DNA of 64,000 nucleotides from Acidobacteriota bacterium. Lineage in GTDB: Bacteria > Acidobacteriota > Terriglobia > Terriglobales > Acidobacteriaceae. Where the stretch lies: positions 248,001-312,000 of the forward strand of contig JAFDVW010000009.1 of assembly GCA_018268755.1 (NCBI GenBank), written 5' to 3'. The position numbers and the translations under genes were made by a program. The first letter of the stretch is position 1. The number at the start of each line of letters is the position of its first letter. The notes below the pieces were generated by a model. It ran no database searches and was not told where the DNA came from. It saw nothing but the letters and a program-made list of their open reading frames with translations. Positions 1 to 64,000 of the stretch are shown here, one piece after another.

Positions 1-430
1 GCCACAGGTCGCGCACTTCAAAGATCAACGGCACACCGCGCAGGCGGGAAATCCACCATCCGGAGAGCCCGACCAGCAATTGCGGCGAGCTGGCGATGAT
101 GACGTCCGGCTTCTCCAGAACTGTGCCGGTGAGCGCGGCCGAAACACAAAACGAGCTGTAATTCAGCATGCGCTCCCAGGCTTTGCGGTTGGGAAAAGGC
201 AACAACCACGTGCGTATGACCTGAACTCCCTCTTTCCTCTCGCGCACTACCAGACGGCGAAACGCACGCCGATATTCCTCCGGTACAACCCCGGTCGGAT
301 GGTTGGGAAAGCCGGTGAGCACGGTGACCTCGTGCCCGGCGCGCACCCAATGCCGCGCCAGCTCCGAGGCACGGGCCGCGGGCGCTCCCATCTCCGGCGG
401 AAAGTATTGGGAAACGTAAAGGATCTTCAC
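1..430 (-). CDS. GT4 glycosyltransferase, WbuB-like (partial, C-terminus cut by window edge)
   Basis: About 143 N-terminal residues are present. The gene runs off the left edge, so the catalytic C-terminal Rossmann domain is not visible. The start is a GTG at 430, and the product opens VKILYVSQYFPPEMGAPAAR, the classic first strand and loop of WbuB-type GT4 enzymes. It continues with HEVTVLTGFPNHPTG and the segment PDVIIASSPQLLVG, which belong to the acceptor-binding N-terminal domain. Such enzymes transfer a sugar from a nucleotide donor to a lipid-linked oligosaccharide on the cytoplasmic face of the membrane. It is the last visible gene of the left minus-strand exopolysaccharide operon, 71 bp after the C5-epimerase gene. 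The family call is firm; donor and acceptor are unknown. Confidence 0.85.
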   Translation of the reverse strand, partial: MKILYVSQYFPPEMGAPAARASELARHWVRAGHEVTVLTGFPNHPTGVVPEEYRRAFRRLVVRERKEGVQVIRTWLLPFPNRKAWERMLNYSSFCVSAALTGTVLEKPDVIIASSPQLLVGLSGWWISRLRGVPLIFEVRDLW

Positions 431-501
431 CGTCTGACTCTCAGAAATCTTGGCAGGAGGGTCGCCTTGCCGCTATATCAAGCGAGGTACGCGCGCGAAA
501 G

Positions 502-1485
502 TCAGTAGTAGCAGAGCTTGAAGGCGCCCTTGTAGCAGACGGCGCGCGTCCGCTTGGCCCGGCTGTGGGTGTAGGAGTCCCAGCGATCGGCGAAATCGGC
601 AAAGGCCTTCTCTCCCGTCAGGCGCTGCATGATGCCCAATTGCACAATGTGCAGGCGGTGATAGAACGGGCTGGCCACCATGGGCAGGCGCGTTCCGGAG
701 AGCTCATAGAGCGACCAGAAACCGAGATCGTAGCGCTGCAGATTGGCCAGAACGGTTTGTACCGCGGCGTCAAACAGCCGCTGCGCCTCCGGCTCGCCCG
801 TGGCCAGGAAGTAGTCATACACGCCCCACATGGCCCATAGGAACCCATTGAGGATGTGCGTGGGCGGCGCGACGATGTACTCCTCAAACCACAAATTGCC
901 TTGCGCATCGCGGAAACTCACGCCGCCCTGCTCCACCGGCCGAAGAAAGCTATGCAAGGCGCGCGTCGCGGCCTCACGATACTGCGGCGCGTGCGTTTCC
1001 CGATACGCCCGCAACAACAGGGAAATTCCCTGCCCCTGCGCCAGGCCCGAATACCACGGCGCTTTCAGCCGCGAACGATACTCCCAGTCGAACTGATGGT
1101 TCCACACCCAGACGCCGTGCGCATTCGGCTCCAGAGTGCGGCAGAGCCAATCGGCGGCGCCCAGGAATCTGGTCTTCCGTTCTTCGCTGCGACTGCGGCA
1201 AAACAGGTTGTAGTTGCCCAGACCCCACTGCGCAACGGCGATGGGGTTGTATTGCCGCCCGATCTGCCCGCGATAGTCGAGCAGGGGGATCCCGTCCGCA
1301 TCATGGGGGCCCGCGTAGTCGGCCTTCTGGGAAAACTGCATGTAATATTCGCCGAGTTGGTGGACGGTCGCGGCGGGATTCGGTTCCGGCGTATCGTGCC
1401 AGAAAGTAAGCTGGCTGCGGCCCCAGCCGAGATAGGCGGGAAGGATGCGCCGGTAATATTGCAGCCGCTTAACCAGAATCGACAT
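502..1485 (-). CDS. D-glucuronyl C5-epimerase family protein
   Basis: A 327-residue protein matching the C-terminal domain of heparan-sulfate/heparosan glucuronyl C5-epimerases (Glce family). What I see: YYMQFSQKADYAGP, then GIPLLDYRGQIGRQYNPIAV and GLGNYN near the N-terminus, SGLAQGQGISLLLRAY in the middle, and PMVASPFYHRLHIVQL near the end. These are the conserved blocks of the alpha/alpha-barrel. Family members convert D-glucuronate to L-iduronate at the polymer level. There is no clear signal peptide; the start MSILVKRLQYYRR looks amphipathic. Its place in an operon with glycosyltransferases, amidotransferases and a carbamoyltransferase points to a uronic-acid-containing, glycosaminoglycan-like polysaccharide. 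Substrate identity is inference; the family is well supported. Confidence 0.88.
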   Translation of the reverse strand: MSILVKRLQYYRRILPAYLGWGRSQLTFWHDTPEPNPAATVHQLGEYYMQFSQKADYAGPHDADGIPLLDYRGQIGRQYNPIAVAQWGLGNYNLFCRSRSEERKTRFLGAADWLCRTLEPNAHGVWVWNHQFDWEYRSRLKAPWYSGLAQGQGISLLLRAYRETHAPQYREAATRALHSFLRPVEQGGVSFRDAQGNLWFEEYIVAPPTHILNGFLWAMWGVYDYFLATGEPEAQRLFDAAVQTVLANLQRYDLGFWSLYELSGTRLPMVASPFYHRLHIVQLGIMQRLTGEKAFADFADRWDSYTHSRAKRTRAVCYKGAFKLCYY

Positions 1486-1536
1486 GATCTTAATTGCGAC
1501 TATAGCACCGGCAAAGCGCGCAACCGGCGGCCGGGG

Positions 1537-2622
1537 TCACTCTGTGTTGACTCGCCAGACACTGGTTTCGAAGTCATGGCCCTGCACGGCGATGGTGCTG
1601 AGCGCGAGCAAACCGCTGGTATTTTCTCCCCCGGGAAGAAAGGCGTTGCCGTATTGAAAGAAGCGCATCGGCCAGCCGTCCTTTTTCCAGGCCAGCAGCG
1701 GCTGCCAATCCCCACCGTGGAGGCTTCCGTAGAGACGCACATGACGGTCAGCATTCACCTGGCTGGGCTCCACCATGGTGGAGAAAAACATGGCGTCCCC
1801 CGCGCGGCAGCCCGCGATGGAAGAGCTGCTCAACGGGGCAAGGGGCGCGACCTCGCCGCCACGGCCGAGAAAGTATACGGAGTTCTTTTCCAGCGGCGTA
1901 TCGGATGCAAAATACAACCCATGCTCCGCTGGAACGGCAGCCACGGCGCGGGCCTGCTGATTTCCGGCCAGCACCGTCTCCACGCTGCGGAAATCGCAGG
2001 AGGCGCGCAGGATACGGCATTCGGGGCCGTTATCGCCGGTCAGCACCCACAGGCAATCCTCCCAGCGGTCATAGAGAATGTTGTGCACGTGGCGAATGGC
2101 CCCGCGCGGGAAGGTATACGCCACGCTCCAGGTTTCGCCGCCATCCTGCGATCCGTAGATGTGCACTTCGTCCCGCGCCGGATTATCGAAATACTCTCCC
2201 CAGAAGAACTGCCCGGCAGGGGTGGCGGCGATATGCAGTGGACGCGTGCCGCGAACAATCCGATGGGTCCGGCGAAACTCCCGTTCTCCCGCGCGCAAGC
2301 TCAAAATCGCACCGGGAACTGCGGCAACCATGTGGCCGGCCGGCAAAACCGCAAGCGCGTGAAACCCATCGCGCAGCAGCCGCGAAGTCAGGCTTGTGAA
2401 AGAAGTGAGCGAGCGAAGCCACGAGGGCACGAAACTAGCCAGCTCTCGCCAGACGATCGGTGTCTGGGCCATCTCGGCATACAGCAAGCGATAGCCTCGG
2501 CTGGCATAGAGACGGCTGCCGGCCCAGAACAGAGCGCGCAATCCCGGAAACACCGCTTCCTGCGCCAGGCGCAGCCGTCCCGCCGTTGGCGGAAACGCCG
2601 GAATTGCGGGATTTGCCGCCAC
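1537..2622 (-). CDS. Unrecognised protein with one Asp-box (BNR/sialidase-like beta-propeller?)
   Basis: A 361-residue protein from a GTG at 2622, chosen because GGGAGAAGG lies just upstream and this start begins 14 bp after the preceding stop. A longer reading from 2706 would overlap the carbamoyltransferase gene. The segment YGSQDGGETWSVAY contains a canonical Asp-box (SxDxGxTW), which is typical of sialidase-like and other beta-propellers. Other blade-like repeats are weaker (LYGSLHGGDWQPLLAW). The first 60 residues are Ala/Arg-rich without a clear signal peptide. I do not recognise a specific family. In related loci the bi-domain oxidoreductase upstream is often followed by a heparinase II/III-type protein; this one may fill an analogous polymer-binding or polymer-modifying slot, which is speculation. 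Confidence 0.6.
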   Translation of the reverse strand: MAANPAIPAFPPTAGRLRLAQEAVFPGLRALFWAGSRLYASRGYRLLYAEMAQTPIVWRELASFVPSWLRSLTSFTSLTSRLLRDGFHALAVLPAGHMVAAVPGAILSLRAGEREFRRTHRIVRGTRPLHIAATPAGQFFWGEYFDNPARDEVHIYGSQDGGETWSVAYTFPRGAIRHVHNILYDRWEDCLWVLTGDNGPECRILRASCDFRSVETVLAGNQQARAVAAVPAEHGLYFASDTPLEKNSVYFLGRGGEVAPLAPLSSSSIAGCRAGDAMFFSTMVEPSQVNADRHVRLYGSLHGGDWQPLLAWKKDGWPMRFFQYGNAFLPGGENTSGLLALSTIAVQGHDFETSVWRVNTE

Positions 2623-2636
2623 TTCCTTCTCCCTGG

Positions 2637-4370
2637 TTAGTTTTCGACCTTGAGCGCGAGAAAAGGCCCGATGGCCAATGCATCCATGCGGGTGCGCCGG
2701 AAACAATCAATGGCTTCCTCCGGGGCGCAGACAATCGGCTCATTCTCGTTGAAGCTGGTGTTGAGAATCACCGGGATGCCACTCTTGCGCTCAAAGGCGC
2801 GGATCAGATCATAGTAAAGCGGGTTCTCTTCGCGGCTCACGCTTTGCAGCCGCCCGGTGTCATCCACATGGTTCACCGCGCACAATTGCGCGCGTTTTTC
2901 CGGACGAATCTTGTATACGTGCAGCATGAACGGCGAAGGATGGCCATGCTCGAAATATTCGTTCTGCCGCTCCGCCAGGATGGAGGGGGCAAAGGGACGG
3001 AACCATTCGCGCTGCTTGATGCGCGCATTCAGAATATCCTTCATATTGGGCAGGCCGGGATGGGCCACGATGGAACGGTTACCCAGCGCGCGCGGCCCCC
3101 ACTCCATCCGCCCCTGAAACCAGCCGGTCACATTGCCCGCCGCAATCTGCTCGGCGACTGCTTCCAGCAAAGGCTCTCTTTCCAGCCTGCGATATTTCAG
3201 ACCCGCCTGCTGCAATGCGGCTTCAATGCGCGGCGGCGCAAACTCGGGCCCAAGATACGAGCGTTTCAACTCCTGGCGGCGCGGTTGCTTCAGCACGGAG
3301 TGATAGGTGTGCAGGGCCGCGCCAATGGCCAGGCCTTCATCGCCGGCGGCGGGCTGGATCCAGGTGCGGCGGAAGGGAGTGCGCGCAAAAAGCTTTCCAT
3401 TGGCCACACTGTTCAGGGCGCAGCCTCCCGCCATGACCACGTCCTCGAAGGGCACATGCTTGTGCAGCGTGTTCAGCAGATGGAAGAAGACTTCCTCAAA
3501 GCAGTGCTGCATAGCATACGCCAGGTCCATATCGCGCTGCGTGATCTCACTGTAGGGTTCACGGGGCGCGCCGAAGAGTTCCGCCATACGTTCGGAGAAA
3601 TGCCGCGCCAACTGCACCGTGCCATCGGGCAGCACCTGCATGCCTTGATTGCTGCCCAGGGGCTGGAAGAAATCCAGGTCGAGCTGGAAAGCGCCGTTCT
3701 TCAGCCCTACGATCTGCCGCAGCTGCTCACAGTAAGTGTCTTTGCCGTAAGGGGCCAGGCCCATGACTTTGCCTTCATCGCCGTATTTCTTGTAGCCGAT
3801 GAATTCGCAAACCATAGTGTAGAAGCTGCCCAGCGAGTGGGGCAGAAAAACCCGATGCAGCACCTCGATGTCATTGCCCTCGCAGCGCGCCATCATGGTG
3901 GAGACGAAATCTCCCGAGCCGTCATAGCTGAAGCCCGCCGCTTTTTCCCAGGGCGAGCAGTAATATGCGCTGGCAATGTGGGCGATATGGTGCTCTAAAT
4001 GGTGCACCGGAAAACGCAGCGAGGCGGGATCCACTTCAAGCGCCTGCGACAACAACGTCCGCACATCGCGCATGGATTCTTTGCGCTGCCGCAGGCGGAT
4101 GAAATTCAGGATCTTGGCGGGATTGGCCAGCGCATACTGAAATTTTTTGGCCAGATTGGCATCGGTGTCCGAACCCACCGCGACATGGTCGATGTCGGTG
4201 ATCTTCGCACCCGCCGCGTCGAGGCAGGCCTTGACCGCTAAGGTGGGGAACCCGCCGAAGTGCTTGGCGCGGTTCAGCCGCTCTTCGGCAAGGGCGAAGA
4301 CGACCTCGCCGTCCTGCACCAGGGCGGCCGAGGCGTCCGCGTGAAACATATTGAGGCCGAGAATCAGCAT
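2637..4370 (-). CDS. Carbamoyltransferase, NodU/CmcH/TobZ family
   Basis: A 577-residue protein of normal family length. The N-terminal Kae1-like adenylating fold is marked by MLILGLNMFHADASAALVQD and FALAEERLNRAKHFGGFP, and later by FSYDGSGD and GGCALNSVANG. The C-terminal domain has WGPRALGNRSIVAHP and NTSFNENEPIVCAPEEAI, the family signature. These enzymes make carbamoyl-adenylate from carbamoyl phosphate and ATP and transfer the carbamoyl group to a sugar hydroxyl. It sits between the bi-domain oxidoreductase gene (7 bp upstream) and the Asp-box protein gene (14 bp downstream), so it is almost certainly co-transcribed. The likely role is O-carbamoylation of an exopolysaccharide sugar. The sugar and position cannot be told from sequence. 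Confidence 0.9.
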   Translation of the reverse strand: MLILGLNMFHADASAALVQDGEVVFALAEERLNRAKHFGGFPTLAVKACLDAAGAKITDIDHVAVGSDTDANLAKKFQYALANPAKILNFIRLRQRKESMRDVRTLLSQALEVDPASLRFPVHHLEHHIAHIASAYYCSPWEKAAGFSYDGSGDFVSTMMARCEGNDIEVLHRVFLPHSLGSFYTMVCEFIGYKKYGDEGKVMGLAPYGKDTYCEQLRQIVGLKNGAFQLDLDFFQPLGSNQGMQVLPDGTVQLARHFSERMAELFGAPREPYSEITQRDMDLAYAMQHCFEEVFFHLLNTLHKHVPFEDVVMAGGCALNSVANGKLFARTPFRRTWIQPAAGDEGLAIGAALHTYHSVLKQPRRQELKRSYLGPEFAPPRIEAALQQAGLKYRRLEREPLLEAVAEQIAAGNVTGWFQGRMEWGPRALGNRSIVAHPGLPNMKDILNARIKQREWFRPFAPSILAERQNEYFEHGHPSPFMLHVYKIRPEKRAQLCAVNHVDDTGRLQSVSREENPLYYDLIRAFERKSGIPVILNTSFNENEPIVCAPEEAIDCFRRTRMDALAIGPFLALKVEN

Positions 4371-4377
4371 AGGAGGA

Positions 4378-6570
4378 TCAATATCGATGGTTTAGCAATG
4401 GCGCAGGGTCAACCGGGGTGGGCGTGCCGGAGCGCCGCGAATCCATGGCGCGAAGGGTGGCGAGCGTCGAGGTTACAATTTCGGGAAATGGGATGGGCGC
4501 CGCGCCGCCGCTCTGGATCGACCTGGCGAACTCGGCCCACTCTGCACGATGACCTTTGTCCTGGCGAAGATAAGACCGAACCGTCTGCTTGCGACCGTGA
4601 CGAACCAGCTCCAGCCGCCGGAAATCCTCGAGGACCGCCGCCGCACCGCTGCCGATGGCCTCAATGCGCTCTTTGGAGAAAGCCCGGTCCCCATTCACCA
4701 GATAACTGACCGTCCCCTGCGAACCATCTTTGAAGCGGAGCGCGATGGCAACGCTCTCGTCCTCCTGTCCACTCGACAAGGGCCTGGTTTCCACCTCAAC
4801 CGGTGCCGCGCCACACAGAAACGACAGGAGATCGATAAAGTGGCAAACTTCGCCTAGAATCCGTCCTCCGCCCTGCTCGGCATCAAGCGTCCAGTGCCCG
4901 GGCGGCAGCGGACCGGCGTTGATGCGGTAATGCAGGACCACCGGCCCTTGCAGCTCACGCAGGAACGATTTCATGCGCACGACCATGGGCGCGAAGCGGC
5001 GATTGAAACCTACCATCAGCTTCAAACTGGAATCTGCGCTCTGGTGCGCGCGCACAATCGCAGCCAGCTCTTCTTCCCCCAGGCAAAGCGGCTTCTCGCA
5101 GAAGACATGCTTCCCGGCTTGCAAGGCGGCGATCACCTGCCGGGCATGCAGATGATGGCGCGTGGCGATGACCACCGTATTCACCCCGGAGTCAGCGAGC
5201 ACCTGGGTTTCCTCGGTGGCGCAGTACTGGAATCCAAACTTCCGCGCCGCGTGGTGCGCGTGCGATCCCTGATTGGCGCAGATTCCCGCAAACTGCACTC
5301 CGGCGGTGCGGCGCATGGCCGGCAACAAGGTGCTGACTGCAAAGCTTCCCGCACCGAGCACGCCTACCGAGACGAGATTGTCCGCGCGCGAGTTTGCCGC
5401 CAGCTTGGGCTCCAGCATCAGCCGCCGGCTCACCTCCGTCAGGCCGGGATAAGTGATCAGCACGCCCAGCGACGGTCCCGGCGTTTTCCCGGTGATTACG
5501 TCATAGGCGCGGGCGGCTTCCTGCACCGCAAAACGATGCGTAATCAGCGGCCGCAGATCGAGCTTGCGCTCCCCCAGAAGCGCGAGAAACGCCTCCATAT
5601 TGCGGGTTTCCGTCCAGCGCACATAGCCAATGGGATAATCCCGGCCCTTCTGTTCGTAAGCCTCGTCATAGCGCCCGGGGCCATAGGAGCGCGAAATGCG
5701 GAAGTCAAGTTCCTTGCCGTAATAGAGCTTGCGTTCCAGCTCCATGCCGACCGTGCCGACCGCGGTGATCACCGCGCGATCGCGGGCCACCTCGGCAGCC
5801 AGATTGACCGGACCACTGCTCGGCGTCTCGGCGGTGATGAGGACAGAGTCAACCCCATAACCCTGCGTGTGCCGCAGGCCGAGGTCGCGAAACTCCGCTT
5901 CCGAAGAAGCCACGGCATCGGCCCCCATTTGCGCCGCCAGGGCAGCGCGGGCGGAGGAAATGTCCATGCCTAGCACGCGGCAACCTGCAGCCTTGAGCGC
6001 CTGCACGGTCAGCTGTCCCAACAAACCCAGACCAAGGACCGCCACCGTGTCACCGAGATTCACACCGGCGGTGCGAATGCCGTGCAGGGCCACCGCCCCG
6101 ACCGTGGTGAAAGCCGCTTCCTCAAAGCTGATGTCGCGACCCTCGAGAAATTTCGCCACCAGCAAGCGCGGCACATAGGCAAATTCGGCGTGCACCGCAT
6201 GGCCCGCGCCCGCGCAGGCCACACGGTCGCCCACATGAATGTCAGAAATTCCTTCGCCGACTTCCACCACGGTTCCCGCGCTGCTGTAGCCGAGCGCGCT
6301 GGGCTGGTCAAGGCGGCTTTGCACGGCGGAGGCGGCGGAAAGAATTCCGTCGCGGCGAACTTTGTTCAACACCTCGCGCACCAGGTCGGGACGGGCCTTG
6401 GCCTTTTGCAGCAAGCCCTTGCGGGCAAATTCTGAAGATGCGCGCTCGGTCCCGGCCGAAACCAGCGATGCGGCGATGCGCACCACCACACCACCGGGAG
6501 CGGCTTTTGGCGCGGGCACATCCAGCACCGCGATCTCGCCCGTGCGCGCGTATTGCAGCACCTGCTTCAT
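4378..6570 (-). CDS. Bi-domain oxidoreductase: Zn-type alcohol dehydrogenase + Gfo/Idh/MocA
   Basis: A 730-residue fusion. The start is the ATG at 6570, which overlaps the TGA of the upstream asparagine synthetase-like gene (ATGA coupling). A longer reading upstream lies inside that gene. Residues about 1-370 are a medium-chain dehydrogenase: MKQVLQYARTGEIAVLDVPA, then SALGYSSAGTVVEVGEG, and a Rossmann VLGLGLLGQLTVQALKAAG. Residues about 385-710 are Gfo/Idh/MocA: VGVLGAGSFAVSTLLPAMRR and the hallmark HVFCEKPLCL (EKP). This fusion is common in polysaccharide loci, often near heparinase-like or C5-epimerase-like genes. It is presumed to oxidise and reduce a nucleotide-linked or lipid-linked sugar. 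The exact reaction is unknown. Confidence 0.87.
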   Translation of the reverse strand: MKQVLQYARTGEIAVLDVPAPKAAPGGVVVRIAASLVSAGTERASSEFARKGLLQKAKARPDLVREVLNKVRRDGILSAASAVQSRLDQPSALGYSSAGTVVEVGEGISDIHVGDRVACAGAGHAVHAEFAYVPRLLVAKFLEGRDISFEEAAFTTVGAVALHGIRTAGVNLGDTVAVLGLGLLGQLTVQALKAAGCRVLGMDISSARAALAAQMGADAVASSEAEFRDLGLRHTQGYGVDSVLITAETPSSGPVNLAAEVARDRAVITAVGTVGMELERKLYYGKELDFRISRSYGPGRYDEAYEQKGRDYPIGYVRWTETRNMEAFLALLGERKLDLRPLITHRFAVQEAARAYDVITGKTPGPSLGVLITYPGLTEVSRRLMLEPKLAANSRADNLVSVGVLGAGSFAVSTLLPAMRRTAGVQFAGICANQGSHAHHAARKFGFQYCATEETQVLADSGVNTVVIATRHHLHARQVIAALQAGKHVFCEKPLCLGEEELAAIVRAHQSADSSLKLMVGFNRRFAPMVVRMKSFLRELQGPVVLHYRINAGPLPPGHWTLDAEQGGGRILGEVCHFIDLLSFLCGAAPVEVETRPLSSGQEDESVAIALRFKDGSQGTVSYLVNGDRAFSKERIEAIGSGAAAVLEDFRRLELVRHGRKQTVRSYLRQDKGHRAEWAEFARSIQSGGAAPIPFPEIVTSTLATLRAMDSRRSGTPTPVDPAPLLNHRY

Positions 6571-8552
6571 GCCGTGGCCGCCTGGGGAAAGAAATTCGCC
6601 GGCTGGGAAACCGCCGGGCGGTCGACAAAGGCCTGCATCCAGAGCTCGAGCGTCAGGAACTGCCAGAGTTGCATGGACCAGTCCTGCCTTCCGCTGCGAT
6701 GTTCCTGCACAAGTTTCCGCACAGCCTCGGCGCGGAAGATGCCCCGGTCCCGGATGCGCGACTCGTTGAGCAGATCGTCGGTCATCTCCTTCAGATCGTG
6801 GGCCAGCCAATAATCCACGGGAGCGGCAAAACCGGCCTTGGGCTGCGCCAGCACCTCCGCCGGAAGCACGTTCTGCATGGCGCGGCGCAGGATGTATTTG
6901 GTCACTGGACGCGCCCTGCCCTTTAGCTTCAGACTTGGCGGCACGTTCCAGGCCACAAATTCCGCCAGCTCGCGCTCCAGAAACGGCACCCGCACCTCCA
7001 CCGACGAGGCCATGCTCATCTTGTCGTTGTAAGTGAGGTTCAGGCTGGTCATGAAAATTTTCGTGTCGAGATAGAGCATCTGGTTCAGGAAGTCGGCGTC
7101 CCGTACCCGTGTGAACGACGCATGATGCTGTTCCGCCGGGTCATAGCCGCAGATTTCATCGGCGAAGCTGCCGCGATAAAGGGCCGACTTCTGCTCCCCA
7201 TCCAGATAGGTGCCGTTCCGCACAAAGCGCTCCATCGGCGGCAAAGAGGCGCTGCGTGCCATCTTCTTGGCCAGACGCACGCCGCCCTTGAGCCGCGAAC
7301 CGCGCAGTCCCGGCAAGTGCTCGACCGCGCCGGCGATCAGGTTTTGCAGCGACGCCGGAATTTTCCCGTAGACTTGCGCCCAGGAGTGGGCCACATGCTT
7401 GCGATAGCCGGCAAATAATTCGTCGCCCCCTACTCCGGAGAGCAAGACAGTGGACTGCTTCCGGGCCTCGCGGCATACCAGAAACGCCGTCAGGAGGGCG
7501 GGATCGGCGGTGGGTTCATCCATGTGCCAGGTGAGCTTGGGCAGCAGGTTGGCCACGTCGGGCTCGACCACGATGCGCTGGTTCTCACATCCCAGGTGCT
7601 GGGCCAGCCGCGCCGCTACCTCGGGATCATCCAGCGTCGATTCCCCGACACGATACTTCTCCGGAAAGGTGATGGTATAAGTGCGCACCGGCCGCCGCGC
7701 GGCTTGCGCCATCATGGCCACAATGCTCGACGAATCCAGCCCGGCGCTGAGAAACGCGCCCACCGGCACATCGCTGACCATCTGGGATTCCACCGAACGC
7801 CGGAAGCGCTCGTGGACCTCCTCCGCCAAATCCTCTTCCTGGCGCGGAAAGACATGGCCGGCGGGCGGGAAACGCAAGTCCCAATACTGGCGGATATTCC
7901 ATTGCCCATCGCAGTAGGTCGCGGTATGCCCCGCGGGCAGCTTATAGATCCCGCGAAACATCGTCTTCGGGTCCGGCACCCACAGGAAGGTCAGATACTG
8001 ATGGAGCGCGTGGGCATCAAGCTCCGCGGCAACGCCCGGCACTTCGAGCAGCGATTTGATCTCCGAAGCAAAGGCCAGCCGCGCGCCCTGCTGGAAGTAG
8101 TACAGCGGCTTCACCCCGAAATGGTCGCGCGCCAGGAACACGACGGGCCGCGGCCCACGCAGATCGCAGATGGCGAAGGCGAACATGCCGTTCAGCCGCT
8201 TTACGCACTCCGCGCCTTCCTGCTCATAGAGGCGCAGCAAAACTTCCGTGTCGGTATTGGAGTGGAAACGATGCCCTTTGCCTTGCAGCTCACGCCGTAG
8301 TTCAGCAAAGTTGTAGATCTCGCCGTTGTAGGTGATCCAAAGCGTGCGGTCTTCATTGGCCATCGGCATGTGGCCGCCGGCGGAGAGGTCCAGAATCGCC
8401 AGCCGGCGGCTGCCCAGGCCGATATAGCCGCCGTCGGGGAAGCGGCGCTCCCACACTCCGGAATCATCCGGGCCGCGATGCGCCTGCAGTTGTGTCATGC
8501 GCGCCAGGGTGTCGCGGTCGCCGCAGTTCACCACTCCGCTAATGCCGCACAT
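6567..8552 (-). CDS. asnB: Asparagine synthase-like glutamine amidotransferase (first copy)
   Basis: A 661-residue protein. The start at 8552 is set by the obligatory N-terminal MCGISGVV: Cys2 is the class II glutaminase nucleophile after Met removal. The glutaminase domain shows RGPDDSG, YNGEIYNF and TDTEVLLRLYE. The synthetase domain has the PP-loop VGAFLSAGLDSSS, which binds ATP, and GVGGDELFAGYRKH. The family normally makes asparagine. Homologues inside O-antigen and capsule clusters (for example WbpS in Pseudomonas) are linked to amidation of uronic acids, and the same role is inferred here. The gene overlaps the upstream GT2 gene by 14 bp and the downstream oxidoreductase gene by 4 bp. 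It is a clear paralogue of 9510-11444 but not a tandem duplicate, since the two differ widely. Confidence 0.88.
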   Translation of the reverse strand: MCGISGVVNCGDRDTLARMTQLQAHRGPDDSGVWERRFPDGGYIGLGSRRLAILDLSAGGHMPMANEDRTLWITYNGEIYNFAELRRELQGKGHRFHSNTDTEVLLRLYEQEGAECVKRLNGMFAFAICDLRGPRPVVFLARDHFGVKPLYYFQQGARLAFASEIKSLLEVPGVAAELDAHALHQYLTFLWVPDPKTMFRGIYKLPAGHTATYCDGQWNIRQYWDLRFPPAGHVFPRQEEDLAEEVHERFRRSVESQMVSDVPVGAFLSAGLDSSSIVAMMAQAARRPVRTYTITFPEKYRVGESTLDDPEVAARLAQHLGCENQRIVVEPDVANLLPKLTWHMDEPTADPALLTAFLVCREARKQSTVLLSGVGGDELFAGYRKHVAHSWAQVYGKIPASLQNLIAGAVEHLPGLRGSRLKGGVRLAKKMARSASLPPMERFVRNGTYLDGEQKSALYRGSFADEICGYDPAEQHHASFTRVRDADFLNQMLYLDTKIFMTSLNLTYNDKMSMASSVEVRVPFLERELAEFVAWNVPPSLKLKGRARPVTKYILRRAMQNVLPAEVLAQPKAGFAAPVDYWLAHDLKEMTDDLLNESRIRDRGIFRAEAVRKLVQEHRSGRQDWSMQLWQFLTLELWMQAFVDRPAVSQPANFFPQAATA

Positions 8553-9453
8553 GGGCAGCCTCTCGCAGCCGCAGTTCATAGACTTTGGCCTTGATGTGAA
8601 AGAACTGCACCGCCTGCAACCCGCAGTAGATCAGGCCGGGAACGCCATCCAGCAACCCGAGGCGGAAGAAATATTTGTAGAGGAACAACAAAGCGGATGA
8701 ACCAGGCAGAGCAAAAAGCTGCTTCTTCAGCCAGCGGCGGCGCTGGGCTTGCGTCCCGAAGAAGGCCGGTGGCAGGTCCTGGTAGCTCTCTTCCTTGTGC
8801 AACCAGACCCGCGCCTCCCAGTTGGAGTATTCATCGTGCTTCTGGATGTAACGGGAGAGCGACTCCACGTTGTGGTGCAGGACCGGGTTCTGCAATTTGC
8901 TGGTGCGGCCTTCGACCACCACGTGCTCATGCACTTCCATATCGCACATGGAGGCGTCCTGGTCGCGCAGGCGGCATTCATACCGGCCGCGGCCGCGGCG
9001 GAACAAGGACAGCTTGTGGAAGTTGGCCCCGCTGTGGCGCAGGATCCGGCCCAGAAAGAACATCTGCAGTTCGAGGAAATATCCGTTGTACTGGGGGTCC
9101 TGGATGGCGCGGCGAATCTCTTCCTGCAATTCCGGGGTCAACGCCTCGTCGGCATCGAGCAGCAAAATCCACTCATGGGCCAGCGGCAAGGTGTCCATGG
9201 CCCACTGCCGCTTCTTGGGCCATCCGCCGTGATAGTGAAACTGGACCACCTGCGCGCCGAAGCGGCGCGCAATCTCCGGGGTCTCATCGCTGCTGCCGGA
9301 ATCCACCACATAAACTTCCCCCAGGCCGCGCAAAGACTCCAGGCAGCGCGGCAGGTTCCGCGCTTCATTGCGCACGGGGACTATGACGCTCACCGGCAGC
9401 GCGCTTGCTCTCCCCCCAGAGTGCAGCGGCTTGGGTTCCGCTAGGTTTTGCAT
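8539..9453 (-). CDS. GT2 glycosyltransferase, WaaE-like
   Basis: A 304-residue protein. The frame is open back to 9537, but that start would overlap the upstream amidotransferase gene by 28 bp. The ATG at 9453 gives MQNLAEPKPLHSGG before the first strand VSVIVPVRNEARNL and is preferred. The GT-A motifs are VVDSGSSDETPEIA, the DxD-type LLLDADEALTP, and a long tail with HNVESLSRYIQKHDEYSNWEA, as in LPS inner-core beta-1,4-glucosyltransferases such as WaaE. The C-terminal hydrophobic stretch (LFLYKYFFRLGLLDGVPGLI) is typical of this group and probably membrane-associated. It is flanked on both sides by amidotransferase genes in one operon. Its donor is unknown. Confidence 0.85.
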   Translation of the reverse strand: MQNLAEPKPLHSGGRASALPVSVIVPVRNEARNLPRCLESLRGLGEVYVVDSGSSDETPEIARRFGAQVVQFHYHGGWPKKRQWAMDTLPLAHEWILLLDADEALTPELQEEIRRAIQDPQYNGYFLELQMFFLGRILRHSGANFHKLSLFRRGRGRYECRLRDQDASMCDMEVHEHVVVEGRTSKLQNPVLHHNVESLSRYIQKHDEYSNWEARVWLHKEESYQDLPPAFFGTQAQRRRWLKKQLFALPGSSALLFLYKYFFRLGLLDGVPGLIYCGLQAVQFFHIKAKVYELRLREAAHVRH

Positions 9454-9509
9454 TGGGACTCTTGCGCCCAGTGTACTTGAGGATGCTTGTGGATTGCCCC
9501 TGGGGGAAA

Positions 9510-11444
9510 CTAGGCAGTCACTGAGTGGAGAGTGCACCAGCGCTGCAGGACAAACAGGGTCCAGGGCCGCGACCAGGAAGTGCGTCCCCGCAGGAAGTCC
9601 TGCCAGACCTGGCGCACGGCCAACGGGTTCAACAAGCTGGCCAACGGGCCCTGCCCGGTCTGTTCCAGGGTTTCTTCCACGGTCGCCCGCAGCTCTTGGC
9701 GCAGCCAGTGATCAAAGGGCAGGGTGAAACCGCGCTTAGGGCGGCGGACAATAGCATCGGGCAAGTTTCCCTGTAGGGCGCGGACCAGCAGAGGCTTGGG
9801 CATTTGCGCGTCGCGCTTCCACTCCCCGGGCAGATCAAACAGCGCTTCCGCCAGGCGGTGGTCAAGAAGTGGTACCCGCAACTCCAGGCCATGCGCCATG
9901 CTCATGGCGTCGGCATCGCGCAGCAGCGTGTTCAGCATGTAGAAGCGCGATTCCAAATAGGAAACGCGATTGATGGGGTCCAGCCGGCGGGTACGCACCA
10001 CGCTCTCCTGCAAGGGGTGCAACATGCGTTCCAGGGCAGACTTGTCGACCGAGGTCAGCAGCGCGTCACGCTGCTCTGGGGTGAAGACCATGCGGGAAAG
10101 GAAGTAGGGATGCACTGCGTCCTGGCTGGCGCGGGCCAGCCCACTCAGCTTGCGACGCCGGTCGGACTTGCCGGCCGCCAGTTGCAGCGCGCCGGCCAGC
10201 GGCACCCTCACCAACCCGGGCATGTGCTCCCAGAAGCGGGAGAAACGCTCCATGTGGGGCACGGTATCAAAGCTGGAGTAGCCGGCGAAAAGCTCATCCC
10301 CGCCCAATCCGGAAAGAGCAACTTTGATGCCCGAAGCCCGCGTCTGGCGCGAGATCACGAAAGTGTTCAGCCCGTCCATGGTGGGCTGGTCCATGGCGGC
10401 CAGCGCGGAGGGGATGGCGTCCCGGACATCATGCTGCGAGACCAGGATTTCATGGTGCCGGGTACCGAATTGTTCGGCCACCAGACGGGAATATTCCCCT
10501 TCACTGAAATCTTCTTCACGAAAGACAATCGAGAAGGTATTGAGCTGACTATGGCTTTCCGCCCGCGCCAGAATTCCCGTGATCGCGCTGGAATCAATGC
10601 CGCCGGAGAGGAACACGCCCACCGGCACATCGCTCACCAGCTGCATGCCCACGGCCTCGTACAGCCGGGCGTCCAGTTCTTCTTCCAGCTTTTTGCGCGC
10701 GTCTTTGCCGGCCTTGGCACGGCCCGCGGCATCACGTTGGCGCTGCGGACCGGGGGCCAGGTCCCAGTACACAAAGTCGCGCGCCACGCCGTCCTGCCAC
10801 ATCAGGTAATGGCCGGGAGGCACGGCAGAAACGCCGTTCAGCAGCGTCGCCGGCTCATACACCGAACCAAAATTCAGGTAGCTGAGCAGGCCCGCGGGAT
10901 CTATCCGGCGCGAAACCAGCCCGCTGGCCAGCAGCGCGCGCACCTCCGAGGCAAAAAGGAAATAGGGCCCCGAAGTACAGAAATACAGGGGCTTGATGCC
11001 CATGGGATCGCGCGCCAGAAACAGGCGGCGGCGCTTCGCGTCCCAAATGGCAAAAGCAAACATGCCGCGCAGTTCATCCAGGCAGCGCTCATTCCATCGG
11101 CCAAAGGCCTTGAGCAAGACCTCCGTGTCGGAGTAGCTGCGGAAGCGCACGCCGTCCTGCTCCAGCCGCTTGCGGAGTTCCCGAAAGTTATAGATCTCGC
11201 CGTTGAAGATAATCACGTTGCCGGTTTCTGGGTCCAGCATGGGCTGGTGGCCGAGCGGCGAGAGGTCGAGGATGGCCAGGCGGCGGTGTCCCAAGCCAAC
11301 TTCCACAGGATCCCCGGTCGCCGGGCGAAAGATGGCCGTGCCACTGTCATCGGGACCGCGATGGGCAAGCGCGCGCGTCGCCCGCTCCAGGACCTCCGGC
11401 GGGACGATATCGTTGTGGGCCGCGATGCCAAAAATGCCGCACAT
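9510..11444 (-). CDS. asnB: Asparagine synthase-like glutamine amidotransferase (second copy)
   Basis: A 644-residue protein beginning MCGIFGIAAHND, with Cys2 as the glutaminase nucleophile. The glutaminase domain includes AHRGPDDSG, IFNGEIYNFRELR and SDTEVLLKAF. The synthetase domain has the intact PP-loop VGVFLSGGIDSSAI and SGLGGDELFAGYSSF. It is the first gene of the left operon, with the AT-rich acyltransferase gene diverging 215 bp away. Having two full-length AsnB-type genes separated only by a glycosyltransferase suggests two different amidation targets on the polymer, or one housekeeping-like and one specialised enzyme. That is inference; sequence alone does not separate the two roles. 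The usual length for the family is about 600-650 residues. Confidence 0.88.
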   Translation of the reverse strand: MCGIFGIAAHNDIVPPEVLERATRALAHRGPDDSGTAIFRPATGDPVEVGLGHRRLAILDLSPLGHQPMLDPETGNVIIFNGEIYNFRELRKRLEQDGVRFRSYSDTEVLLKAFGRWNERCLDELRGMFAFAIWDAKRRRLFLARDPMGIKPLYFCTSGPYFLFASEVRALLASGLVSRRIDPAGLLSYLNFGSVYEPATLLNGVSAVPPGHYLMWQDGVARDFVYWDLAPGPQRQRDAAGRAKAGKDARKKLEEELDARLYEAVGMQLVSDVPVGVFLSGGIDSSAITGILARAESHSQLNTFSIVFREEDFSEGEYSRLVAEQFGTRHHEILVSQHDVRDAIPSALAAMDQPTMDGLNTFVISRQTRASGIKVALSGLGGDELFAGYSSFDTVPHMERFSRFWEHMPGLVRVPLAGALQLAAGKSDRRRKLSGLARASQDAVHPYFLSRMVFTPEQRDALLTSVDKSALERMLHPLQESVVRTRRLDPINRVSYLESRFYMLNTLLRDADAMSMAHGLELRVPLLDHRLAEALFDLPGEWKRDAQMPKPLLVRALQGNLPDAIVRRPKRGFTLPFDHWLRQELRATVEETLEQTGQGPLASLLNPLAVRQVWQDFLRGRTSWSRPWTLFVLQRWCTLHSVTA

Positions 11445-11659
11445 GGGTCGTCTGACCGAACATCATAGCCCGACATCTCTATCTCCGTGACAACAACAGA
11501 ACCGGTCTAGTGACTGATCCGCCACCTCAGACAGAAAACCACTGGTTTGGGCTTCCTGCGGAAGGTATTTTCGTAGAAACGAATTTCCATCGTAATTCTG
11601 TGCCTATCGCACACAATACGCACATCCCCTTCGCTGGCGAGCCGATTCTTCGGCCATGG

Positions 11660-12832
11660 ATGCCAGAACTCGACACGCTGCGCGGAGTTGCAGTTCTTTC
11701 CGTATTGATATTTCATGGCGCAGGTTTACGAATCGGGCTTCAAGAAATTCGAGGAATACCATCGCCGTTGACTACATTGCTCTTCTCCGGCTGGACTGGG
11801 GTTGATCTTTTCTTTGTGCTCTCAGGGTTTCTGATCACCGGCATTCTTCTTGATAGTCGCGAAAAGCCGGCCTACTTCCGCCGTTTCTATCTCCGCCGAG
11901 CCCTGCGGATTATCCCCGTCTATTACGCACTTCTAATCGCGCTTCTGGGATTGACATGGCTGGGGCTCATTCGCCATCCCGTTTCGTTCTCGTTCATCGG
12001 ACTCAGCTTCGCTTATTTGTCTAATATGGCTGGGCTCTTTGGCGTGCCCATGCAATATGCGGTGCTCTGGTCATTGTCCGTAGAAGAACATTTTTACCTG
12101 CTTTGGCCCGCGCTCGTGCGATGGACCTCTCGACAAGGCTTGTTTTTTGTCGCAACGGCTTTATGCCTAATGTGTCCAGTGTTACGGGCAGGAAGCTTCC
12201 TTCTAGGCTACGCCAATGGCGAGACCGCTTTCGGAAATGGCCACACCTGGTTGGTAGCGGATGGACTAGCCACTGGAGCAATACTCGCCATATTTCACCG
12301 TAGCCGCCTTGCGACCCGGCGTGGAACATGGGTGTTGACGGCGGCCACGCTCGGGCTGAGTGTCGGAGCGTTTGTGATTGGCGCGCCTTTCGGATTGCTG
12401 CAACAAAGCCATCTACTAGGCGCCGCATTGCGGCAAACAGTATTGAATGCGTTTTTCCTGGGAATTCTTTCCTCGTTTCTCCTTGTCGGCACCAGCCGTT
12501 GGAAAAACTTGGTGCAATGGTCCGCGTTACGTTTCTTTGGAGAAATTAGCTACGGTCTCTACCTGATTCATATTTTGATCTATGATCTGACGGAAAAACT
12601 GATCATTCGCTGTCTTCCTCAGCTTCGTCCTCAAAGCATTCCGGCAATCGTAGTAATCTTCTGTCTCGGAACGGCCTGGGCAACAGCGGTGGCCTACCTC
12701 TCTCGCAGGTATTTTGAAGAATATTTTTTGCGACTAAAAGACCAACTGCTCGTCTCGGGAAGAAGTGCCAAAGAGTCTGTTGAGGCATATCCGCAGGCTG
12801 AAAAGGATCTTGAGCACTTACGCACCGCATAA
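11660..12832 (+). CDS. Acyltransferase 3 family membrane protein (OafA/YrhL-like)
   Basis: About 390 residues with around ten membrane segments. It begins at the family signature MPELDTLRGVAVLSVLIFHG, where the histidine is the conserved catalytic residue. FFVLSGFLITGILL, RRALRIIPVYY and WSLSVEEHFYLLWP follow, all typical of acyltransferase 3. The frame is open upstream to a GTG at 11510, which would add 50 residues without a recognisable signal; neither start has a good Shine-Dalgarno, so the start is uncertain. These proteins O-acetylate surface sugars across the inner membrane. The gene is clearly AT-richer than its neighbours: one 60-base line at 12001 has 29 G+C (48%), against 39 of 60 (65%) at 10081. 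That fits recent acquisition. Confidence 0.87.
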   Translation: MPELDTLRGVAVLSVLIFHGAGLRIGLQEIRGIPSPLTTLLFSGWTGVDLFFVLSGFLITGILLDSREKPAYFRRFYLRRALRIIPVYYALLIALLGLTWLGLIRHPVSFSFIGLSFAYLSNMAGLFGVPMQYAVLWSLSVEEHFYLLWPALVRWTSRQGLFFVATALCLMCPVLRAGSFLLGYANGETAFGNGHTWLVADGLATGAILAIFHRSRLATRRGTWVLTAATLGLSVGAFVIGAPFGLLQQSHLLGAALRQTVLNAFFLGILSSFLLVGTSRWKNLVQWSALRFFGEISYGLYLIHILIYDLTEKLIIRCLPQLRPQSIPAIVVIFCLGTAWATAVAYLSRRYFEEYFLRLKDQLLVSGRSAKESVEAYPQAEKDLEHLRTA

Positions 12833-12860
12833 CGGCAAGAAAACTTTCGGCGAGATTTCT

Positions 12861-14009
12861 ATGCGCACAGATGGCTTTCCGGAAAAGACTGGTTGGACAG
12901 ATAGCATCCCCCGCTTGTCGCTTCGGCGCACCGCCAGAACTGGGCTTGCTGTGGCTTACGTCTTATTCCTAAGCGTCTTGAGCTATACCTGCTACAAACG
13001 GCCAGTCCCCGGCGACTTTGATCGCTATATTTATGAAGCCCTCATTCGTAGCAAGACACAGCCTATCGAGGAGATTTTCCTTCTTATCAAGCATGAAAGC
13101 CCACGCACTGAAGCTAGCGCAATACTTGACAGTCCACAGCATCTGGCCCAGCTAGAACCACTCTATGCAATTCGCCCACTTTACTTAGATGCTGTTGAGA
13201 CGGCAGTGTATGTAACGCCATCCATTCAAAAAGCTATCAGCCTGGTCTCCGCTTTGGCACTGTTCATGATTGGCATTGTCTTGCTCGCCTGGACAATGCG
13301 CCCGGTCTTTTGTGGCTTGATTATGGCCTCGCCGGCGATTGTGATCGTCGGTCGGGCAGGGACTCCAGATGCGCTCTCCGCATTGTGCATCGTTACCGCG
13401 ACTTGGCTTCTAATGAAAGACCGTATTTCACCCGCAGTTCTTCTCCTACTCCTGTCACTCTTTATTCGCACTGATAACATATTGTTCGCACTCATTGCTC
13501 TGGCATGGTTAACCGTGCGCCAAAAAATAGTGTGGGCGCATTCAGTTATCCTGACTGGCTTGTCGGTAGCGAGCATTTTCTTCATCAACCATTTTTCCGG
13601 TAATTACGGTTGGGAAGTGCTGTTCCGCCATAGCTTTATTGGAGGGAAATATCCCGCTGAGATTACCTCGCACCTTCTTGCTACTGAATACCTATCCGTA
13701 TTCGTGCGGGGACTTATTGAAATTGGCGGACAAGAGCTTGCACTTTGGACCCTTTTAGGCGTGGGGGCATGGTATATTCTGCCGCGTTCTTCCGCTTACC
13801 GCTCTCTTTTGAGTTTGGTCGCTATTGCTGCTGTGTCGCACTTTCTACTATTCCCTTCCCCCGAAAACCGGTACTTTACATGGGCCTACCTGATCGTTGG
13901 TGCGGCCTTCCTGGAAGGCATCGGGCAAAGAAAAAACTCTCGTCTCACACCGATGATGCAGTATGCACCGCTAGCCAGGCACTCCGAGCCGTCGACAATA
14001 GCAGGGTAA
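12861..14009 (+). CDS. Polytopic membrane protein, unrecognised (GT-C-like?)
   Basis: About 382 residues. The start at 12861 is preferred over 12765 because GGCGAGA lies upstream and the longer form overlaps the acyltransferase gene. A hydrophobic segment near residue 30 (LAVAYVLFLSVLSYTCY) is followed by a soluble loop containing PGDFDRYIYEALIRSK. About eight more membrane segments include LALFMIGIVLLAWTMRP, SPAVLLLLLSLFIRTDNIL and SLVAIAAVSHFLLFPSPENRYFTW. The early acidic-loop layout and the RTDN and PENRYFTW motifs recall polyprenyl-phosphate-dependent GT-C or mannosyltransferase-like proteins, but I cannot assign a family. It is AT-rich like the preceding gene, 28 bp away. It ends 9 bp before the converging GT4 gene. 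Confidence 0.7.
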   Translation: MRTDGFPEKTGWTDSIPRLSLRRTARTGLAVAYVLFLSVLSYTCYKRPVPGDFDRYIYEALIRSKTQPIEEIFLLIKHESPRTEASAILDSPQHLAQLEPLYAIRPLYLDAVETAVYVTPSIQKAISLVSALALFMIGIVLLAWTMRPVFCGLIMASPAIVIVGRAGTPDALSALCIVTATWLLMKDRISPAVLLLLLSLFIRTDNILFALIALAWLTVRQKIVWAHSVILTGLSVASIFFINHFSGNYGWEVLFRHSFIGGKYPAEITSHLLATEYLSVFVRGLIEIGGQELALWTLLGVGAWYILPRSSAYRSLLSLVAIAAVSHFLLFPSPENRYFTWAYLIVGAAFLEGIGQRKNSRLTPMMQYAPLARHSEPSTIAG

Positions 14010-14018
14010 GCAGGAATA

Positions 14019-15182
14019 TCAGTTCTGGAGGGATTGGGTCACACCCACCAACTCCTCGACATGCCGTTGCCAGGAGAACCTCCGCGCCCGTCCCTCTCCT
14101 GCCCCCGCCATCCTGCGCTGAACTTCAGCGGAACCGGCAATCAGGGCCACTCTCCGGCTAAGCTCTTCCGCGGAGAACCTGGGAAAATACCAGGCCGCTT
14201 CCCCGCAGATTTCCTGGTGCACCGGCAAATCGGAGGCCACGATGGGAAGTCCGCAGGCCATGGCCTCCACCAGAGGATGGGCAAACGTTTCAGCGTAGGC
14301 CGCGGTCACGTAAATGTGGCAGGCACGATAGAGGTGATGCAGCTGGCGATAGGGCACCGCGCCCAGTTCCACGATGTTCTCGGAAATCCCCAGCTCCCGC
14401 GCCAGCGCCGCCGCCCTCTCCGTCTGATAGGCCCCCGGGTTCTCCCCTGCCTCGAGTTTGCAGGTGAGAAACAACTTCACCGGCCGGTCTTTCATCTCCT
14501 TCCGCAACCGGGACAGCGCGCGAAATAGCGTCTCGAAGTTGCGGTAGTAGTTGTAGTGGCTCACCAGCAGCAGACGCAGCGCGTCCGCGCTGGCCGCGAG
14601 TTTCTCCTGCACCTGGGGCGCGAGGGGCGAGGAGTCCGCGAAAAAATGGGCGGGATCAAAGCCGTGGTGGATGGCGTGGATCGGCCGCCCCGTCCAGTTT
14701 TGCAATTCATGGGCGAAGGCCGCGCTGGGTGCGATGGTGCATTCAGCCCAGGCAATCGACCTCTTGGCCAGTACTGCCTTGGCGCGTGTATCCAGCCATA
14801 GGCCATATTCGCGGCGGGAGACGAGATCGCGATAGAAATCCGGCGAGGTGTACAGCGCATTGCGGGACAAAAGAATCTGGGGGACGGGAGAGTGGCGCAG
14901 CGCGAAATTGCCTGCGGAAATCAATACCTGGGCGCCGCTGCGACGCACCAACTCCGGCAGCTGCCGTTGTTCCCACCAGGCCCGCCCCAGGGAACCTCCG
15001 CCGCTCGCCACTTCCGGCCAGGAGAGATTGGGCAGCCCGGCAAATTCGCGCTGCACTACCGGCCCGGCAGCGATTGTAGTGTGGACTTGGGTCTGGCGCG
15101 AAAGGTGAGGAAGGACATTTCTGAGATAAGTCAGGCCTCCACCCGCGCTGGCGGCAAGGCCGTTCAGAAAGAGGCGCATCAT
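14019..15182 (-). CDS. GT4 glycosyltransferase
   Basis: A 387-residue GT-B protein. The start is the first of two adjacent ATGs (15182, 15179), overlapping the TGA of the ligase gene. It opens MMRLFLNGLAASAGGGLTYL, with the Gly-rich GGGLTYL loop common in GT4. The C-terminal donor domain has LLLVSHYNYYRNFETLFRAL, IVELGAVPYRQLHHLYRAC and the EX7E region YAETFAHPLVEAMACGLPIV. It is the last gene of the long minus-strand operon and converges on the AT-rich island. Donor specificity is not predictable. Confidence 0.87.
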   Translation of the reverse strand: MMRLFLNGLAASAGGGLTYLRNVLPHLSRQTQVHTTIAAGPVVQREFAGLPNLSWPEVASGGGSLGRAWWEQRQLPELVRRSGAQVLISAGNFALRHSPVPQILLSRNALYTSPDFYRDLVSRREYGLWLDTRAKAVLAKRSIAWAECTIAPSAAFAHELQNWTGRPIHAIHHGFDPAHFFADSSPLAPQVQEKLAASADALRLLLVSHYNYYRNFETLFRALSRLRKEMKDRPVKLFLTCKLEAGENPGAYQTERAAALARELGISENIVELGAVPYRQLHHLYRACHIYVTAAYAETFAHPLVEAMACGLPIVASDLPVHQEICGEAAWYFPRFSAEELSRRVALIAGSAEVQRRMAGAGEGRARRFSWQRHVEELVGVTQSLQN

Positions 15183-16621
15183 CGCCCTGCGGCGGGAATG
15201 CCGGGCTGCCACCGCTCTGGCCTGGGCCGGGTCCAGCGCAGAAGCACGGGAGCGCGCGCCGGTTGGATGGCGGGCAGCATGTCCACCAACAGGAAGGCAA
15301 GGACCCAGAAAAGCAGGCACAGATAATACCCCGGCGCAAAGAGCCAGTCCTCAAAAACGGTGTCCACCAGTCCCGCGGCGAGCACGGCCGCAAGCGGAAC
15401 GATGGGAGAAACGACCTGGCCGTCATTGCGCAGCCAGCGGAAGACCCGCTTCACATAAAGCCCAACCAGAAGCACCAAAGCCAAAAACGGAAGCACCCCC
15501 AGCAATCCCGTCCACTCGACAATTGCCAGGTAGCTGTTGCCGTGCTCGCGAGTAGTTTGCGCGCTGGAACTGAACATCGGGGTATACGATGCTTCTCCAC
15601 TCACGGCGCTGGTGCCAAACCCGGTGCCAAACCACGGGTGGGCCTGGATGGCGGCCGTAGTCTCGTCCCACACTGAACGGCGCGACCCAAACATGCCTTC
15701 GGTACGCCGCCCCTTGTAAAGATAGACCGTGGTTAGAGAGTCGGAGTCGGTGTCAAAGCCACGTTCTTTGCTCTCCAGGGGCCGGATGAAGATGGCCAGC
15801 GTGGCCGCCAGCAGAACAAACGCCGTGCCCTTGGCCATGGTGCGATAGTTGCGGCTGGCCGCGCACACGAGGAAACAGGCGATCAGGGCACTGAGAATGC
15901 CGGCGCGGGAGTAGCTCGAGAGCAGCAGCAGCAGCGCCACTCCGGTGGCCAGGGCCAGGCGCAAACGAGTCTGCCCTTCGCTGGCGAGGACTCCCCACAG
16001 CAGGAACGGCACCGCCACCACCCCCATCACCGCTCCCAGGGAATTCGGACTGTCAAACAGATCAAAGTGCAACAGGAAATACGAGGCTGCGGTGATATAG
16101 GTACCGGCCTCGCAGGCGGTCAGCAGGCCACGGACAAATTTTCGCTCATTGCCCAGGCCGGCCAGCCGGCCGCCGGCGGCCCCGTAGCCAAACAGCAGCA
16201 CCAGGCTGAGCACCTTGAGCAAGGCCAGTTGCGGGTAGGCCGAGACCACCGCCGAAACCAGCGCCGACAACAGGCAAATGAACGCCACCAGATGAAAAGT
16301 TGCGAAGTAGTGGCGCTGGTCCTTCATGTAGATGACGAACCCCACCAGCGTTCCGAGGGCGAGAACATACCAGCGTCCTGAGGTCCATACCGACGCCAGG
16401 GACAGTGGCATGCCCGCCCAGAAGAAAATCAGCATAAGCAGAACGAAAAAGCGCTGGCGGTAGTTCCACAGGGCTGCGATCAATATCTGCAGAATGATGA
16501 CGGCGCCCAGATAGTAGGCGTCCGTCAGATAGCCGGGGCGCCAGAATCCCAGCACCACCACGCTCAGGCTGCTGGCCAGCAGGAGCCCCGGAGCAATCAA
16601 ATTGGAAATCCGGCTAGGCAC
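15179..16621 (-). CDS. O-antigen ligase / Wzy-like polymerase family membrane protein
   Basis: About 480 residues with ten or more membrane segments. The start is a GTG at 16621, overlapping the stop of the upstream GT4 gene by 8 bp. A longer reading from 16783 runs through that gene. The large periplasmic loop late in the protein carries GSRRSVWDETTAAIQAHPWFGTGFG and a HGNSYLAIVEWTGLLG segment, which is the Wzy_C (O-antigen ligase) signature with its conserved His. Such proteins either polymerise repeat units or ligate glycans to a lipid or protein acceptor in the periplasm. A second, unrelated-looking member is at 35528-36850, so one may polymerise and the other ligate. Sequence does not say which. 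Confidence 0.85.
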   Translation of the reverse strand: MPSRISNLIAPGLLLASSLSVVVLGFWRPGYLTDAYYLGAVIILQILIAALWNYRQRFFVLLMLIFFWAGMPLSLASVWTSGRWYVLALGTLVGFVIYMKDQRHYFATFHLVAFICLLSALVSAVVSAYPQLALLKVLSLVLLFGYGAAGGRLAGLGNERKFVRGLLTACEAGTYITAASYFLLHFDLFDSPNSLGAVMGVVAVPFLLWGVLASEGQTRLRLALATGVALLLLLSSYSRAGILSALIACFLVCAASRNYRTMAKGTAFVLLAATLAIFIRPLESKERGFDTDSDSLTTVYLYKGRRTEGMFGSRRSVWDETTAAIQAHPWFGTGFGTSAVSGEASYTPMFSSSAQTTREHGNSYLAIVEWTGLLGVLPFLALVLLVGLYVKRVFRWLRNDGQVVSPIVPLAAVLAAGLVDTVFEDWLFAPGYYLCLLFWVLAFLLVDMLPAIQPARAPVLLRWTRPRPERWQPGIPAAGR

Positions 16622-17768
16622 AGGCCAGCGCTCCCGTCCCCCGGACCGCTGCGGCGATCCCTTCTGCGCAAAGCCAGGGCGAATATCGCGCGATCCGCCG
16701 CTGGCTGGCCAGTCCCATTTGCCGGCGAAGTCCCGGGCTGCAGGAAAGTCTTTGCATGGCGGCGGCCAGATAGGCGGCATCATGCGGAATCAGGCGCAGA
16801 CCGTTTTCTCCGTCGGTCACCAAATCCGCGGCGCAGCCCGCCGCCGAACTCACCAGCAAGGGCAGCCCGCAAGCCATGGCTTCGTTGACCACCAATCCCC
16901 AGGTATCGCTGTGGGTGGGAAACACAAATACCTCGGCCAGCCCGTAGTAAGCGGCCAGCTTTTCCCGGTGGAGAAACCCGGGAAAATGTACCCGGCCGGG
17001 AACCAGGCGCGTGGCCCGCTCTTGCAATTCGGCGCGGACCGGACCGTCGCCGGCCAGCACCAGGGCCACTTCCTCGCGGACCTGCTGGGGAAGGGCCGCA
17101 TAAGCATCCAGCAGATCGAACACGCCCTTCTCTTTCACCAGACGCCCCACGAATAGATAAAAACGCTGGGGCAGCCCCAGGGCCTGGCGTTGGCCCTCGG
17201 CGTCGGCGCGAACGGCCTCGGCAGCGGCAGAGAAAAAATCACTGTCCACCGCGTTAGGGGCTGTGAAAATGCGGTCGCGGGCAATACCGAAACTCTGCAC
17301 ATACTCCCCCGATGACTTTCCCGGCACGACAAAGCCCTGGCAACTGCGCAGGAAGCGGAGCTTCGCCGATTCCACCAGGGCATAGCTCGAGCGCTGGTCA
17401 TGCAAGGTGCTCTCCACCCAGGCCAAGAACGGTACGTTGTGACGGCGCGCCCAATAAAGACTCTGCCAGGCTGCCAGGTAGCTATAACCGCCGCACAGCA
17501 CCACCTCGGGGGCGGCCTGCTGCAGGGCCGGCGCCACCTCGCGATTGATGAGCAAGGGATGTTTCCCCACCCGCCGCCGCCAGGAGGGAAGCACCTCATA
17601 GGAGAACCGGATCTCCTCGTGATACACGCGCCACTGTCGCAGGCCAGCGTCGGTCTCGGAGAGAAAGATCACGTGCAGATCAAGCTCCGGCTGTCGCGCC
17701 AGGGCGTTAAACACCGGAATGCGATAGGGAGCAATGATCTCCGTGAGCAGGACCAGACGCTGCTTCAT
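16614..17768 (-). CDS. GT4 glycosyltransferase
   Basis: A 384-residue protein. The start MKQRLVLLTEIIAPYRIPVF at 17768 overlaps the upstream TGA (ATGA). The N-terminal domain has the IIAPYRIPVFNALA loop typical of GT4 members acting in O-antigen synthesis. The C-terminal domain has RFYLFVGRLVKEKGVFDLLD, a phosphate-binding region, and HSDTWGLVVNEAMACGLPLL (EX7E). This is the third of four consecutive GT4 genes transcribed in the same direction. Donor and linkage are unknown. Confidence 0.88.
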   Translation of the reverse strand: MKQRLVLLTEIIAPYRIPVFNALARQPELDLHVIFLSETDAGLRQWRVYHEEIRFSYEVLPSWRRRVGKHPLLINREVAPALQQAAPEVVLCGGYSYLAAWQSLYWARRHNVPFLAWVESTLHDQRSSYALVESAKLRFLRSCQGFVVPGKSSGEYVQSFGIARDRIFTAPNAVDSDFFSAAAEAVRADAEGQRQALGLPQRFYLFVGRLVKEKGVFDLLDAYAALPQQVREEVALVLAGDGPVRAELQERATRLVPGRVHFPGFLHREKLAAYYGLAEVFVFPTHSDTWGLVVNEAMACGLPLLVSSAAGCAADLVTDGENGLRLIPHDAAYLAAAMQRLSCSPGLRRQMGLASQRRIARYSPWLCAEGIAAAVRGTGALACA

Positions 17769-18922
17769 GCCACGCACTCCTGATAAACAGCCTTCAGCTG
17801 TTCTGCCTGATGATCGAGGCTGTGCTGCTGCACAATAGTGGCACGGGCGGCGCGGCCCAGTTGATTTCGCAATTCCGGATCGCCCAGCAACCGGGAGATG
17901 GCGGCGGCCAGTTCTTCCCCGTGCTCAGGCCCGACCAGCCAGCCATTGGTGCCGTGCTGAACGATTTCCTCAATCCCCTGCTCGCGGCATGCCACCACCG
18001 GCTTGCCCGCCGACATGGCCTCCAGGTACACACAGCCCAAGGCCTCATAGCGGCTGGGCAAGACAAAGAACGTGCAACGTTGCATGGCCTGGGCCACTTC
18101 GGCGCGGCTGCGCCGTCCTAGAAAGCGCACCCGGCCGGCAAGCCCCAAGTCTTGAGCCAGCGACTCCAGGCGCGGCCGTTCCGGACCGTCGCCGATCACA
18201 TGACAAACGAAATCGCGTTCGGAGTTCCGGGCCAGCGCGCGCAGCAGCAGTTCATGTCCCTTGATGGGAATCAGGTTACCCACACTCAGGATGAGCGGCG
18301 CCGCCCCGGGTTCTTCGCCGGGAGCAAACAAGGCCGAATTGACCCCGTTGTAGACCACCGAGACGCGGCAGTCCACCCCGTTGCGCACCCTTTCCGCCAC
18401 CCGCTCGCTCACGCAGATGACGCGGCTGGCGCGCCGATACACCTCGCGCGCCGTGCGCCGGCACCAACCCCCCAGCCAGCCCTTGACCTGTTGGGTGAAG
18501 AAGGCATCCAGTCCGTGCACGGAGACCACAAAGGGAATCTCCAATTCGCGCGCTATGAGCAGCGCAGCATGCCCGCACGGCAAGGCGGAGTGCGCATGAA
18601 TCAGGTCGAGAGGATCCTGCTGATGCAACTCCCGCACTTTGGCCAGCAGGCGGCGGAACAGAAAGAAGCCGGCGGTGGGCAATCCCGCACCTTTGGGAAA
18701 AGAAAAATAGCGAATGGCTTCGGCCGGCGGAGCGTCCGCGCCGGGCTTCTCCAGATGGCGGTAGATGGGTTGGGCCGCGATCACCGAGTGCTGTACTTTC
18801 CGCCGGCCCAAAGCGGCCAGCGGTTCAGCCACAAAGCAGCCGGCAGCATCGTCTCCCTGCGTGGGATAAAACGGGGAAATCGTCAGCACATGCAGCATTG
18901 CTGTGAGCATATTGCTTTGCAT
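17765..18922 (-). CDS. GT4 glycosyltransferase
   Basis: A 385-residue protein. Three in-frame ATGs (18922, 18910, 18898) sit before the first strand MLHVLTISPFYPTQGDDAAG and none has a good ribosome binding site, so the start may be up to eight residues later. The N-terminal half shows DLIHAHSALPCGHAALLIAR and PFVVSVHGLDAFFTQQ. The donor domain shows ILSVGNLIPIKGHELLLRAL, RVRFLGRRSRAEVAQAM and the EX7E region YEALGCVYLEAMSAGKPVVA. This pattern is the WcaL/RfaB-like branch. It is 11 bp downstream of another GT4 gene and overlaps the next one by 4 bp. Confidence 0.88.
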   Translation of the reverse strand: MQSNMLTAMLHVLTISPFYPTQGDDAAGCFVAEPLAALGRRKVQHSVIAAQPIYRHLEKPGADAPPAEAIRYFSFPKGAGLPTAGFFLFRRLLAKVRELHQQDPLDLIHAHSALPCGHAALLIARELEIPFVVSVHGLDAFFTQQVKGWLGGWCRRTAREVYRRASRVICVSERVAERVRNGVDCRVSVVYNGVNSALFAPGEEPGAAPLILSVGNLIPIKGHELLLRALARNSERDFVCHVIGDGPERPRLESLAQDLGLAGRVRFLGRRSRAEVAQAMQRCTFFVLPSRYEALGCVYLEAMSAGKPVVACREQGIEEIVQHGTNGWLVGPEHGEELAAAISRLLGDPELRNQLGRAARATIVQQHSLDHQAEQLKAVYQECVA

Positions 18923-18933
18923 GCAGCTACAGG

Positions 18934-20028
18934 TTAACGGTCATGGTACCGGGCGACAGAGCGCAGAGACAGAAAGATTTCCTCCCAGCGGCGCGTAATC
19001 CCGTCCCAGTCGAACTGCAGGCTATGACGGCGGGCGGCGGCGCCCAATTCGCGGCGAAGCGAGGGCTGATCGAGCAAATCGTGCAGGCGGAGAAACAATT
19101 CGTCATCCGAAGAGACCAGGTACCCGGTTCTTTCATGCAGCACGCTCTCCGGCTCGTAATTGCGCCGGGCAATGACGGGCAATCCACAAGCCGCGGCCTC
19201 AAGAATGACCTTTGGCGAGCCTTCCCAGGAGGAAGGAAACAGAAAGATGTCGGACTGCTGATAGTGCCCACGCAAGGCTGGCGCGGCGAGGCCGCCAAGA
19301 AAGCTGACATTGCGCAGGCCTTCCCGGCGGACCCGGGCCTGGAGTTCCTCCCCCATGATGCCTTCGCCGGCCAGGGCAAAATCAGCCTGAGGAAAACGCG
19401 CCGCGGCCTCCAGCACGGTTTGTGGACCTTTGAAAGGACGCAGGGAGCCGGCAAAGAGGACGCGAGGACGCAGGTTCTCTGCTCTCTCGGACGCCGGGAC
19501 AAAAAACTGAGTGTCTACTCCCGTCGGTACTACTTCGCTGGCCCTCCCATATTCCCGGCGTAAGCTGCGCTGCACGGCCGGCGAATTGCTGTAGAGGTAG
19601 TCGCAGCGCAGGACCGTCTTTTCCCAAAGCTTGACCGCCTGGGGAGAGACCGTCGGCTCGTTGCGCAAATCGCTCTGTGATTCGACCGTCCCGACGGTCA
19701 CGCGCCGGCGGGGCCCTACGCGGCGCAAAGCCAGATAAATATGGTTGGCCGGCGAAGGCTTCACATAGAACAAAATTTCGTGCCTGCCAAAAAGCAGCTC
19801 GCGCAGAATGCGCGGCGTCTGCCGGCGCTGCGGCAAGGGGATGAGGCGTGTGGCCGGCCGGGCCGCGATTCGGGGGTCCGGCGGCCCCACGTGAAACAGG
19901 CTGACGTGAAATTGCGCCGGGTCCAGGCGGCGGACGATCTCGCGCGCATTGCCCATCTGCGCGTTGGTCAGGCCTTCATCGGCAAAACTATCGACAAGAA
20001 TGCGCACCACACCGGGAGAGGAACTCAT
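18934..20028 (-). CDS. GT4 glycosyltransferase
   Basis: A 364-residue protein starting MSSSPGVVRILVDSFADEGL. Residues in the donor domain include RVLFAGSLRPFKGPQTVLEA, VSFLGGLAAPALRGHYQQSD and SSWEGSPKVILEAAACGLPV (EX7E). The N-terminal domain has LTNAQMGNAREIVRRLDPAQ, indicating an enzyme that follows the usual GT-B layout with a short first loop. It starts 22 bp after the deacetylase-like gene. The sugar transferred is unknown. Confidence 0.86.
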   Translation of the reverse strand: MSSSPGVVRILVDSFADEGLTNAQMGNAREIVRRLDPAQFHVSLFHVGPPDPRIAARPATRLIPLPQRRQTPRILRELLFGRHEILFYVKPSPANHIYLALRRVGPRRRVTVGTVESQSDLRNEPTVSPQAVKLWEKTVLRCDYLYSNSPAVQRSLRREYGRASEVVPTGVDTQFFVPASERAENLRPRVLFAGSLRPFKGPQTVLEAAARFPQADFALAGEGIMGEELQARVRREGLRNVSFLGGLAAPALRGHYQQSDIFLFPSSWEGSPKVILEAAACGLPVIARRNYEPESVLHERTGYLVSSDDELFLRLHDLLDQPSLRRELGAAARRHSLQFDWDGITRRWEEIFLSLRSVARYHDR

Positions 20029-20050
20029 GCCAGCGGCCTCCGCGCCCGGT

Positions 20051-21205
20051 TCATCGCCATGCGCTCTGCGCCGGCGAGGAGTCCGCCCTGGCTTGGACGG
20101 CCACCTTGCCCTGGGCAGAGCGGTATTTTCCGCGGGTCACGATTTCATACATGTCGGCATCGTGCACATACAGGAGATTGGGATACTTGGCCTCTAGCGC
20201 GAAAAGCAGTTCATCCAGGGCCTGTAAGGTGGTGGAGCGGAAGTCTTTCAGCGTGGAATGAAAATTAATGGAGTGCACAGAAATGATGGCCGGGATACCG
20301 CGCGCGAAGCAGGCCCCGGCCAGCTCCATATATTTCTCCACTTCCAGGCCCCGTTCCGAGGGCTCCACGTCCACCGTACGATAAAGATTGAGCATTTCGT
20401 ATTCATCGAGGTGGGGTGGACGCGGCGCTTCCCCGCCGTTTTGCGCCACCCGCACTCCGCATTCCGCCCAAGCCGCGTGGGTATCGGCATTGCCGCGATA
20501 GCCGGGGGCGCAAGCCGTCAAAGGCTGCACCGAAAAAAATTGCCGAAACAGTTCGGCGGCATGGCGGACCAGCGACTGCTGTTCCTCCTGCGAGAGAAAT
20601 CCCGCTTTCCCCGCGGCGCAGTATTCATGACCGACCCATGGCATGCGCCAGTGAATGTATGGCGTCTCCGCCTTCCAGAAAGTCCGCAGCAGATCGCGCT
20701 GCTCCCCTTTCCCGGCCAGGCTCTCTTCCACGCCACGGCGGCAAAAATGGGTCAGCCCGTGCAGGGCAGGATGAAACACGCGGTCGGCGATGCCCTGATG
20801 GTAGGCCTCGAACAGCCCGGGACGGCTCCACTGGCCGGGAAATCCGTGGGTCAACGGCAGTAAAACGATCTCGTTGTAATCCTTCGCCTGCATGCGGACA
20901 AAGTCCAGATTGGCCATGAGAAAGTTCATGACCAGGCAGGCATGCCTTCCGGTGGAGTCGCGATGGCGCTTGAGCATGTCGCGTACCGCCATCACGTCAG
21001 CCGCGGTCTCCAGACTGTAGTAGTCATAGGGGCGCTCTCCCAGGCGGACTCCCAATCTGCGCAGCTGTTCCTTGCCTTCCTCGTCGCGCACTCCGATCCG
21101 CCCCCAATCATCGCTTTGCAACAGCACCAGCGGGCGGTCAAAGCGATAGGAGCGCTCAGGAAGTGGGGCCCCGCGACCCAATAGTCTTTGCAAAAAACCT
21201 AGCAT
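20051..21205 (-). CDS. Polysaccharide deacetylase-like protein (unusual subgroup)
   Basis: A 384-residue protein starting at the ATG at 21205; the upstream continuation overlaps the previous gene and has no coding character. The N-terminus is MLGFLQRLLGRGAPLPERSY, followed by PLVLLQSDDWGRIG, whose Asp pair sits where NodB-type deacetylases place the catalytic base and metal ligand. Then come FHPALHGLTHF, supplying histidines, and ACAPGYRGNADTHAAW, resembling the later metal-binding and barrel-closing motifs. The C-terminal half has PAIISVHSINFHSTL. I infer a carbohydrate-esterase barrel, but motif spacing differs from classic NodB and the activity may not be N-deacetylation. It lies between the unrecognised GT-B-like gene and four GT4 genes. 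Confidence 0.65.
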   Translation of the reverse strand: MLGFLQRLLGRGAPLPERSYRFDRPLVLLQSDDWGRIGVRDEEGKEQLRRLGVRLGERPYDYYSLETAADVMAVRDMLKRHRDSTGRHACLVMNFLMANLDFVRMQAKDYNEIVLLPLTHGFPGQWSRPGLFEAYHQGIADRVFHPALHGLTHFCRRGVEESLAGKGEQRDLLRTFWKAETPYIHWRMPWVGHEYCAAGKAGFLSQEEQQSLVRHAAELFRQFFSVQPLTACAPGYRGNADTHAAWAECGVRVAQNGGEAPRPPHLDEYEMLNLYRTVDVEPSERGLEVEKYMELAGACFARGIPAIISVHSINFHSTLKDFRSTTLQALDELLFALEAKYPNLLYVHDADMYEIVTRGKYRSAQGKVAVQARADSSPAQSAWR

Positions 21206-21299
21206 GTATTTCTTTTCGCCAGCCAGAACCAGGACTGCGCCCAGAATAGCAGGGGAACAAAGTGGACGGCGATTTTCTCTGCCGGCAGGGGCGCGCCCA

Positions 21300-23042
21300 T
21301 CAGCTGTTGACGGCCGCCGCCAACCTCCGTGATTTAGTAAGCAACCCGCGCAGAACGTGCGGCGGCATGGCCTGGTAGAGAGAAACAGGCCGAGCGGCGC
21401 CTGCGGTCGCCAGCAGCTCAGGAACTCGTCGCAGGTCCTGGAGCGACCTGAGTGCGTGGCCCGCTCCATGGCGGAGAAACTGCTCCACATAACCAGAGTA
21501 TGCATCTGCCAGCCAGGTGCACAGAAATGCCGGAATGCCCCGCTCCCCACACTCCAGGGCCACCGTGGACTGGACGGTCAGAGCGAAACGCGCTTTTTCC
21601 CAGAGCGCTTCTGTCATGGTTCCGGCGAGCACCAGAATGCCGTCCGCTTGCTCGCGCGGCAGGCAGTTCCGCAACAGACGGCGGTGGCCGCGCACGCTTT
21701 CGAAAGGATGCAGCTTAAACACCAGTTGTACACCGCAGGATTCTGCGAGCCCCAGCAAACCCGGCAGCAATTCGCGATACACCTCTGCGGTACGCCATCC
21801 AAAGACGGCATAAGGCTCGGTAAAGAAGACCATCCAGGGGCGGAGCGATGGAGAAGAAGCCGAGGGACGCCAGGGCGGACCCGCCACCCGCGGCGCTCCC
21901 ATCTGGACTTTTTCTTCCGACAGCGCGCAGCGCCGGAGCAGATAGTCTTTTTCCATCTCCCCTTTGGCCAGATAGAAATCGGCATACTCCGGGCTTTTCA
22001 CCCGCATGCGGTAATCGAGTGCGCCGTGATGGCAGGCCAGAGCGGGCAGTCCGCGTTGTTTGGCCAGAATCAAGGGTACCCGGGAGTAAGGATTGCTGTC
22101 ATCGGCACTCAGGCAGGCGGTAATTTCTTCCACCTCGAACAAGTGGTTCCAGGCGTCGCGTACGGCCAGTCCCCAGCGCAAGAGCGCCGGAAAACGAGCG
22201 AACGCGCCCATGGCCTCCGCTGCCACGAACTCCGGAAACGTCGGCACCAGCAGGCTCTTCAGCTTCTTCCAGGCGTACAGCAGGGCCGCCATTTCATTTT
22301 CCCGCGCAGGCCGAAAGTAGGCATCGAGAGAAGCGGAGTCCACATTTTCCGGGAGGCCGGTCAATTTCCCGCTGGCCCGGGCATGCACCAAAAAGAATTT
22401 CTGCTCGGGCAGCAGCGCGGCATAGGCCACCGCAGTGCGGGAAACGTTGCAATAGGCCGAGGGTAGAAGCACGGCTGGCCCCTGGCGGCGCTGCTTCCGG
22501 CGTTGCATGCGGCGGCGCAGGGCATGCGCCGGGTCCATCCGGTCCACCAGCACTTGCTGCAGCTGCGTCGCATTCAGCTGCGTCAACACTCCGGCGTAGT
22601 GCCGCAGTCTGCGATGTACGGGATGGCTGTTCCCTTCCCAGATTTTCAGTTCCGCGCCGTAGGTCACTTGCAGGGCACGCGCCCGCGGGTCCGGCCGGCT
22701 GGCATACAATTCGGCGCGCTCGGGCAAATCCTGCGCCAGACGCTGCAATAGCGGGACCTCTTCCAGTTCCTGCGAAAACATCAGCGCCAGGACGTCCCAC
22801 CAGTCCACGCCCCATTCATCCACCACACCACCGCGGCCGAGCGCCAGCAGATCGCGGACCCGCCGCACATCGCGCTCTCCTTCGGCATACTGAAGCAGGC
22901 TGAAGACCCGCGCTCCCGAGGCCTGGGCCCACTGCTGATAAGTGGACTCCGGCGCCCGGCCCAGATCGACGATCCAATCCCACCCGCCGTCGGCGCGGGA
23001 GGTGGGACAGGCATCTTCGGGATGGAGAAGAAGGACCCTCAT
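21300..23042 (-). CDS. Unrecognised protein, GT-B/capsule-synthesis-like
   Basis: A 580-residue protein starting MRVLLLHPEDACPTSRADGG. No standard GT signature is present. The C-terminal third shows WMVFFTEPYAVFGWRTAEVY, LVFKLHPFESVRGHRRLL and FALTVQSTVALECGERGIPA. The KLHPFE, T-x-QSTVALE and GIPA pattern resembles GT-B proteins of the Kdo-transferase or CDP-glycerol-transferase type used in capsule synthesis, where the HP and S/T-S/T residues bind the nucleotide. The middle has LACHHGALDYRMRVKSPEYAD. A role as a glycosyltransferase adding an acidic or long-chain residue is a reasonable guess, consistent with the NeuB/SpsF-like genes upstream in the same operon. No confident family assignment. 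Confidence 0.6.
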   Translation of the reverse strand: MRVLLLHPEDACPTSRADGGWDWIVDLGRAPESTYQQWAQASGARVFSLLQYAEGERDVRRVRDLLALGRGGVVDEWGVDWWDVLALMFSQELEEVPLLQRLAQDLPERAELYASRPDPRARALQVTYGAELKIWEGNSHPVHRRLRHYAGVLTQLNATQLQQVLVDRMDPAHALRRRMQRRKQRRQGPAVLLPSAYCNVSRTAVAYAALLPEQKFFLVHARASGKLTGLPENVDSASLDAYFRPARENEMAALLYAWKKLKSLLVPTFPEFVAAEAMGAFARFPALLRWGLAVRDAWNHLFEVEEITACLSADDSNPYSRVPLILAKQRGLPALACHHGALDYRMRVKSPEYADFYLAKGEMEKDYLLRRCALSEEKVQMGAPRVAGPPWRPSASSPSLRPWMVFFTEPYAVFGWRTAEVYRELLPGLLGLAESCGVQLVFKLHPFESVRGHRRLLRNCLPREQADGILVLAGTMTEALWEKARFALTVQSTVALECGERGIPAFLCTWLADAYSGYVEQFLRHGAGHALRSLQDLRRVPELLATAGAARPVSLYQAMPPHVLRGLLTKSRRLAAAVNS

Positions 23043-23051
23043 GATGGTGGG

Positions 23052-24911
23052 CTAGGCGGCCGCCGCGTTCGCCGGCAGGTCCAGTGGGGCCTCCACCTTG
23101 CGAATTCCGCTCTGGAAATAGATCGCGCCTTTTCGCAGCAGAGAAAAACGGTAGGTGAACCCGCACTTTTCCACCCCGCGCCGGGACGCAGTGTTCGAGG
23201 AGGCGACGAAAGCCCATGGCGTTTTTCGTTCCCCCCGCAGCTGGACGGCCAGACGTGAAATCGCATTTCCCAAATGACCTCGCCCTCGCTGCGCACGCGG
23301 CGTCCAGCCGTCGAATATCAGCACGGCGTCCCGCGAAGGCGCACTCAGCCGGCAAGACAGCTCCGCCATAAAAAACCCTTCGAAGGGAGCCGTCCAGCAA
23401 AAATTGACGGGGACGCCTTCCTGGTCCAGCAATGCGTATCCCCGCGCCTGATCGGACTGCAGGCGCTGCGCACTGCGCAGCAGGTAGTTCATCGTCTCTC
23501 CGTCGTGGCTGTGCGCGATGGCGGCTTGCGCTAGAGTTTTCCAATCGAGCGGTACCAGCACCGTGCCGCCGTCAGCCCGGGACTTACTGAGGGCCTCGGA
23601 ATACGGCCACGCATAGAAACAAACTTCCTTTCTGCGCAGGAAACGGTCCTTCAGCCGGCGAACGACGGACCGCGCCATGCCCCCTTCCTCGCGTTTCTTC
23701 GCCCCCACCTGCCGGACGGCCCTGAGGGTGCGGCGCACCCAGCGTTCCAGCGAGGGCGCCGACTTCACCCCTTCCGCCAGGTGGTAGCGCAGCGCGCTTC
23801 GCGCATAGCCTGAAAAATCCGGCCGCAAGGTTACGTGCAGCGTCTGGCGCCCGGCATTTGCGATCTTGTCCTTGTACTCTTCCGCTCCCAGGCCTAGGTC
23901 CAGGCAATGCATGCCTGGAAGGCCGCAAGCCTCTTCGATCATTTTCCAAAGCAGATAGCGGCCCGGTGAATAGCGCTGATAGTCCTCATCAAATGTCGGC
24001 TGATACCAGAACCATGACCCGGCGTATTCGAAACCGTAGTTCCATGCCACGGCTTGGTCACCGACCATAAGGCAGCTCATTTTCCACCAGCCCTGGGTGG
24101 CAAGCTGCTGGGCAAGCTCCGTCAGAAACGCACGGCGTTCCGGACGCACCAGGTTACTGATGCGTCCGGTGGCGAGAAAGCGCGCCACGTGGGCATGGGC
24201 GAACTCGGGCAGGACAGACTCCAGCCCATCGGTGCCATGGTGATGCTGCACCCCCACGGGCGCTATGCGTTGTAATTCCTTTTCGCGGCGCCGCAATATT
24301 TTTTTCTGCTGAATCATCTGCCGAATGCGGTCGCGCTCACTCGGAAGGGAGACCTGCACCTGCGCACAAAGATATGCCGGCCGGGCAAACATAAAGAAAC
24401 CGCTCTTGCGGGTGGCGTCCCCTAGGGCCCTGACAGTCGCGGAATCCTGGGGAAGATTGGCCAGGACCAGAGGGCCTGGGATGTGCTGGTCCAGCTTCAT
24501 CACCCGCAATTCCGAGAGTACTGCCGCCACAAACTTAGGCCGGTCGGCCGAAGAGGAAAGAAAATCGCAGTAATCCGCAGTATTGGCCGCCAGAAAAACC
24601 ACGTTTAACCGTGGATCGGTCGCGAGCGAAGCCACCCCACGCAGCTGGTCGCCCTCGTAGGCGAGAAACAGCAAGGGCTTGAGCTCGCCGCCGTAGGTCT
24701 TCTCAACCGCCACCGCCCACTCGTAGGTATAAAAGACCTGCGGATTTTCCATCCCGGCGGCAAGCTCATTCCACTGCCGGCGCAGAGTCTCATTGCTGGG
24801 AATTTGGCGATGGACGATCAGGCGGGCGAAGGCGTCCTTCTTCGTCGCATTGGGCGAAGACGTAGTAATACCAGCCGGTGACAAATTGTCCGCTCTTGCG
24901 GGGATAGTCAT
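23052..24911 (-). CDS. Tandem GNAT (FemAB/BcsL-like + second GNAT) acyltransferase
   Basis: A 619-residue protein. Residues about 30-340 match GNAT/BcsL-type (CelD-like) acyltransferases: FYTYEWAVAVEKTYGG, LLFLAYEGDQLRGVASL, and WFWYQPTFDEDYQRYSPGRY with CLDLGLGAEEYK. A basic linker (about 395-430) joins a second region where LIFDGWTPRAQRGRGHLGNA is a GNAT acetyl-CoA-binding motif, followed by ASSNTASRRGVEKCGFTYRF. The start at 24911 overlaps the upstream methyltransferase gene by 122 bp, and a GGGAG lies too close to that ATG to act as a normal ribosome binding site; a non-ATG start further in is possible. The next internal Met (24752) would remove part of the first domain. Likely role: N- or O-acylation of the growing polymer. 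Confidence 0.75.
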   Translation of the reverse strand: MTIPARADNLSPAGITTSSPNATKKDAFARLIVHRQIPSNETLRRQWNELAAGMENPQVFYTYEWAVAVEKTYGGELKPLLFLAYEGDQLRGVASLATDPRLNVVFLAANTADYCDFLSSSADRPKFVAAVLSELRVMKLDQHIPGPLVLANLPQDSATVRALGDATRKSGFFMFARPAYLCAQVQVSLPSERDRIRQMIQQKKILRRREKELQRIAPVGVQHHHGTDGLESVLPEFAHAHVARFLATGRISNLVRPERRAFLTELAQQLATQGWWKMSCLMVGDQAVAWNYGFEYAGSWFWYQPTFDEDYQRYSPGRYLLWKMIEEACGLPGMHCLDLGLGAEEYKDKIANAGRQTLHVTLRPDFSGYARSALRYHLAEGVKSAPSLERWVRRTLRAVRQVGAKKREEGGMARSVVRRLKDRFLRRKEVCFYAWPYSEALSKSRADGGTVLVPLDWKTLAQAAIAHSHDGETMNYLLRSAQRLQSDQARGYALLDQEGVPVNFCWTAPFEGFFMAELSCRLSAPSRDAVLIFDGWTPRAQRGRGHLGNAISRLAVQLRGERKTPWAFVASSNTASRRGVEKCGFTYRFSLLRKGAIYFQSGIRKVEAPLDLPANAAAA

Positions 24912-25677
24912 CTCCCAGAACCTGTATGCATTTGAATTGGAAACGCTCGACTTCCGCTATTACCTTTGCGGGCACCCACATGTGGGTCAACAGCCCGCCA
25001 TGCGCGGGATCCAGCACATAGCCTTCTCCCCGCCAGAAACTTTGGCTGGGAACGCGCCGGGCCATTCGCACCAGGCTTTCCCCGGCGCTGCGCACAGTGC
25101 TGAATGTGGCCTTGACCCCGGTGACCAGCGCCACTGCCCAGGGATAGAAGGACCGCTTTCGCCCCACCAGACTCCGGCTATAGGCCCGCACCCGCTCCGG
25201 GTCCCAACTGGGCCGGGTCAGAACCGCGCGAGCGTTATGGGAGGAAAATATGAAAACTCCTCCGCTGCGCAGCACACGCCGGCATTCCGCCAGGCAGCGC
25301 TGCCGTTGTTCCACGGCTAGCACATCCAGCCCATTGAAGGAAAATACGACAGCATCGAAGGCCCCGGAGGCGAAGCGGGAAAGATCGGCAGCGTCCGCCT
25401 CTTCGAAGCGCAGCCGGGGAAACTTCTCGCGGCAGACCTGGACCATGGCCGGCGCATAGTCGACGCCGACGTACCGGCCGGCCAATGAGGATAAATACGG
25501 CGTGGTGCGCCCGCCTCCCACCCCAAGATCCAAAATAGACATGCCGGGCTTGAGGTGGAGGGTAAAGATCTCTTTTTCACAGGGTGTGAGGTAGTTCAGG
25601 TTGGCATAATGGGCGGCCAGGGCCGGGGAATCATAAATGGCGAGGTTCGCCGCCGTGCTGTGGATGGAAGGGTCCAT
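24790..25677 (-). CDS. Class I SAM-dependent methyltransferase
   Basis: A 295-residue protein. Motif I is MSILDLGVGGGRTTPYLSSL (the SAM-binding Gly loop). Motif II acidic residue and neighbours are LRFEEADAADLSRFA, and motif IV is FDAVVFSFNGLDVL. The C-terminal half diverges. There are no membrane segments, so it is cytoplasmic. The gene lies between the deacetylase gene (8 bp upstream) and the tandem GNAT gene (122 bp overlap at its 3' end), so it is part of the operon and probably methylates a sugar precursor or repeat unit. The acceptor is not predictable. Confidence 0.84.
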   Translation of the reverse strand: MDPSIHSTAANLAIYDSPALAAHYANLNYLTPCEKEIFTLHLKPGMSILDLGVGGGRTTPYLSSLAGRYVGVDYAPAMVQVCREKFPRLRFEEADAADLSRFASGAFDAVVFSFNGLDVLAVEQRQRCLAECRRVLRSGGVFIFSSHNARAVLTRPSWDPERVRAYSRSLVGRKRSFYPWAVALVTGVKATFSTVRSAGESLVRMARRVPSQSFWRGEGYVLDPAHGGLLTHMWVPAKVIAEVERFQFKCIQVLGDDYPRKSGQFVTGWYYYVFAQCDEEGRLRPPDRPSPNSQQ

Positions 25678-25685
25678 CGTTGGCT

Positions 25686-26750
25686 TCAGGCAATACGCAG
25701 GCTTCTGCGCAGCGCTCCGTAGAATCCTGAAATGTGCGCCTCAAATTCCCCCAGCTCCATCTGCGCCGTCACATGGACGCGGGGCAAGGCAAAGCGGGGC
25801 ATGGCCGCGCCCCACCCGCCGCCGACGTTCAGAAAAGCGCAGGCGAAGCCGGCTTCTTCCGCCAGAGCGGGTTCGCGGGGAGAGATGGAATCCGGCCCGC
25901 CAAAGGGATAGGCCAGCGCCCAAATTGCCGAGGAGAGCGCATCCTGCAACACGCTGCGGCCCGCGACGATCTCTTTTCTGGCTTCCTCATCCGGCAACTG
26001 CGCCAGCATGGGGTGGGACAATGTATGAGCCCCAATCGCCATCCCTGCCTGCTGCAGTTCCAGCAGCCCCGCGCGATCTAGAAGACAGAATCGCCGGTAC
26101 TCCGCTTCGTTCCTGAGTAAGGATGTTTGCCAACCGGCGGGAATCCCCATCTGCTCCCGCAGAAGACGCAGCAGGTTTTGCCGCCGCTCTTCCGCGAAGC
26201 AGGAAAGTTTCTGCACCATACCCCACCAAAGGGCCCGCCGCGAGGTGGGACGAATCGTGCAATGCTCGATTCCCGCCTGGGGCAGATGCAGAACCGCGGA
26301 GGGAGATGCCGCCTGCATCCACAAATAGAGCGCCTCATACCAGAGCACGGCCGCTTCCTCGCTCGCGGAAGCCCCGGTCACAAAAAACAGACACTGCGCG
26401 TCAAACTCGCGCAAGACCGGCAACATGTCGGTGACGACATTGCGTAGACCATCATCGCAAGTCAGCAGGACGGCCCGGGGAGGCAGGGCCTGGTCGGCCT
26501 CCAGCCAGCCAAGAAATTGTTCCGGAGAAATGATGTGGTAGTGGTCCCGCAGGCACTGTAGTTGCTGCCGCAAACCTCGCGCGCTTACCAGACTGCCATC
26601 CAGATCGGCGTCGCGCACCCGGTAGCCCTCGGGAAATACGCCGTGATAGGTAAGGACCGCTGGCCCTGGGCTGGCACGCCGCCGCAAATATCCAGTCCTG
26701 GCTAGTCCGGGATAAACCACGCGCTTCAGAAATGGGCTGATCAATCGCAT
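25686..26750 (-). CDS. Polysaccharide deacetylase, NodB homology domain
   Basis: A 354-residue protein. The N-terminus MRLISPFLKRVVYPGLARTG may be membrane-associated. Then VLTYHGVFPEG and AVLLTCDDGLRN supply NodB motif 1 (the Asp pair), and IGAHTLSHPMLAQLP gives motif 2 (HxxxH), so the metal site looks complete. ALAYPFGGPDSIS is motif 3. Between motifs 1 and 2 there is a long Arg/Trp-rich insertion. Such enzymes remove N-acetyl groups from GlcNAc or related sugars in polysaccharides. It overlaps neither neighbour, with 18 bp between it and the upstream GT4 gene. Confidence 0.85.
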   Translation of the reverse strand: MRLISPFLKRVVYPGLARTGYLRRRASPGPAVLTYHGVFPEGYRVRDADLDGSLVSARGLRQQLQCLRDHYHIISPEQFLGWLEADQALPPRAVLLTCDDGLRNVVTDMLPVLREFDAQCLFFVTGASASEEAAVLWYEALYLWMQAASPSAVLHLPQAGIEHCTIRPTSRRALWWGMVQKLSCFAEERRQNLLRLLREQMGIPAGWQTSLLRNEAEYRRFCLLDRAGLLELQQAGMAIGAHTLSHPMLAQLPDEEARKEIVAGRSVLQDALSSAIWALAYPFGGPDSISPREPALAEEAGFACAFLNVGGGWGAAMPRFALPRVHVTAQMELGEFEAHISGFYGALRRSLRIA

Positions 26751-26768
26751 ACTGGCTTACTTAGGTCT

Positions 26769-27890
26769 TCACTCATGCACTGAGGTGGGGACCAATACCT
26801 CATACAACTCCAACAACTGGGGAAAGTTCTTGTTCCAATCAGCAAATTTTGCCACGACCTCTTGATTGTTTTGGGACATCGCGGCGCGCTGGTCCGCGGA
26901 AAGAGCAGCGATCTCCAGAATCCGTGCGGCAAACTCGCCGACATCGCCGAACGGCGCCAGCCAGCCATTCTCCCCTTCCGTAACCCATTCCCGATTGGAA
27001 GGGATGTCGGTCACCAGCACGGGCAGGCCGGTCGCCATAGCTTCCAACAGCGAAACCGAAGTTCCATCACACTGGGCACAACTTATGTAAGCATCGGCCG
27101 CACGGAACCACTGCGGCAGCTCCTGCGGAGAAATGTTGCCGGCAGTCAGCACCACCTGGGTCAGCCCATTCTCGCGAATAAAGTCGTCAACCTCCCCGGC
27201 AAGGCTGCCGTTTCCCAGCAGGACCAGCCGCAAATCCGGATTTTTGCTGTACGCCAGCTGGAACGCCTGCAGCAAGGTGCCGATGCCGTAGAGCTCTTCC
27301 CAGGAACGGGTGCACAGAAATACTCGGGCGTTGGAATTCGCCTGCCAGCCGCTCAGCTGCGCTTTCGGCCCGGTAGGCGAAAATTCCTCACGGTCTACTC
27401 CCCAAGGAAACTGCGCCATCTTGTAGGAAGGTTTGCCCACCAGCCCGGCCGCACGCTCTCTCACGGCATCGCAGTCGCAAAAGAAACCATCCGCCGTCCG
27501 CAATACGATTTCCGTGGCCGACCTATACTCGCTATCGCGGTCCGCATACAGCAGCACATCGGAGCCCCAGGAGGTCACCAGGAGGGGATGGAATCCAGCC
27601 AGAGCCGTGATATATCCAGCGCTCGTCACCGGCCCGGCATGCACCAGGTCGGGCTGGATGGTTCTTACCGCCGAGGCAAACGCAGGGACAAACTCCGCCC
27701 ACACCTCAGGCCTCGCATGGGCCGCCACCGTGCACGCGGGCGTCACCCAGCGTACTCTGCCCGGAAGCCAGTCTGGCGGCGCTTGCCGGGTGCAATCGAG
27801 GAACCAGATCTCATGATGGCTGCCGGCGAGCTTCTCCAAAAATCTGCGGTTGTGCACCGAACAGTTGTCGGAGAAGTAAAGGACTCGCAC
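26769..27890 (-). CDS. GT4 glycosyltransferase
   Basis: A 373-residue protein starting MRVLYFSDNCSVHNRRFLEK directly after the NeuB-like stop (adjacent bases). N-terminal domain: SHHEIWFLDCTRQ, LVHAGPVTSAGYITALAG and LLVTSWGSDVLLY, the last being a GT4 signature. Donor domain: ARVFLCTRSWEELYGIGTLL and GTSVSLLEAMATGLPVLVTD (EX7E). Its position immediately downstream of nonulosonate-type genes makes it a candidate for the transferase that uses the resulting activated sugar, although known sialyl and related transferases belong to other GT families, so that is only positional inference. Confidence 0.87.
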   Translation of the reverse strand: MRVLYFSDNCSVHNRRFLEKLAGSHHEIWFLDCTRQAPPDWLPGRVRWVTPACTVAAHARPEVWAEFVPAFASAVRTIQPDLVHAGPVTSAGYITALAGFHPLLVTSWGSDVLLYADRDSEYRSATEIVLRTADGFFCDCDAVRERAAGLVGKPSYKMAQFPWGVDREEFSPTGPKAQLSGWQANSNARVFLCTRSWEELYGIGTLLQAFQLAYSKNPDLRLVLLGNGSLAGEVDDFIRENGLTQVVLTAGNISPQELPQWFRAADAYISCAQCDGTSVSLLEAMATGLPVLVTDIPSNREWVTEGENGWLAPFGDVGEFAARILEIAALSADQRAAMSQNNQEVVAKFADWNKNFPQLLELYEVLVPTSVHE

Positions 27891-28973
27891 TTAGGACGCC
27901 TCTCTTATCCTTACCGCCGGCCAGCGCAAATACTCGCCGGCCTGCAGGTCCTGCAACAGCGTGGTACCAACAATCTCATTGAGCTGGTAAGGCATCACCG
28001 CATCGCGGGGCGCGGGACGCAGCGCTTCCAGCATCTCCGGCTGCAGAACGGTGCCCGCGGCCAGGTCGCGGGTTGCGCGCAAGCAGCGACGCTGCACCAC
28101 CACGGTCTGTTGCTCGTTGTCCGCCACGATCTTCTCCGGCGAGCCCAGGGCATATTCCAGTTCGCGGGTGCGGTCCACCATCTCCCGCCAGCTCTGCGGG
28201 GTCATGGAAAAAGGATGGTCCGGTCCCTCGCGAGAATTATCGTCGGTGAAGTGCTTTTCGATCACACGCGCACCCAGAGCCACCGCCCCTAACACCGTGG
28301 CGTGACCGGGTGTGTGGTCGGAAAGCCCCAGTACCAGTGAGGGGAACATTTGACGATAAGTCTCCAGCACGCGCAGATGGATATGGCGGAAATTCTCCAG
28401 ACTGGCCGTGTAATTGGTGTTGCACTGCATCAGCACAAGCTCCGGGTTTAGGGCAAGGATCTCCTCCACCGCACGCCGTACTTCTCCTATTTCGGAAGCG
28501 CCGCTGGCCAGCAGAACCGGCTTCCCCTTGGACGCCACTTTGCGCAGCATCTCCGGCCAGGTGATGTCGCCGGAGCCGATCTTGAACAGATCGACATATG
28601 GATCAAGCATGTCGACGGCTTCCAGGTCATAGGGTGCGGAAAAATAGTCGATCCCACAGGCCTCGCACTCTTTTTTCAGGATGGGCGTCCACTCCCATGG
28701 CAGAGTCGCCTCCTGATACACCTGAAACACGCTCTTCTTCCACTTGGCCTGATGCGACAACTGTCCGCCCAAATCTTGAAAGCCGTGCTCGCTGACGATC
28801 CGGGCGGCGCGGAAGTTCTGGAACTTCGCGGCATTGGCCCCGGCTGCGGCGCACAAACGGATAAGCAATTTGGCTCGTTCCAGGTCTCCGTCATGATTGG
28901 CGGAAATATCCGCCACAAAATAAGTGGGAGACTCCAGCCCCACAGATTTCTTTCCCAGCTGCAAAGTATTCAT
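27891..28973 (-). CDS. neuB: NeuB-family nonulosonate synthase (N-acetylneuraminate synthase-like)
   Basis: A 360-residue protein. The start at 28973 overlaps the upstream stop (ATGA). The TIM-barrel domain has YFVADISANHDGDLERAKLL, AAKFQNFRAARIV, YFSAPYDLEAVDML, FKIGSGDITWPEML, LLASGASEIGEV, GLSDHTPG and ARVIEKHFT, followed by GPDHPFSMTP. The C-terminus (about 290-355) is the antifreeze-like SAF domain (RRCLRATRDLAAGTVL). NeuB-like enzymes condense phosphoenolpyruvate with a 6-carbon amino sugar such as ManNAc to give a nine-carbon nonulosonic acid. Which sugar is used depends on upstream enzymes; see the findings on the missing aminotransferase. Usual length about 340-350. Confidence 0.9.
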   Translation of the reverse strand: MNTLQLGKKSVGLESPTYFVADISANHDGDLERAKLLIRLCAAAGANAAKFQNFRAARIVSEHGFQDLGGQLSHQAKWKKSVFQVYQEATLPWEWTPILKKECEACGIDYFSAPYDLEAVDMLDPYVDLFKIGSGDITWPEMLRKVASKGKPVLLASGASEIGEVRRAVEEILALNPELVLMQCNTNYTASLENFRHIHLRVLETYRQMFPSLVLGLSDHTPGHATVLGAVALGARVIEKHFTDDNSREGPDHPFSMTPQSWREMVDRTRELEYALGSPEKIVADNEQQTVVVQRRCLRATRDLAAGTVLQPEMLEALRPAPRDAVMPYQLNEIVGTTLLQDLQAGEYLRWPAVRIREAS

Positions 28974-29896
28974 GATCCCGCTCCCGCCAGGTAGGCCTTG
29001 ATGCACTCAGGATATCCCTGTTCCTGCAGCGCATGAAATTTTCGGAGGCCAGCGGCGACATTTGGCATTTTGCGTCCCATCGCCTGCGCAATCTTCGTGG
29101 TATCGAGCGAAATATCCAGAGGCCGCGGGGCCGGCATCTTGGCGTCCCGCAGCAAAGCCGGCTTGACCATTCCCGGGTCCAGGCCAAAGGCCGAGGCCAG
29201 GCTGCGGGCAAATTCGTATTTGCTGGTGCGTTCCGCCCCCACCACGTGATAGACCCCGCTCAGGGAATGGTCGAGCATGGCAAGCAAAATCTCCGCCAGA
29301 TCATTGGCCAGAATGGGGGAAAAATAAACGTCGGTAAATCCCGGCACGTCCTTCCCTGCTCTCAACCCGGACAGGACCCACTCCGAAAGGCTGAACTTCG
29401 GCTGTGCATTCCAGCCGTGGATCGTGACCCTCGCCACGATTGCCTCTGGACAAGCGCGCAGCACTTCCTGCTCAGAACGCAGCTTCGACCGGGCATAAAC
29501 ATTCACCGGAACCGCCGCATCCTCCTCGCGATATCCCCCGCGTGCCCCATCAAACACCGAGTCCGTCGAAACATGCAGAAACTTCGCATCGATTCCGGCA
29601 GCCGTTTCTGCCAGGGCGTGGGCAGCAGCGACATTCAACACTTCGGCTTCCGCCGGAAACTTCTCGCACCAGTCCACGTTGGTAGCGGCGGCACAATGGA
29701 TAATGCTTTGCGGTCGCAACCGTTCCACCGTACTCCGCGCGGCATCGAGATCGCGCAAATCCACGCCGCTCATAGCTACGCCGGGAATCCGCAATACGTG
29801 CTGATGGCAGAGGCCCGCGACCTCCCGTCCGGCGGCGACGGCCTGCGTCACAAGGGCCACGCCCAGCAGCCCACTGGCTCCGGTCACCAGGATCAT
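28970..29896 (-). CDS. RmlD/WbjC-like SDR sugar reductase
   Basis: A 308-residue protein, start ATG at 29896, 4 bp after the SpsF-like stop. The Rossmann motif is MILVTGASGLLGVALV (TGxxGxxG). The catalytic Tyr and Lys lie in NVYARSKLRSE, preceded by FLHVSTDSVFDG. The C-terminus has PRPLDISLDTTKIAQAMG, which is usual for RmlD (dTDP-4-dehydrorhamnose reductase) relatives. Members reduce a 4-keto sugar nucleotide. The gene lies between SpsF-like and NeuB-like genes, so the likely substrate is the 4-keto-6-deoxy product of the PseB-like enzyme rather than dTDP-rhamnose intermediates; no rmlABC genes are visible. This is inferred from context. Confidence 0.85.
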   Translation of the reverse strand: MILVTGASGLLGVALVTQAVAAGREVAGLCHQHVLRIPGVAMSGVDLRDLDAARSTVERLRPQSIIHCAAATNVDWCEKFPAEAEVLNVAAAHALAETAAGIDAKFLHVSTDSVFDGARGGYREEDAAVPVNVYARSKLRSEQEVLRACPEAIVARVTIHGWNAQPKFSLSEWVLSGLRAGKDVPGFTDVYFSPILANDLAEILLAMLDHSLSGVYHVVGAERTSKYEFARSLASAFGLDPGMVKPALLRDAKMPAPRPLDISLDTTKIAQAMGRKMPNVAAGLRKFHALQEQGYPECIKAYLAGAGS

Positions 29897-29900
29897 AGGG

Positions 29901-30632
29901 TCAGCATTCGTGGAGCGCCTTCTGCACAATGCTCCGATTGATCTCCGCCAGCCAGGGCTCGCGTTCCAGCAAACGCAACACCTCCCGCCAGGAAAAATTC
30001 TCAACGTCGCCCACGCGCGCGTAGATGGCGCGAATAAGTTCCAGGTCTGCCGGCGTGTCCAGCGTCCAGCGATGCTCGCTGTAGTCGTGTTCTCCTACCA
30101 CGTGCAGCAGGCGGAATTTTTCCGGGTGGCCATACAGATAGGGCGTCACGTGCACGCGCTCGTAGTCTTCTTTCGCGTTGTGCCAGGCTTCGGATAGCGC
30201 GGCCCAGGCCATGACTTCGCTGTCCAGGCCGCGCGGGTAGGTGCGGCGCTGGGTGTTGCTGGCATAGTCGGGAGTCTGTTGCAGGAAACTGCGGACCACT
30301 TTGTCGGTGATTTCCGGATCAATCAATGGGCAGTCGGAAGTCACACGGACCACGACTTGCGCTTTGGCCGCCAGGCCGGCTTGATAATAGCGGTCGAGCA
30401 CGTCCTGCTCCTGGCCGCGAAAAACCGGGACATCCAGGCGCCGGCATTCCTCCACGATCGCGTCGTCGGCTGCTTGTTGGGTGGTGGCAATGACTACTTC
30501 CTGGATCGTAGCCGTCTGCCGCAAGCGCCCGACCACCCGGGCCAGGACGCTTTGGCCCGCCAAGTCCAGCAGGACTTTCCCGGGCAATCGCGTGCTGCCC
30601 ATCCTCGCCTGGACTATGGCCACTACTTTCAT
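29901..30632 (-). CDS. spsF: SpsF-like cytidylyltransferase
   Basis: A 243-residue protein beginning MKVVAIVQARMGSTRLPGKV, the CTP-binding loop of NeuA/KdsB/SpsF relatives. Then VIATTQQAADDAIVEECRRL, VVRVTSDCPLIDPEITDKVV (metal-binding Asp) and DYSEHRWTLDTPADLELI follow. SpsF-family enzymes are thought to activate a nonulosonic acid with CTP for transfer to surface glycans. The start is 1 bp after the PseB-like stop and the gene is co-transcribed. NeuA would be somewhat shorter at about 230 residues; the SpsF annotation fits the conserved TRLPGK and RWTLDTP motifs. Confidence 0.88.
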   Translation of the reverse strand: MKVVAIVQARMGSTRLPGKVLLDLAGQSVLARVVGRLRQTATIQEVVIATTQQAADDAIVEECRRLDVPVFRGQEQDVLDRYYQAGLAAKAQVVVRVTSDCPLIDPEITDKVVRSFLQQTPDYASNTQRRTYPRGLDSEVMAWAALSEAWHNAKEDYERVHVTPYLYGHPEKFRLLHVVGEHDYSEHRWTLDTPADLELIRAIYARVGDVENFSWREVLRLLEREPWLAEINRSIVQKALHEC

Positions 30633-30633
30633 G

Positions 30634-31653
30634 CTATGCCCCGATCTTTTGTGGCTCGATCAATCGCGGCTTGGCAGGAGCGCTGGCCTCGACCAGCTCC
30701 TGCAGTTGGCTGGAGGTCATCCACTGCGGATTGGTGTCACTGGCATAGCGGAAACCATCGGGCAAAGCTTGCGCGCTGCTCCAGTTCTCTTTTTGCCACC
30801 AGGAATACGCAGGTTGGATGACGAACATATCGTCGACTTCCACGCCGTTGCGGGCCTCGTCTTCGGAAATCAGAACTTCGTGCAGCTTTTCGCCGGGCCG
30901 GATGCCCATATACTCAACCTCGCACCCTGGTGCCAACGCCTCCGCCATCTCCACCAGCTTCATGCTGGGGATCTTGGGCACGAAGATTTCGCCGCCGTGC
31001 ATGGCTTCGATGCAGCGCACCACAAAGCGCACGCCCTGGTCGAGCGTCAGCCAGAAGCGTGTCATGCGCGGGTCAGTCACGGTGACTTTGCCGCGCTTGC
31101 GCTGCTCCAGGAAAATGGGGATCACGCTGCCCCGGCTGCCCGTCACGTTGCCGTAGCGCACGCAGCTCATGCGGGTGTCTTTAGGTCCAGCGTAAGCATT
31201 GGCCTGCACAAACATCTTTTCGGCGCACAGCTTGGTAGCGCCATAGAGATTGACCGGGTTGACCGCTTTGTCGGTGCTTAACGCCAGCACCCGGCGCACG
31301 CCCTGGTCGAGGGCCGCGTCAATCACATTGCGCCCGCCCATGATGTTGGTTTGCACCGCTTCAAAGGGGTTGTACTCGCAGGCCGGCACCTGTTTCAGGG
31401 CCGCCGCATGCACCACCGTGGTCACGCCGGAGAAGGCCCGCTGCAGGCGCTGCGGATCGCGCACATCCCCCAGAAAATAACGCAGGCTGGGATGGTCCAA
31501 CCCGGAAGAACGCATCTCATGCTGCTTGAGCTCATCGCGGCTGAAGATGATCAGCTTCTGCGGCTGATACTCACGCAGCATCAACTCAACGAACTTCTTG
31601 CCGAAGGAACCAGTTCCCCCGGTGACCAGAACTATTTCTTCCGACCAGTTCAT
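30634..31653 (-). CDS. pseB: UDP-N-acetylglucosamine 4,6-dehydratase (inverting), PseB-like
   Basis: A 339-residue protein from the ATG at 31653. It begins MNWSEEIVLVTGGTGSFGKK, with the NAD-binding TGGTGSFG, then VVHAAALKQVPACEYNP and the catalytic NLYGATKL (YxxxK). The region VRYGNVTGSRGSVIPIFLEQ is typical of PseB. It converts UDP-GlcNAc to UDP-2-acetamido-2,6-dideoxy-L-arabino-hex-4-ulose, the first step of pseudaminic-acid-type or L-fucosamine-type pathways. It is the first gene of the long minus-strand operon (31653 to 14019), facing the Wzc-like gene across a 252-bp gap that must hold both promoters. An obvious strong promoter was not seen there. Confidence 0.92.
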   Translation of the reverse strand: MNWSEEIVLVTGGTGSFGKKFVELMLREYQPQKLIIFSRDELKQHEMRSSGLDHPSLRYFLGDVRDPQRLQRAFSGVTTVVHAAALKQVPACEYNPFEAVQTNIMGGRNVIDAALDQGVRRVLALSTDKAVNPVNLYGATKLCAEKMFVQANAYAGPKDTRMSCVRYGNVTGSRGSVIPIFLEQRKRGKVTVTDPRMTRFWLTLDQGVRFVVRCIEAMHGGEIFVPKIPSMKLVEMAEALAPGCEVEYMGIRPGEKLHEVLISEDEARNGVEVDDMFVIQPAYSWWQKENWSSAQALPDGFRYASDTNPQWMTSSQLQELVEASAPAKPRLIEPQKIGA

Positions 31654-31905
31654 GAAATCGGCCCCCCGCCGAACGGCAAAAACTGGATGTGCTCGATGGC
31701 AGCGGTAGTATAGCGGACTTGCCTGTGACTCCTGGGCTTTCTCCTTCCCTGTCTGAAATTTGGAACCAGTGTGATTAAGACCGGCCCCAGGCGGAGCAGG
31801 ATAGAATCGCATCACGGTTCGACCTGGAAATGCGCCCACGACCGCTGCGCCGGCGGCCGGGACTTTTTGTGTACTTGAAGCCACGTAAGACTGATGAGGA
31901 CCTGA

Positions 31906-34251
31906 ATGGATTCCGGACCCCTGGTTCACCCTGGCAACCCATCCATGCGTGAAATTTCTCCCGCATATCCTTTCGAACTGCCCCAGCACTCCGGCGTTCC
32001 CCTGCCCCCTTCGCTTTCCGGGCAGGATTCCGTTCTACGGGAATACCTCCGTGTCCTTATTAAACGCAAGTGGATCGTCCTGGGCAGCCTGGTCCTGATC
32101 TTTGGCGTAGTGGCCATTGCCACCTTACGCGCGACCCGCATCTACGAGGCCATGGGCAGCATCGCCATCAATAAGAACGATCCCATGATGTTCGCGCTCA
32201 AAGATTCTGCCGCGCCCTCCTGGGATTACTACGATCCGGCCGACCTTGATACCGAAGTCAGCATTCTGAAAAGCGACTTGCTGGCCTTGCAGGTAGTGCA
32301 ACAGCTCAACCTCGATCAGCGCCCGGAATTCGGTGGAGGCAAGCCCAGCAGCTCTCCCATCACCGAGCTGACCACGGACGGCCCGCAACTGGACTCGGAA
32401 CGCATTTCCGCCATGCTCTCCACGTTCAAGAGCAGTCTGAAGGTGGCGCTGCGGCCCAACACCCGCATTGTGGAAATCCGTTTCCGCAGCCCCGACAAAG
32501 CCCTGGCCGCGCAGGTGGTCAATACCCTGGTGCGGACCTATGTGGAACAGAACTTCAAGACCCGCTATGAATCCACCATGCAAGCCTCTGACTGGCTCTC
32601 CAAGCAACTGGTGGACCTGCAGATGAAAGTGGAGACCTCCCAGGAGAAGCTGGTCAAGTATCAGAAAGAACACGAAATTCTCGGTATCGATGAGAAGCAG
32701 AACATCATCACCGCCAAACTGGATGAGCTGAACCGTCAGCTGACCGCCGCCGAATCAGACCGCATGGAGAAGGAATCCATCTATCAGCTGGCGCAGAGCG
32801 GAGACCCCGACACAGTCGCGGCCGTGGCCAGCAGCAGCGTGGGGGGCCAGAGCGGCGCCAACAGTTCTTCCCTGCTGTCCAAACTGCATGAACAACAGGC
32901 CGACCTGCGCATCCAGATAGCCCAGCTCAGCACCCAGTTCGGCCCGGCCTATCCGAAAATTGCCCAGCTGAACAGTCAGCTCAAGGAAGTAGGCAATCAG
33001 GAGCAGGGGGAAACCCGCAAGGTCCTGGCCCGGGTGCGGGGCGATTTTCTGGCCGCGCAGCAGCGCGAAAGCATGCTGCGTGGGGCCATGGACAAACAAA
33101 AGCAGGAAGCCAACAAGCTTAACGAGAGCGCCATTGAATACACCCTGCTCAAGCGGGACGTGGAGAGCAACCGCACCCTCTACGAAGGTCTGCTGGAGAA
33201 ATTGAAGGAGGCGGGAGTGTCCGCCGGCCTACGCTCCACCAATGTCCGCAACGTGGATGTGGCGCGTCTGCCCATGGCCCCCACCGAACCGAACGTGCCG
33301 CGCAACCTGGCTTTTGCCCTGGCCCTGGGCCTCAGCACCGGCATTGGCCTGGCCTTTCTCATGGAAGGCATGGACAACACCGTGCGCACTCCAGAGCAGG
33401 CCCAGCTGATCTCGCACTTGCCTTCTCTCGGCATGATTCCCCTCGGCTCCAAACACAGCTCCGACCTCAATGCCAAGCAGAAGCTTTCCGTCGCCTCCTC
33501 GCGGGAAGTGGTGGAGCTGGTCACGCAGGCCAGGCCCCAATCCCAGATGGCGGAATCCTATCGCGCGTTGCGCACCTCGCTGCTGCTGACCTCGCTGGGA
33601 GCGCCGCCCAAAGTCATCCTGGTCACCAGCGCCCTGCCGCAAGAAGGCAAGACCACCACCAGCATCAATTGCGCCATCGTGCTGGCCCAGAAAGGAACGC
33701 GCGTGCTGCTGATCGACGCCGACCTGCGCCGGCCCAGCATTCACAAAACCCTGGGGATGGGCCCGCGCACCGGTTTGAGCAATGTGCTGACCGGCACCGC
33801 CACCCTGCAGCAGGCCATCATCCGCTCTACCATTCTTCCCTCGCTTTCTATTCTGCCGGCCGGCACCCCGCCTCCCAACCCTGCTGAACTGTTGGCCTCC
33901 GCCAACATGAAGAATGTCCTGGCCGAACTCAGCCCGCAATACGATCACATTGTCGTGGATACTCCACCGACGCTTTCTGTGACCGACGCCGTGGTGATGT
34001 CCACGTCCGCAGATGCGGTCGTGCTGGTCATTCGCTCCGGGCAGACCACCAAACAGGCCCTCCGCCGCTCCCGTGACATCCTCATGCAGGTGAACGCTAA
34101 AGTCGCGGGGGTGCTCCTCAACGCGGTCAACCTGGATTCGCCCGACTATTACTACTACTACGAATATCAGGGCAAATACGGCCAGGCCTATTATCAAGAA
34201 GAGATGACGGGCGGCGATCCCGGAAACCAGGCGACCCCGGAAAGCGCCTAG
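31906..34251 (+). CDS. Polysaccharide co-polymerase / BY-kinase (Wzc-like fusion)
   Basis: A 781-residue protein. The start at 31906 follows GAGGACC, a fair ribosome binding site; a second Met at 31945 is possible. Segment WIVLGSLVLIFGVVAIATL (about 45-65) is the first membrane helix, followed by a Wzz-type periplasmic domain with coiled-coil stretches, then a second helix LAFALALGLSTGIGLAFLM (about 465-485). The cytoplasmic tyrosine kinase has Walker A PQEGKTTTS (about 578), Walker A' LLIDADLRRP (about 603) and Walker B VVDTPP (about 685). A Tyr-rich tail lies at about 746-765 (SPDYYYYYEYQGKYGQAYY), the autophosphorylation cluster. It controls chain length and export of the polymer. Confidence 0.93.
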   Translation: MDSGPLVHPGNPSMREISPAYPFELPQHSGVPLPPSLSGQDSVLREYLRVLIKRKWIVLGSLVLIFGVVAIATLRATRIYEAMGSIAINKNDPMMFALKDSAAPSWDYYDPADLDTEVSILKSDLLALQVVQQLNLDQRPEFGGGKPSSSPITELTTDGPQLDSERISAMLSTFKSSLKVALRPNTRIVEIRFRSPDKALAAQVVNTLVRTYVEQNFKTRYESTMQASDWLSKQLVDLQMKVETSQEKLVKYQKEHEILGIDEKQNIITAKLDELNRQLTAAESDRMEKESIYQLAQSGDPDTVAAVASSSVGGQSGANSSSLLSKLHEQQADLRIQIAQLSTQFGPAYPKIAQLNSQLKEVGNQEQGETRKVLARVRGDFLAAQQRESMLRGAMDKQKQEANKLNESAIEYTLLKRDVESNRTLYEGLLEKLKEAGVSAGLRSTNVRNVDVARLPMAPTEPNVPRNLAFALALGLSTGIGLAFLMEGMDNTVRTPEQAQLISHLPSLGMIPLGSKHSSDLNAKQKLSVASSREVVELVTQARPQSQMAESYRALRTSLLLTSLGAPPKVILVTSALPQEGKTTTSINCAIVLAQKGTRVLLIDADLRRPSIHKTLGMGPRTGLSNVLTGTATLQQAIIRSTILPSLSILPAGTPPPNPAELLASANMKNVLAELSPQYDHIVVDTPPTLSVTDAVVMSTSADAVVLVIRSGQTTKQALRRSRDILMQVNAKVAGVLLNAVNLDSPDYYYYYEYQGKYGQAYYQEEMTGGDPGNQATPESA

Positions 34252-34274
34252 ACAGGCGCGCAGTTGGGAGTGGC

Positions 34275-35531
34275 ATGCGCATTCCGTTGAAGTCTGAAGC
34301 TGGCAGGGTCGGGCTGCTCGTGGCTTGCCTGACCCTGTCCGCCATTTTTCTGGGTCTCGCCGGCAAAGAGTTTGCGGCCGCCTACTTTGCCGCCCGGCTC
34401 GACCTTCCCAGCCTGCAACGGGCGGTGCGGCTTTCCCCGGGCAATGCCGCTTATCGCGATCAACTGGGCCGCTACTACTGGGCCAGCAACGATTGGAACC
34501 GGGCGGAACAATCCTATCTGGCCGCCGTCCGCCTAAATCCCCATCGTTCCCGTTATTGGCTCGACCTCGCCGCCACCCAACGCTTGCTGGGCGAAACCAG
34601 GGCGCAACAGGCCGCGCTCGAATCGGCCATCTCCGCCGACCCCAGAACTCCTTCCGTGGCCTGGGAGGCCGCCAATTTTTACCTGGCGCAGGGCGATGTG
34701 GAGAGGTTTCTGCAACAATCTCGCGTGGTGCTGGCCAGCGATGCATCCCTGAGCGGCGCGGCCCTGGAACTGTGTTGGCGCGTCCGTCCCGACGCGGAGA
34801 TGATTTTGCGCGATCTTCTGCCGCCCACCGCGGAAAGCCATCTTGCCTTCCTGGCTCTCTTGCTCTCGAAGGAGGAGACCCCCGCGGCAGCTCAGGTTTG
34901 GGATCGGCTGGTGCAGATCAATCAACCTATCGAAAGGCGTCATATCTTCGTATACGTCCAGTATCTGGTGGCACACAAAGAAGTGGAGCAGGCCCGCAAG
35001 GTGTGGCAGCAAAGCGCGCGGCTGAGCAATCTTTCCGCCTACCAGGCCTCGCCCAAAAATCTCCTCATCAACAGCGACTTCAGCCTCGACATGCTGAACG
35101 GCGGCTTTGACTGGGTCTATTTCAAGAAGGCCGACGTCCAACTGGCGCTGGATGGAACGCAGTCGCATTCCGGTCACCGCAGCCTGGCGGTTTCCTTTGA
35201 CCGCGCGAAAATTGATGATGCCGGCATTCAGCAACTCGTTCCCGTCCAGCCCGACACGCCCTATGTTTTTACCGCCTACTTCAAGGCTGCCAATATCGAA
35301 GGCGCCGGGGGCCCCAGCTTGACCTTCACCGACGTCTACGACGGCACCTCGTATTGGCAAAGTGCGGAGTTGAAAGACGCAGACTTCTGGAAGCAGGTGG
35401 GCGGCTCGTTTCGCACCGGCCCGCAAACCCGGCTGCTGGTTCTACGCCTGGCGCGCATCCCGGCAGGCAGTCCGATCAAAGGCAAGCTTTGGGTGGACGA
35501 TCTCACCCTGGCCCCGGCAGGTGCGCCATGA
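34275..35531 (+). CDS. Membrane-anchored TPR protein with C-terminal carbohydrate-binding-like domain
   Basis: A 418-residue protein. An N-terminal helix (VGLLVACLTLSAIFLGLAG, about 12-30) could be a membrane anchor or uncleaved signal. Residues about 45-250 contain TPR-like repeats (AAYRDQLGRYYWASNDWNRA, RYWLDLAATQRLLGETRAQQ, AAQVWDRLVQINQPIERR). From about 265 on comes a beta-rich region starting NLLINSDFSLDMLNGGFDWV, with SHSGHRSLAVSFD, DTPYVFTAYFKAANIE and GKLWVDDLTLAP, resembling CenC-type carbohydrate-binding modules. Its position between the co-polymerase and ligase genes (4-bp overlap with the latter) suggests a scaffold that holds the nascent glycan in the periplasm. That is inference. 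Confidence 0.75.
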   Translation: MRIPLKSEAGRVGLLVACLTLSAIFLGLAGKEFAAAYFAARLDLPSLQRAVRLSPGNAAYRDQLGRYYWASNDWNRAEQSYLAAVRLNPHRSRYWLDLAATQRLLGETRAQQAALESAISADPRTPSVAWEAANFYLAQGDVERFLQQSRVVLASDASLSGAALELCWRVRPDAEMILRDLLPPTAESHLAFLALLLSKEETPAAAQVWDRLVQINQPIERRHIFVYVQYLVAHKEVEQARKVWQQSARLSNLSAYQASPKNLLINSDFSLDMLNGGFDWVYFKKADVQLALDGTQSHSGHRSLAVSFDRAKIDDAGIQQLVPVQPDTPYVFTAYFKAANIEGAGGPSLTFTDVYDGTSYWQSAELKDADFWKQVGGSFRTGPQTRLLVLRLARIPAGSPIKGKLWVDDLTLAPAGAP

Positions 35532-36850
35532 CGTCCGTGCCCTTGCAGCAAGTTGGCCCCTCCGATCAGGAAGTGGTCTCGTCCCGCTCGCCCTTGGGAC
35601 TCATGCTCTTCTATGGGACCTTTGGGATTTTGGGCTTTGGCCCGCTGGCCTTCGGAGCGGTCGAGGCCTGGTCGCTATTCGTTCTGCAGGCCGGAACCGC
35701 GCTCCTGTTCGCGGTGTGGGCGATACAGCAAGTCCGGGCGGGAGAACTACAGGTCAGCAGAAATCCGCTGTTTCCGCCCATGCTGGCCTTTGCCGGTATC
35801 GTCGCCGTGCAGCTGGCCTGTGGGCTCAGTGCCTACCGGTATGCCACCTATTCGCAAGCTCTGCGCTATATCACCTACGGAGCGCTTTGCTTTCTGGTGG
35901 CGCAAAGCTTACGCCGCACCTGGCAAGTCCGGGCGCTGGTCTATGGCTTTTCCATCTATGGCGCGGCCCTGGCGGTCTTTGCCGTCCTGCAAAGCATGGC
36001 GGGCAACGGGCTCATCTACTGGCTGCGTACCCCGCGCCTGGGTGGCTGGATTTTCGGCCCCTATGTCAATCACAACCACTATGCGGGTCTGATGGAGATG
36101 TTGCTGCCCGTCCCCCTGATTTTCTCACTCACTTCGCAAGCCCGTGGAGCACGCAAAGTCTGGGCCCTGACCGCGGCGGCGGTGATGGCGGGCAGCATTT
36201 TCCTCTCCGGTTCACGCGGCGGCATGGTGGCGTTCAGCGTGCAGATCACACTGCTGCTCCTCTTGATGGTGCGGCGCAGTGGCGTGAGCGCCACGGCCAA
36301 GGGGATGGGTGTGTTTATCATTCTGCTGTTGGGCGTGGTGCTCGGGTTGGGAAGCGGAGAACTGCTGCAACGCATGCGAAGCGTCGCTCCCGAGGCGCAC
36401 GCGGAACTAGCCGGGGGCACGCGCATGCAAATCAACCGCGATGCGTGGGCCATGTTCGTGCGCAAACCTGCCCTGGGTTGGGGGCTGGGCGCCTTTCCCG
36501 AGGTCTACCCGCAAATCCGCACCTTCCCCACGAATTTCTACATCAATCAGGCGCACAACGACTATCTGCAGCTGATGGTGGAAACCGGCATCCCGGGGCT
36601 GCTGATCATGGGCTGGTTTGTGCTGACCCTATACCGCTACGCATTGAAGAAGGCCGGTAACTGGCCATACGAAACGGGTGGCGCGGTGGCCCTGGCGGCT
36701 TTGCTGGGATGCACCGGCATCCTGGTGCACAGTCTGGTGGACTTCAACCTGCAAATTCCGGCCAACGCCGCATTGTTTTATGTCTTGGGCACGATCGCGG
36801 TCCTGCGCCAACCTTTCGGGCAGTCCCGCGCCCGGCGCAGCGAACTTTAG
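35528..36850 (+). CDS. O-antigen ligase / Wzy-like polymerase family membrane protein
   Basis: A 440-residue membrane protein whose ATG at 35528 overlaps the previous TGA (ATGA). About ten or more membrane helices are visible. The periplasmic loop contains YVNHNHYAGLMEMLLPVPL, GSRGGMVAF, and further on the O-antigen ligase signature with PALGWGLGAFPEVYPQIRTF and YINQAHNDYLQLMVETG (conserved His). The end of the gene overlaps the converging lipoprotein gene by 4 bp. It is a second, distinct Wzy_C protein in the locus beside 15179-16621. Whether it polymerises or ligates cannot be decided here. Confidence 0.87.
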   Translation: MTSVPLQQVGPSDQEVVSSRSPLGLMLFYGTFGILGFGPLAFGAVEAWSLFVLQAGTALLFAVWAIQQVRAGELQVSRNPLFPPMLAFAGIVAVQLACGLSAYRYATYSQALRYITYGALCFLVAQSLRRTWQVRALVYGFSIYGAALAVFAVLQSMAGNGLIYWLRTPRLGGWIFGPYVNHNHYAGLMEMLLPVPLIFSLTSQARGARKVWALTAAAVMAGSIFLSGSRGGMVAFSVQITLLLLLMVRRSGVSATAKGMGVFIILLLGVVLGLGSGELLQRMRSVAPEAHAELAGGTRMQINRDAWAMFVRKPALGWGLGAFPEVYPQIRTFPTNFYINQAHNDYLQLMVETGIPGLLIMGWFVLTLYRYALKKAGNWPYETGGAVALAALLGCTGILVHSLVDFNLQIPANAALFYVLGTIAVLRQPFGQSRARRSEL

Positions 36851-38604
36851 TTTTCCGCCGCCGCTCCCCGCGCACAGGAGGCGCCGAAGGCATGGAACCG
36901 CTTCACGGCCTTGACCCGCGTCCTTACGCCATCGATCTGTGCGGGAATGGCGGGGGGGTGTTTCCCTTGCTCCACAAAAACTACAATCACCGGCTCGCCC
37001 GGCGTTTCTCTACCCACACCCACTCCCAGCACCGCCGCGTTCTGCATCAACACCCGCTGGCCGCGTTCTTTGGCCGCCACCGCGCGGGCCAAGGCTTGCG
37101 CTGACGGCCGCACCCAGGCGCGGCCCTGCACTGAAGTAGCGTGGACGGGCCCGGTACATGCCTCCACCGGATGCGTTGCTCCTCCAACCAACGTGGGCAC
37201 CACGGAATTGTCTTGCGGATCCGCCAAAGCGGTGAGCACCGTCTGGATAGGATTGGCGATGGTCGAGGTATCATCCCCCGCATAGAGGAGCGCCACCGGC
37301 TCGGCGGTCTGGGCATTTACGATCAGCGACCCGGAGTCTCCACTGTCGCTGAACGTGGCGCTGTCAATCTCGATCTGATCGTTGTAGGTGACGGTAAAGG
37401 TGGTGCTCCCGCCACACACGGTGTCATAGTCGACCAGCACGGTGACGTTGGTGGCCGCGATGGTGCTGCAGGTCAGTCCCGTGGTACGGCCGCTCTTGGC
37501 CACCGGCATTCCGATCACCGGTGTCGCGACGCTGGCAGCGGGCGGCGCATTCTGGGCCACGCCACAACTCAATGGCCCCAATTGCAGAATGGAGCCGCTG
37601 GGGTCGACCTGTCCATCCACCACTTCCGCCAGAGCGGCGTCCGCCACCGACGTTCCCCCGACATGCAGCTCGACCGCCTGGCTGAAGTTCGCTATCGGCT
37701 CGCCTTGGCTGCAAGCGTTATCCACCAGCCCTGGCTGGCCTACCACCTCGCCGGCCGACGCCTTTCCGCTGCGGGCCAGGACATGCGCGTTGCTCAAAAT
37801 AAAGTTCTTGCCGCCGCGCGTAACCAGCGCCCCTAAAGTCCCCGAACAGCAGGAACTGGCCGACTGATCGTTGACATTGCCGCCGGAAGTTCCCAGCAGA
37901 ACCGGCACTGTCTGGGCATTGCGATTGATGCCGGGACCGCCGGAAGAAAGCGTCACCCGCGCCCGTCCAGCCTGACTGGAATCCGCCAGCGATTGCGCAA
38001 CGACGTCGAAACGCAAAGGGTCGGGGAGGGCCTGCGGGGCCGTGTACAGGCCGGTATCCGAGATCGTGCCAAAACTCGCGTCCGGACTGCCCGCGGCCAG
38101 CCCGTTCACGCTCCACTGCACCGCCGTGTTCTCACTGCCCGTAACCTGCGCGCTGAACTGCGCCGTGGAAGCACACTGCGCGTCTTGCAGGTGGAGGGTC
38201 GCGTTCGAAGGCGATATCTGCACCCCTACCGTAATCGTAAGCGTGGCGGTGTCCTTCCGGGAGGAATCCGCCTGGGAAATGGCCGTCACCGTTACCGCCG
38301 CAGGATTGGGAATCAGGGCGGGCGCAGTGTAGAGGCTAAACAGGCCGGTGGGGGAGATGGTGCCCACGCTGGCGTTTCCGCCGGTGACGCCATTCACCTG
38401 CCAGACCACGCCCTGATCGGTGGTTCCCTGCACGCTGGCAGTAAACGAGACTGTGCCCCCGGCGGGCACATTTCGATTGGCGGGAGATATGGATATGCTA
38501 ACGACGGCTCTCGGAGGCGGAGCAGGATTCGATCCCCCTCCGCAGGCCAGCAGGCAAAGCGCCGGAACCATCCCGGCGATACTTCTCCAAAGCAAATTCC
38601 TCAT
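36847..38604 (-). CDS. Lipoprotein with two Ig-like domains and a trypsin-like serine protease domain
   Basis: A 585-residue protein. A lipobox ends at Cys21 (LCLLAC), so it should be an outer-surface or periplasmic lipoprotein. Two Ig-like domains follow (about 35-126 and 128-220), each with a TISxTGLxxxYTAP pattern typical of Acidobacteriota secreted proteins. The rest resembles a chymotrypsin-fold protease: SNAHVLA gives His274, SVADAALAEV gives Asp322, and SDSGDSGSLIV gives Ser424, so a triad looks present. SGRTTGLT matches the Nal1-like trypsin group. Substrate is unknown. It is transcribed convergently to the EPS ligase gene, overlapping it by 4 bp at the 3' ends, so it is not part of that operon. 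Confidence 0.82.
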   Translation of the reverse strand: MRNLLWRSIAGMVPALCLLACGGGSNPAPPPRAVVSISISPANRNVPAGGTVSFTASVQGTTDQGVVWQVNGVTGGNASVGTISPTGLFSLYTAPALIPNPAAVTVTAISQADSSRKDTATLTITVGVQISPSNATLHLQDAQCASTAQFSAQVTGSENTAVQWSVNGLAAGSPDASFGTISDTGLYTAPQALPDPLRFDVVAQSLADSSQAGRARVTLSSGGPGINRNAQTVPVLLGTSGGNVNDQSASSCCSGTLGALVTRGGKNFILSNAHVLARSGKASAGEVVGQPGLVDNACSQGEPIANFSQAVELHVGGTSVADAALAEVVDGQVDPSGSILQLGPLSCGVAQNAPPAASVATPVIGMPVAKSGRTTGLTCSTIAATNVTVLVDYDTVCGGSTTFTVTYNDQIEIDSATFSDSGDSGSLIVNAQTAEPVALLYAGDDTSTIANPIQTVLTALADPQDNSVVPTLVGGATHPVEACTGPVHATSVQGRAWVRPSAQALARAVAAKERGQRVLMQNAAVLGVGVGRETPGEPVIVVFVEQGKHPPAIPAQIDGVRTRVKAVKRFHAFGASCARGAAAEN

Positions 38605-38702
38605 GCGTGACCTTCCGCGACCGGTCGAGCGACGCGCTCACAGCGCCTGCGGCAGGCACCACGAGTATAGCAACTCTTCATTGCGGTGGAGGGCGGGGGA
38701 AA

Positions 38703-39356
38703 TCAGGGATGATCGGGGCTAATAGGTTTGGGATCGCGGGTCAACAAATAGATGGTTACACCGCCCACTGCACCCGCGCCCAGCCACATGGCGGTGGGGG
38801 AACCCAGCAGTCCCCCGCGAACCCCTGGCCAATATCCGGGGGCATGGCAGGGTTTCTTCTCCCGCTTGTTGTCCGCGCTGGGATTCGATTGCTGCCCAGG
38901 GTGCAGAGTCATGAGCTTCCCGCCCACGCTCACGCTGAGGTCGCCGACGCGAGCAATCACGTTGAGGTCGTCGGGGTCCAGGTTATACACCTCGAACTCC
39001 GTCTGCCCTTCGGAAACCGGGATGGCAACCACATTGCCGGCTTTTACCGTAACTCGCTTGGAGGTGGCCAGGCTCAAAATACCGTACTGCAACGAAATGG
39101 CGCCGGACTCAAACTTCACCGTGGAGTCGTACTGCACATTGAGGTTGCTGCCGGGCACATTGATGTTGGCCATCGAATCGCAATCGGTCTGCACCACATC
39201 GCCGGAAAATACGGTAGACGAATCCGGCGTATCTTTGCCGTTGACCCACACTTTGCCCTTCACATAGAGCATGGCGGTATCAGTCTCACTGGCGAACAGG
39301 GAGAGGGGAAAAACAATCAATAGGACCCAGCAAAGAAAAATACGCAGCATAGACAC
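38703..39356 (-). CDS. Secreted FecR-like protein with C-terminal membrane anchor
   Basis: A 217-residue protein. A signal peptide is clear (MSMLRIFLCWVLLIVFPLSL, cleaved near LFASETD). Then a beta-rich FecR-type region of about 100 residues follows: GKVWVNGKDTPDSSTVFSGD, SNLNVQYDSTVKFE and VTVKAGNVVAIPVSEGQTEF. A Pro/Lys linker leads to a hydrophobic segment (MWLGAGAVGGVTIYLLT) near the C-terminus that would span a membrane. Full FecR proteins work with ECF sigma factors and TonB receptors; none is adjacent, so this appears to be an orphan family member of unknown role. It lies downstream of a YdcF-family gene on the same strand. Confidence 0.7.
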   Translation of the reverse strand: MSMLRIFLCWVLLIVFPLSLFASETDTAMLYVKGKVWVNGKDTPDSSTVFSGDVVQTDCDSMANINVPGSNLNVQYDSTVKFESGAISLQYGILSLATSKRVTVKAGNVVAIPVSEGQTEFEVYNLDPDDLNVIARVGDLSVSVGGKLMTLHPGQQSNPSADNKREKKPCHAPGYWPGVRGGLLGSPTAMWLGAGAVGGVTIYLLTRDPKPISPDHP

Positions 39357-39465
39357 ACCAGACCGCAGATCGCAGTAATTCCACGAGAGTATGCGGCCCG
39401 GGCCACCGCGTCAATTTACTCCTGTGGTGCGGGGCGGTTATGCACCGCGGCTGGAAGGCGAATTG

Positions 39466-40041
39466 CTAGCGCCAGCGGTCCACCGCTTCCCACCACAGAA
39501 ATTTGGTCCATTCGTTGAAGTTGGTCTTGGCCCACTCGCGATGTTGCCACCAGTTCACGCCAAACGCACTCGCGTCGTGGGCTGCCGCCACGCTGTAGGT
39601 GAAACCGGGCTGGGTCTTGCGGAAAATGCTCAGCGAGCGCCGCGTGTGATAGTCCGAGGTGACGATCAGGACTTTCTTGCCCCCCATCTGCGCCAGGCAG
39701 CGGGCCGCGTCATCGCTCTCATCGCGTGTGGAAAGGCCGGCGATGGGGCATACGCTCAGGGCGGCTGCTTCCGGCAGTTCCTGCAGGTAGCGTCGGGCCA
39801 GCTCCGTCTGCGGCCATTGATACAACTGCGCCGCGGCCGGAACATCCAGCACCAGCTTGGGAGCGTAGCCCTTGCGCAGCAGCGACAGGGCGAGCGCGGG
39901 ACGTTGCTCGGTTTCCCCGGCCAGTACCAAAATGACATCGGCCGCCTGGGGATCGTTGACCACCAGGAACCTGCCGGAAAAAAGTCCCCACAACAGGCCC
40001 GGCAGCATAATAAAGATGAAGAAAATGCGGATCTTGCGCAT
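39466..40041 (-). CDS. YdcF/SanA/ElyC family protein (DUF218)
   Basis: A 191-residue protein. The N-terminal stretch MRKIRIFFIFIMLPGLLWGL is a membrane anchor or signal. The DUF218 core has DVILVLAGETEQRPALALSL, LSTRDESDDAARCLAQMG, LIVTSDYHTRRSLSIFR and a Trp-rich C-terminus (NWWQHREWAKTNFNEW). ElyC and SanA in enterobacteria affect peptidoglycan and envelope integrity; enzymatic activity in the family is not settled. It faces the UDP-sugar dehydrogenase gene across 174 bp, so each has its own promoter there. Confidence 0.8.
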   Translation of the reverse strand: MRKIRIFFIFIMLPGLLWGLFSGRFLVVNDPQAADVILVLAGETEQRPALALSLLRKGYAPKLVLDVPAAAQLYQWPQTELARRYLQELPEAAALSVCPIAGLSTRDESDDAARCLAQMGGKKVLIVTSDYHTRRSLSIFRKTQPGFTYSVAAAHDASAFGVNWWQHREWAKTNFNEWTKFLWWEAVDRWR

Positions 40042-40183
40042 AGAAAGACCTGGTTCCCGTTCCCCGCCCTGCCGATGACGGAGGTAATTGTGAAAAGCAA
40101 AGAATTAGTTACGTCTTTCACGAAAATCTGCGAAGCTGAATAGGCGTGTCCCGGCCAGCAGGAAAAATCGCGCCGTCGTTGCA

Positions 40184-40192
40184 TGCTAAAAT
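40184..40192 (+). promoter_or_regulatory. Candidate extended -10 element for the UDP-sugar dehydrogenase gene
   Basis: TGCTAAAAT in the gap upstream of the gene at 40216 fits an extended -10 (TGnTAAAAT); transcription would start near 40199. A matching -35 hexamer is not obvious, and no Shine-Dalgarno is seen before the ATG. Low confidence. Confidence 0.3.
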
Positions 40193-40215
40193 TGAACGAT
40201 TCACTTCATTAAATC

Positions 40216-41568
40216 ATGACCAAATCCGTGGCTGTACCCTCATTTTCTGAGCTTAAATCCAAGATTGAAAAGCGCGAAGCACGCATTGCCGTGATCGGCC
40301 TGGGCTACGTCGGTCTTCCCCTGGTGCTGCTTTTCAGCGAACAAAAGTTTCGCGTCACCGGCTTCGACATCGATGAGCGCAAGGTGAGCACCTTGAACTC
40401 CGGCGGATCCTATATTTACCGCATCGAGCCCTCCGATATCAAAGGCGCCCAGAAGCATGGCTTTGAGGCCACTTCCGACTACACGCGCCTGACCGAGATG
40501 GACGTTGTCATCATCTGCGTGCCCACGCCGCTCAACGAATATCACGAGCCCGATCTTAGCTACATCACTAATACCGGACATGCCATGGCGCCGCACATCC
40601 GCGCCGGCCAGCTGATTATTCTGGAGAGCACCACCTATCCGGGCACGACGGAAGAAATCCTGATCCCGATCCTGGAAAAGGAAAACAAGCACGCCCTAAA
40701 GGCGGCGCGTTCCGCGTTCAGCGGCAAAGAGTTCTACGCCGCTTTCTCGCCCGAGCGCGAAGATCCCGGCAACACTTCCGTGGCCCGTCGCGATATCCCC
40801 AAAGTCGTGGGCGGTCTCGATCCCCAGGCTTCCGAACTGGCCGCCGCCGTCTATGGCTCCATCTTCAACCGCACCGTGCCGGTTTCCTCGCCCGCCGCGG
40901 CGGAGATGACCAAGCTGCTGGAGAACATTTACCGCTGCGTGAACATCGCGCTGGTGAACGAACTCAAGCTACTGTCTCTGCGCATGGGACTGAATATCTG
41001 GGAAGTGATTGAAGCGGCCTCCACCAAGCCCTTCGGATTTCATCCTTTCTATCCCGGCCCCGGCCTGGGCGGACACTGCATTCCGGTCGACCCCTTCTAT
41101 CTTTCCTGGAAAGCGAAAGAGTGGGACTTCCGCACCCGCTTCATCGAGCTGGCCGGCGAGATCAACACCAACATGCCCTACCACGTGTTGGCCTCGGTGG
41201 GTAAGGCACTCAACGAGCGCAAGAAATCCGTCAACGGCTCCAAGGTGCTGGTGCTCGGCGTCGCCTATAAGAAGGACATCGACGACCTGCGGGAGTCGCC
41301 CTCGCTGACCATCATCGAGCTACTGCAGCAGGAAGGCGCCCAGGTCAGCTACAACGACCCCTTCTTCGCCCATGTAGGACGTGGCCGAAAATACGACCTG
41401 CAGATGGACTGCGCCAAGCTGGAGAACCTCGGGCAATACGATTGCGTGCTGATCGTCACCGACCACAGCGAATACGACTACAAGAAGATCGTGGCCGAAG
41501 CCCAGCTGGTGGTGGACTCCCGCAACGCGACCAAGGGCATCCAAAGTCCGAAAATCGTGCACTGCTAA
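40216..41568 (+). CDS. Nucleotide sugar 6-dehydrogenase (UDP-N-acetylglucosamine/UDP-glucose dehydrogenase family)
   Basis: A 450-residue protein. The NAD-binding Rossmann is RIAVIGLGYVGLPLVLLFSE. The catalytic domain shows ESTTYPGTTEEILIPILE, FYAAFSPEREDPGN, and the GLGGHCIPVDPFYLSWKA block holding the catalytic cysteine. The C-terminal binding domain has VLVLGVAYKKDIDDLRESPS. The WbpA/WbpO branch is closer than Ugd by the FSPERxDPGN and GGHCIPVDP patterns, so UDP-GlcNAc to UDP-GlcNAc-uronate is the best guess. It is a likely source of uronic acid for the EPS locus to the left, although 3.4 kb away and separated by unrelated genes. Confidence 0.88.
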   Translation: MTKSVAVPSFSELKSKIEKREARIAVIGLGYVGLPLVLLFSEQKFRVTGFDIDERKVSTLNSGGSYIYRIEPSDIKGAQKHGFEATSDYTRLTEMDVVIICVPTPLNEYHEPDLSYITNTGHAMAPHIRAGQLIILESTTYPGTTEEILIPILEKENKHALKAARSAFSGKEFYAAFSPEREDPGNTSVARRDIPKVVGGLDPQASELAAAVYGSIFNRTVPVSSPAAAEMTKLLENIYRCVNIALVNELKLLSLRMGLNIWEVIEAASTKPFGFHPFYPGPGLGGHCIPVDPFYLSWKAKEWDFRTRFIELAGEINTNMPYHVLASVGKALNERKKSVNGSKVLVLGVAYKKDIDDLRESPSLTIIELLQQEGAQVSYNDPFFAHVGRGRKYDLQMDCAKLENLGQYDCVLIVTDHSEYDYKKIVAEAQLVVDSRNATKGIQSPKIVHC

Positions 41569-41574
41569 CGGCGC

Positions 41575-41613
41575 AAAGCTGGATCTCCGTCCCCGGGGAC
41601 GGAGATCCACTTT
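41575..41613 (+). terminator. Strong hairpin behind the UDP-sugar dehydrogenase gene
   Basis: Bases 41580-41609 form a perfect 30-bp palindrome centred on CCCCGGGG, with the core arm GGATCTCCGTCCCC and its exact complement. Outer AAAG and CTTT pair after one bulged C, and the 3' arm ends in TTT. It sits 7 bp after the stop at 41568. It is terminator-like but has no long U tract, and a loopless palindrome this exact could also be a protein-binding site. Pairing was read by eye. Confidence 0.6.
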
Positions 41614-41750
41614 CCCAAAATGGGTCCTTCCTTCCCCCTTCAAGTGTAAAAAGTTTTTCTTTCTTTGCCCCGCGCCATGTGCAAGTTAGCCGGCTTCGAG
41701 CTAAATCGCTGATAAAACTCAAGTTGTTTTCTGCCTCCCGCTTCCCCGAT

Positions 41751-41766
41751 TGGCGTTTCTCGTGCA
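41751..41766 (+). promoter_or_regulatory. Possible sigma-54 type -24/-12 element (weak)
   Basis: TGGCGTTTCTCGTGCA has the GG and GC spacing expected for sigma-54 (TGGCACG-N4-TTGC consensus), with TGCA in place of TTGCA. It is 79 bp upstream of the TonB-C gene start at 41845. Matches at this level can be chance. Confidence 0.25.
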
Positions 41767-41844
41767 TGAAGAGCGGTCTGGCCGGTTTTCCGGGGCTTGC
41801 GTTCTGGCTACGGGAAGGCCAATCTTGTTTGCAAGCGAAGTTCT

Positions 41845-42879
41845 ATGTCCCCACACTCGGAAACCAGCCTTTTGGGTCTTTTGCCGGAACGTCGCCCGCC
41901 CTGGAAAGAGTTCGGCCTGGGGCTGGTGCTGCAGTGTGCCGGCGTGGCCGCTCTGGCCTGGGTCGCGGTCCTGCATCCCGAAGTCATTGTGCCCTCCCGG
42001 ACGCCCCTGGTGGCGGTGCGCCTGGTCGATACCCCGGCCCCGGTGAACCGCCAGCCGGCGCCGGTTTTCCGGCCCCGTTTGCCGCAATCGGCCGCGCTCC
42101 CGCAAAGTAAGGCCCCGGTTTTGCGCCCCAGTACCGAGCCGACGCCGCGGCGGGAAGAAGTAGCGGTGGCGCCCCAAATCGTGGTTCCGGCCAGCAAACT
42201 CGATCCCATAACCCCGTCCACCCCTGTCGTGCCCAGGCAGCTGGTGCGCATGAATGTTCTATCTGAGGGCAGTTCGGCGGCCCCTACCCTGGCGCGCGCC
42301 CCGCAAAGAGTGCAGACCGGGGGCTTCGGCGATCCCAATGGAGTTCCGGGAAAGAATAATCCGGCGCGGCCAGCCACCATCGCCCGCCTGGGGTCTTTCG
42401 ATTTGCCCAGCGGCCCCGGCAGTGGCAACGGCAGTGGCGGCGAACGCGGCGCCCGGGGTGTGGTCAGCAGCGCCGGCTTCGGCAACGGTGTGGCCACCGG
42501 CGACGGCAGTGGCCGAAGCAATCTTTCCCGGGGCACGGTGCGAGAGGGAGGGTTTGGCGATGCGGAACCGGTCGCCGCCAATCGCGTCCCCACCCCGGCC
42601 TCGACCGCCCGCACCATTCCGGCCGAAGTCCTTTCCAAACCCAATCCCAACTACACGGAGCAGGCGCGGAAACTACGCATTGAGGGCGAGGTGCTGCTGG
42701 AGGTCGTATTGCAGGCTTCCGGAAGGGTGCGCGTGCTGCGGGTGGTACGCGGTCTGGGCTATGGTCTGGACGAAGAGGCGGTGCGATCAGCCGAACAAAT
42801 TCAATTCAAGCCGGCGCTGCGTGAAAACCAAGCCACCGATTCCACCGTGGTTGTCCACGTAGTATTTCAGCTGACCTGA
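41845..42879 (+). CDS. TonB-C domain protein, Pro/Gly-rich
   Basis: A 344-residue protein; start ATG at 41845 (MSPHSETSLLGLLPE), chosen over an earlier Met at 41797. One membrane helix (VLQCAGVAALAWVAVL, about 30-48) is followed by a long proline- and glycine-rich region (PAPVNRQPAPVFRPRLPQ, later GPGSGNGSGGERG), which crosses the periplasm. The C-terminal domain (about 265-344) has NPNYTEQARKLRIEGEVLLE, VVLQASGRVRVLRVVRGL and the FKPALREN pattern of TonB C-terminal folds. A TonB-like energy transducer or envelope-linker role is likely, but no ExbBD is adjacent. Compare the second TonB-C gene at 50545. Confidence 0.8.
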   Translation: MSPHSETSLLGLLPERRPPWKEFGLGLVLQCAGVAALAWVAVLHPEVIVPSRTPLVAVRLVDTPAPVNRQPAPVFRPRLPQSAALPQSKAPVLRPSTEPTPRREEVAVAPQIVVPASKLDPITPSTPVVPRQLVRMNVLSEGSSAAPTLARAPQRVQTGGFGDPNGVPGKNNPARPATIARLGSFDLPSGPGSGNGSGGERGARGVVSSAGFGNGVATGDGSGRSNLSRGTVREGGFGDAEPVAANRVPTPASTARTIPAEVLSKPNPNYTEQARKLRIEGEVLLEVVLQASGRVRVLRVVRGLGYGLDEEAVRSAEQIQFKPALRENQATDSTVVVHVVFQLT

Positions 42880-42979
42880 GGACTGCGCGCCAAGGCACAG
42901 ACCTCACCCGCTCGCTTGGGACCGGGCCAAACCTGGGGCCGAATGTGGAGGAATTCCCCGGGGAGATCGCAATCCGTAG

Positions 42980-43144
42980 CTACTGGATGGAACTGCTCAC
43001 TTGCGAGAACACGTTGTTGGCATTCGAGCCGATCAGCCGGATTGTGCCCACGACAATCACGAGGATCACGGCCAGCATCACGGCATACTCCGCGATGTCC
43101 TGTCCCTGCTCGTCAGACCAAAGATTCTTCAAAAGTCGTGCCAC
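42980..43144 (-). CDS. flp: Flp/Fap-type pilin (orphan, 54 residues)
   Basis: A short gene. The GTG at 43144 follows a perfect AGGAGG at 7 bp spacing; the stop TAG is at 42980. The product is MARLLKNLWSDEQGQDIAEY followed by AVMLAVILVIVVGTIRLIGS and a short tail ending QVSSSIQ. The Flp hallmark is visible: a prepilin-peptidase-type cut after Gly in EQG, with Glu at +5 and Tyr at +6 (QDIAEY), then a single hydrophobic helix. No tad/cpa/rcp assembly genes are in the window, so it is an orphan pilin supplied by a machine elsewhere. It lies 186 bp after the NarL-type regulator stop and is preceded by the sigma-54 type promoter at 43184-43199. Confidence 0.85.
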   Translation of the reverse strand: MARLLKNLWSDEQGQDIAEYAVMLAVILVIVVGTIRLIGSNANNVFSQVSSSIQ

Positions 43145-43183
43145 CGCATTGCCTCCTGGCGCACTGGCGCCCTTTCCTAATGT

Positions 43184-43199
43184 TGCAACCGGTTCCCCA
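43184..43199 (-). promoter_or_regulatory. Sigma-54 type -24/-12 promoter upstream of flp
   Basis: Reading the minus strand, TGGGGAACCGGTTGCA fits TGGCACG-N4-TTGCA spacing exactly: TGG at -24 and TTGCA at -12. Transcription would start near 43172, giving a leader of about 28 bases with the AGGAGG at 43152-43157. This arrangement is coherent and is the best promoter I see in the window. Sigma-54 control of pilin genes is common in other bacteria. Confidence 0.65.
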
Positions 43200-43289
43200 A
43201 CGGTTCGAGGGTGAGTTCACTGGTAGCAAAAATATGCACTTATGGTAATGGCCAGGGGGAACCCGGCCAATAGCCCGGATGGGTACCCA

Positions 43290-43307
43290 ATGGCACGAAG
43301 GTGCCAT
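43290..43307 (-). terminator. Small hairpin downstream of the NarL-type regulator
   Basis: ATGGCAC and GTGCCAT pair over a GAAG loop (7 bp). It is 24 bp beyond the regulator's stop. No U tract follows on the minus strand, so a terminator function is uncertain; it could equally be a regulator binding site for the flp leader region. Confidence 0.3.
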
Positions 43308-43330
43308 GCTCCAGAAAAACCCTGATTACC

Positions 43331-44020
43331 CTAAGCGATTGGTTTTAAAGGCAGAGATTGGTTGACCGCAAAAAGGGCCAGCTCCAGACGGGTGGAGACC
43401 CCCAGCTTGTCGAAGATGTTGCTGAGATGGTGTTTGACGGTGTCTTCGCTGATCTTGAAGTACTCGGCGATTTCCTTGTTGGCATAGCCCGCCACCACCG
43501 CCGAGACAATCTCAATCTCGCGCGGCGTAAGCCCAAACTTCTTTTGCCGCGCCTCTTCGCCCGAGGACTGCACCAGCGTGCGCAGGTACTGCACGAGGTT
43601 CGAGACGCTTTCCCGTCCTACCCAATACTCCCCGGACATAACGGTATGAATGCTCTTCAGCAGCAATTGGGTGGCGGAATCTTTCAGCACCACGCCGCGC
43701 GCGCCTAGTTGCAGAGCTTCCACAATCTGATGCTTTTCCGCCGCCGCGGTCAGCAGAATGACGCGGACCGCATTGGAACTGCTGGGAGAACTCAATTCGC
43801 GTAAGGCTTCCAGTCCCGGTTGGCGGGGCATGGCCAAATCGAGCAAGAGAATATCGGGCTTGAGCTGGCGGGCCAGCTTCACCGCCTCCAGTCCGTCGCA
43901 GGCTTCCCCAATGACCTTAAGGTCCGATTCGGCTTCCAGCAGACGGCGCAGGCCGTCGCGGAAAATCGGGTGGTCATCGGCAATCACGATGCGGATAGGA
44001 TGCGAGCGCTTAATATCCAT
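43331..44020 (-). CDS. NarL/FixJ-type response regulator
   Basis: A 229-residue protein; start MDIKRSHPIRIVIADDHPIF at 44020 (a Met at 44032 is possible), overlapping the kinase gene end. The receiver domain has IVIADDHPIFRDG (acidic pocket), DILLLDLAMPRQPGLEAL (phospho-Asp), VRVILLTAAAEKHQIVEA (Thr) and GVVLKDSA (Lys). The HTH at the end is GLTPREIEIVSAVVAGYANK with SEDTVKHHLSNIFDKLGVST, the LuxR fold. It is almost certainly the partner of the HisKA_3 kinase immediately upstream. Targets may include the palindrome at 45933-45952. Confidence 0.9.
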   Translation of the reverse strand: MDIKRSHPIRIVIADDHPIFRDGLRRLLEAESDLKVIGEACDGLEAVKLARQLKPDILLLDLAMPRQPGLEALRELSSPSSSNAVRVILLTAAAEKHQIVEALQLGARGVVLKDSATQLLLKSIHTVMSGEYWVGRESVSNLVQYLRTLVQSSGEEARQKKFGLTPREIEIVSAVVAGYANKEIAEYFKISEDTVKHHLSNIFDKLGVSTRLELALFAVNQSLPLKPIA

Positions 44021-45851
44021 CGACGGGAGCACGCCTTTGCGGAACGCTGATTTCTAACCGGGCCCCTTGCCCTGGATTCGATTCTACCGTGAGCTGGCCG
44101 TTTATGAGCCGCAGACGCTCTTTTATCACCAGCGGGCCCTTCCCCATCTTTTCCAGCTCGTCGTAAGAAAAGCGGCCGGCGAAGGGGAAGCCGCGCCCGT
44201 TGTCCTCAATCACCACTTTCCAGGCCCCCTGATTGGACCCCAGACGCACCATCACCTGGCGGGCCTGGCTGTGCTTGCGCACATTGACCAGCCCCTCTTG
44301 CACGATGCGGGCCAGTTCACGGCACACCGGCTGGGGCATATCCACCTGCTGCAGGTCGGAGTGGAAGCGGGCGGAAATCCCGGTCTCGCGCTGGAAGCGC
44401 TCGACCGTGTCCTCCAGGAAGAGCAGAATCTTGCGCGAATCTACGTCCAGCGTTTTCAGCTGCTGCATCAGCTCCCGCAGCTTAAGCACTTCCTCGCGCA
44501 GCAGCCCCTGAATGCGTCCCAGCTCGCCGGAGACCAGATCCGGCCGGTTGTCCGCCTGGCGGCGCAGCACGTCGACCTGCATCTCGACGGCAATCAGCGA
44601 CTGCACCGCGCCATCATGCAATTCGCGGGCAAAGCGGGCCCGCTCCAGGGCCCCGGCCCGCAAGCGGAGTCGACGCAAGAGATATACGTTGTAAACCGCC
44701 GGGCCCACTTGCCGCACCAGTTCCTGCAGGAAGTGCAGCTCCTCCGCAGTGTTTCCCCCCAGCGAAGGATTCAAGAGAAAAATGCGGCCGGACCACTCCC
44801 TGCCGAAAAGAAACGAGATGATGACCGCCGACTGAAAAGGATGCTTGCTGGCCAAGCGCTCCCACTGCTCCGGGGCCACTTCCCGCGTAGGCACACCTTC
44901 CGCATCGAGCGCCACGGACTCCATTCCGGCCGCGCCCGGTTTGCGCTGGTAAAGGAACAAAGCATCGGCGGGACTGGGAAATAAATAAGTTTCGCGGTCG
45001 CTGGGCGAGGAGTCCAACCAGCGCAGACTGGACGGCCCCTCCGCCTCTCCTCGCACCTGGCACACGAAAACATGATGGCTGTCGCTCTCCTGGGAAGCGA
45101 TGATCGCCCCGTTCGCGCCGTAGAGGGTGAGCAGGTCGGACATGATTTCGTACAGGGTCCCGCTCAGGCCGGATTCCACATTGGCGCGTCCCAGGATGCG
45201 CGCAATCACCGCCTTCTCCGCCCGCAGCTGCTTTTGTTGTTCCGCCAGGAAACCCAGCAGCAACCCCAACACCACCAGGTAGACCGAACGCATGAACAGC
45301 CGTTTGGGCTCGAAATCGTCCACCGCGATAACCAGGCGCGGCAGATGGTGCTGAAATAAGGCCCCATTCACCCAGTGCACAAAGCCATGGTCAAAGGCCA
45401 ATCCCTCCGCCCACAGCAATAGCACCGCGCCCACCGCCGTGCCCAGGGTCTCCCATAGTCCCCAGCGGTAAGCGGCGGCGGCCAGTACAAACACAAAGAA
45501 CAGGAAAAAGGGATTGCTCTGCCCGCCGGTAAAACTGGAAACCAGCGCGGGCCACACAATATCGGCGGCATGCACCAGCAAGCGAAAGGACGAGGTCGAC
45601 TCCTGGCGGAAACGCAGCAGGAGCATGATCACGACGCCGTGGATGATGTAGAAACCCAGCAGGCCGTAAGCCCAGATGGAGTAACGAATTTCGGCGGGAT
45701 CCATCCAGATGGCCACCAGCGCGCAGATGGCCAGCGCTACCCGGGCGGTGGCCAGCCAGCGTTCGATGCGGCGCACTTCGCTGGGACTGGTAGGCACGCG
45801 CAGCCGCCACAGAAACCGGTAGCGGAGCACGGAAACTGGAAATCGCACCAC
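44010..45851 (-). CDS. Sensor histidine kinase, NarX/DegS (HisKA_3) type
   Basis: A 613-residue protein. The first 230 residues hold about six hydrophobic segments (YSIWAYGLLGFYIIHGVVIM, LFFVFVLAAAAYRWGLW, VYLVVLGLLLGFLAEQ), probably a membrane sensor domain. A GAF-like region with ESDSHHVFVCQVRGE and SAVIISFLFGREWSGRIFLL follows. The HisKA_3 box is FARELHDGAVQSLIAVEMQV with the phospho-His; the ATPase domain shows IVQEGLVNVRKHSQARQV (N box), VIEDNGRGFPF and LVIKERLRLINGQLTVESNP. Its end overlaps the start of the regulator gene. The signal is unknown. Confidence 0.88.
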   Translation of the reverse strand: MVRFPVSVLRYRFLWRLRVPTSPSEVRRIERWLATARVALAICALVAIWMDPAEIRYSIWAYGLLGFYIIHGVVIMLLLRFRQESTSSFRLLVHAADIVWPALVSSFTGGQSNPFFLFFVFVLAAAAYRWGLWETLGTAVGAVLLLWAEGLAFDHGFVHWVNGALFQHHLPRLVIAVDDFEPKRLFMRSVYLVVLGLLLGFLAEQQKQLRAEKAVIARILGRANVESGLSGTLYEIMSDLLTLYGANGAIIASQESDSHHVFVCQVRGEAEGPSSLRWLDSSPSDRETYLFPSPADALFLYQRKPGAAGMESVALDAEGVPTREVAPEQWERLASKHPFQSAVIISFLFGREWSGRIFLLNPSLGGNTAEELHFLQELVRQVGPAVYNVYLLRRLRLRAGALERARFARELHDGAVQSLIAVEMQVDVLRRQADNRPDLVSGELGRIQGLLREEVLKLRELMQQLKTLDVDSRKILLFLEDTVERFQRETGISARFHSDLQQVDMPQPVCRELARIVQEGLVNVRKHSQARQVMVRLGSNQGAWKVVIEDNGRGFPFAGRFSYDELEKMGKGPLVIKERLRLINGQLTVESNPGQGARLEISVPQRRAPVDGY

Positions 45852-45932
45852 GTCTCTTTTCTCGAACTCGAAAATCTAGGATAAGCGCACAAGGATACGT
45901 GCAGGATCGTGACCCAAAACGTTGCCTGAGCA

Positions 45933-45952
45933 GTGTAACACCGGTATTACAC
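45933..45952. promoter_or_regulatory. Near-perfect 20-bp palindrome between divergent kinase genes
   Basis: GTGTAACACCGGTATTACAC is an inverted repeat with 18 of 20 positions symmetric (one mismatched pair). It lies in the short gap between the NarX-type gene (starts 45851, leftward) and the second kinase gene (ATG 46003, rightward). The spacing suits dimeric regulator binding affecting both promoters. Because it would fall inside the coding frame if the second kinase began at 45922, it also supports the 46003 start. Confidence 0.5.
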
Positions 45953-46002
45953 AAGTAACGTTTCTTCCTCACGGTATCTGTCTAAAATTGCCCCACCAAG
46001 GT

Positions 46003-47754
46003 ATGCGCCGCACTTCCCAAATTTGGTGGGCCTCGGCTTGCTTGCTGGCCCTGGTTTTAGTCTGCGCCTCCTTCACTTTGCCCCGCGGCTTCGCACTGGT
46101 GACCCTCAGCGACCTGGTGCAGGGACTATTGTTGCTTTCTGCAACGGCGATCTACTTCCTAAATTTTCTTCGCTGCCGCGGCCGCCCGCGAATTTTCTGG
46201 TCTCTCATGACTTTGGGCGGGGCCTGCTGGCTGGCCTATCAGCTGCTGTGGACGTATTTCGAGGTCTACCGGCGCGCCGACGTGCCCAATCCCTTTGCCG
46301 GCGACGTTGTCCTTTTTTTGCACATCGTTCCCATGATGGCCGCGGTCGCCTTGCGCCCCCATCTCCAGCAGGATGACCGGCGCGCCCGGCTGGGGACTCT
46401 GGACTTTACCCTGCTGTTTGTCTGGTGGCTCTATCTCTATCTATTCGTGGTCATACCCTGGCAGTATGCCGCAGTGAATGAAGCCGCTTATGGCCGCGCG
46501 TTGAATGTGCTTTACCTGGCGGAAAAGGCGGCGTTCTTGGCCGTATTGGCCAGCGCCTGGCACACCAGCCAGGGCATCTGGCGTTCGATTTATGCCCACC
46601 TGTTTGGCGCCAGCCTGTTTTATGCGTTTAGCTCGTACCTGGCCAACTGGGCCATCCAGCGCAACGTATATTTCTCGGGCAGCCTTTACGATCTGCCGCT
46701 CGTGGCCTCGCTGGCCTGGATGACCTACGTGGGCCTGGTGGCCCGGGAGGGGCAGCCGGAAGCTCGCCGGCAGCCCCGCAGCGAAGGGACCGGGGTATGG
46801 ATTGCGCGGTTGGGCATGATCGCTGTGTTCTCGCTGCCCCTGTTCGCCGTGTCCACGGTTTTTGACGCCCGGGCCCCGCAAGCGGTACGCACCTTCCGGC
46901 TGGTGGTGACACTGGGCTGCATGCTGGTGATGGGCATTCTGGTCTTTACCAAGCAACACATTCTCGACCGCGAGCTGCTGCGCCTGCTGCGTACGTCCCA
47001 GGAGTCTTTTGAGAATCTGAAACGCCTGCAAACCCAGCTGGTGCAGTCAGAAAAATTGGCCTCGCTGGGACAGTTGGTGGGGGGCGCGGCCCACGAATTG
47101 AACAATCCGCTCACCGCCATGATGGGATATTCCGATCTGTTGAGCGCGACGCCTCTGAACCGGGAGCAGCACGTGCTGGCGGAAAAGATCGGAGTGCAGG
47201 TGCGCCGCACCAAGACTTTGATTGCCAATCTGCTCAGTTTTGCCCGCCAGACCCCGGGCGAGAAATCCCACGTGGACCTGAATACCCTGGTGCAGACCGC
47301 CATCAAGCTTTCCCAGCCGCAGCTCCATGCCGGCCAGGTGCAAGTGGAGTCCGCATTCGCCCCGGGCCTGCCTCGGATCTTCGGAGACTCCAATCAGCTG
47401 CTGCAAGTCTGCCTGCAAATCATCAACAACGCTGTCTTTGCCATGGAAGGGGGCGGTATCCTGGCGGTCAGCACTCGCCTGAAGGATGATTTGGTGCAGG
47501 TAGAGTTCCGCGATCACGGCCCCGGCATTCAGGACCCGGAGAAAGTCTTCGATCCCTTCTACACCACCCGCCCGGTCGGACACGGGAGCGGCCTGGGACT
47601 CAGCGCCTGCTATGGGATTATTCAGGAGCACAGCGGCAAGATCACCTGCGAAAACGCCTCGCAGGGCGGGGCCATCTTCCGCATTGAATTACCCGCGCAT
47701 GGCAGCGGCAAGCCTCCCGTAGCCAAGGCAGGGTTCGCCAACGGCATGCTCTGA
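46003..47754 (+). CDS. Sensor histidine kinase with polytopic membrane domain (HisKA type)
   Basis: A 583-residue protein from the ATG at 46003 (MRRTSQIWWASACLLALVLV), preferred over an upstream reading from 45922 that would contain the palindrome. About eight membrane helices occupy the first 260 residues (LLLLSATAIYFLNFLRC, WLAYQLLWTYFEVY, LLFVWWLYLYLFVVIPW, and so on). A short coiled-coil and linker precede the HisKA box LGQLVGGAAHELNNPLTAMM (phospho-His). The ATPase has LQVCLQIINNAVFAMEGG, FRDHGPGIQDPEKVFDPF and GSGLGLSACYGIIQEHSGKI. The signal and partner are unknown. Confidence 0.88.
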   Translation: MRRTSQIWWASACLLALVLVCASFTLPRGFALVTLSDLVQGLLLLSATAIYFLNFLRCRGRPRIFWSLMTLGGACWLAYQLLWTYFEVYRRADVPNPFAGDVVLFLHIVPMMAAVALRPHLQQDDRRARLGTLDFTLLFVWWLYLYLFVVIPWQYAAVNEAAYGRALNVLYLAEKAAFLAVLASAWHTSQGIWRSIYAHLFGASLFYAFSSYLANWAIQRNVYFSGSLYDLPLVASLAWMTYVGLVAREGQPEARRQPRSEGTGVWIARLGMIAVFSLPLFAVSTVFDARAPQAVRTFRLVVTLGCMLVMGILVFTKQHILDRELLRLLRTSQESFENLKRLQTQLVQSEKLASLGQLVGGAAHELNNPLTAMMGYSDLLSATPLNREQHVLAEKIGVQVRRTKTLIANLLSFARQTPGEKSHVDLNTLVQTAIKLSQPQLHAGQVQVESAFAPGLPRIFGDSNQLLQVCLQIINNAVFAMEGGGILAVSTRLKDDLVQVEFRDHGPGIQDPEKVFDPFYTTRPVGHGSGLGLSACYGIIQEHSGKITCENASQGGAIFRIELPAHGSGKPPVAKAGFANGML

Positions 47755-47763
47755 TCCGTGCGC

Positions 47764-48918
47764 CTAAAGCGAGGGTGCGGGCAACAAGCTTTCCACGGCC
47801 AGTAAATCTTCCGTGCGCTTTAACTGTCCGCAGGCGGCATAGATATCGCGGCCGCGCGGACGGCGGATAAAAGCCGGCAATCCGGACGACACCAGTATCT
47901 TCTGGAATTCCAGCACGCGTTCCTGGGCGGGCGTGCGAAAGGCGATTTCCGGCCCGGGATTAAAGGCAATCAGATTCACTTTGGCGCGCATCCCACGCAG
48001 CAGCTCCGTGACTTCGCGAGCATGCTGCGGCGCATCATTCACGCCATTTAGCAACACATACTCAAAGGTCAGCTTCTCGCGGGAACGCAGCGGAAATGCC
48101 CGCGCCGCCGCCAGCAACTTCCCCAGGTTCCACTTACGATTGATGGGCATGAGCTGGCTGCGCAAGGCGTCGTTCGATGCGTTGAGAGATATCGCCAGCT
48201 TGGGCCGCACCGGCTCTTCTCCAAAATCGGAGATGCGCGGCACAATGCCGGCGGTGGAAACCGTCATCCGCCCCTCCGGAATACCCACGCCTTCCACCAG
48301 CAAGGCCACGGCCTTCATGAAGGCCTCGTAGTTCAGGAAGGGTTCGCCCATGCCCATGAAGACCAGATTCACCCGTTCCTGCGGTGGCGACACTCCCTGA
48401 TCGCGCAGCACGGCGCACACTTGCCCCGTGATTTCTCCAGCCGTCAGGTTTCGCTTCACCCCTAACGAGGCGGTCAGACAAAACTGGCAATCCACCGCGC
48501 AACCCACCTGGCTGGAAACACAGATGGTGGCGCGCCGAATATTCCGGGCGGTAAAGTCTTGCGTCTCTTCCCCGCCGGCCTCGCTGCCGTCTCCGCTCTC
48601 GCCCTCATCGCCTTCCGGCATCCACACCGTTTCCACCGTCTGCCCGTCCAGCAACGCAATCAGATAGCGGACCGTGCCGTCCTGGGCGGCGAATTTTTTC
48701 TGTACCGAAGGCGCCCCCACGCAGAATCCTCTTTCCTGCAGCATCCTGCGAAACTCGGCCGGCAGGGTCGATATTTGTGCCAGGTCCTCCCGCCGCTGGC
48801 GATACATCGCCTCAAACAGCTGACGGGCGCGATATTCGGGCTGGCCACACTCCCGCGCCAGCGCACTCAGTTCCTCGAGCGTGCGGCCCAACAACGGGTT
48901 GGCTGTAATTTCCACCAT
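47764..48918 (-). CDS. rlmN: 23S rRNA (adenine(2503)-C(2))-methyltransferase RlmN
   Basis: A 384-residue radical SAM enzyme from the ATG at 48918 (MVEITANPLLGRTLEELSAL); the upstream continuation lacks family similarity. The iron-sulfur cluster binding cysteines are C140, C144 and C147 in VSSQVGCAVDCQFC. Downstream are VFMGMGEPFLNYEAFM, VSTAGIVPRI and SLNASNDALRSQLMPIN, with the catalytic C-terminal cysteine in DIYAACGQLK. It methylates A2503 in 23S rRNA and A37 in some tRNAs, using SAM twice. An acidic insertion at residues about 101-126 (PEGDEGESGDGSEAGGEETQ) lies before the radical SAM core and is unusual for RlmN. It ends 9 bp from the converging kinase gene. Confidence 0.92.
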   Translation of the reverse strand: MVEITANPLLGRTLEELSALARECGQPEYRARQLFEAMYRQRREDLAQISTLPAEFRRMLQERGFCVGAPSVQKKFAAQDGTVRYLIALLDGQTVETVWMPEGDEGESGDGSEAGGEETQDFTARNIRRATICVSSQVGCAVDCQFCLTASLGVKRNLTAGEITGQVCAVLRDQGVSPPQERVNLVFMGMGEPFLNYEAFMKAVALLVEGVGIPEGRMTVSTAGIVPRISDFGEEPVRPKLAISLNASNDALRSQLMPINRKWNLGKLLAAARAFPLRSREKLTFEYVLLNGVNDAPQHAREVTELLRGMRAKVNLIAFNPGPEIAFRTPAQERVLEFQKILVSSGLPAFIRRPRGRDIYAACGQLKRTEDLLAVESLLPAPSL

Positions 48919-49092
48919 ATAGCGGTGCCTGGCAAACTCGTGGTTCCCTGGCGATTCTAAAAGCAAACAGCTCGGGGGCCACCACCGCTGCCGGGCCGGA
49001 GCCCCATAAAAATAACGCATCTAAATGAAAAATAATGACTTAGCATCGTTAGCACGGGACGGCTGCGGTGTGTAACAATAAAACCAGGTTTC

Positions 49093-49121
49093 TTGACGCG
49101 TCCCCCGTTCCACCCTAAATA
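49093..49121 (+). promoter_or_regulatory. Sigma-70-like promoter elements at the M16 peptidase start
   Basis: TTGACG (49093-49098) and TAAATA (49116-49121) are separated by 17 bp, close to consensus. The start of transcription would be about 49128, which is at or just beyond the ATG at 49124. Either the promoter is coincidental or translation starts further in. Confidence 0.3.
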
Positions 49122-49123
49122 GT

Positions 49124-50401
49124 ATGGTAAAAGAAGTCCGGAATATTCGTCGTCAAAAGTTGCCCAACGGTCTCACCGTGCTCACGGAAGAGATGGAGCA
49201 CATCCGTTCGGTTTCCATCGGAATCTGGATCAAGTCCGGATCGCGCGATGAAGATCTGCAGTGGAACGGCATCTCCCACTTCATCGAACACATGGTATTC
49301 AAGGGCACGCAGCACCGCAGCGCCGAGGACATCGCCCGCCAGGTAGATTCGATCGGCGGCAACATGGACGCCTTCACCGCCAAAGAATGCATTTGCTTCA
49401 ACATGAAGGTGCTGGACGAGCACTTGCCGGTGGCCCTCGACATCCTCAGCGATCTGGTGCTGCATCCCGTCTTCGCCGACGATGACATTGCCCGCGAGCG
49501 CGGCGTCATCATGGAAGAGATCAAGATGGACGAGGACAATCCGGACTATCTGGTGCATGAAATCTTCATGCAAAATTTCTGGAAAGACCATCCCCTGGGA
49601 AAGCCGATCCTGGGCACTAAAGATACGGTGAAGAAATTTGACCGCGGCCCGGTACATGGCTTCTACCAGCAGCGCTTCATCCCCGGCAATATCATCATTT
49701 GCGCCGCTGGACACTTAAAGCACCAGCAGTTCGTGGACCTGGTCTCCCGCCATTTCGAGCCCATGAAAGCCACTCAGAACGGCTTTCACAGCTCCACCCC
49801 CGACACCACCGCGCGCATTATTCTGCGCAACAAAAAAGCGCTGGAACAGGTGCAGATCTGCGTGGGGGTGCCTTCCCATCCCATTGCCCACGAGCGCCGC
49901 TATGCCTCTTACGTGCTCAACACCCTGCTGGGCGGGGGGATGAGCTCACGCCTGTTTCAGAATATCCGCGAGCGCCAGGGATTGGCCTACGCGATTTACA
50001 GCGACCTCAATCCCTACCGCGATACCGGTTGTCTTTCCGTCTATGCCGGAACTTCGCGGGAGTCGGCCGGCAAAGTGGTGCAATCCATCGTCTCCGAATT
50101 TCACCAGTTGAAATCCACCCCCGTGCCCGCCGAGGAGTTGCGCCGCGCCAAAGACCAGATGAAGGGCAGCCTCATGCTCTCGCTCGAGTCCTCCACCGCG
50201 CGCATGTCCAATCTGGCGCGGCAGGAGATGTATTTCGAGAAGTTCTACACCCTGGATGAGCTGATCGAAAAGATCGAGGCGGTCACCATCGAAGACCTGC
50301 AAACCCTGGCCAACGAATTCTTCCAAACGGAATCCATTGCGGTCACCGTACTGGGAAACCTCAATGGGCTCAAACTGACCCGCGCCCAGTTGGCCTGTTA
50401 G
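49124..50401 (+). CDS. M16 family zinc metallopeptidase (pitrilysin/MPP-like)
   Basis: A 425-residue protein starting MVKEVRNIRRQKLPNGLTVL, the expected N-terminal strand of M16 proteins. The zinc site is the inverted HxxEH at residues 52-56 (HFIEH), with Glu131 or Glu132 (GVIMEEIKMDED) as the further ligand. A second-domain motif (LLGGGMSSRLFQNIRERQGL, ending in YAIYSDLNP) completes the peptidase. It is a one-chain half-clamshell like YmxG/MPP-type enzymes and probably acts with a partner or as a dimer. It degrades short peptides or matures exported proteins. Its neighbours (RlmN on one side, TonB-C on the other) give little context. Confidence 0.92.
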   Translation: MVKEVRNIRRQKLPNGLTVLTEEMEHIRSVSIGIWIKSGSRDEDLQWNGISHFIEHMVFKGTQHRSAEDIARQVDSIGGNMDAFTAKECICFNMKVLDEHLPVALDILSDLVLHPVFADDDIARERGVIMEEIKMDEDNPDYLVHEIFMQNFWKDHPLGKPILGTKDTVKKFDRGPVHGFYQQRFIPGNIIICAAGHLKHQQFVDLVSRHFEPMKATQNGFHSSTPDTTARIILRNKKALEQVQICVGVPSHPIAHERRYASYVLNTLLGGGMSSRLFQNIRERQGLAYAIYSDLNPYRDTGCLSVYAGTSRESAGKVVQSIVSEFHQLKSTPVPAEELRRAKDQMKGSLMLSLESSTARMSNLARQEMYFEKFYTLDELIEKIEAVTIEDLQTLANEFFQTESIAVTVLGNLNGLKLTRAQLAC

Positions 50402-50459
50402 CTGGGACGGGAGGACGGATGAGTAACCATTACTCGGGAAGATTTTCCCATTTCTGCCA

Positions 50460-50475
50460 GGGCATGGGTTTTGCT
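50460..50475 (+). promoter_or_regulatory. Sigma-54 type -24/-12 element upstream of the TonB-C gene
   Basis: GGGCATGGGTTTTGCT matches TGGCACG-N4-TTGCW except for the first base and one C to T, with correct spacing. It would start transcription near 50486, 59 bp upstream of the ATG at 50545. A third possible element of this kind occurs at 41751-41766 before the other TonB-C gene. Confidence 0.5.
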
Positions 50476-50544
50476 GGAATCCGCAGACATTTCAGGGCAT
50501 ACTAGGGCGGAACCCGGCTCCCTCACGGGCGGAGGGTTGGTGGT

Positions 50545-51321
50545 ATGCCCATGCTAGAGGAAAAAAGTTCGCTGGAACGCAGCTTGGCTCCGCCGCCCCC
50601 CCTTCCCCAGAAAAGACAGCGCCGTCAGATGGCTTTTGCCTTGGGCCTTCTGCTTCTCGCCCTGGTGCTGGTGCTCATCAAGGACCGCGATTTCTGGTTT
50701 CCCTCGCCGGCCACACCCGCGGACCTGCAGGTTGCGGCGCCGGCCCCCACCAAGAAGCCCGCCGTTCCCGCTCCGGAAGAAACGCCTCCCGCCAAGCCTA
50801 GGACCAGAGTCAAGGCGGAAGTGAGTACCCCAGGCCCAGCGGAATCAGGCATGACTCCGGTGGTCACCAACCGCGCAGTTCTGCCGCCCCTGGAAGTGGA
50901 GGTCGTGGCCGGGGACCGGCGGCAAGTGGTGCGTCCGGGAAATCCTTCGGTCAAGATAGAAATGCAGCCAGCCAACGGTGCGGCGGCCCCTGCCCCGGCC
51001 GCTTCCGGCTCCCTGCCGACCAACGCTTCGGAACGCGTCCTACTCTCGCCCGATACCGTACAGATTGTCTCCCGCCCGGTTGAGCCGAATTACCCCATGC
51101 TCGCCAAGCAGATGAAAGTACAGGGCTCCGTCATTCTCCAGGCCCTGATTGGCCGGGACGGAAATATTCAGGATCTGCGGGTCTTGAGCGGTCCGTCCAT
51201 TCTTTCTGCGGCGGCCCGGGAAGCTGTCAAACAATGGCGGTTTAAGCCTTACCTGCAATCCGGGCAAGCGGTGGAAACCGAGGCCCGCATCACGGTGAAT
51301 TTCACCATTTCCACCTACTAA
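50545..51321 (+). CDS. TonB-C domain protein
   Basis: A 258-residue protein. An N-terminal cytoplasmic segment (MPMLEEKSSLERSLAPPPPL) leads to a single membrane helix MAFALGLLLLALVLVLI (about 33-50). A Pro/Ala-rich spacer (about 55-160) follows. The C-terminal domain (about 170-258) contains PVEPNYPMLAKQMKVQGSVI, LIGRDGNIQDLRVLSGPS, AVKQWRFKPYLQ and a final TEARITVNFTIS strand, as in TonB. Periplasmic end contacts outer-membrane receptors. No ExbB/ExbD in the window. Both TonB-C genes carry a possible sigma-54 type promoter, which may indicate shared regulation. Confidence 0.82.
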   Translation: MPMLEEKSSLERSLAPPPPLPQKRQRRQMAFALGLLLLALVLVLIKDRDFWFPSPATPADLQVAAPAPTKKPAVPAPEETPPAKPRTRVKAEVSTPGPAESGMTPVVTNRAVLPPLEVEVVAGDRRQVVRPGNPSVKIEMQPANGAAAPAPAASGSLPTNASERVLLSPDTVQIVSRPVEPNYPMLAKQMKVQGSVILQALIGRDGNIQDLRVLSGPSILSAAAREAVKQWRFKPYLQSGQAVETEARITVNFTISTY

Positions 51322-51550
51322 ACTCCTTTCGATCCCTCTCGCCGGGCGTCTCGCTGGGCTGGCCATGGCCGCAGAAGCTGCGATTCATTGGACGTGCCAG
51401 GTCATCCTTCCTGGAATGAATAACTTAAGAGTCCGCGAATGGGGGTTTGCGGCACGCCATCGCGGGAAGACGCTCGCGCCTACACTGGTTGTGACCGGGA
51501 AACAAGGAAAACGAATTTCCAGAGAGAGAAAAGGCGGGAAAATAAAACGA

Positions 51551-51580
51551 GCGTCCGGACTCTCACGAGTCACTGGACGC
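51551..51580. repeat. Two-part hairpin in the sensory operon leader
   Basis: GCGTCC pairs with GGACGC as an outer stem and GACTC with GAGTC as an inner stem around a TCAC loop. The arms together give 11 bp. No U tract follows. It could be a protein-binding or RNA structural element; function unknown. Confidence 0.45.
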
Positions 51581-51650
51581 CCGGGCAGCCCTCCCCCAGA
51601 ACTGCTCGATTGCTAAGTTAAATCCACCCCATATATTTGGGAATGGCACG

Positions 51651-51681
51651 GACGTGCTATTCCTACCCACCGACGTGCTAT
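51651..51681. promoter_or_regulatory. Direct repeats GACGTGCTAT with 21-bp period
   Basis: The 10-bp word GACGTGCTAT occurs at 51651-51660 and again at 51672-51681, a spacing of two helical turns, upstream of the large kinase gene. The first copy also forms an inverted repeat with the preceding GCACG (51646-51657). This layout suits tandem response-regulator or OmpR/PhoB-type binding. Binding factor unknown. Confidence 0.5.
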
Positions 51682-51950
51682 GTCCTGATTTTGCATAGAT
51701 TTCCACAGCTGGGGGGCACCCGGAGGAAGGAGCCTGGCCCCCGTCCCCTTCGCCTACCTGCCCGCCCAAAGGCAGTAGCCTTCAGGACAATCCCACCCGC
51801 GTCCCTCCGTCTGCCCGCCCCATTCTTTTGAGTGCGGGCCCTCTCTATCCCCTCTAAAGACAGGTTCCCCTTGGCCGATGACTCAAAGTGCGCGACGGCT
51901 GGCGCAGCCCTCTCCGGGGGTTGCACACAAACAAAAGCCAAGAGTTCTGC

Positions 51951-54900
51951 ATGTCGACGGAGTCAGTGGATCCCCGCCTCATCAAGCGGCTCGAGCTGTT
52001 TTCTTGGGCCACCAGTCTGCTTGCCATGTTGATCGGCTGGCTGGGCTTGTGCGGCTGGCTATTGCATTGGGAAGTTCTTAAAAACTGGCAGGTCGGCGTC
52101 GCCAAAATGAAGTTCTTTTCGGCGGTCAGCTTTCTCCTGATGGGAATCTCTTTATGGCTCTTGCGCAACCGAGAGGGACTCCCCGCCAACCGGAGGCGGG
52201 CCGTCACAGGCTGGGCGGCAGCTGGGGTTGTCGCCACCATTGGCTTTCTCAGCCTGGGCGCCGATCTCTTCGATTGGAAGTTCGTGGACGATCTTTTCCA
52301 CTTCGTGTCCGGGGTGCAATCGGACCGCATATCCATCCCTACCAGCAGCGCGTTTATACTCCTCGCCTCTGCGCTCTGCACCCTGCATTGGAAGCCGCGC
52401 GGCCGCATTTGGACTCCGCAATTCTTGTGCTTTGCCGCCATCATGATCTCCGGGATCGGACTCCTGGCCGCAACCTTGCCGGCCAGTTCCCCTACTGGAA
52501 TGTCCCTTCCCACCTCGCTGGCTCTGTTGCTGACCGCCTTGAGCATCGCCAACTTCCGCCCCACCTGGCTGCTGGGCGGCATCCTGGTGGCAAAAAGCCC
52601 TGGTGGGATGCTGCTCCGCAGAGTGTTCCCCGCAGTTTTGCTGATCATGAATTTGGTTGGCTCCCTGGAGTGGGAGGCGCTGCTCACCCCCACGCACCTG
52701 AGCTGGGCAGAAGTCGTGATCGTTACTCTGTGCGGAAATCTCCTGTTGTCGATGTTCATCCTGTGGACGGCATTTGTCCTGGATGTGGCCGACCAGCACC
52801 GTTCCGCTGCGGCTCGATCCCTGCATGAAAGTGAACAGCGCCTGGCCTCCATCATCGCTTCCGCCATGGACGCCATCATCACCATCGACGATCAACAGCG
52901 CGTTATCCTCTTCAATGCCACGGCCGAAAAGATGTTTCTGTGCCCGGCCCAAGCGGTGATCGGCCAGCCTATTGAGCGTTTCATCCCCGAACGCTTTCGC
53001 CCGGCGCATCGCGAGCATATTCGCCGCTTCGCGGTTTCGGCCATGAACGATCCCGCGATGGGAAGGCTGAATACATTGCGGGCCTTGCGCAGCAATGGTG
53101 AGGAGTTCCCCATCGATGCCTCGGTTTCTCAGATGAGCAGCGAGGGCAGGCAACTGTTTACCGTCATTTTGCGCGATGTCAGCGAACGCGTGCGCGCCGA
53201 GGAAGCACTCGCCGCGAAAGAAGAAGTGCTGCGCACCCTCCTCGACGGGGTGCAAGATTACGCCATCTATATGCTCGATCCCCACGGACGGGTAGCCAGC
53301 TGGAACGCCGGCGCGACACGCATCAAGGGATATAGCCCCGAAGAGGTAATCGGCCAGCATTTCTCCATATTTTATCCGGAAGAATTGCGCAGCCAGGCCT
53401 ATCACCATTTGCAGGTCGCCCTGGCCACAGGACAGTATGAGGACGAAGGCCAGCGCCGGCGGAAAGATGGCTCGCTGTTTTGGGCCAAGGTGGCCATCCT
53501 TCCCATCTTTCATCCCGATGGCAGCCTGCGGGGCTTTTCCAAAGTCCTGCACGACGTAACCGAACGCCATGAAATGGATAAGCTGCTGCGCGAACAGTCC
53601 CGCGTCATGGACCTTTCGCAAGTCCTGGTGCGGGACCCGGCCGGCCAGATCGTCACCTGGAGCCAGGGCATGAGCACCCTCTATGGGTATTCGCGCGATG
53701 AGGCAGTGGGCAAGATTTCCCACGAATTGTTGCACACCGAATTTTCCTTCCCTCTGGCCCAGATTGAGGCCCAGCTGAAACGCGAGGGCCGCTGGGCCGG
53801 CGAATTGGTCCACCGGAAAAAAGATGGCAGCCGGGTCGTGGTCGCCAGTGTCTGGGTACTGCATCGCGACGTAGAGGGGCGGCCCACCCGCGTGCTCGAA
53901 GCCAACACCGACATAACTCAGCTCAAACTGACGCAGGAACAACTGGCCGCCCAGTCGGAGGAACTAAACCGGCAAGCCCAGGAATTGGCCCGTTCCACGC
54001 GTGCGCTGGAAGAGCAAACTCGTCTGCTGCAAATCATCATGGACAGCATGGGGGAAGGCATGGTGGCCGTGGACCAGAATGGCAAATTTGTCCTGTGGAA
54101 CTCGGCGGCGACCAAGATCCTCGGGATTGGGCCCACGCACGCTTTCCCCTCCGAATGGACCGGGTTTTACGGGCTCTTTCTCCCCGACCAGGTCACACCC
54201 TATCCGCCCGAACAACTGCCTCTGGCGCGCGCGATCCGGGGAGAGGCGATGGACAAGGAAATGTATGTGCGCAACCCCGCGCTGGCGGAAGGCGTCTGGT
54301 TGGAAGTCAGCGGCCGTCCGCTACGCGATGACCAGGGCGCCTTGTGCGGCGGAGTGGCCGCCTTCCGTGACGTCACACAGAGAAAATTGGCCGGGCAAGT
54401 CATTCAACAGCTCAATGAAGAGCTTGAGCACCGGGTCAAAGAGCGTACTGCCCAATTGGAAACCGCGAATAAGGAAATGGAGGCCTTCACCTATTCCGTG
54501 TCCCACGATTTGCGGGCCCCGCTGCGCCACATCGCCGGTTTTGCCGGAATTCTGACGGAAGACTTTTCCTCACAAATTCCGCCCGAAGCCCGCCATTACC
54601 TGGACCGGATTCAGGAAGGCACCCGGCGCATGGGACAGCTGGTGGACGAACTGCTCACCTTGACCCGCGTGGGACGGCAGGCGGTGTCGCTGCAGGTGAC
54701 CGGCCTGCAGTCGGTGGTGGAAGAAACCATCAGCTTGCTGCAGCCGGAGGCGGAGCAGCGCGATGTGCAATGGAAAATCGGCCACTTGCCCTTTGTGGAA
54801 TGTGACCCCACCCTGATCGCGCAGGTCTTTCAAAACCTCATTTCCAATGCCTTGAAGTACTCCCGGCCGCGGCCCCATACCGTCATCGAAATCGGCCAGA

Positions 54901-55181
54901 CCAGAATGGACGGCCAGACTGTCCTCTTCGTGCGCGACAACGGGGTGGGGTTCAGCATGAAATATGCCGATAAATTGTTCGGGGTCTTCCAGCGCCTGCA
55001 CCGCAACGAAGACTTCGAAGGCACGGGTGTAGGCCTGGCCACCGTCCAGCGCATCATTCAAAAACATGGCGGCAAAATTTGGGCGGAAGCGGAGCTGGAC
55101 CAGGGCGCAACGTTCTATTTCACCCTGGGACCCGCCGAGAAAGCCAACCCCATGGAAGCAAAGGCCGCGGTAGGAGCTTGA
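51951..55181 (+). CDS. Multi-PAS sensor histidine kinase
   Basis: A 1076-residue kinase from the ATG at 51951 (MSTESVDPRLIKRLELFSWA). About seven membrane helices fill the first 280 residues (SWATSLLAMLIGWLGL, MKFFSAVSFLLMGISLWLL, and so on). Four PAS domains then follow: about 310-425 (ASIIASAMDAIITIDDQQRV), 430-550 (GVQDYAIYMLDPHGRVASWN), 560-675 and 700-815. A coiled-coil with VKERTAQLETANKEMEAF leads to the HisKA box FTYSVSHDLRAPLRHIAGFA, typical of phytochrome-type kinases. The ATPase shows LISNALKYSRPRPHT, VRDNGVGFSMKYAD and GTGVGLATVQRIIQKHGGKI. It is the first gene of the signalling operon. Confidence 0.9.
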   Translation: MSTESVDPRLIKRLELFSWATSLLAMLIGWLGLCGWLLHWEVLKNWQVGVAKMKFFSAVSFLLMGISLWLLRNREGLPANRRRAVTGWAAAGVVATIGFLSLGADLFDWKFVDDLFHFVSGVQSDRISIPTSSAFILLASALCTLHWKPRGRIWTPQFLCFAAIMISGIGLLAATLPASSPTGMSLPTSLALLLTALSIANFRPTWLLGGILVAKSPGGMLLRRVFPAVLLIMNLVGSLEWEALLTPTHLSWAEVVIVTLCGNLLLSMFILWTAFVLDVADQHRSAAARSLHESEQRLASIIASAMDAIITIDDQQRVILFNATAEKMFLCPAQAVIGQPIERFIPERFRPAHREHIRRFAVSAMNDPAMGRLNTLRALRSNGEEFPIDASVSQMSSEGRQLFTVILRDVSERVRAEEALAAKEEVLRTLLDGVQDYAIYMLDPHGRVASWNAGATRIKGYSPEEVIGQHFSIFYPEELRSQAYHHLQVALATGQYEDEGQRRRKDGSLFWAKVAILPIFHPDGSLRGFSKVLHDVTERHEMDKLLREQSRVMDLSQVLVRDPAGQIVTWSQGMSTLYGYSRDEAVGKISHELLHTEFSFPLAQIEAQLKREGRWAGELVHRKKDGSRVVVASVWVLHRDVEGRPTRVLEANTDITQLKLTQEQLAAQSEELNRQAQELARSTRALEEQTRLLQIIMDSMGEGMVAVDQNGKFVLWNSAATKILGIGPTHAFPSEWTGFYGLFLPDQVTPYPPEQLPLARAIRGEAMDKEMYVRNPALAEGVWLEVSGRPLRDDQGALCGGVAAFRDVTQRKLAGQVIQQLNEELEHRVKERTAQLETANKEMEAFTYSVSHDLRAPLRHIAGFAGILTEDFSSQIPPEARHYLDRIQEGTRRMGQLVDELLTLTRVGRQAVSLQVTGLQSVVEETISLLQPEAEQRDVQWKIGHLPFVECDPTLIAQVFQNLISNALKYSRPRPHTVIEIGQTRMDGQTVLFVRDNGVGFSMKYADKLFGVFQRLHRNEDFEGTGVGLATVQRIIQKHGGKIWAEAELDQGATFYFTLGPAEKANPMEAKAAVGA

Positions 55182-55183
55182 TT

Positions 55184-55663
55184 ATGTCACTCAACGGGAC
55201 ACAAATTCTGCTGGTGGAGGACAACCAGAATGATCTCGACCTCACCCTGCACGCGCTTAAGAAGGAGAACCTGGCCAACCATATCCTGGTGGCGCGCGAT
55301 GGAGAGGAGGCGCTCGACTTTCTGTTCTGCCGCGGGGCCTACAGCGACCACTCTTTCGATCATCCTCCCCGGCTGGTCCTTCTCGACCTCAAACTGCCCA
55401 AAGTCACCGGCCTGGAAGTCTTGCAGAAAGTCAAAAGTGATCCTCGCACCAAGGCCATTCCCATCATTGTTCTGACCTCTTCCAAGGAGGACCGCGACCT
55501 GGTGAACAGCTACAACTATGGCTGTAACAGCTATATCCAGAAGCCGGTCAGCTTTGCCGAGTTTCGCGAGACCGTCAAACATCTGGGCTTGTATTGGCTG
55601 GTGGTCAATCAACCGTTGCCGACCAAGCCAGCCAAAGAAATGAGCGAGTCGTGCCATGAGTGA
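55184..55663 (+). CDS. Rcp1-like single-domain response regulator
   Basis: A 159-residue protein starting MSLNGTQILLVEDNQNDLDL at 55184, 2 bp after the kinase stop. Receiver residues: VEDNQND (acidic pocket), PPRLVLLDLKLPKVTG (phospho-Asp), PIIVLTSSKEDRD (Thr) and YIQKPVSF (Lys). The extended helical stretch around FCRGAYSDHSFDHPP and SYNYGCNSYIQKP marks the Rcp1 type, which partners phytochrome-like kinases. There is no output domain, so it probably passes phosphate on or binds a target. The gene ends inside the next gene's start. Confidence 0.87.
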   Translation: MSLNGTQILLVEDNQNDLDLTLHALKKENLANHILVARDGEEALDFLFCRGAYSDHSFDHPPRLVLLDLKLPKVTGLEVLQKVKSDPRTKAIPIIVLTSSKEDRDLVNSYNYGCNSYIQKPVSFAEFRETVKHLGLYWLVVNQPLPTKPAKEMSESCHE

Positions 55664-56855
55664 AGGCGGAGAGCGGGGAGACGCCAGGACCAGGCTACGC
55701 GTTCTGCTGGTGGAGGACAATTCCGCCGACGCAGAACTGGTCATGCGGGAGCTGCGGCGCAGCGATTTTTCCGTGGCCGGGGCCACGGTCAAGACCCCCA
55801 CGGAATTCCGCGCCGAACTGCGTTCCCGTGCCCCCGACGTGGTTCTCGCGGACTACAACCTGGGGCAATGGCGGGGCATGGAAGCGCTGGACATCTTGCA
55901 TCAGGAAGGACTGGACGTGCCGCTGATTCTGGTTTCGGGCGCCCTGGGAGACGTGACCGCGGTGGAATGCATCAAGCAAGGCGCCACCGACTATGTGCTC
56001 AAGGACTCACTGGCGCGCCTGCCCGTCTCCATCGCGCGCGCCTTGCAAGAGAAGCAACTGCGGGCTGAACGCCGGCGGGCCCAGCAAGACCTGGCCCACA
56101 AGGTGGAGGAGCTGGCCCGTTCCAATCACGATCTCGAGCAGTTTGCCTACGTCGCTTCCCATGATTTGCAGGAACCGTTGCGCATGGTGGCCAACTACAC
56201 CCAGCTGCTGGCCGAACGCTATCGCGGCAAGCTCGACGAGCAGGCCGACAAGTACATTCACTATGCCGTAGATGGCGCTACCCGCATGCAGACCCTGATT
56301 CAGGATCTGCTGGCTTTCTCCCGCGCCGGGCGTCAGGGCATGGAAGTCGAACCCGTCGATAGCGCAGCGGCCGTGGCGGAGGCCATGAGCAACTTGCGCG
56401 CCGCGCTGGAGGAGAACCACGCCGAGATCGTGGTCGGACCTTTGCCTACGATCTCTGGCAACGCTTCCCAACTGCGGCAAGTCTTCCAAAACCTGGTGGG
56501 CAATGCCCTGAAATTTCACGGGTCCGCTCCCCCTCGCATCACGATCCACGCCGAAGACCGGGGAGAGGAGTGGCTGTTCTCCGTTTGCGACAACGGCATC
56601 GGCATCGCCCCGGAATACACCGACGCCATATTTGCCGTTTTCCAGCGCCTGCATACCCGCACCGAATATCCCGGAAACGGCATCGGCCTTTCTATCTGCA
56701 AGAAGATCGTGGAACGGCATGGGGGCAGGATCTGGGTGGAATCCCGGCCGGGAGAGGGGTCCACGTTCAAATTTACCTTGCGTGGGGCCGCGTCCCCGCC
56801 CATGAAGAGAGAAGAACCGCATGAAGCATGCGTCCGAGATCTTGTTAGTCGATGA
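55656..56855 (+). CDS. Receiver-histidine kinase hybrid
   Basis: A 399-residue protein. Residues about 14-130 are a receiver (RLRVLLVEDNSADAELV, VVLADYNLGQWRGMEAL with phospho-Asp, and VLKDSLA), followed by a coiled-coil and the HisKA box FAYVASHDLQEPLRMVANYT. The ATPase has VFQNLVGNALKFHGSAPP, FSVCDNGIGIAPEYTDAIFA and GIGLSICKKIVERHGGRIWV. This kinase-after-receiver order suits a relay enzyme that is switched by incoming phosphate. It overlaps the preceding gene by 8 bp and the next by 35 bp, so translation is coupled. Confidence 0.88.
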   Translation: MSEGGERGDARTRLRVLLVEDNSADAELVMRELRRSDFSVAGATVKTPTEFRAELRSRAPDVVLADYNLGQWRGMEALDILHQEGLDVPLILVSGALGDVTAVECIKQGATDYVLKDSLARLPVSIARALQEKQLRAERRRAQQDLAHKVEELARSNHDLEQFAYVASHDLQEPLRMVANYTQLLAERYRGKLDEQADKYIHYAVDGATRMQTLIQDLLAFSRAGRQGMEVEPVDSAAAVAEAMSNLRAALEENHAEIVVGPLPTISGNASQLRQVFQNLVGNALKFHGSAPPRITIHAEDRGEEWLFSVCDNGIGIAPEYTDAIFAVFQRLHTRTEYPGNGIGLSICKKIVERHGGRIWVESRPGEGSTFKFTLRGAASPPMKREEPHEACVRDLVSR

Positions 56856-57261
56856 CAACCCGGCAGACCTCGACTTGACCAGCGACGTGCTGACCGAGAA
56901 CCGGTGCGTGCAGCACATTAGCACCGTGCCGGACGGGGTGGAGGCCATTGCTTTTCTGCAGCGGCAGGGAAAATATGCCGCCGCCGCCCGTCCCGATCTC
57001 GTTCTTCTGGACCTGAATCTGCCCCGTAAGGACGGCCGCACGGTCCTTTCGGAGGTCAAAGCGGACCCCGAGCTGCGCCGCATGCCGGTAGTGATTTTCA
57101 GTACGTCGGAGGCACACAGCGACGTGGGCGCCAGCTATCAGCTGGGGGCCAACAGTTATGTGCACAAACCCGGCAATCTGAGGGACTACGTTTCCGCAGT
57201 CAAAGCGATTGGCGAATTTTGGTTTCGCTGCGCTTCTCTGCCGCACAAGGAGCCGCTATGA
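56821..57261 (+). CDS. Rcp1-like single-domain response regulator
   Basis: A 146-residue protein starting MKHASEILLVDDNPADLDLT within the end of the preceding hybrid kinase gene. Key residues are present: VDDNPAD (acidic pocket), PDLVLLDLNLPRKDGRTV (phospho-Asp), VVIFSTSEAHSD (Ser/Thr) and SYVHKPGN (Lys). Like the regulator at 55184 it lacks an output domain. Its TGA overlaps the ATG of the next hybrid kinase (ATGA), so it is tightly coupled. Confidence 0.87.
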   Translation: MKHASEILLVDDNPADLDLTSDVLTENRCVQHISTVPDGVEAIAFLQRQGKYAAAARPDLVLLDLNLPRKDGRTVLSEVKADPELRRMPVVIFSTSEAHSDVGASYQLGANSYVHKPGNLRDYVSAVKAIGEFWFRCASLPHKEPL

Positions 57262-58868
57262 ACCACGCCACGCAAGTGTTGCTCATTGAAGACAACCCCG
57301 GTGATGCCGACCTCGTCCGCCTGCGATTGGTGGAAGGCAAGTCGAATGTCGATGTACATTGCGTCGACCGCCTGGCCGACGGTCTGGAGTCCATCAGCCA
57401 TGCCTCGCCCTCGGTCGTGCTGCTGGACTTAAACCTTCCCGACAGTCGCGGAGCGGAGACCTTTCGCCGCATCCTCAATACCGCCCCCGGTGTGCCCGTG
57501 GTAGTGCTCTCCGGACAGGACGACGAAGAGCTGGCCTTGAAGGCGGTACATCAGGGGGTGCAGGACTATCTGGTCAAAGGGGCCTTTGACGGCAAGCAAC
57601 TGGCGCGTTCCATGCACTATGCCATCGAGCGCCAGGCCATGCTGCGTACGCTGGAAATCAGCCGGCAGCAGCAGCTGAAATTCAAAAACGAATTTCTTTC
57701 CCACGTTTCCCATGAACTGCGCACCCCGCTCACTGCCATTCATCAGTTCACCACCATCCTTCTGGACGGGCTGGCGGGCGAACTGGGCGCCGAACAACGC
57801 GAACACCTGGAGACCATCCTGCGTAGCGCCCAGCAATTGCGTTCCATGATCGGCGATCTCCTGGAGGCCACCCGCGCCGAGTCCGGTAAAGTGCAGATCC
57901 ATCCCCACTGCATCTCCATGAGCGAGGTCATCCACCAGGTGCTGGCCATGTTCCGCGCCACCGCCCAGGAGAAGCGTATCGGCCTCGAGGCCGGCGTGGA
58001 CACCCGCATTCCCCTGGTGCTGGCCGATCCGGAACGGGTGCGCCAGGTCCTGATCAACCTGATCGACAATGCCCTGAAATTTACCCCGGGAGATGGCTCC
58101 GTTCTGGTCAAGGCTTGTCTGGTGGATGCCGATCCTGATTTTGTGTATATCTCAGTCGCCGATACCGGACGGGGCATCCATCCCGAGGCCAAGTCGTTGA
58201 TTTTCGAACGGCTCTACCAGGACCCCGACTCCATTGACGACAGCCGCAAAGGCTTGGGTCTGGGCCTCTACATCGCCAAAGAACTGGTCCGGCTGCATGG
58301 CGGCCGGATCTGGGTAGAAAGCCAACTCGGGCACGGCAGCGTTTTCAGCTTCACCCTGCCGCTGTTCTCGCTGCCCAAACTGCTCACCCCTCTGCTCGGC
58401 AAGAAGGCCATGCCCTCCGGCCCCTTGTCGATCGTGCGGGTGGAACTGTGCCCCAGCAGCGAGGCCACCGCCAGCCATTGGCAAGAACTGCGCGAGCAAT
58501 GCCTGGAAACATTGCGCCTCTGCATCATGCCGGACAAGGACGTGCTATTGCCCTCTTTTGCCAAGGCGGCGCGCAGCGAGACCTTCCTCATCGTGGCCTG
58601 CGCCGATGCCGCGGGAGCGGAGGTGCTGGTCAAACGCATTCGCGAACAGCTGGCCGCCTGTACCGCATTGCAGGCCGCTGCGGTGGCGCAGGTATCATTC
58701 ACTTCCCTTCCGCCCGCCCAGCCGGGGGGCGAGGCTTCCGCGCCAGAGCTCCTGCAGAGCGCACTGGCCAACATTTCCGCCGTGATCGAAAGCGCACTCC
58801 GGCAACCGATCACCCCGCAACAATCGAACGACCAACCTCAGGAACCGGTAGGTATCCCTAAGGAGTGA
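57258..58868 (+). CDS. Receiver-histidine kinase hybrid
   Basis: A 536-residue protein starting MNHATQVLLIEDNPGDADLV at 57258. The receiver (about 1-120) has the pocket IEDNPGD, VVLLDLNLPDSRG (phospho-Asp) and YLVKGAFDG (Lys). Then comes the HisKA box FLSHVSHELRTPLTAIHQFT and the ATPase with VLINLIDNALKFTPGDGS, VADTGRGIHPEAKSL and GLGLGLYIAKELVRLHGGRI. The last 150 residues have no recognised domain (RVELCPSSEATASHWQELRE and so on); they may be a partner-binding region. It is coupled to the receiver before it and ends 5 bp before the ATG of the following receiver. Confidence 0.87.
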   Translation: MNHATQVLLIEDNPGDADLVRLRLVEGKSNVDVHCVDRLADGLESISHASPSVVLLDLNLPDSRGAETFRRILNTAPGVPVVVLSGQDDEELALKAVHQGVQDYLVKGAFDGKQLARSMHYAIERQAMLRTLEISRQQQLKFKNEFLSHVSHELRTPLTAIHQFTTILLDGLAGELGAEQREHLETILRSAQQLRSMIGDLLEATRAESGKVQIHPHCISMSEVIHQVLAMFRATAQEKRIGLEAGVDTRIPLVLADPERVRQVLINLIDNALKFTPGDGSVLVKACLVDADPDFVYISVADTGRGIHPEAKSLIFERLYQDPDSIDDSRKGLGLGLYIAKELVRLHGGRIWVESQLGHGSVFSFTLPLFSLPKLLTPLLGKKAMPSGPLSIVRVELCPSSEATASHWQELREQCLETLRLCIMPDKDVLLPSFAKAARSETFLIVACADAAGAEVLVKRIREQLAACTALQAAAVAQVSFTSLPPAQPGGEASAPELLQSALANISAVIESALRQPITPQQSNDQPQEPVGIPKE

Positions 58869-58873
58869 CTCTG

Positions 58874-59272
58874 ATGGAAAAACGAAAGATCCTGATTGTG
58901 GACGATGATCCTGATCTCAGGCGCGCGCTGAACCTGCGTCTGCGGGCCAATCAATATGACACCGCCTATGCCACGGACGGCTTTTCCGCCATCGCCATGG
59001 CGCAAAAAGAACGCCCCGACCTGATCATTTTGGACATCGGCTTGCCTGCCGGCGACGGCTTCGTGGTCCTGGAACGCCTGCAGGAAAATGCAGCGTTGTC
59101 CTGCATCCCGGTGATTGTGCTGACCGCGCGCGACCCGCAATCGACCAAGGAAAAGATCATGCGGGCGGGGGCAACAGCGTTTTTCCAGAAGCCCGCCGAC
59201 AATGCGGAGCTGTTGAATGCCGTCCGCGCCGTGCTCAGCCCGCCCTGGCCTGGAACCATGGCGATGGCCTGA
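58874..59272 (+). CDS. Single-domain response regulator
   Basis: A 132-residue protein starting MEKRKILIVDDDPDLRRALN; the ATG at 58874 is preferred over the GTG at 58865 because AAGGAG lies at 9 bp spacing. The receiver is complete: IVDDDPDL, PDLIILDIGLPAGDGFVV (phospho-Asp), IPVIVLTARDPQ (Thr) and FFQKPADN (Lys). There is no output domain, and the Rcp1 insertion is absent, so it is closer to CheY-like regulators. Given the downstream motAB genes, a CheY-like action on motility is possible. Confidence 0.86.
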   Translation: MEKRKILIVDDDPDLRRALNLRLRANQYDTAYATDGFSAIAMAQKERPDLIILDIGLPAGDGFVVLERLQENAALSCIPVIVLTARDPQSTKEKIMRAGATAFFQKPADNAELLNAVRAVLSPPWPGTMAMA

Positions 59273-59461
59273 GACCATGGGCAGGACCAGGACGGCGCGG
59301 GAGAGACCAGGCCCTCGCCGCCGCGGGTGGGACCGCGCTCTCATTCGCGGCCGCGGGTGGACTGGTCCGCCCCGCCTTCTCCCTTCCCCGCGTGGCGGCC
59401 CTGAAGTCTGCGCCGCCGCTTGCCGATAAGCGCACTGGAGGCTGATTCTCAGTCTTGGCCT

Positions 59462-60385
59462 ATGCCCGAGATCAAGGACCCCGCACTCTTCCGCTCGATT
59501 CTGGACAGCCTGCAGACCGGCGTCTGCGTGACTGACCGCGAAGGCCGCATCCTATTCTGGAATGACGGAGCGGAACGGATCACCGGCTATCGCCGTCATG
59601 AGGTGGTAGGACATCTCTCCGGTGAAAATATTTTGCTGCATTGCAACCGCAAGGCTTGTGCTCTCTGCGGCCCCTCTTGCCCTCTCGCCCTCAGCCTGCA
59701 GAACGGCAAGTCCAATGAGCTGCAAATGCACCTGCATCACCACACCGGCGACCAGGTCCCGGTGCATGTCTGGACGGTTCCGGTCCGCGACGATCATGGG
59801 ACTATCCTCTTACTGGCCCAGAGTTTTGACGTGCCGATGGCCGATCAGGCCCACGATCGGCGGCAGAATACGCTGGCCGCCTATGGCTGCCTCGATGAGA
59901 CCACGGGCGTGCCCAACCATGCCTTCACCTACTTTCAACTGCGGGAAAGCCTCGCCAGTTTCGCGCAACACCATGTTCCGTTCGGCATCATTACCCTGCG
60001 CGCTACCGATATCGAGAAATTCCGCGTGACCTATGGCCGCGCTGCCGTGGATACGCTACTCAGCGTGTTTGCCCGCACCATGAAGAACACGCTTCCGCCC
60101 AGTCATTTTGTGGGACGCTGGCAGGAGGACCAGTTTCTCGGCATCCTGCCCAACTGCAGCCAGGTGGAGTTGCACGGTTTTGCCGAGCAGCTGGCCAAGG
60201 TCGCGGGACACGCCCGCATCCAGTGGTGGGGAGATGAGCTCTCGGTGGCTACCACCCTGGGCTACGCCCTGGTGCGAAGTGGCGACGAGTGGGAGGCTCT
60301 GTTGGCCCGCGCCGAGTCCGTCAACCTGCCCCTGTCCCAGAGCGCGTCCGCGTCTTCCGGGGGAGATACTCCCCATAAAGGCTAG
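59462..60385 (+). CDS. PAS protein with Cys cluster and degenerate GGDEF domain
   Basis: A 307-residue protein from the ATG at 59462 (MPEIKDPALFRSILDSLQTG). Residues about 10-125 are a PAS domain containing four cysteines (C61, C66, C69, C73; LLHCNRKACALCGPSCP), a pattern seen in some PAS-GGDEF proteins and possibly metal- or redox-binding. Residues about 145-290 follow the GGDEF fold (LDETTGVPNHAFTYFQLRES, VGRWQEDQFLGILPN), but the GGDEF motif is replaced by QEDQF (221-225), so diguanylate cyclase activity is unlikely. It may bind GTP or partners instead. It is 5 bp upstream of motA and so probably co-transcribed with it. Confidence 0.8.
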   Translation: MPEIKDPALFRSILDSLQTGVCVTDREGRILFWNDGAERITGYRRHEVVGHLSGENILLHCNRKACALCGPSCPLALSLQNGKSNELQMHLHHHTGDQVPVHVWTVPVRDDHGTILLLAQSFDVPMADQAHDRRQNTLAAYGCLDETTGVPNHAFTYFQLRESLASFAQHHVPFGIITLRATDIEKFRVTYGRAAVDTLLSVFARTMKNTLPPSHFVGRWQEDQFLGILPNCSQVELHGFAEQLAKVAGHARIQWWGDELSVATTLGYALVRSGDEWEALLARAESVNLPLSQSASASSGGDTPHKG

Positions 60386-60390
60386 AAGAT

Positions 60391-61263
60391 ATGTTCGCGA
60401 TTATTGGCATTCTGGTGGTCCTGGGCGCCGTGATCGGCGGCTATCTGATGGAACATGGGCACTTGCAGGTGCTCATTCAGCCGGCCGAACTCCTCATCAT
60501 TGGCGGCGCCGCCGGGGGCACGGTATTGATCGCCAATCCGCTTCATATTCTGAAGAAGATTGTAAGCGGCGTGCTCGGCGCGTTTGGGGGTTCGAAATTC
60601 ACCCGGTCCTACTATACCGACTGCCTGAAAATGATGTACGAGCTCTTCAACAAAGCCCGCCGGGAAGGTCTGATGGCGCTGGAGAGCGATGTGGAAGAGC
60701 CCGATAAGAGTCCCATTTTTTCCAAGAACGCGGCCTTCATCAAAGACCATCATGCCTGCGATTTTGTGTGCGACACCCTGCGCATGGCGGTCAGCGGCGC
60801 GGAGGCCTTCGATCTTGACCAGATGCTCGACCTCGACCTGGAAGTGCATCATCACACCGCCGCGCTGCCCATCACCGCGCTCAGCACCATGGCGGACTCC
60901 CTGCCGGGACTCGGCATCGTGGCCGCCGTTCTGGGCGTGGTCATCACCATGGGCGCCCTGGGCGGACCGCCGGAGGAGATCGGCCACAAAGTGGCCGCAG
61001 CGCTCGTTGGCACCTTCCTGGGTATTCTGTTGTGTTACGGATTCGTCGGCCCACTGGCGGCGAGCATGGCCAAAATCTCCGACGAAGAACACGCATTCCT
61101 CTACGTATTGCGCGTGGTCATGATCTCGTTCCTTAAAGGCACCGCGCCCATTCTGGCGGTGGAAGTAGGCCGACGCGCCATACCCGGACATGTCCGGCCC
61201 GCCTTCAAAGACCTGGAAGCGGCCTGCCGCGGCGGCGGCGCCGCCCAGGCGGCATCCGCCTAA
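60391..61263 (+). CDS. motA: Flagellar motor stator protein MotA
   Basis: A 290-residue protein starting MFAIIGILVVLGAVIGGYLM. It has the four membrane helices of MotA: helices 1 and 2 at the N-terminus, a long cytoplasmic loop (about 60-160) with FSKNAAFIKDHHACDFVCDT, and helices 3 and 4 around LPGLGIVAAVLGVVITMGAL and VGTFLGILLCYGFVGPLAAS. It works with MotB as the proton-driven stator of the flagellar motor. No flagellar structural genes are nearby, so the rest of the machine lies elsewhere. The spacing to MotB is 12 bp. Length matches the usual 282-296. Confidence 0.92.
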   Translation: MFAIIGILVVLGAVIGGYLMEHGHLQVLIQPAELLIIGGAAGGTVLIANPLHILKKIVSGVLGAFGGSKFTRSYYTDCLKMMYELFNKARREGLMALESDVEEPDKSPIFSKNAAFIKDHHACDFVCDTLRMAVSGAEAFDLDQMLDLDLEVHHHTAALPITALSTMADSLPGLGIVAAVLGVVITMGALGGPPEEIGHKVAAALVGTFLGILLCYGFVGPLAASMAKISDEEHAFLYVLRVVMISFLKGTAPILAVEVGRRAIPGHVRPAFKDLEAACRGGGAAQAASA

Positions 61264-61275
61264 CGGAGAACTGCT

Positions 61276-62067
61276 GTGACCGACAAAGCCCGTCCCATCA
61301 TCATCATCAAGAAAAAAGGCGGCCATGGCGGCCACCACGGAGGGGCCTGGAAAGTGGCTTACGCCGATTTCGTCACCGCCATGATGGCGCTTTTCATCGT
61401 GCTGTGGTTGCTGAACACCAGCAAGCCGGTCAAGGAAGCCATCGCCGGGTACTTCAATGATCCGTCGGGAAGTGGCAACAAAGCCGGCACCAGTCAAAGT
61501 GGGCAGGGGCCCGGCCTCACCATCAGCCGCGAAGACATGCCCAAACTCAAAGAAGAGCTGGAAACGGCTATGGCCCGCATGCCCAGCTTCGACAAGCTCC
61601 GCGATCAAGTCAAAATCATGCTGACTCCAGAAGGACTGCGTATCGAGCTCCTGGAGACGGAGTCCGGCACTTTTTTTGACACGGGGAGTTCGCAGCTCAA
61701 TAGCCAAGGAAAAGCGCTTCTCACCATGCTGGCAGGGCAGCTAGGACAGTTGCCCAACCGCATTTCCATCGAGGGCCACACCGACTCGCGACCCTACGGC
61801 GGAAATAAGATGTCCTATGGCAATTGGGAATTGTCTACCGAGCGGGCCAACGCCGCCCGCCGCCTCATGCAGGAAAATGGACTTCAGCCCACGCAGGTGT
61901 CCCAGGTGCGCGGCTTCGCTGACCAGGAACCGCGCAATCCTGCCGATCCGCTGGATCCTTCGAACCGCCGCATTTCCGTGATTGTTCACAACCTCAAGAG
62001 CGCCGAGGCCGAGCCGGCCGCGGGGGCCGCTCCGCCTGGCAAAGAAAAGAGCGAACACCCCGAATAA
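61276..62067 (+). CDS. motB: Flagellar motor stator protein MotB (OmpA domain)
   Basis: A 263-residue protein from a GTG at 61276 with GGAGAA upstream. The basic N-terminus precedes the membrane helix AYADFVTAMMALFIVLWLLN; Asp31 is the proton-binding residue of MotB. A plug and linker region follows (about 55-100), then an OmpA-like peptidoglycan-binding domain (about 130-245) with ISIEGHTDSRPYGGNKMSYG, NWELSTERANAARRLMQENG and DPSNRRISVIVHN. Its end is followed by a strong terminator (62099-62129). The two stator genes form the tail of the signalling operon. Confidence 0.93.
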   Translation: MTDKARPIIIIKKKGGHGGHHGGAWKVAYADFVTAMMALFIVLWLLNTSKPVKEAIAGYFNDPSGSGNKAGTSQSGQGPGLTISREDMPKLKEELETAMARMPSFDKLRDQVKIMLTPEGLRIELLETESGTFFDTGSSQLNSQGKALLTMLAGQLGQLPNRISIEGHTDSRPYGGNKMSYGNWELSTERANAARRLMQENGLQPTQVSQVRGFADQEPRNPADPLDPSNRRISVIVHNLKSAEAEPAAGAAPPGKEKSEHPE

Positions 62068-62098
62068 AGGAGGGAGGAAAATCTCTCAGCCGCGGCGG

Positions 62099-62129
62099 CC
62101 GGCGAGGAAAGCCGGGCTAACCTCGCCGG
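62099..62129. terminator. Bidirectional terminator between motB and the pseudo-receiver gene
   Basis: CCGGCGAGG pairs with CCTCGCCGG (9 bp), and AGCC and GGCT pair inside the loop. GTTTCTT follows on the plus strand, giving a rho-independent terminator for motB. It also contains the stop of the converging pseudo-receiver gene. Confidence 0.75.
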
Positions 62130-62500
62130 GTTTCTTCCTGCACCGCTTGGATCAGCGTCCAACGCGCATCATCGTGGCGATAGGGCGACATCATGACCTC
62201 AAATGCCCCCTGACGCATCGCTTCCTGGTGCTCCGCCTCCGGGTCCACACCCGGCATCATGACCACGACCCGGGTCCGTTTGGAGGTGCGACGTAAGCTC
62301 GCCAGAAAATCGCGGTAACTTCCGTCCGGCAATTGCTGCTCACAGAACACAATGGTGGTCCGGTTCAATTGATCGAGCCTGGCTTGGGCCTCTTGCAAGG
62401 AAGCACAGACCACCACGTCCTCCGTCCACCCTTGCACTGCGACCTCGATCACTTGGCGTTTCTGCGCGTCGCCACACACAATCATGACCCGCCATCTCAT
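62117..62500 (-). CDS. Pseudo-receiver (degenerate response regulator receiver domain)
   Basis: A 127-residue protein starting MRWRVMIVCGDAQKRQVIEV. It follows the receiver fold in length and hydrophobic pattern. The phospho-acceptor Asp is replaced by Glu54 (IVFCEQQLPDGSY), only one acidic pocket residue remains (D11), the conserved Ser/Thr of strand 4 is Met (VVVMMPGVD), and the Lys of strand 5 is Ser105 (VMMSPYR). It is therefore unlikely to be phosphorylated in the usual way; the Glu may mimic the active form. It is convergent with motB. Whether it works with the neighbouring relay is unknown. Confidence 0.65.
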   Translation of the reverse strand: MRWRVMIVCGDAQKRQVIEVAVQGWTEDVVVCASLQEAQARLDQLNRTTIVFCEQQLPDGSYRDFLASLRRTSKRTRVVVMMPGVDPEAEHQEAMRQGAFEVMMSPYRHDDARWTLIQAVQEETRRG

Positions 62501-62816
62501 AGGGCTTCCCTGTTCCCCCGTTCCTGCCCGGTCCCGCCAAAGACTTCATCCATCCCGCTCGACTTCGGCCCCTTTTCACCGGCGCCGCAGCCTTGCAGGC
62601 CAGTGCGCTTAAGAAGCCCACGCTTATGCAAAGCGTTGCAAGGATTTTGTCTTGGGAGTTACTAGGACGGAGCAGGGTCATAATTCCGTGATCCAGAATT
62701 ATTTCCCTGCCCCGTGGGCGAATGGGGAGTTACACTCTCTCCAACTTACAAGCTCAGGGATGCAGTGAACATCCGGTAATTGATGTAGTTCGCCGCGATA
62801 TTTCCTCTGCCTGACC
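62501..62816. other. 316-bp stretch without a recognisable gene
   Basis: No convincing gene or RNA was recognised. It holds a hairpin at 62672-62710 (separate entry). Confidence 0.5.
62672..62710. repeat. Long imperfect hairpin downstream of csbD
   Basis: GCAGGG (62672-62677) and CCCTGC (62705-62710) form an outer stem; ATAATTC and GAATTAT form an inner 7-bp stem around a 9-base loop, with a 2/2 internal loop between them. It is 107 bp beyond the csbD stop. No U tract follows on the minus strand, so a terminator is not certain. Confidence 0.4.
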
Positions 62817-63044
62817 TTACCCGCCGGTCCGCTCTGCCGGCTGGTGGGGAGCGTCGGCGGCACGAGATTTCTTTTTGTTCCGGACCGCATCCTGCACCTT
62901 TCCCCACGCATTTTGGATTTTGCCTTCGACTTGCCGGGCCGTCCCCTGCACTTGCTTTTCGGGGTCCCCGGTCCACTCTCCGGCCTGGCGTTCCACCCGC
63001 CCGGCAAGATCCTTCACCTTTCCTTCCACGCGATCTTTATTCAT
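62817..63044 (-). CDS. CsbD family stress protein
   Basis: A 75-residue protein starting MNKDRVEGKVKDLAGRVERQ at 63044, with AGGAGG at 8 bp spacing (63053-63058). It follows the CsbD pattern: repeated GKVKDLAGR and QVEGKIQNAWGKVQDAVR segments in a four-helix, hydrophilic protein. CsbD proteins are induced in general stress responses; the molecular function is unknown. The strong ribosome binding site suits high expression. The C-terminal tail (KKKSRAADAPHQPAERTGG) is charged and likely disordered. Confidence 0.88.
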   Translation of the reverse strand: MNKDRVEGKVKDLAGRVERQAGEWTGDPEKQVQGTARQVEGKIQNAWGKVQDAVRNKKKSRAADAPHQPAERTGG

Positions 63045-63223
63045 GGTTGTTTCCTCCTTTTTAAGCTGGGGTCAAACAGACAAGACAAAATCACTCCACA
63101 TGGGGAGAATGTAGCTCGAGGCAGGAGAGATCAACATCCGGCAAAACCGGTAAACCGCGGGAGGGGGTACGGTAGCACAAAACTACTCCGGGCCGGCCTT
63201 GGCCAAGCCGGCCCACATCGGAT

Positions 63224-63877
63224 CTATACCACCTGCACAATATTATTGCGCACGGCGTAGCGCACCAGGTCGGCCACCGAGTGCAAATCCAGCTTGCGCA
63301 TGATATTGGTGCGATGGGTCTCGGCTGTCTTCACGCTCAGGTTGAGCACCACGGCCACTTCCTTACTGGTCTTGCCTTCGGCCAGCAACTGCACCACTTC
63401 GCGCTCACGGGTAGTCAGACGGTCGCGCGCCGGACGCTCCTTATAGTGGCTGCCACTCAAGTAACCATCCAGGACCATCTGGGCCACGTTGGAAGTGAAA
63501 AAAGTCGTGCGCCGCTGCAAGGCTTCCACTGCGGCCACCAAATCGCGGGCCGCGTCCGATTTCAGCAGAAATCCCCGCGCTCCCACCTCCAGGACCTCGC
63601 GCACCACCTGCTCGGATTCGTGCATGGTGAGAATTACAATGCGCATGTCCGGAGAGCTGCTGAGGATTTGTCGCGCGGCATCCAGTCCATTGAGGTTCGG
63701 CATGCCGATGTCCAGAATCGCTACATCTGGCTGCAGCGCATGCGCCTTCTCCACCGCCTCGCGGCCATCTACGGCTTCGCCGCAAACTTCCCATCCATTG
63801 TGCGCCTCCAACAAAGAACGCATGCCGCGGCGCACGATCTCATGGTCATCTGCAATCAAGATGCGCAAGTTATTCAT
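63224..63877 (-). CDS. NarL/FixJ-type response regulator
   Basis: A 217-residue protein starting MNNLRILIADDHEIVRRGMR at 63877, with AGAAGAGAG upstream. Receiver: LIADDHEIV (acidic pocket), DVAILDIGMPNLNGLDAA (phospho-Asp), MRIVILTMHESEQV (Thr) and GFLLKSDA (Lys). Output: LTTREREVVQLLAEGKTSKE with NLSVKTAETHRTNIMRKLDL, the LuxR-type HTH. Upstream on the same strand a partial open frame reaches the window edge and could hold its kinase. Confidence 0.9.
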   Translation of the reverse strand: MNNLRILIADDHEIVRRGMRSLLEAHNGWEVCGEAVDGREAVEKAHALQPDVAILDIGMPNLNGLDAARQILSSSPDMRIVILTMHESEQVVREVLEVGARGFLLKSDAARDLVAAVEALQRRTTFFTSNVAQMVLDGYLSGSHYKERPARDRLTTREREVVQLLAEGKTSKEVAVVLNLSVKTAETHRTNIMRKLDLHSVADLVRYAVRNNIVQVV

Positions 63878-63954
63878 CTCTCTTCTCCACAGAAGTGAAC
63901 CTGGGATTGTTTTAGAGGTTGTTCTTTCGTTATCAGTCCACACGAAGCCCCCGA

Positions 63955-64000
63955 TCATACACGGGTGGGCCGTTGCCGGCGCAGCGCTTCGGCAAAACGT
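63955..64000 (-). CDS. Possible C-terminal end of a gene continuing beyond the window
   Basis: A TGA at 63955 ends an open frame on the minus strand that runs to the right edge (about 14 residues, RFAEALRRQRPTRV). Its partner position upstream of the NarL-type regulator would suit a sensor kinase gene, but the fragment is too short to judge. Confidence 0.3.
   Translation of the reverse strand, partial: RFAEALRRQRPTRV

Follow-up and report, generated by a model that had tools for sequence, protein, structure and literature searches.

The window, a 64,000-nucleotide stretch of the genome of a Terriglobia acidobacterium, carries a single minus-strand operon at 502-11444. The operon genes form one directon with intergenic gaps of at most 71 nt, in the order AsnB, GT2, AsnB, bi-domain oxidoreductase, carbamoyltransferase, beta-propeller, Glce-type C5-epimerase, and then GT4. 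The operon extends beyond the window start, where the WbuB-like GT4 gene is followed further on by genes for Wza and a WecA-like transferase. Every gene that the sequence-only reading had named in this segment, including the carbamoyl- and amidotransferases, was found at its place and on its strand. The features of the operon and of the surrounding locus are as follows (positions of the window, or of L024 where so marked).

9510-11444, minus strand: AsnB-type glutamine amidotransferase, first gene of the operon (Pfam Asn_synthase 7e-88, GATase_7 1e-45)
8539-9537, minus strand: GT2 glycosyltransferase, conserved in the cassette (Pfam Glycos_transf_2 1e-16)
6567-8579, minus strand: AsnB-type glutamine amidotransferase, second copy (Pfam Asn_synthase 2e-97, GATase_7 3e-44)
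4378-6573, minus strand: bi-domain oxidoreductase (Pfam ADH_zinc_N and GFO_IDH_MocA)
2637-4370, minus strand: O-carbamoyltransferase, TobZ/NodU type (Pfam Carbam_trans_N/C, E 3e-69 and 4e-53)
1537-2706, minus strand: beta-propeller protein of no known family (AlphaFold model)
502-1485, minus strand: Glce-type D-glucuronyl C5-epimerase family protein, 327 aa (Pfam PF06662, E 3.5e-51)
1-430 (L024:9168-10430), minus strand: 5' part of WbuB-like GT4, start at ~430, running out of the window
L024:8190-9152: Wza-like (identified by reading the sequence)
L024:6348-8000: WecA-like transferase (identified by reading the sequence)
14019-15320, 16614-17777, 17765-18922 and 18934-20028, minus strand: four GT4 glycosyltransferases (Pfam)
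15179-16783, minus strand: Wzy_C-family polymerase/ligase in the same locus as the operon (Pfam)
31906-34251, plus strand: Wzc-like chain-length/tyrosine kinase protein (Pfam Wzz, GNVR, AAA_31)
40216-41568, plus strand: UDP-sugar 6-dehydrogenase of the UDP-HexNAc type (PDB comparison)

Both AsnB-type proteins keep the MCG start, which in the second copy lies at ~8555; the presence of the gene at 9510-11444 varies among relatives. The oxidoreductase is a fusion of two domains, an alcohol dehydrogenase of the MDR/zinc type and a Gfo/Idh/MocA domain, and PDB matches to both enzyme types were obtained. Judged by eye, the usual zinc ligands appear to be missing from the MDR part. The carbamoyltransferase has the Kae1-like N-domain and the C-terminal domain of the TobZ/NodU type, and its alignment with solved structures (7xb6, E 2e-88; TobZ, E 2e-80) was near full length (TobZ 2-574 of 577). 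The beta-propeller gene, absent from the gene list of the sequence-only reading, probably starts near 2637 or later. Its product had no Pfam or NCBIfam match, and assignment of a function was dropped because the fold search with its AF2 model (pLDDT 92) returned only generic beta-propellers.

The epimerase scored 173.8 bits against PF06662 (cut-off 23.3), with positions 3-188 of the 188-position profile covered, and matched GLCE in the PDB with an E of 1e-28. Its AF2 model (pLDDT 93.3) found GLCE in all best Foldseek matches (E 1e-13) and could be superposed on GLCE with ~1.9 Å rmsd over ~212 columns. The comparison with human Glce that had been suggested thus gave the fold of the GLCE catalytic domain. 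Loss of the active-site residues, named beforehand as the finding that would speak against an epimerase, was not observed: E202, Y203, N213, Y260 and Y275 correspond to E499, Y500, N510, Y560 and Y578 of human GLCE, and all five catalytic residues (list taken from PMC13308652) are present. Four of them (E202, N213, Y260 and Y275) were kept in 45 of 45 relatives, and Y203 in 32; the 13 relatives with a substitution at this position come from other phyla. The model is nearly all helical and lacks the N-terminal beta-hairpin and beta-sandwich domains of the animal enzyme. These domains are not needed for PF06662 membership, and with them missing the oligomeric state and the substrate length may differ.

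A hydropathy scan detected neither a signal peptide nor a membrane segment in the epimerase, and no signal peptide in any cassette protein. Membrane anchoring of the epimerase through its two basic terminal helices was considered and discarded, their hydrophobic moments being unexceptional. Since the cassette proteins have no signal peptide, the epimerase is likely to have a cytoplasmic, lipid-linked repeat unit as its substrate, a location read from the hydropathy scan only. The presence of a catalytically complete Glce-type enzyme together with carbamoyl- and amidotransferases in a polysaccharide operon makes a C5-epimerised uronic acid, as had been predicted, the best reading of the product from sequence and model.

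The locus contains a Wzy polymerase, Wzc, Wza and an initiating phosphosugar transferase, the set by which a Wzx/Wzy pathway was to be recognized. The genome has five PF01943 (Wzx flippase) genes, none of them within the locus; the nearest one on the same contig is ~200 kb off. A search for KpsC/KpsS (PF05159) gave no match genome-wide, with a positive E. coli control, and the glycosyltransferases of the locus belong to the generic GT2/GT4 Pfam families of ordinary exopolysaccharide type. The proposal of a heparosan-like, glycosaminoglycan-like polymer was not borne out, and a Kps/heparosan reading was rejected on the zero count of PF05159. By gene content the locus looks like one for a Wzy-type heteropolysaccharide.

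The UDP-sugar 6-dehydrogenase said to lie further along does exist, but it is 29 kb off, on the opposite strand, and of the UDP-HexNAc type: it scored 210 bits against UDP-ManNAcA dehydrogenase, 186 against Cap5O and 180 against GalNAcA dehydrogenase, whereas UDP-Glc dehydrogenases gave at most 121. As it groups with the UDP-HexNAc enzymes, it was rejected as the source of GlcA. A UDP-glucose 6-dehydrogenase was not found in the locus, and the genome's true one lies on another contig. Dehydrogenases near the epimerase were encountered four times among 80 loci, three of the HexNAc type and one of the UDP-Glc type; with so few cases, inference of the substrate from these neighbours was abandoned as not decisive. 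Relative L087 has a UDP-Glc dehydrogenase gene 2.3 kb from the epimerase gene. A UDP-GlcNAc-2-epimerase/WbpI-like gene was located at most 3.5 kb from the epimerase in 8 of 20 loci of other phyla, and in L092 the genes for oxidoreductase, 2-epimerase, UDP-ManNAc-type dehydrogenase, C5-epimerase and GT4 are consecutive.

The HexNAc-type dehydrogenase and the 2-epimerase-like neighbours in other hosts suggest that, instead of iduronate, an aminouronate of L-configuration may be the product. The substrate would then be an N-acetylated hexuronate (ManNAcA, GlcNAcA or a diacetamido form), to be converted to an L-aminouronate, e.g. L-GulNAcA, and amidated, for which AsnB is at hand in the operon and the VPS of Vibrio cholerae offers a parallel (PMC3901696). 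No enzyme of the Glce family, however, is known to act on an aminouronate, and the 2-epimerase gene is outside this operon and of ambiguous type (WbpI 307 bits vs archaeal WecB 294 bits), so that this product is proposed tentatively, at clearly less than even odds. About the same can be said for iduronate proper, for which the true UDP-Glc dehydrogenase would supply UDP-GlcA, to be built into a GAG-like polymer and epimerised to L-IdoA. The closest solved homologues of the epimerase all act on GlcA, and both the enzyme encoded elsewhere in the genome and the L087 neighbourhood would fit, but KpsC/S are absent, no sign of a heparosan-synthase locus was seen, and the HexNAc type prevails in this locus and in other hosts.

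The neighbourhood comparison suggested by the sequence-only reading revealed the cassette order in ~40 Terriglobia loci (roughly 50-85% identity), a recurrence far beyond chance, and the core oxidoreductase - epimerase - GT4 again in several other phyla. There the oxidoreductase accompanied the epimerase in 13 of 20 loci and GT4 in 19. Over all 80 C5-epimerase loci a GT4 homologue adjoins the epimerase in 79, and the beta-propeller is directly upstream in 42, a link to the epimerase that is found in Terriglobia.

The position between oxidoreductase and GT4 is occupied either by the Glce-type epimerase or by a heparinase-III-like protein. A heparinase-like gene was present in 27 of 64 oxidoreductase loci without epimerase vs 1 of 46 with it (Fisher 4e-7, or 0.002 when Terriglobia are left out), figures to be read with the facts that the loci were partly chosen via the epimerase and that the tests ignore phylogeny. 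The GT4 adjoining the slot heparinase is of the same family as that adjoining the epimerase (40-45% identity). Proteins from L123, L133, L165 and L176, which a local profile had picked up as divergent C5-epimerases, had no PF06662 match and weak GH88/GH127 matches and resemble other alpha/alpha-toroid proteins; they were taken out of the counts and the statistics were recomputed.

The slot heparinases match PL12 and retain the HepIII catalytic triad N240/Y294/H424 (PMC12088678); in 11 of them aligned to 4MMH, N224 and Y277 are invariant and H390 is kept in at least 90%. A hydrophobic N-terminal stretch, typical of secreted lyases, was seen in none of 33, nor did they show a membrane segment, and DS-epi1 was not matched by sequence. 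These proteins may be C5-epimerases. Tentatively, and at a little under even odds, we propose that heparinase-II/III-like proteins beside the bi-domain oxidoreductase in EPS operons are biosynthetic uronyl C5-epimerases, not lyases, interchangeable with the Glce-type enzyme. Two unrelated folds, which animals also use in GLCE (heparan) and DSE (dermatan sulfate), would have been repeatedly swapped in one slot, both with cytoplasmic, lipid-linked repeat units as substrate.

The retained triad of a lyase would also suit a degradative or editing role of both slot enzymes, clearing defective chains as alginate lyase does in alginate operons. This is quite improbable: neither has a signal peptide, which puts the exported polymer out of reach, and the same slot is filled by a Glce-type enzyme, for which no lyase activity is known. 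Ordinary horizontal mixing, with slot and swap as by-products of modular loci without common function, is an unlikely explanation. Polysaccharide loci are mosaic, and in 37 of 65 unselected oxidoreductase loci both genes are missing from the vicinity, but the flanking partners and their order agree on both sides, co-occurrence is almost nil, and the oxidoreductase tree requires at least 8 swaps (at least 8-10 state changes). Searches of the literature turned up nothing relevant on the bi-domain oxidoreductase in such a context, on iduronate in Acidobacteria or on heparinase together with C5-epimerase in exopolysaccharide operons; the heparinase swap in the oxidoreductase - X - GT4 slot is new here.

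Our main reading, to which we give a probability of roughly 0.6 with the explanation of the slot included, is that the operon belongs to a Wzy-type exopolysaccharide locus that makes and decorates a repeat unit with a C5-epimerised hexuronate. The operon would assemble this unit on undecaprenyl, the uronic acid probably being introduced by one of the glycosyltransferases. At the cytoplasmic face the Glce-type epimerase would invert it at C5, a Tyr/Glu pair of the catalytic residues found in the protein removing the C5 proton and giving it back on the opposite face. Judging from their families, the carbamoyltransferase would put a carbamoyl group on a hydroxyl, and amidation of a carboxyl would fall to one AsnB protein or to both. 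The oxidoreductase may take part in the same step or work on an adjacent sugar. Polymerisation and export by Wzy and Wza would come afterwards, to give a polymer whose L-uronate would be either iduronate or an aminouronate such as L-GulNAcA. The oxidoreductase-GT4 slot would be a 'uronate C5' slot, in which the heparinase-III-like occupant of other loci most likely catalyses the same reaction.

L-uronic acids govern the shape and metal binding of polysaccharides, e.g. of heparin and alginate. The genetic context conserved across several phyla means that the natural substrate of a Glce-type epimerase can be found; only one bacterial enzyme of this type is known to have been characterised, with unknown natural target (PMC13308652, PMC4432689). 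Because of the recurrent swap, a 'lyase' annotation that is widespread in exopolysaccharide operons becomes an epimerase claim open to testing. If true, bacteria employ both folds that animals employ for GAG epimerisation. Small, domain-minimal epimerases are also on offer here for chemoenzymatic heparin work.

Human and zebrafish GLCE (PDB 6HZZ, 6I01, 4PXQ) share with the bacterial protein the catalytic alpha-helical domain (~31-33% identity) and its five catalytic residues. The bacterial protein dispenses with the beta-hairpin used in dimerisation and the beta-sandwich and is predicted to be cytoplasmic, whereas GLCE is Golgi-luminal. The substrates of GLCE are chains six or more sugars long (PMC13308652). 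In Halobacterium salinarum, Agl32 produces IdoA while the oligosaccharide is still lipid-linked and not yet exported (PMC13308652). That timing matches the one proposed here, but the active site of Agl32 is unrelated and has none of the GLCE residues. Export of the heparosan capsule of E. coli K5 uses KpsC/S. This capsule (structure in PMC4432689) contains uronic acid and represents the heparosan pathway that the sequence-only reading had in mind, but the genes of the present locus are those for Wzy, Wzc, Wza and a WecA-like transferase, in a genome without KpsC/S.

RED65_08024 of Bermanella marisrubri is a D-glucuronyl C5-epimerase (Raedts et al. 2013, as cited in PMC13308652 and PMC4432689). 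Its sequence alignment reportedly points to the GlcE catalytic mechanism, and both its natural target and the EPS are given as unknown; as far as this description goes, the epimerase studied here is set apart by its conserved operon and defined cross-phylum partners. The slot heparinases match heparinase III (PL12) and have its triad intact, and a fold and catalytic apparatus are common to PL families and DS-epi1 (PMC11848413). The slot proteins differ in having no signal peptide and in their place in biosynthetic operons. The VPS of Vibrio cholerae contains L-GulNAcA amidated with glycine, for which C5 inversion was proposed as the origin and the epimerising enzyme was not identified (PMC3901696). 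Its likeness to the putative product is that of an L-configured amidated aminouronate, a comparison by sugar chemistry, not by genes.

Ten genes were scanned, beginning at the window's left end. The sequence-only reading had placed the genes listed here, apart from the one at 1537-2706, in one operon, and all were found in the following order of transcription:

9510-11444, minus strand, AsnB
8539-9537, minus strand, GT2
6567-8579, minus strand, AsnB
4378-6573, minus strand, bi-domain oxidoreductase (MDR/alcohol-dehydrogenase half and Gfo/Idh/MocA half)
2637-4370, minus strand, TobZ/NodU-type carbamoyltransferase
1537-2706, minus strand, protein without Pfam family
502-1485, minus strand, Glce-type C5-epimerase

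Since the intergenic gaps do not exceed 71 nt and several of the genes overlap, 502-11444 is one operon; the gene at 11510, next to the first AsnB gene, is divergent. Left of the window (position 10001 of locus L024 is window position 1) the operon goes on with a WbuB-like GT4, beyond which lie a Wza-like gene on the opposite strand and a gene for a WecA-like phosphosugar transferase. To the right of the operon there are GT4s, a Wzy_C protein, acetyltransferase, methyltransferase and deacetylase genes, a PseB/NeuB-type gene set and Wzc. The whole region is a large Wzy-type exopolysaccharide locus.

Between 27891 and 31989 (minus strand) PseB scored above its NCBIfam cut-off and a NeuB-like synthase below the cut-offs. 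They are adjoined by RmlD-like and KdsB-like CTP transferase genes, forming an unusual nonulosonic-acid-type set in which a PseC aminotransferase was not obvious. Two long ORFs of the polysaccharide locus (20051-21550 and 21300-23042, minus strand) have no Pfam family. The segment 34275-38604 encodes a TPR protein with a carbohydrate-binding domain, located beside Wzc, and a lipoprotein-like gene product with weak Ig-like and Nal1_C (trypsin-like) matches.

The epimerase scored 173.8 bits with PF06662 and matched GLCE structures at E 1e-28. Its residues E202, Y203, N213, Y260 and Y275 correspond to E499, Y500, N510, Y560 and Y578, the catalytic set of human GLCE (PMC13308652). Four of the five are invariant across 45 relatives; at Y203, 13 relatives, all from outside Terriglobia, have another residue. 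The top eight PDB chains for the AlphaFold model (pLDDT 93.3) were human and zebrafish GLCE, fitting at about 1.9 Å across about 212 columns. The proposed assignment to the glucuronyl C5-epimerase family was borne out by the fold and by all five matched residues, and sequence and model indicate a real, complete Glce-type enzyme domain. Neither a signal peptide nor a membrane segment is present in the protein, which would therefore act in the cytoplasm on a lipid-linked repeat unit.

The nearest relatives by epimerase and neighbourhood were Terriglobia/Acidobacteriaceae MAGs, Candidatus Sulfotelmatobacter included. The epimerase is patchily distributed: a PF06662 gene was present in 11 other genomes among 60 relatives, and of 297 genomes sampled across the phylum only 3 had a match to the window epimerase. 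Around the orthologous epimerase, 8 of 9 fetched same-family relatives had the cassette genes (several each) in the same order. Scanning 84,980 species genomes yielded 80 epimerase loci. Among the 29 Terriglobia loci with enough flank, the 1537-2706 type of protein was encoded near the epimerase in 25, AsnB in 20, the oxidoreductase in 20 and the carbamoyltransferase in 19. In 20 loci from other phyla (3.5 kb flank), GT4 was found in 19 and the oxidoreductase in 13, with neither the carbamoyltransferase nor the 1537-2706 type within 3.5 kb. These hosts include Chloroflexota, Gemmatimonadota, Verrucomicrobiota, Neomarinimicrobiota, Bacteroidota, WOR-3, Omnitrophota and deltaproteobacterial MAGs, phyla being as titled and single contigs possibly contamination. 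Oxidoreductase, epimerase and GT4, in this order, thus make up the conserved core, which in Terriglobia is extended by the genes for amidation and carbamoylation.

The 1537-2706 product and 42 relatives form a new family of beta-propellers that no Pfam model covers; among the 80 loci it is confined to Terriglobia and always adjoins the epimerase. Many polar positions are invariant, which suggests a part in binding or catalysis. Some loci that retain the propeller but have no carbamoyltransferase, several of them titled Sulfotelmatobacter, carry a DDAH/amidinotransferase-like gene (L048:4713-5633 and 13 others) 2-4 kb upstream of the epimerase.

The relative genome G006 has no PF06662 gene. Its oxidoreductase and GT4 are 64% and 67% identical to those of the window, Wza and WecA-like genes are present, and a 726-aa heparinase II/III protein is encoded directly upstream of the oxidoreductase (locus L115). 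At L115:1627-3764 there are two toroid and transferase genes, one GH127-like and one formyltransferase-like respectively, at the place where the window carries different modification genes. Because of this heparinase, 65 oxidoreductase loci were taken, most of them from a phylum sample of 396 genomes that was not selected by epimerase. A heparinase-like gene lay on the same strand within 5 kb of the oxidoreductase in 27; L116 alone encoded a weak PF06662 protein (27.4 bits). Among the 45 loci that were selected by epimerase and have the oxidoreductase, L070 was the only one with a heparinase within 5 kb, and there it lies outside the slot between oxidoreductase and GT4. Heparinase thus occurred in 1/46 loci with epimerase versus 27/64 without (Fisher 4e-7), and in 1/18 versus 27/64 (p 0.002) with Terriglobia left out, in tests that ignore phylogeny and in which one locus set was chosen by epimerase presence.

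In nine loci (L121, L124, L130, L135, L136, L147, L152, L162, L164) the heparinase is directly followed by a GT4 with 40-45% identity to the window's and far less similarity to other GT4s; in the first three, the window's arrangement of a preceding AsnB and GT2 recurs. On a quick tree of 92 oxidoreductases, with many weak forks, at least 10-11 changes of the epimerase/heparinase state were counted (13-23 with shuffled labels), or 8 with strict slot cases only. Mixed groups with starred support exist, such as the 9-row clade containing the window and L115. Neither gene was nearby in 37 of the 65 loci. In four of these, other alpha/alpha-toroid proteins with weak GH88/GH127 matches occupy the slot just downstream of the oxidoreductase, so that it may hold further enzyme families, these possibly being a third:

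L123:9284-10438, alpha/alpha-toroid-like protein
L133:8210-9439, alpha/alpha-toroid-like protein
L165:5872-7014, alpha/alpha-toroid-like protein
L176:2934-4112, alpha/alpha-toroid-like protein

By profile the slot heparinases matched heparinase III (E 1e-44), whose N240/Y294/H424 triad they kept (PMC12088678). None of 33 shows a signal peptide. Polysaccharide lyases with this fold have both the fold and the catalytic apparatus in common with human dermatan sulfate epimerase (PMC11848413). The simplest reading would be that both slot enzymes act at uronate C5 in a lipid-linked repeat unit, the heparinase-like one also as an epimerase, though it may be a lyase.

The UDP-sugar 6-dehydrogenase noticed further along is present (40216-41568) and is closer to HexNAc-type enzymes: it scored 180-210 bits with UDP-ManNAcA, Cap5O and GalNAcA dehydrogenases versus at most 121 bits with UDP-Glc dehydrogenases. 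The true UDP-Glc dehydrogenase of the genome (397 bits) is on a different contig. Dehydrogenases near the epimerase in other hosts were three of HexNAc type and one of UDP-Glc type. A WbpI/WecB-type 2-epimerase gene lay within 3.5 kb of the C5-epimerase in 8 of 20 loci, and in L092 oxidoreductase, 2-epimerase, UDP-ManNAc-type dehydrogenase, C5-epimerase and GT4 are consecutive. The product is therefore as likely to be an L-aminouronate, of which L-GulNAcA in Vibrio cholerae VPS is an example (PMC3901696), as L-iduronate. The iduronate-polymer interpretation is supported in part; a heparosan-like pathway is unlikely, since the genome has no KpsC/S gene.

The Glce-type enzyme family is already known. 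No description of the operon or of the slot exchange appears to exist in the literature searched, and through this exchange an annotation in wide use becomes testable. Unlike animal GLCE, the window epimerase is without the beta-hairpin and beta-sandwich domains. We infer that it acts in the cytoplasm on a lipid-linked repeat unit, as has been demonstrated for Agl32, an unrelated archaeal enzyme (PMC13308652).
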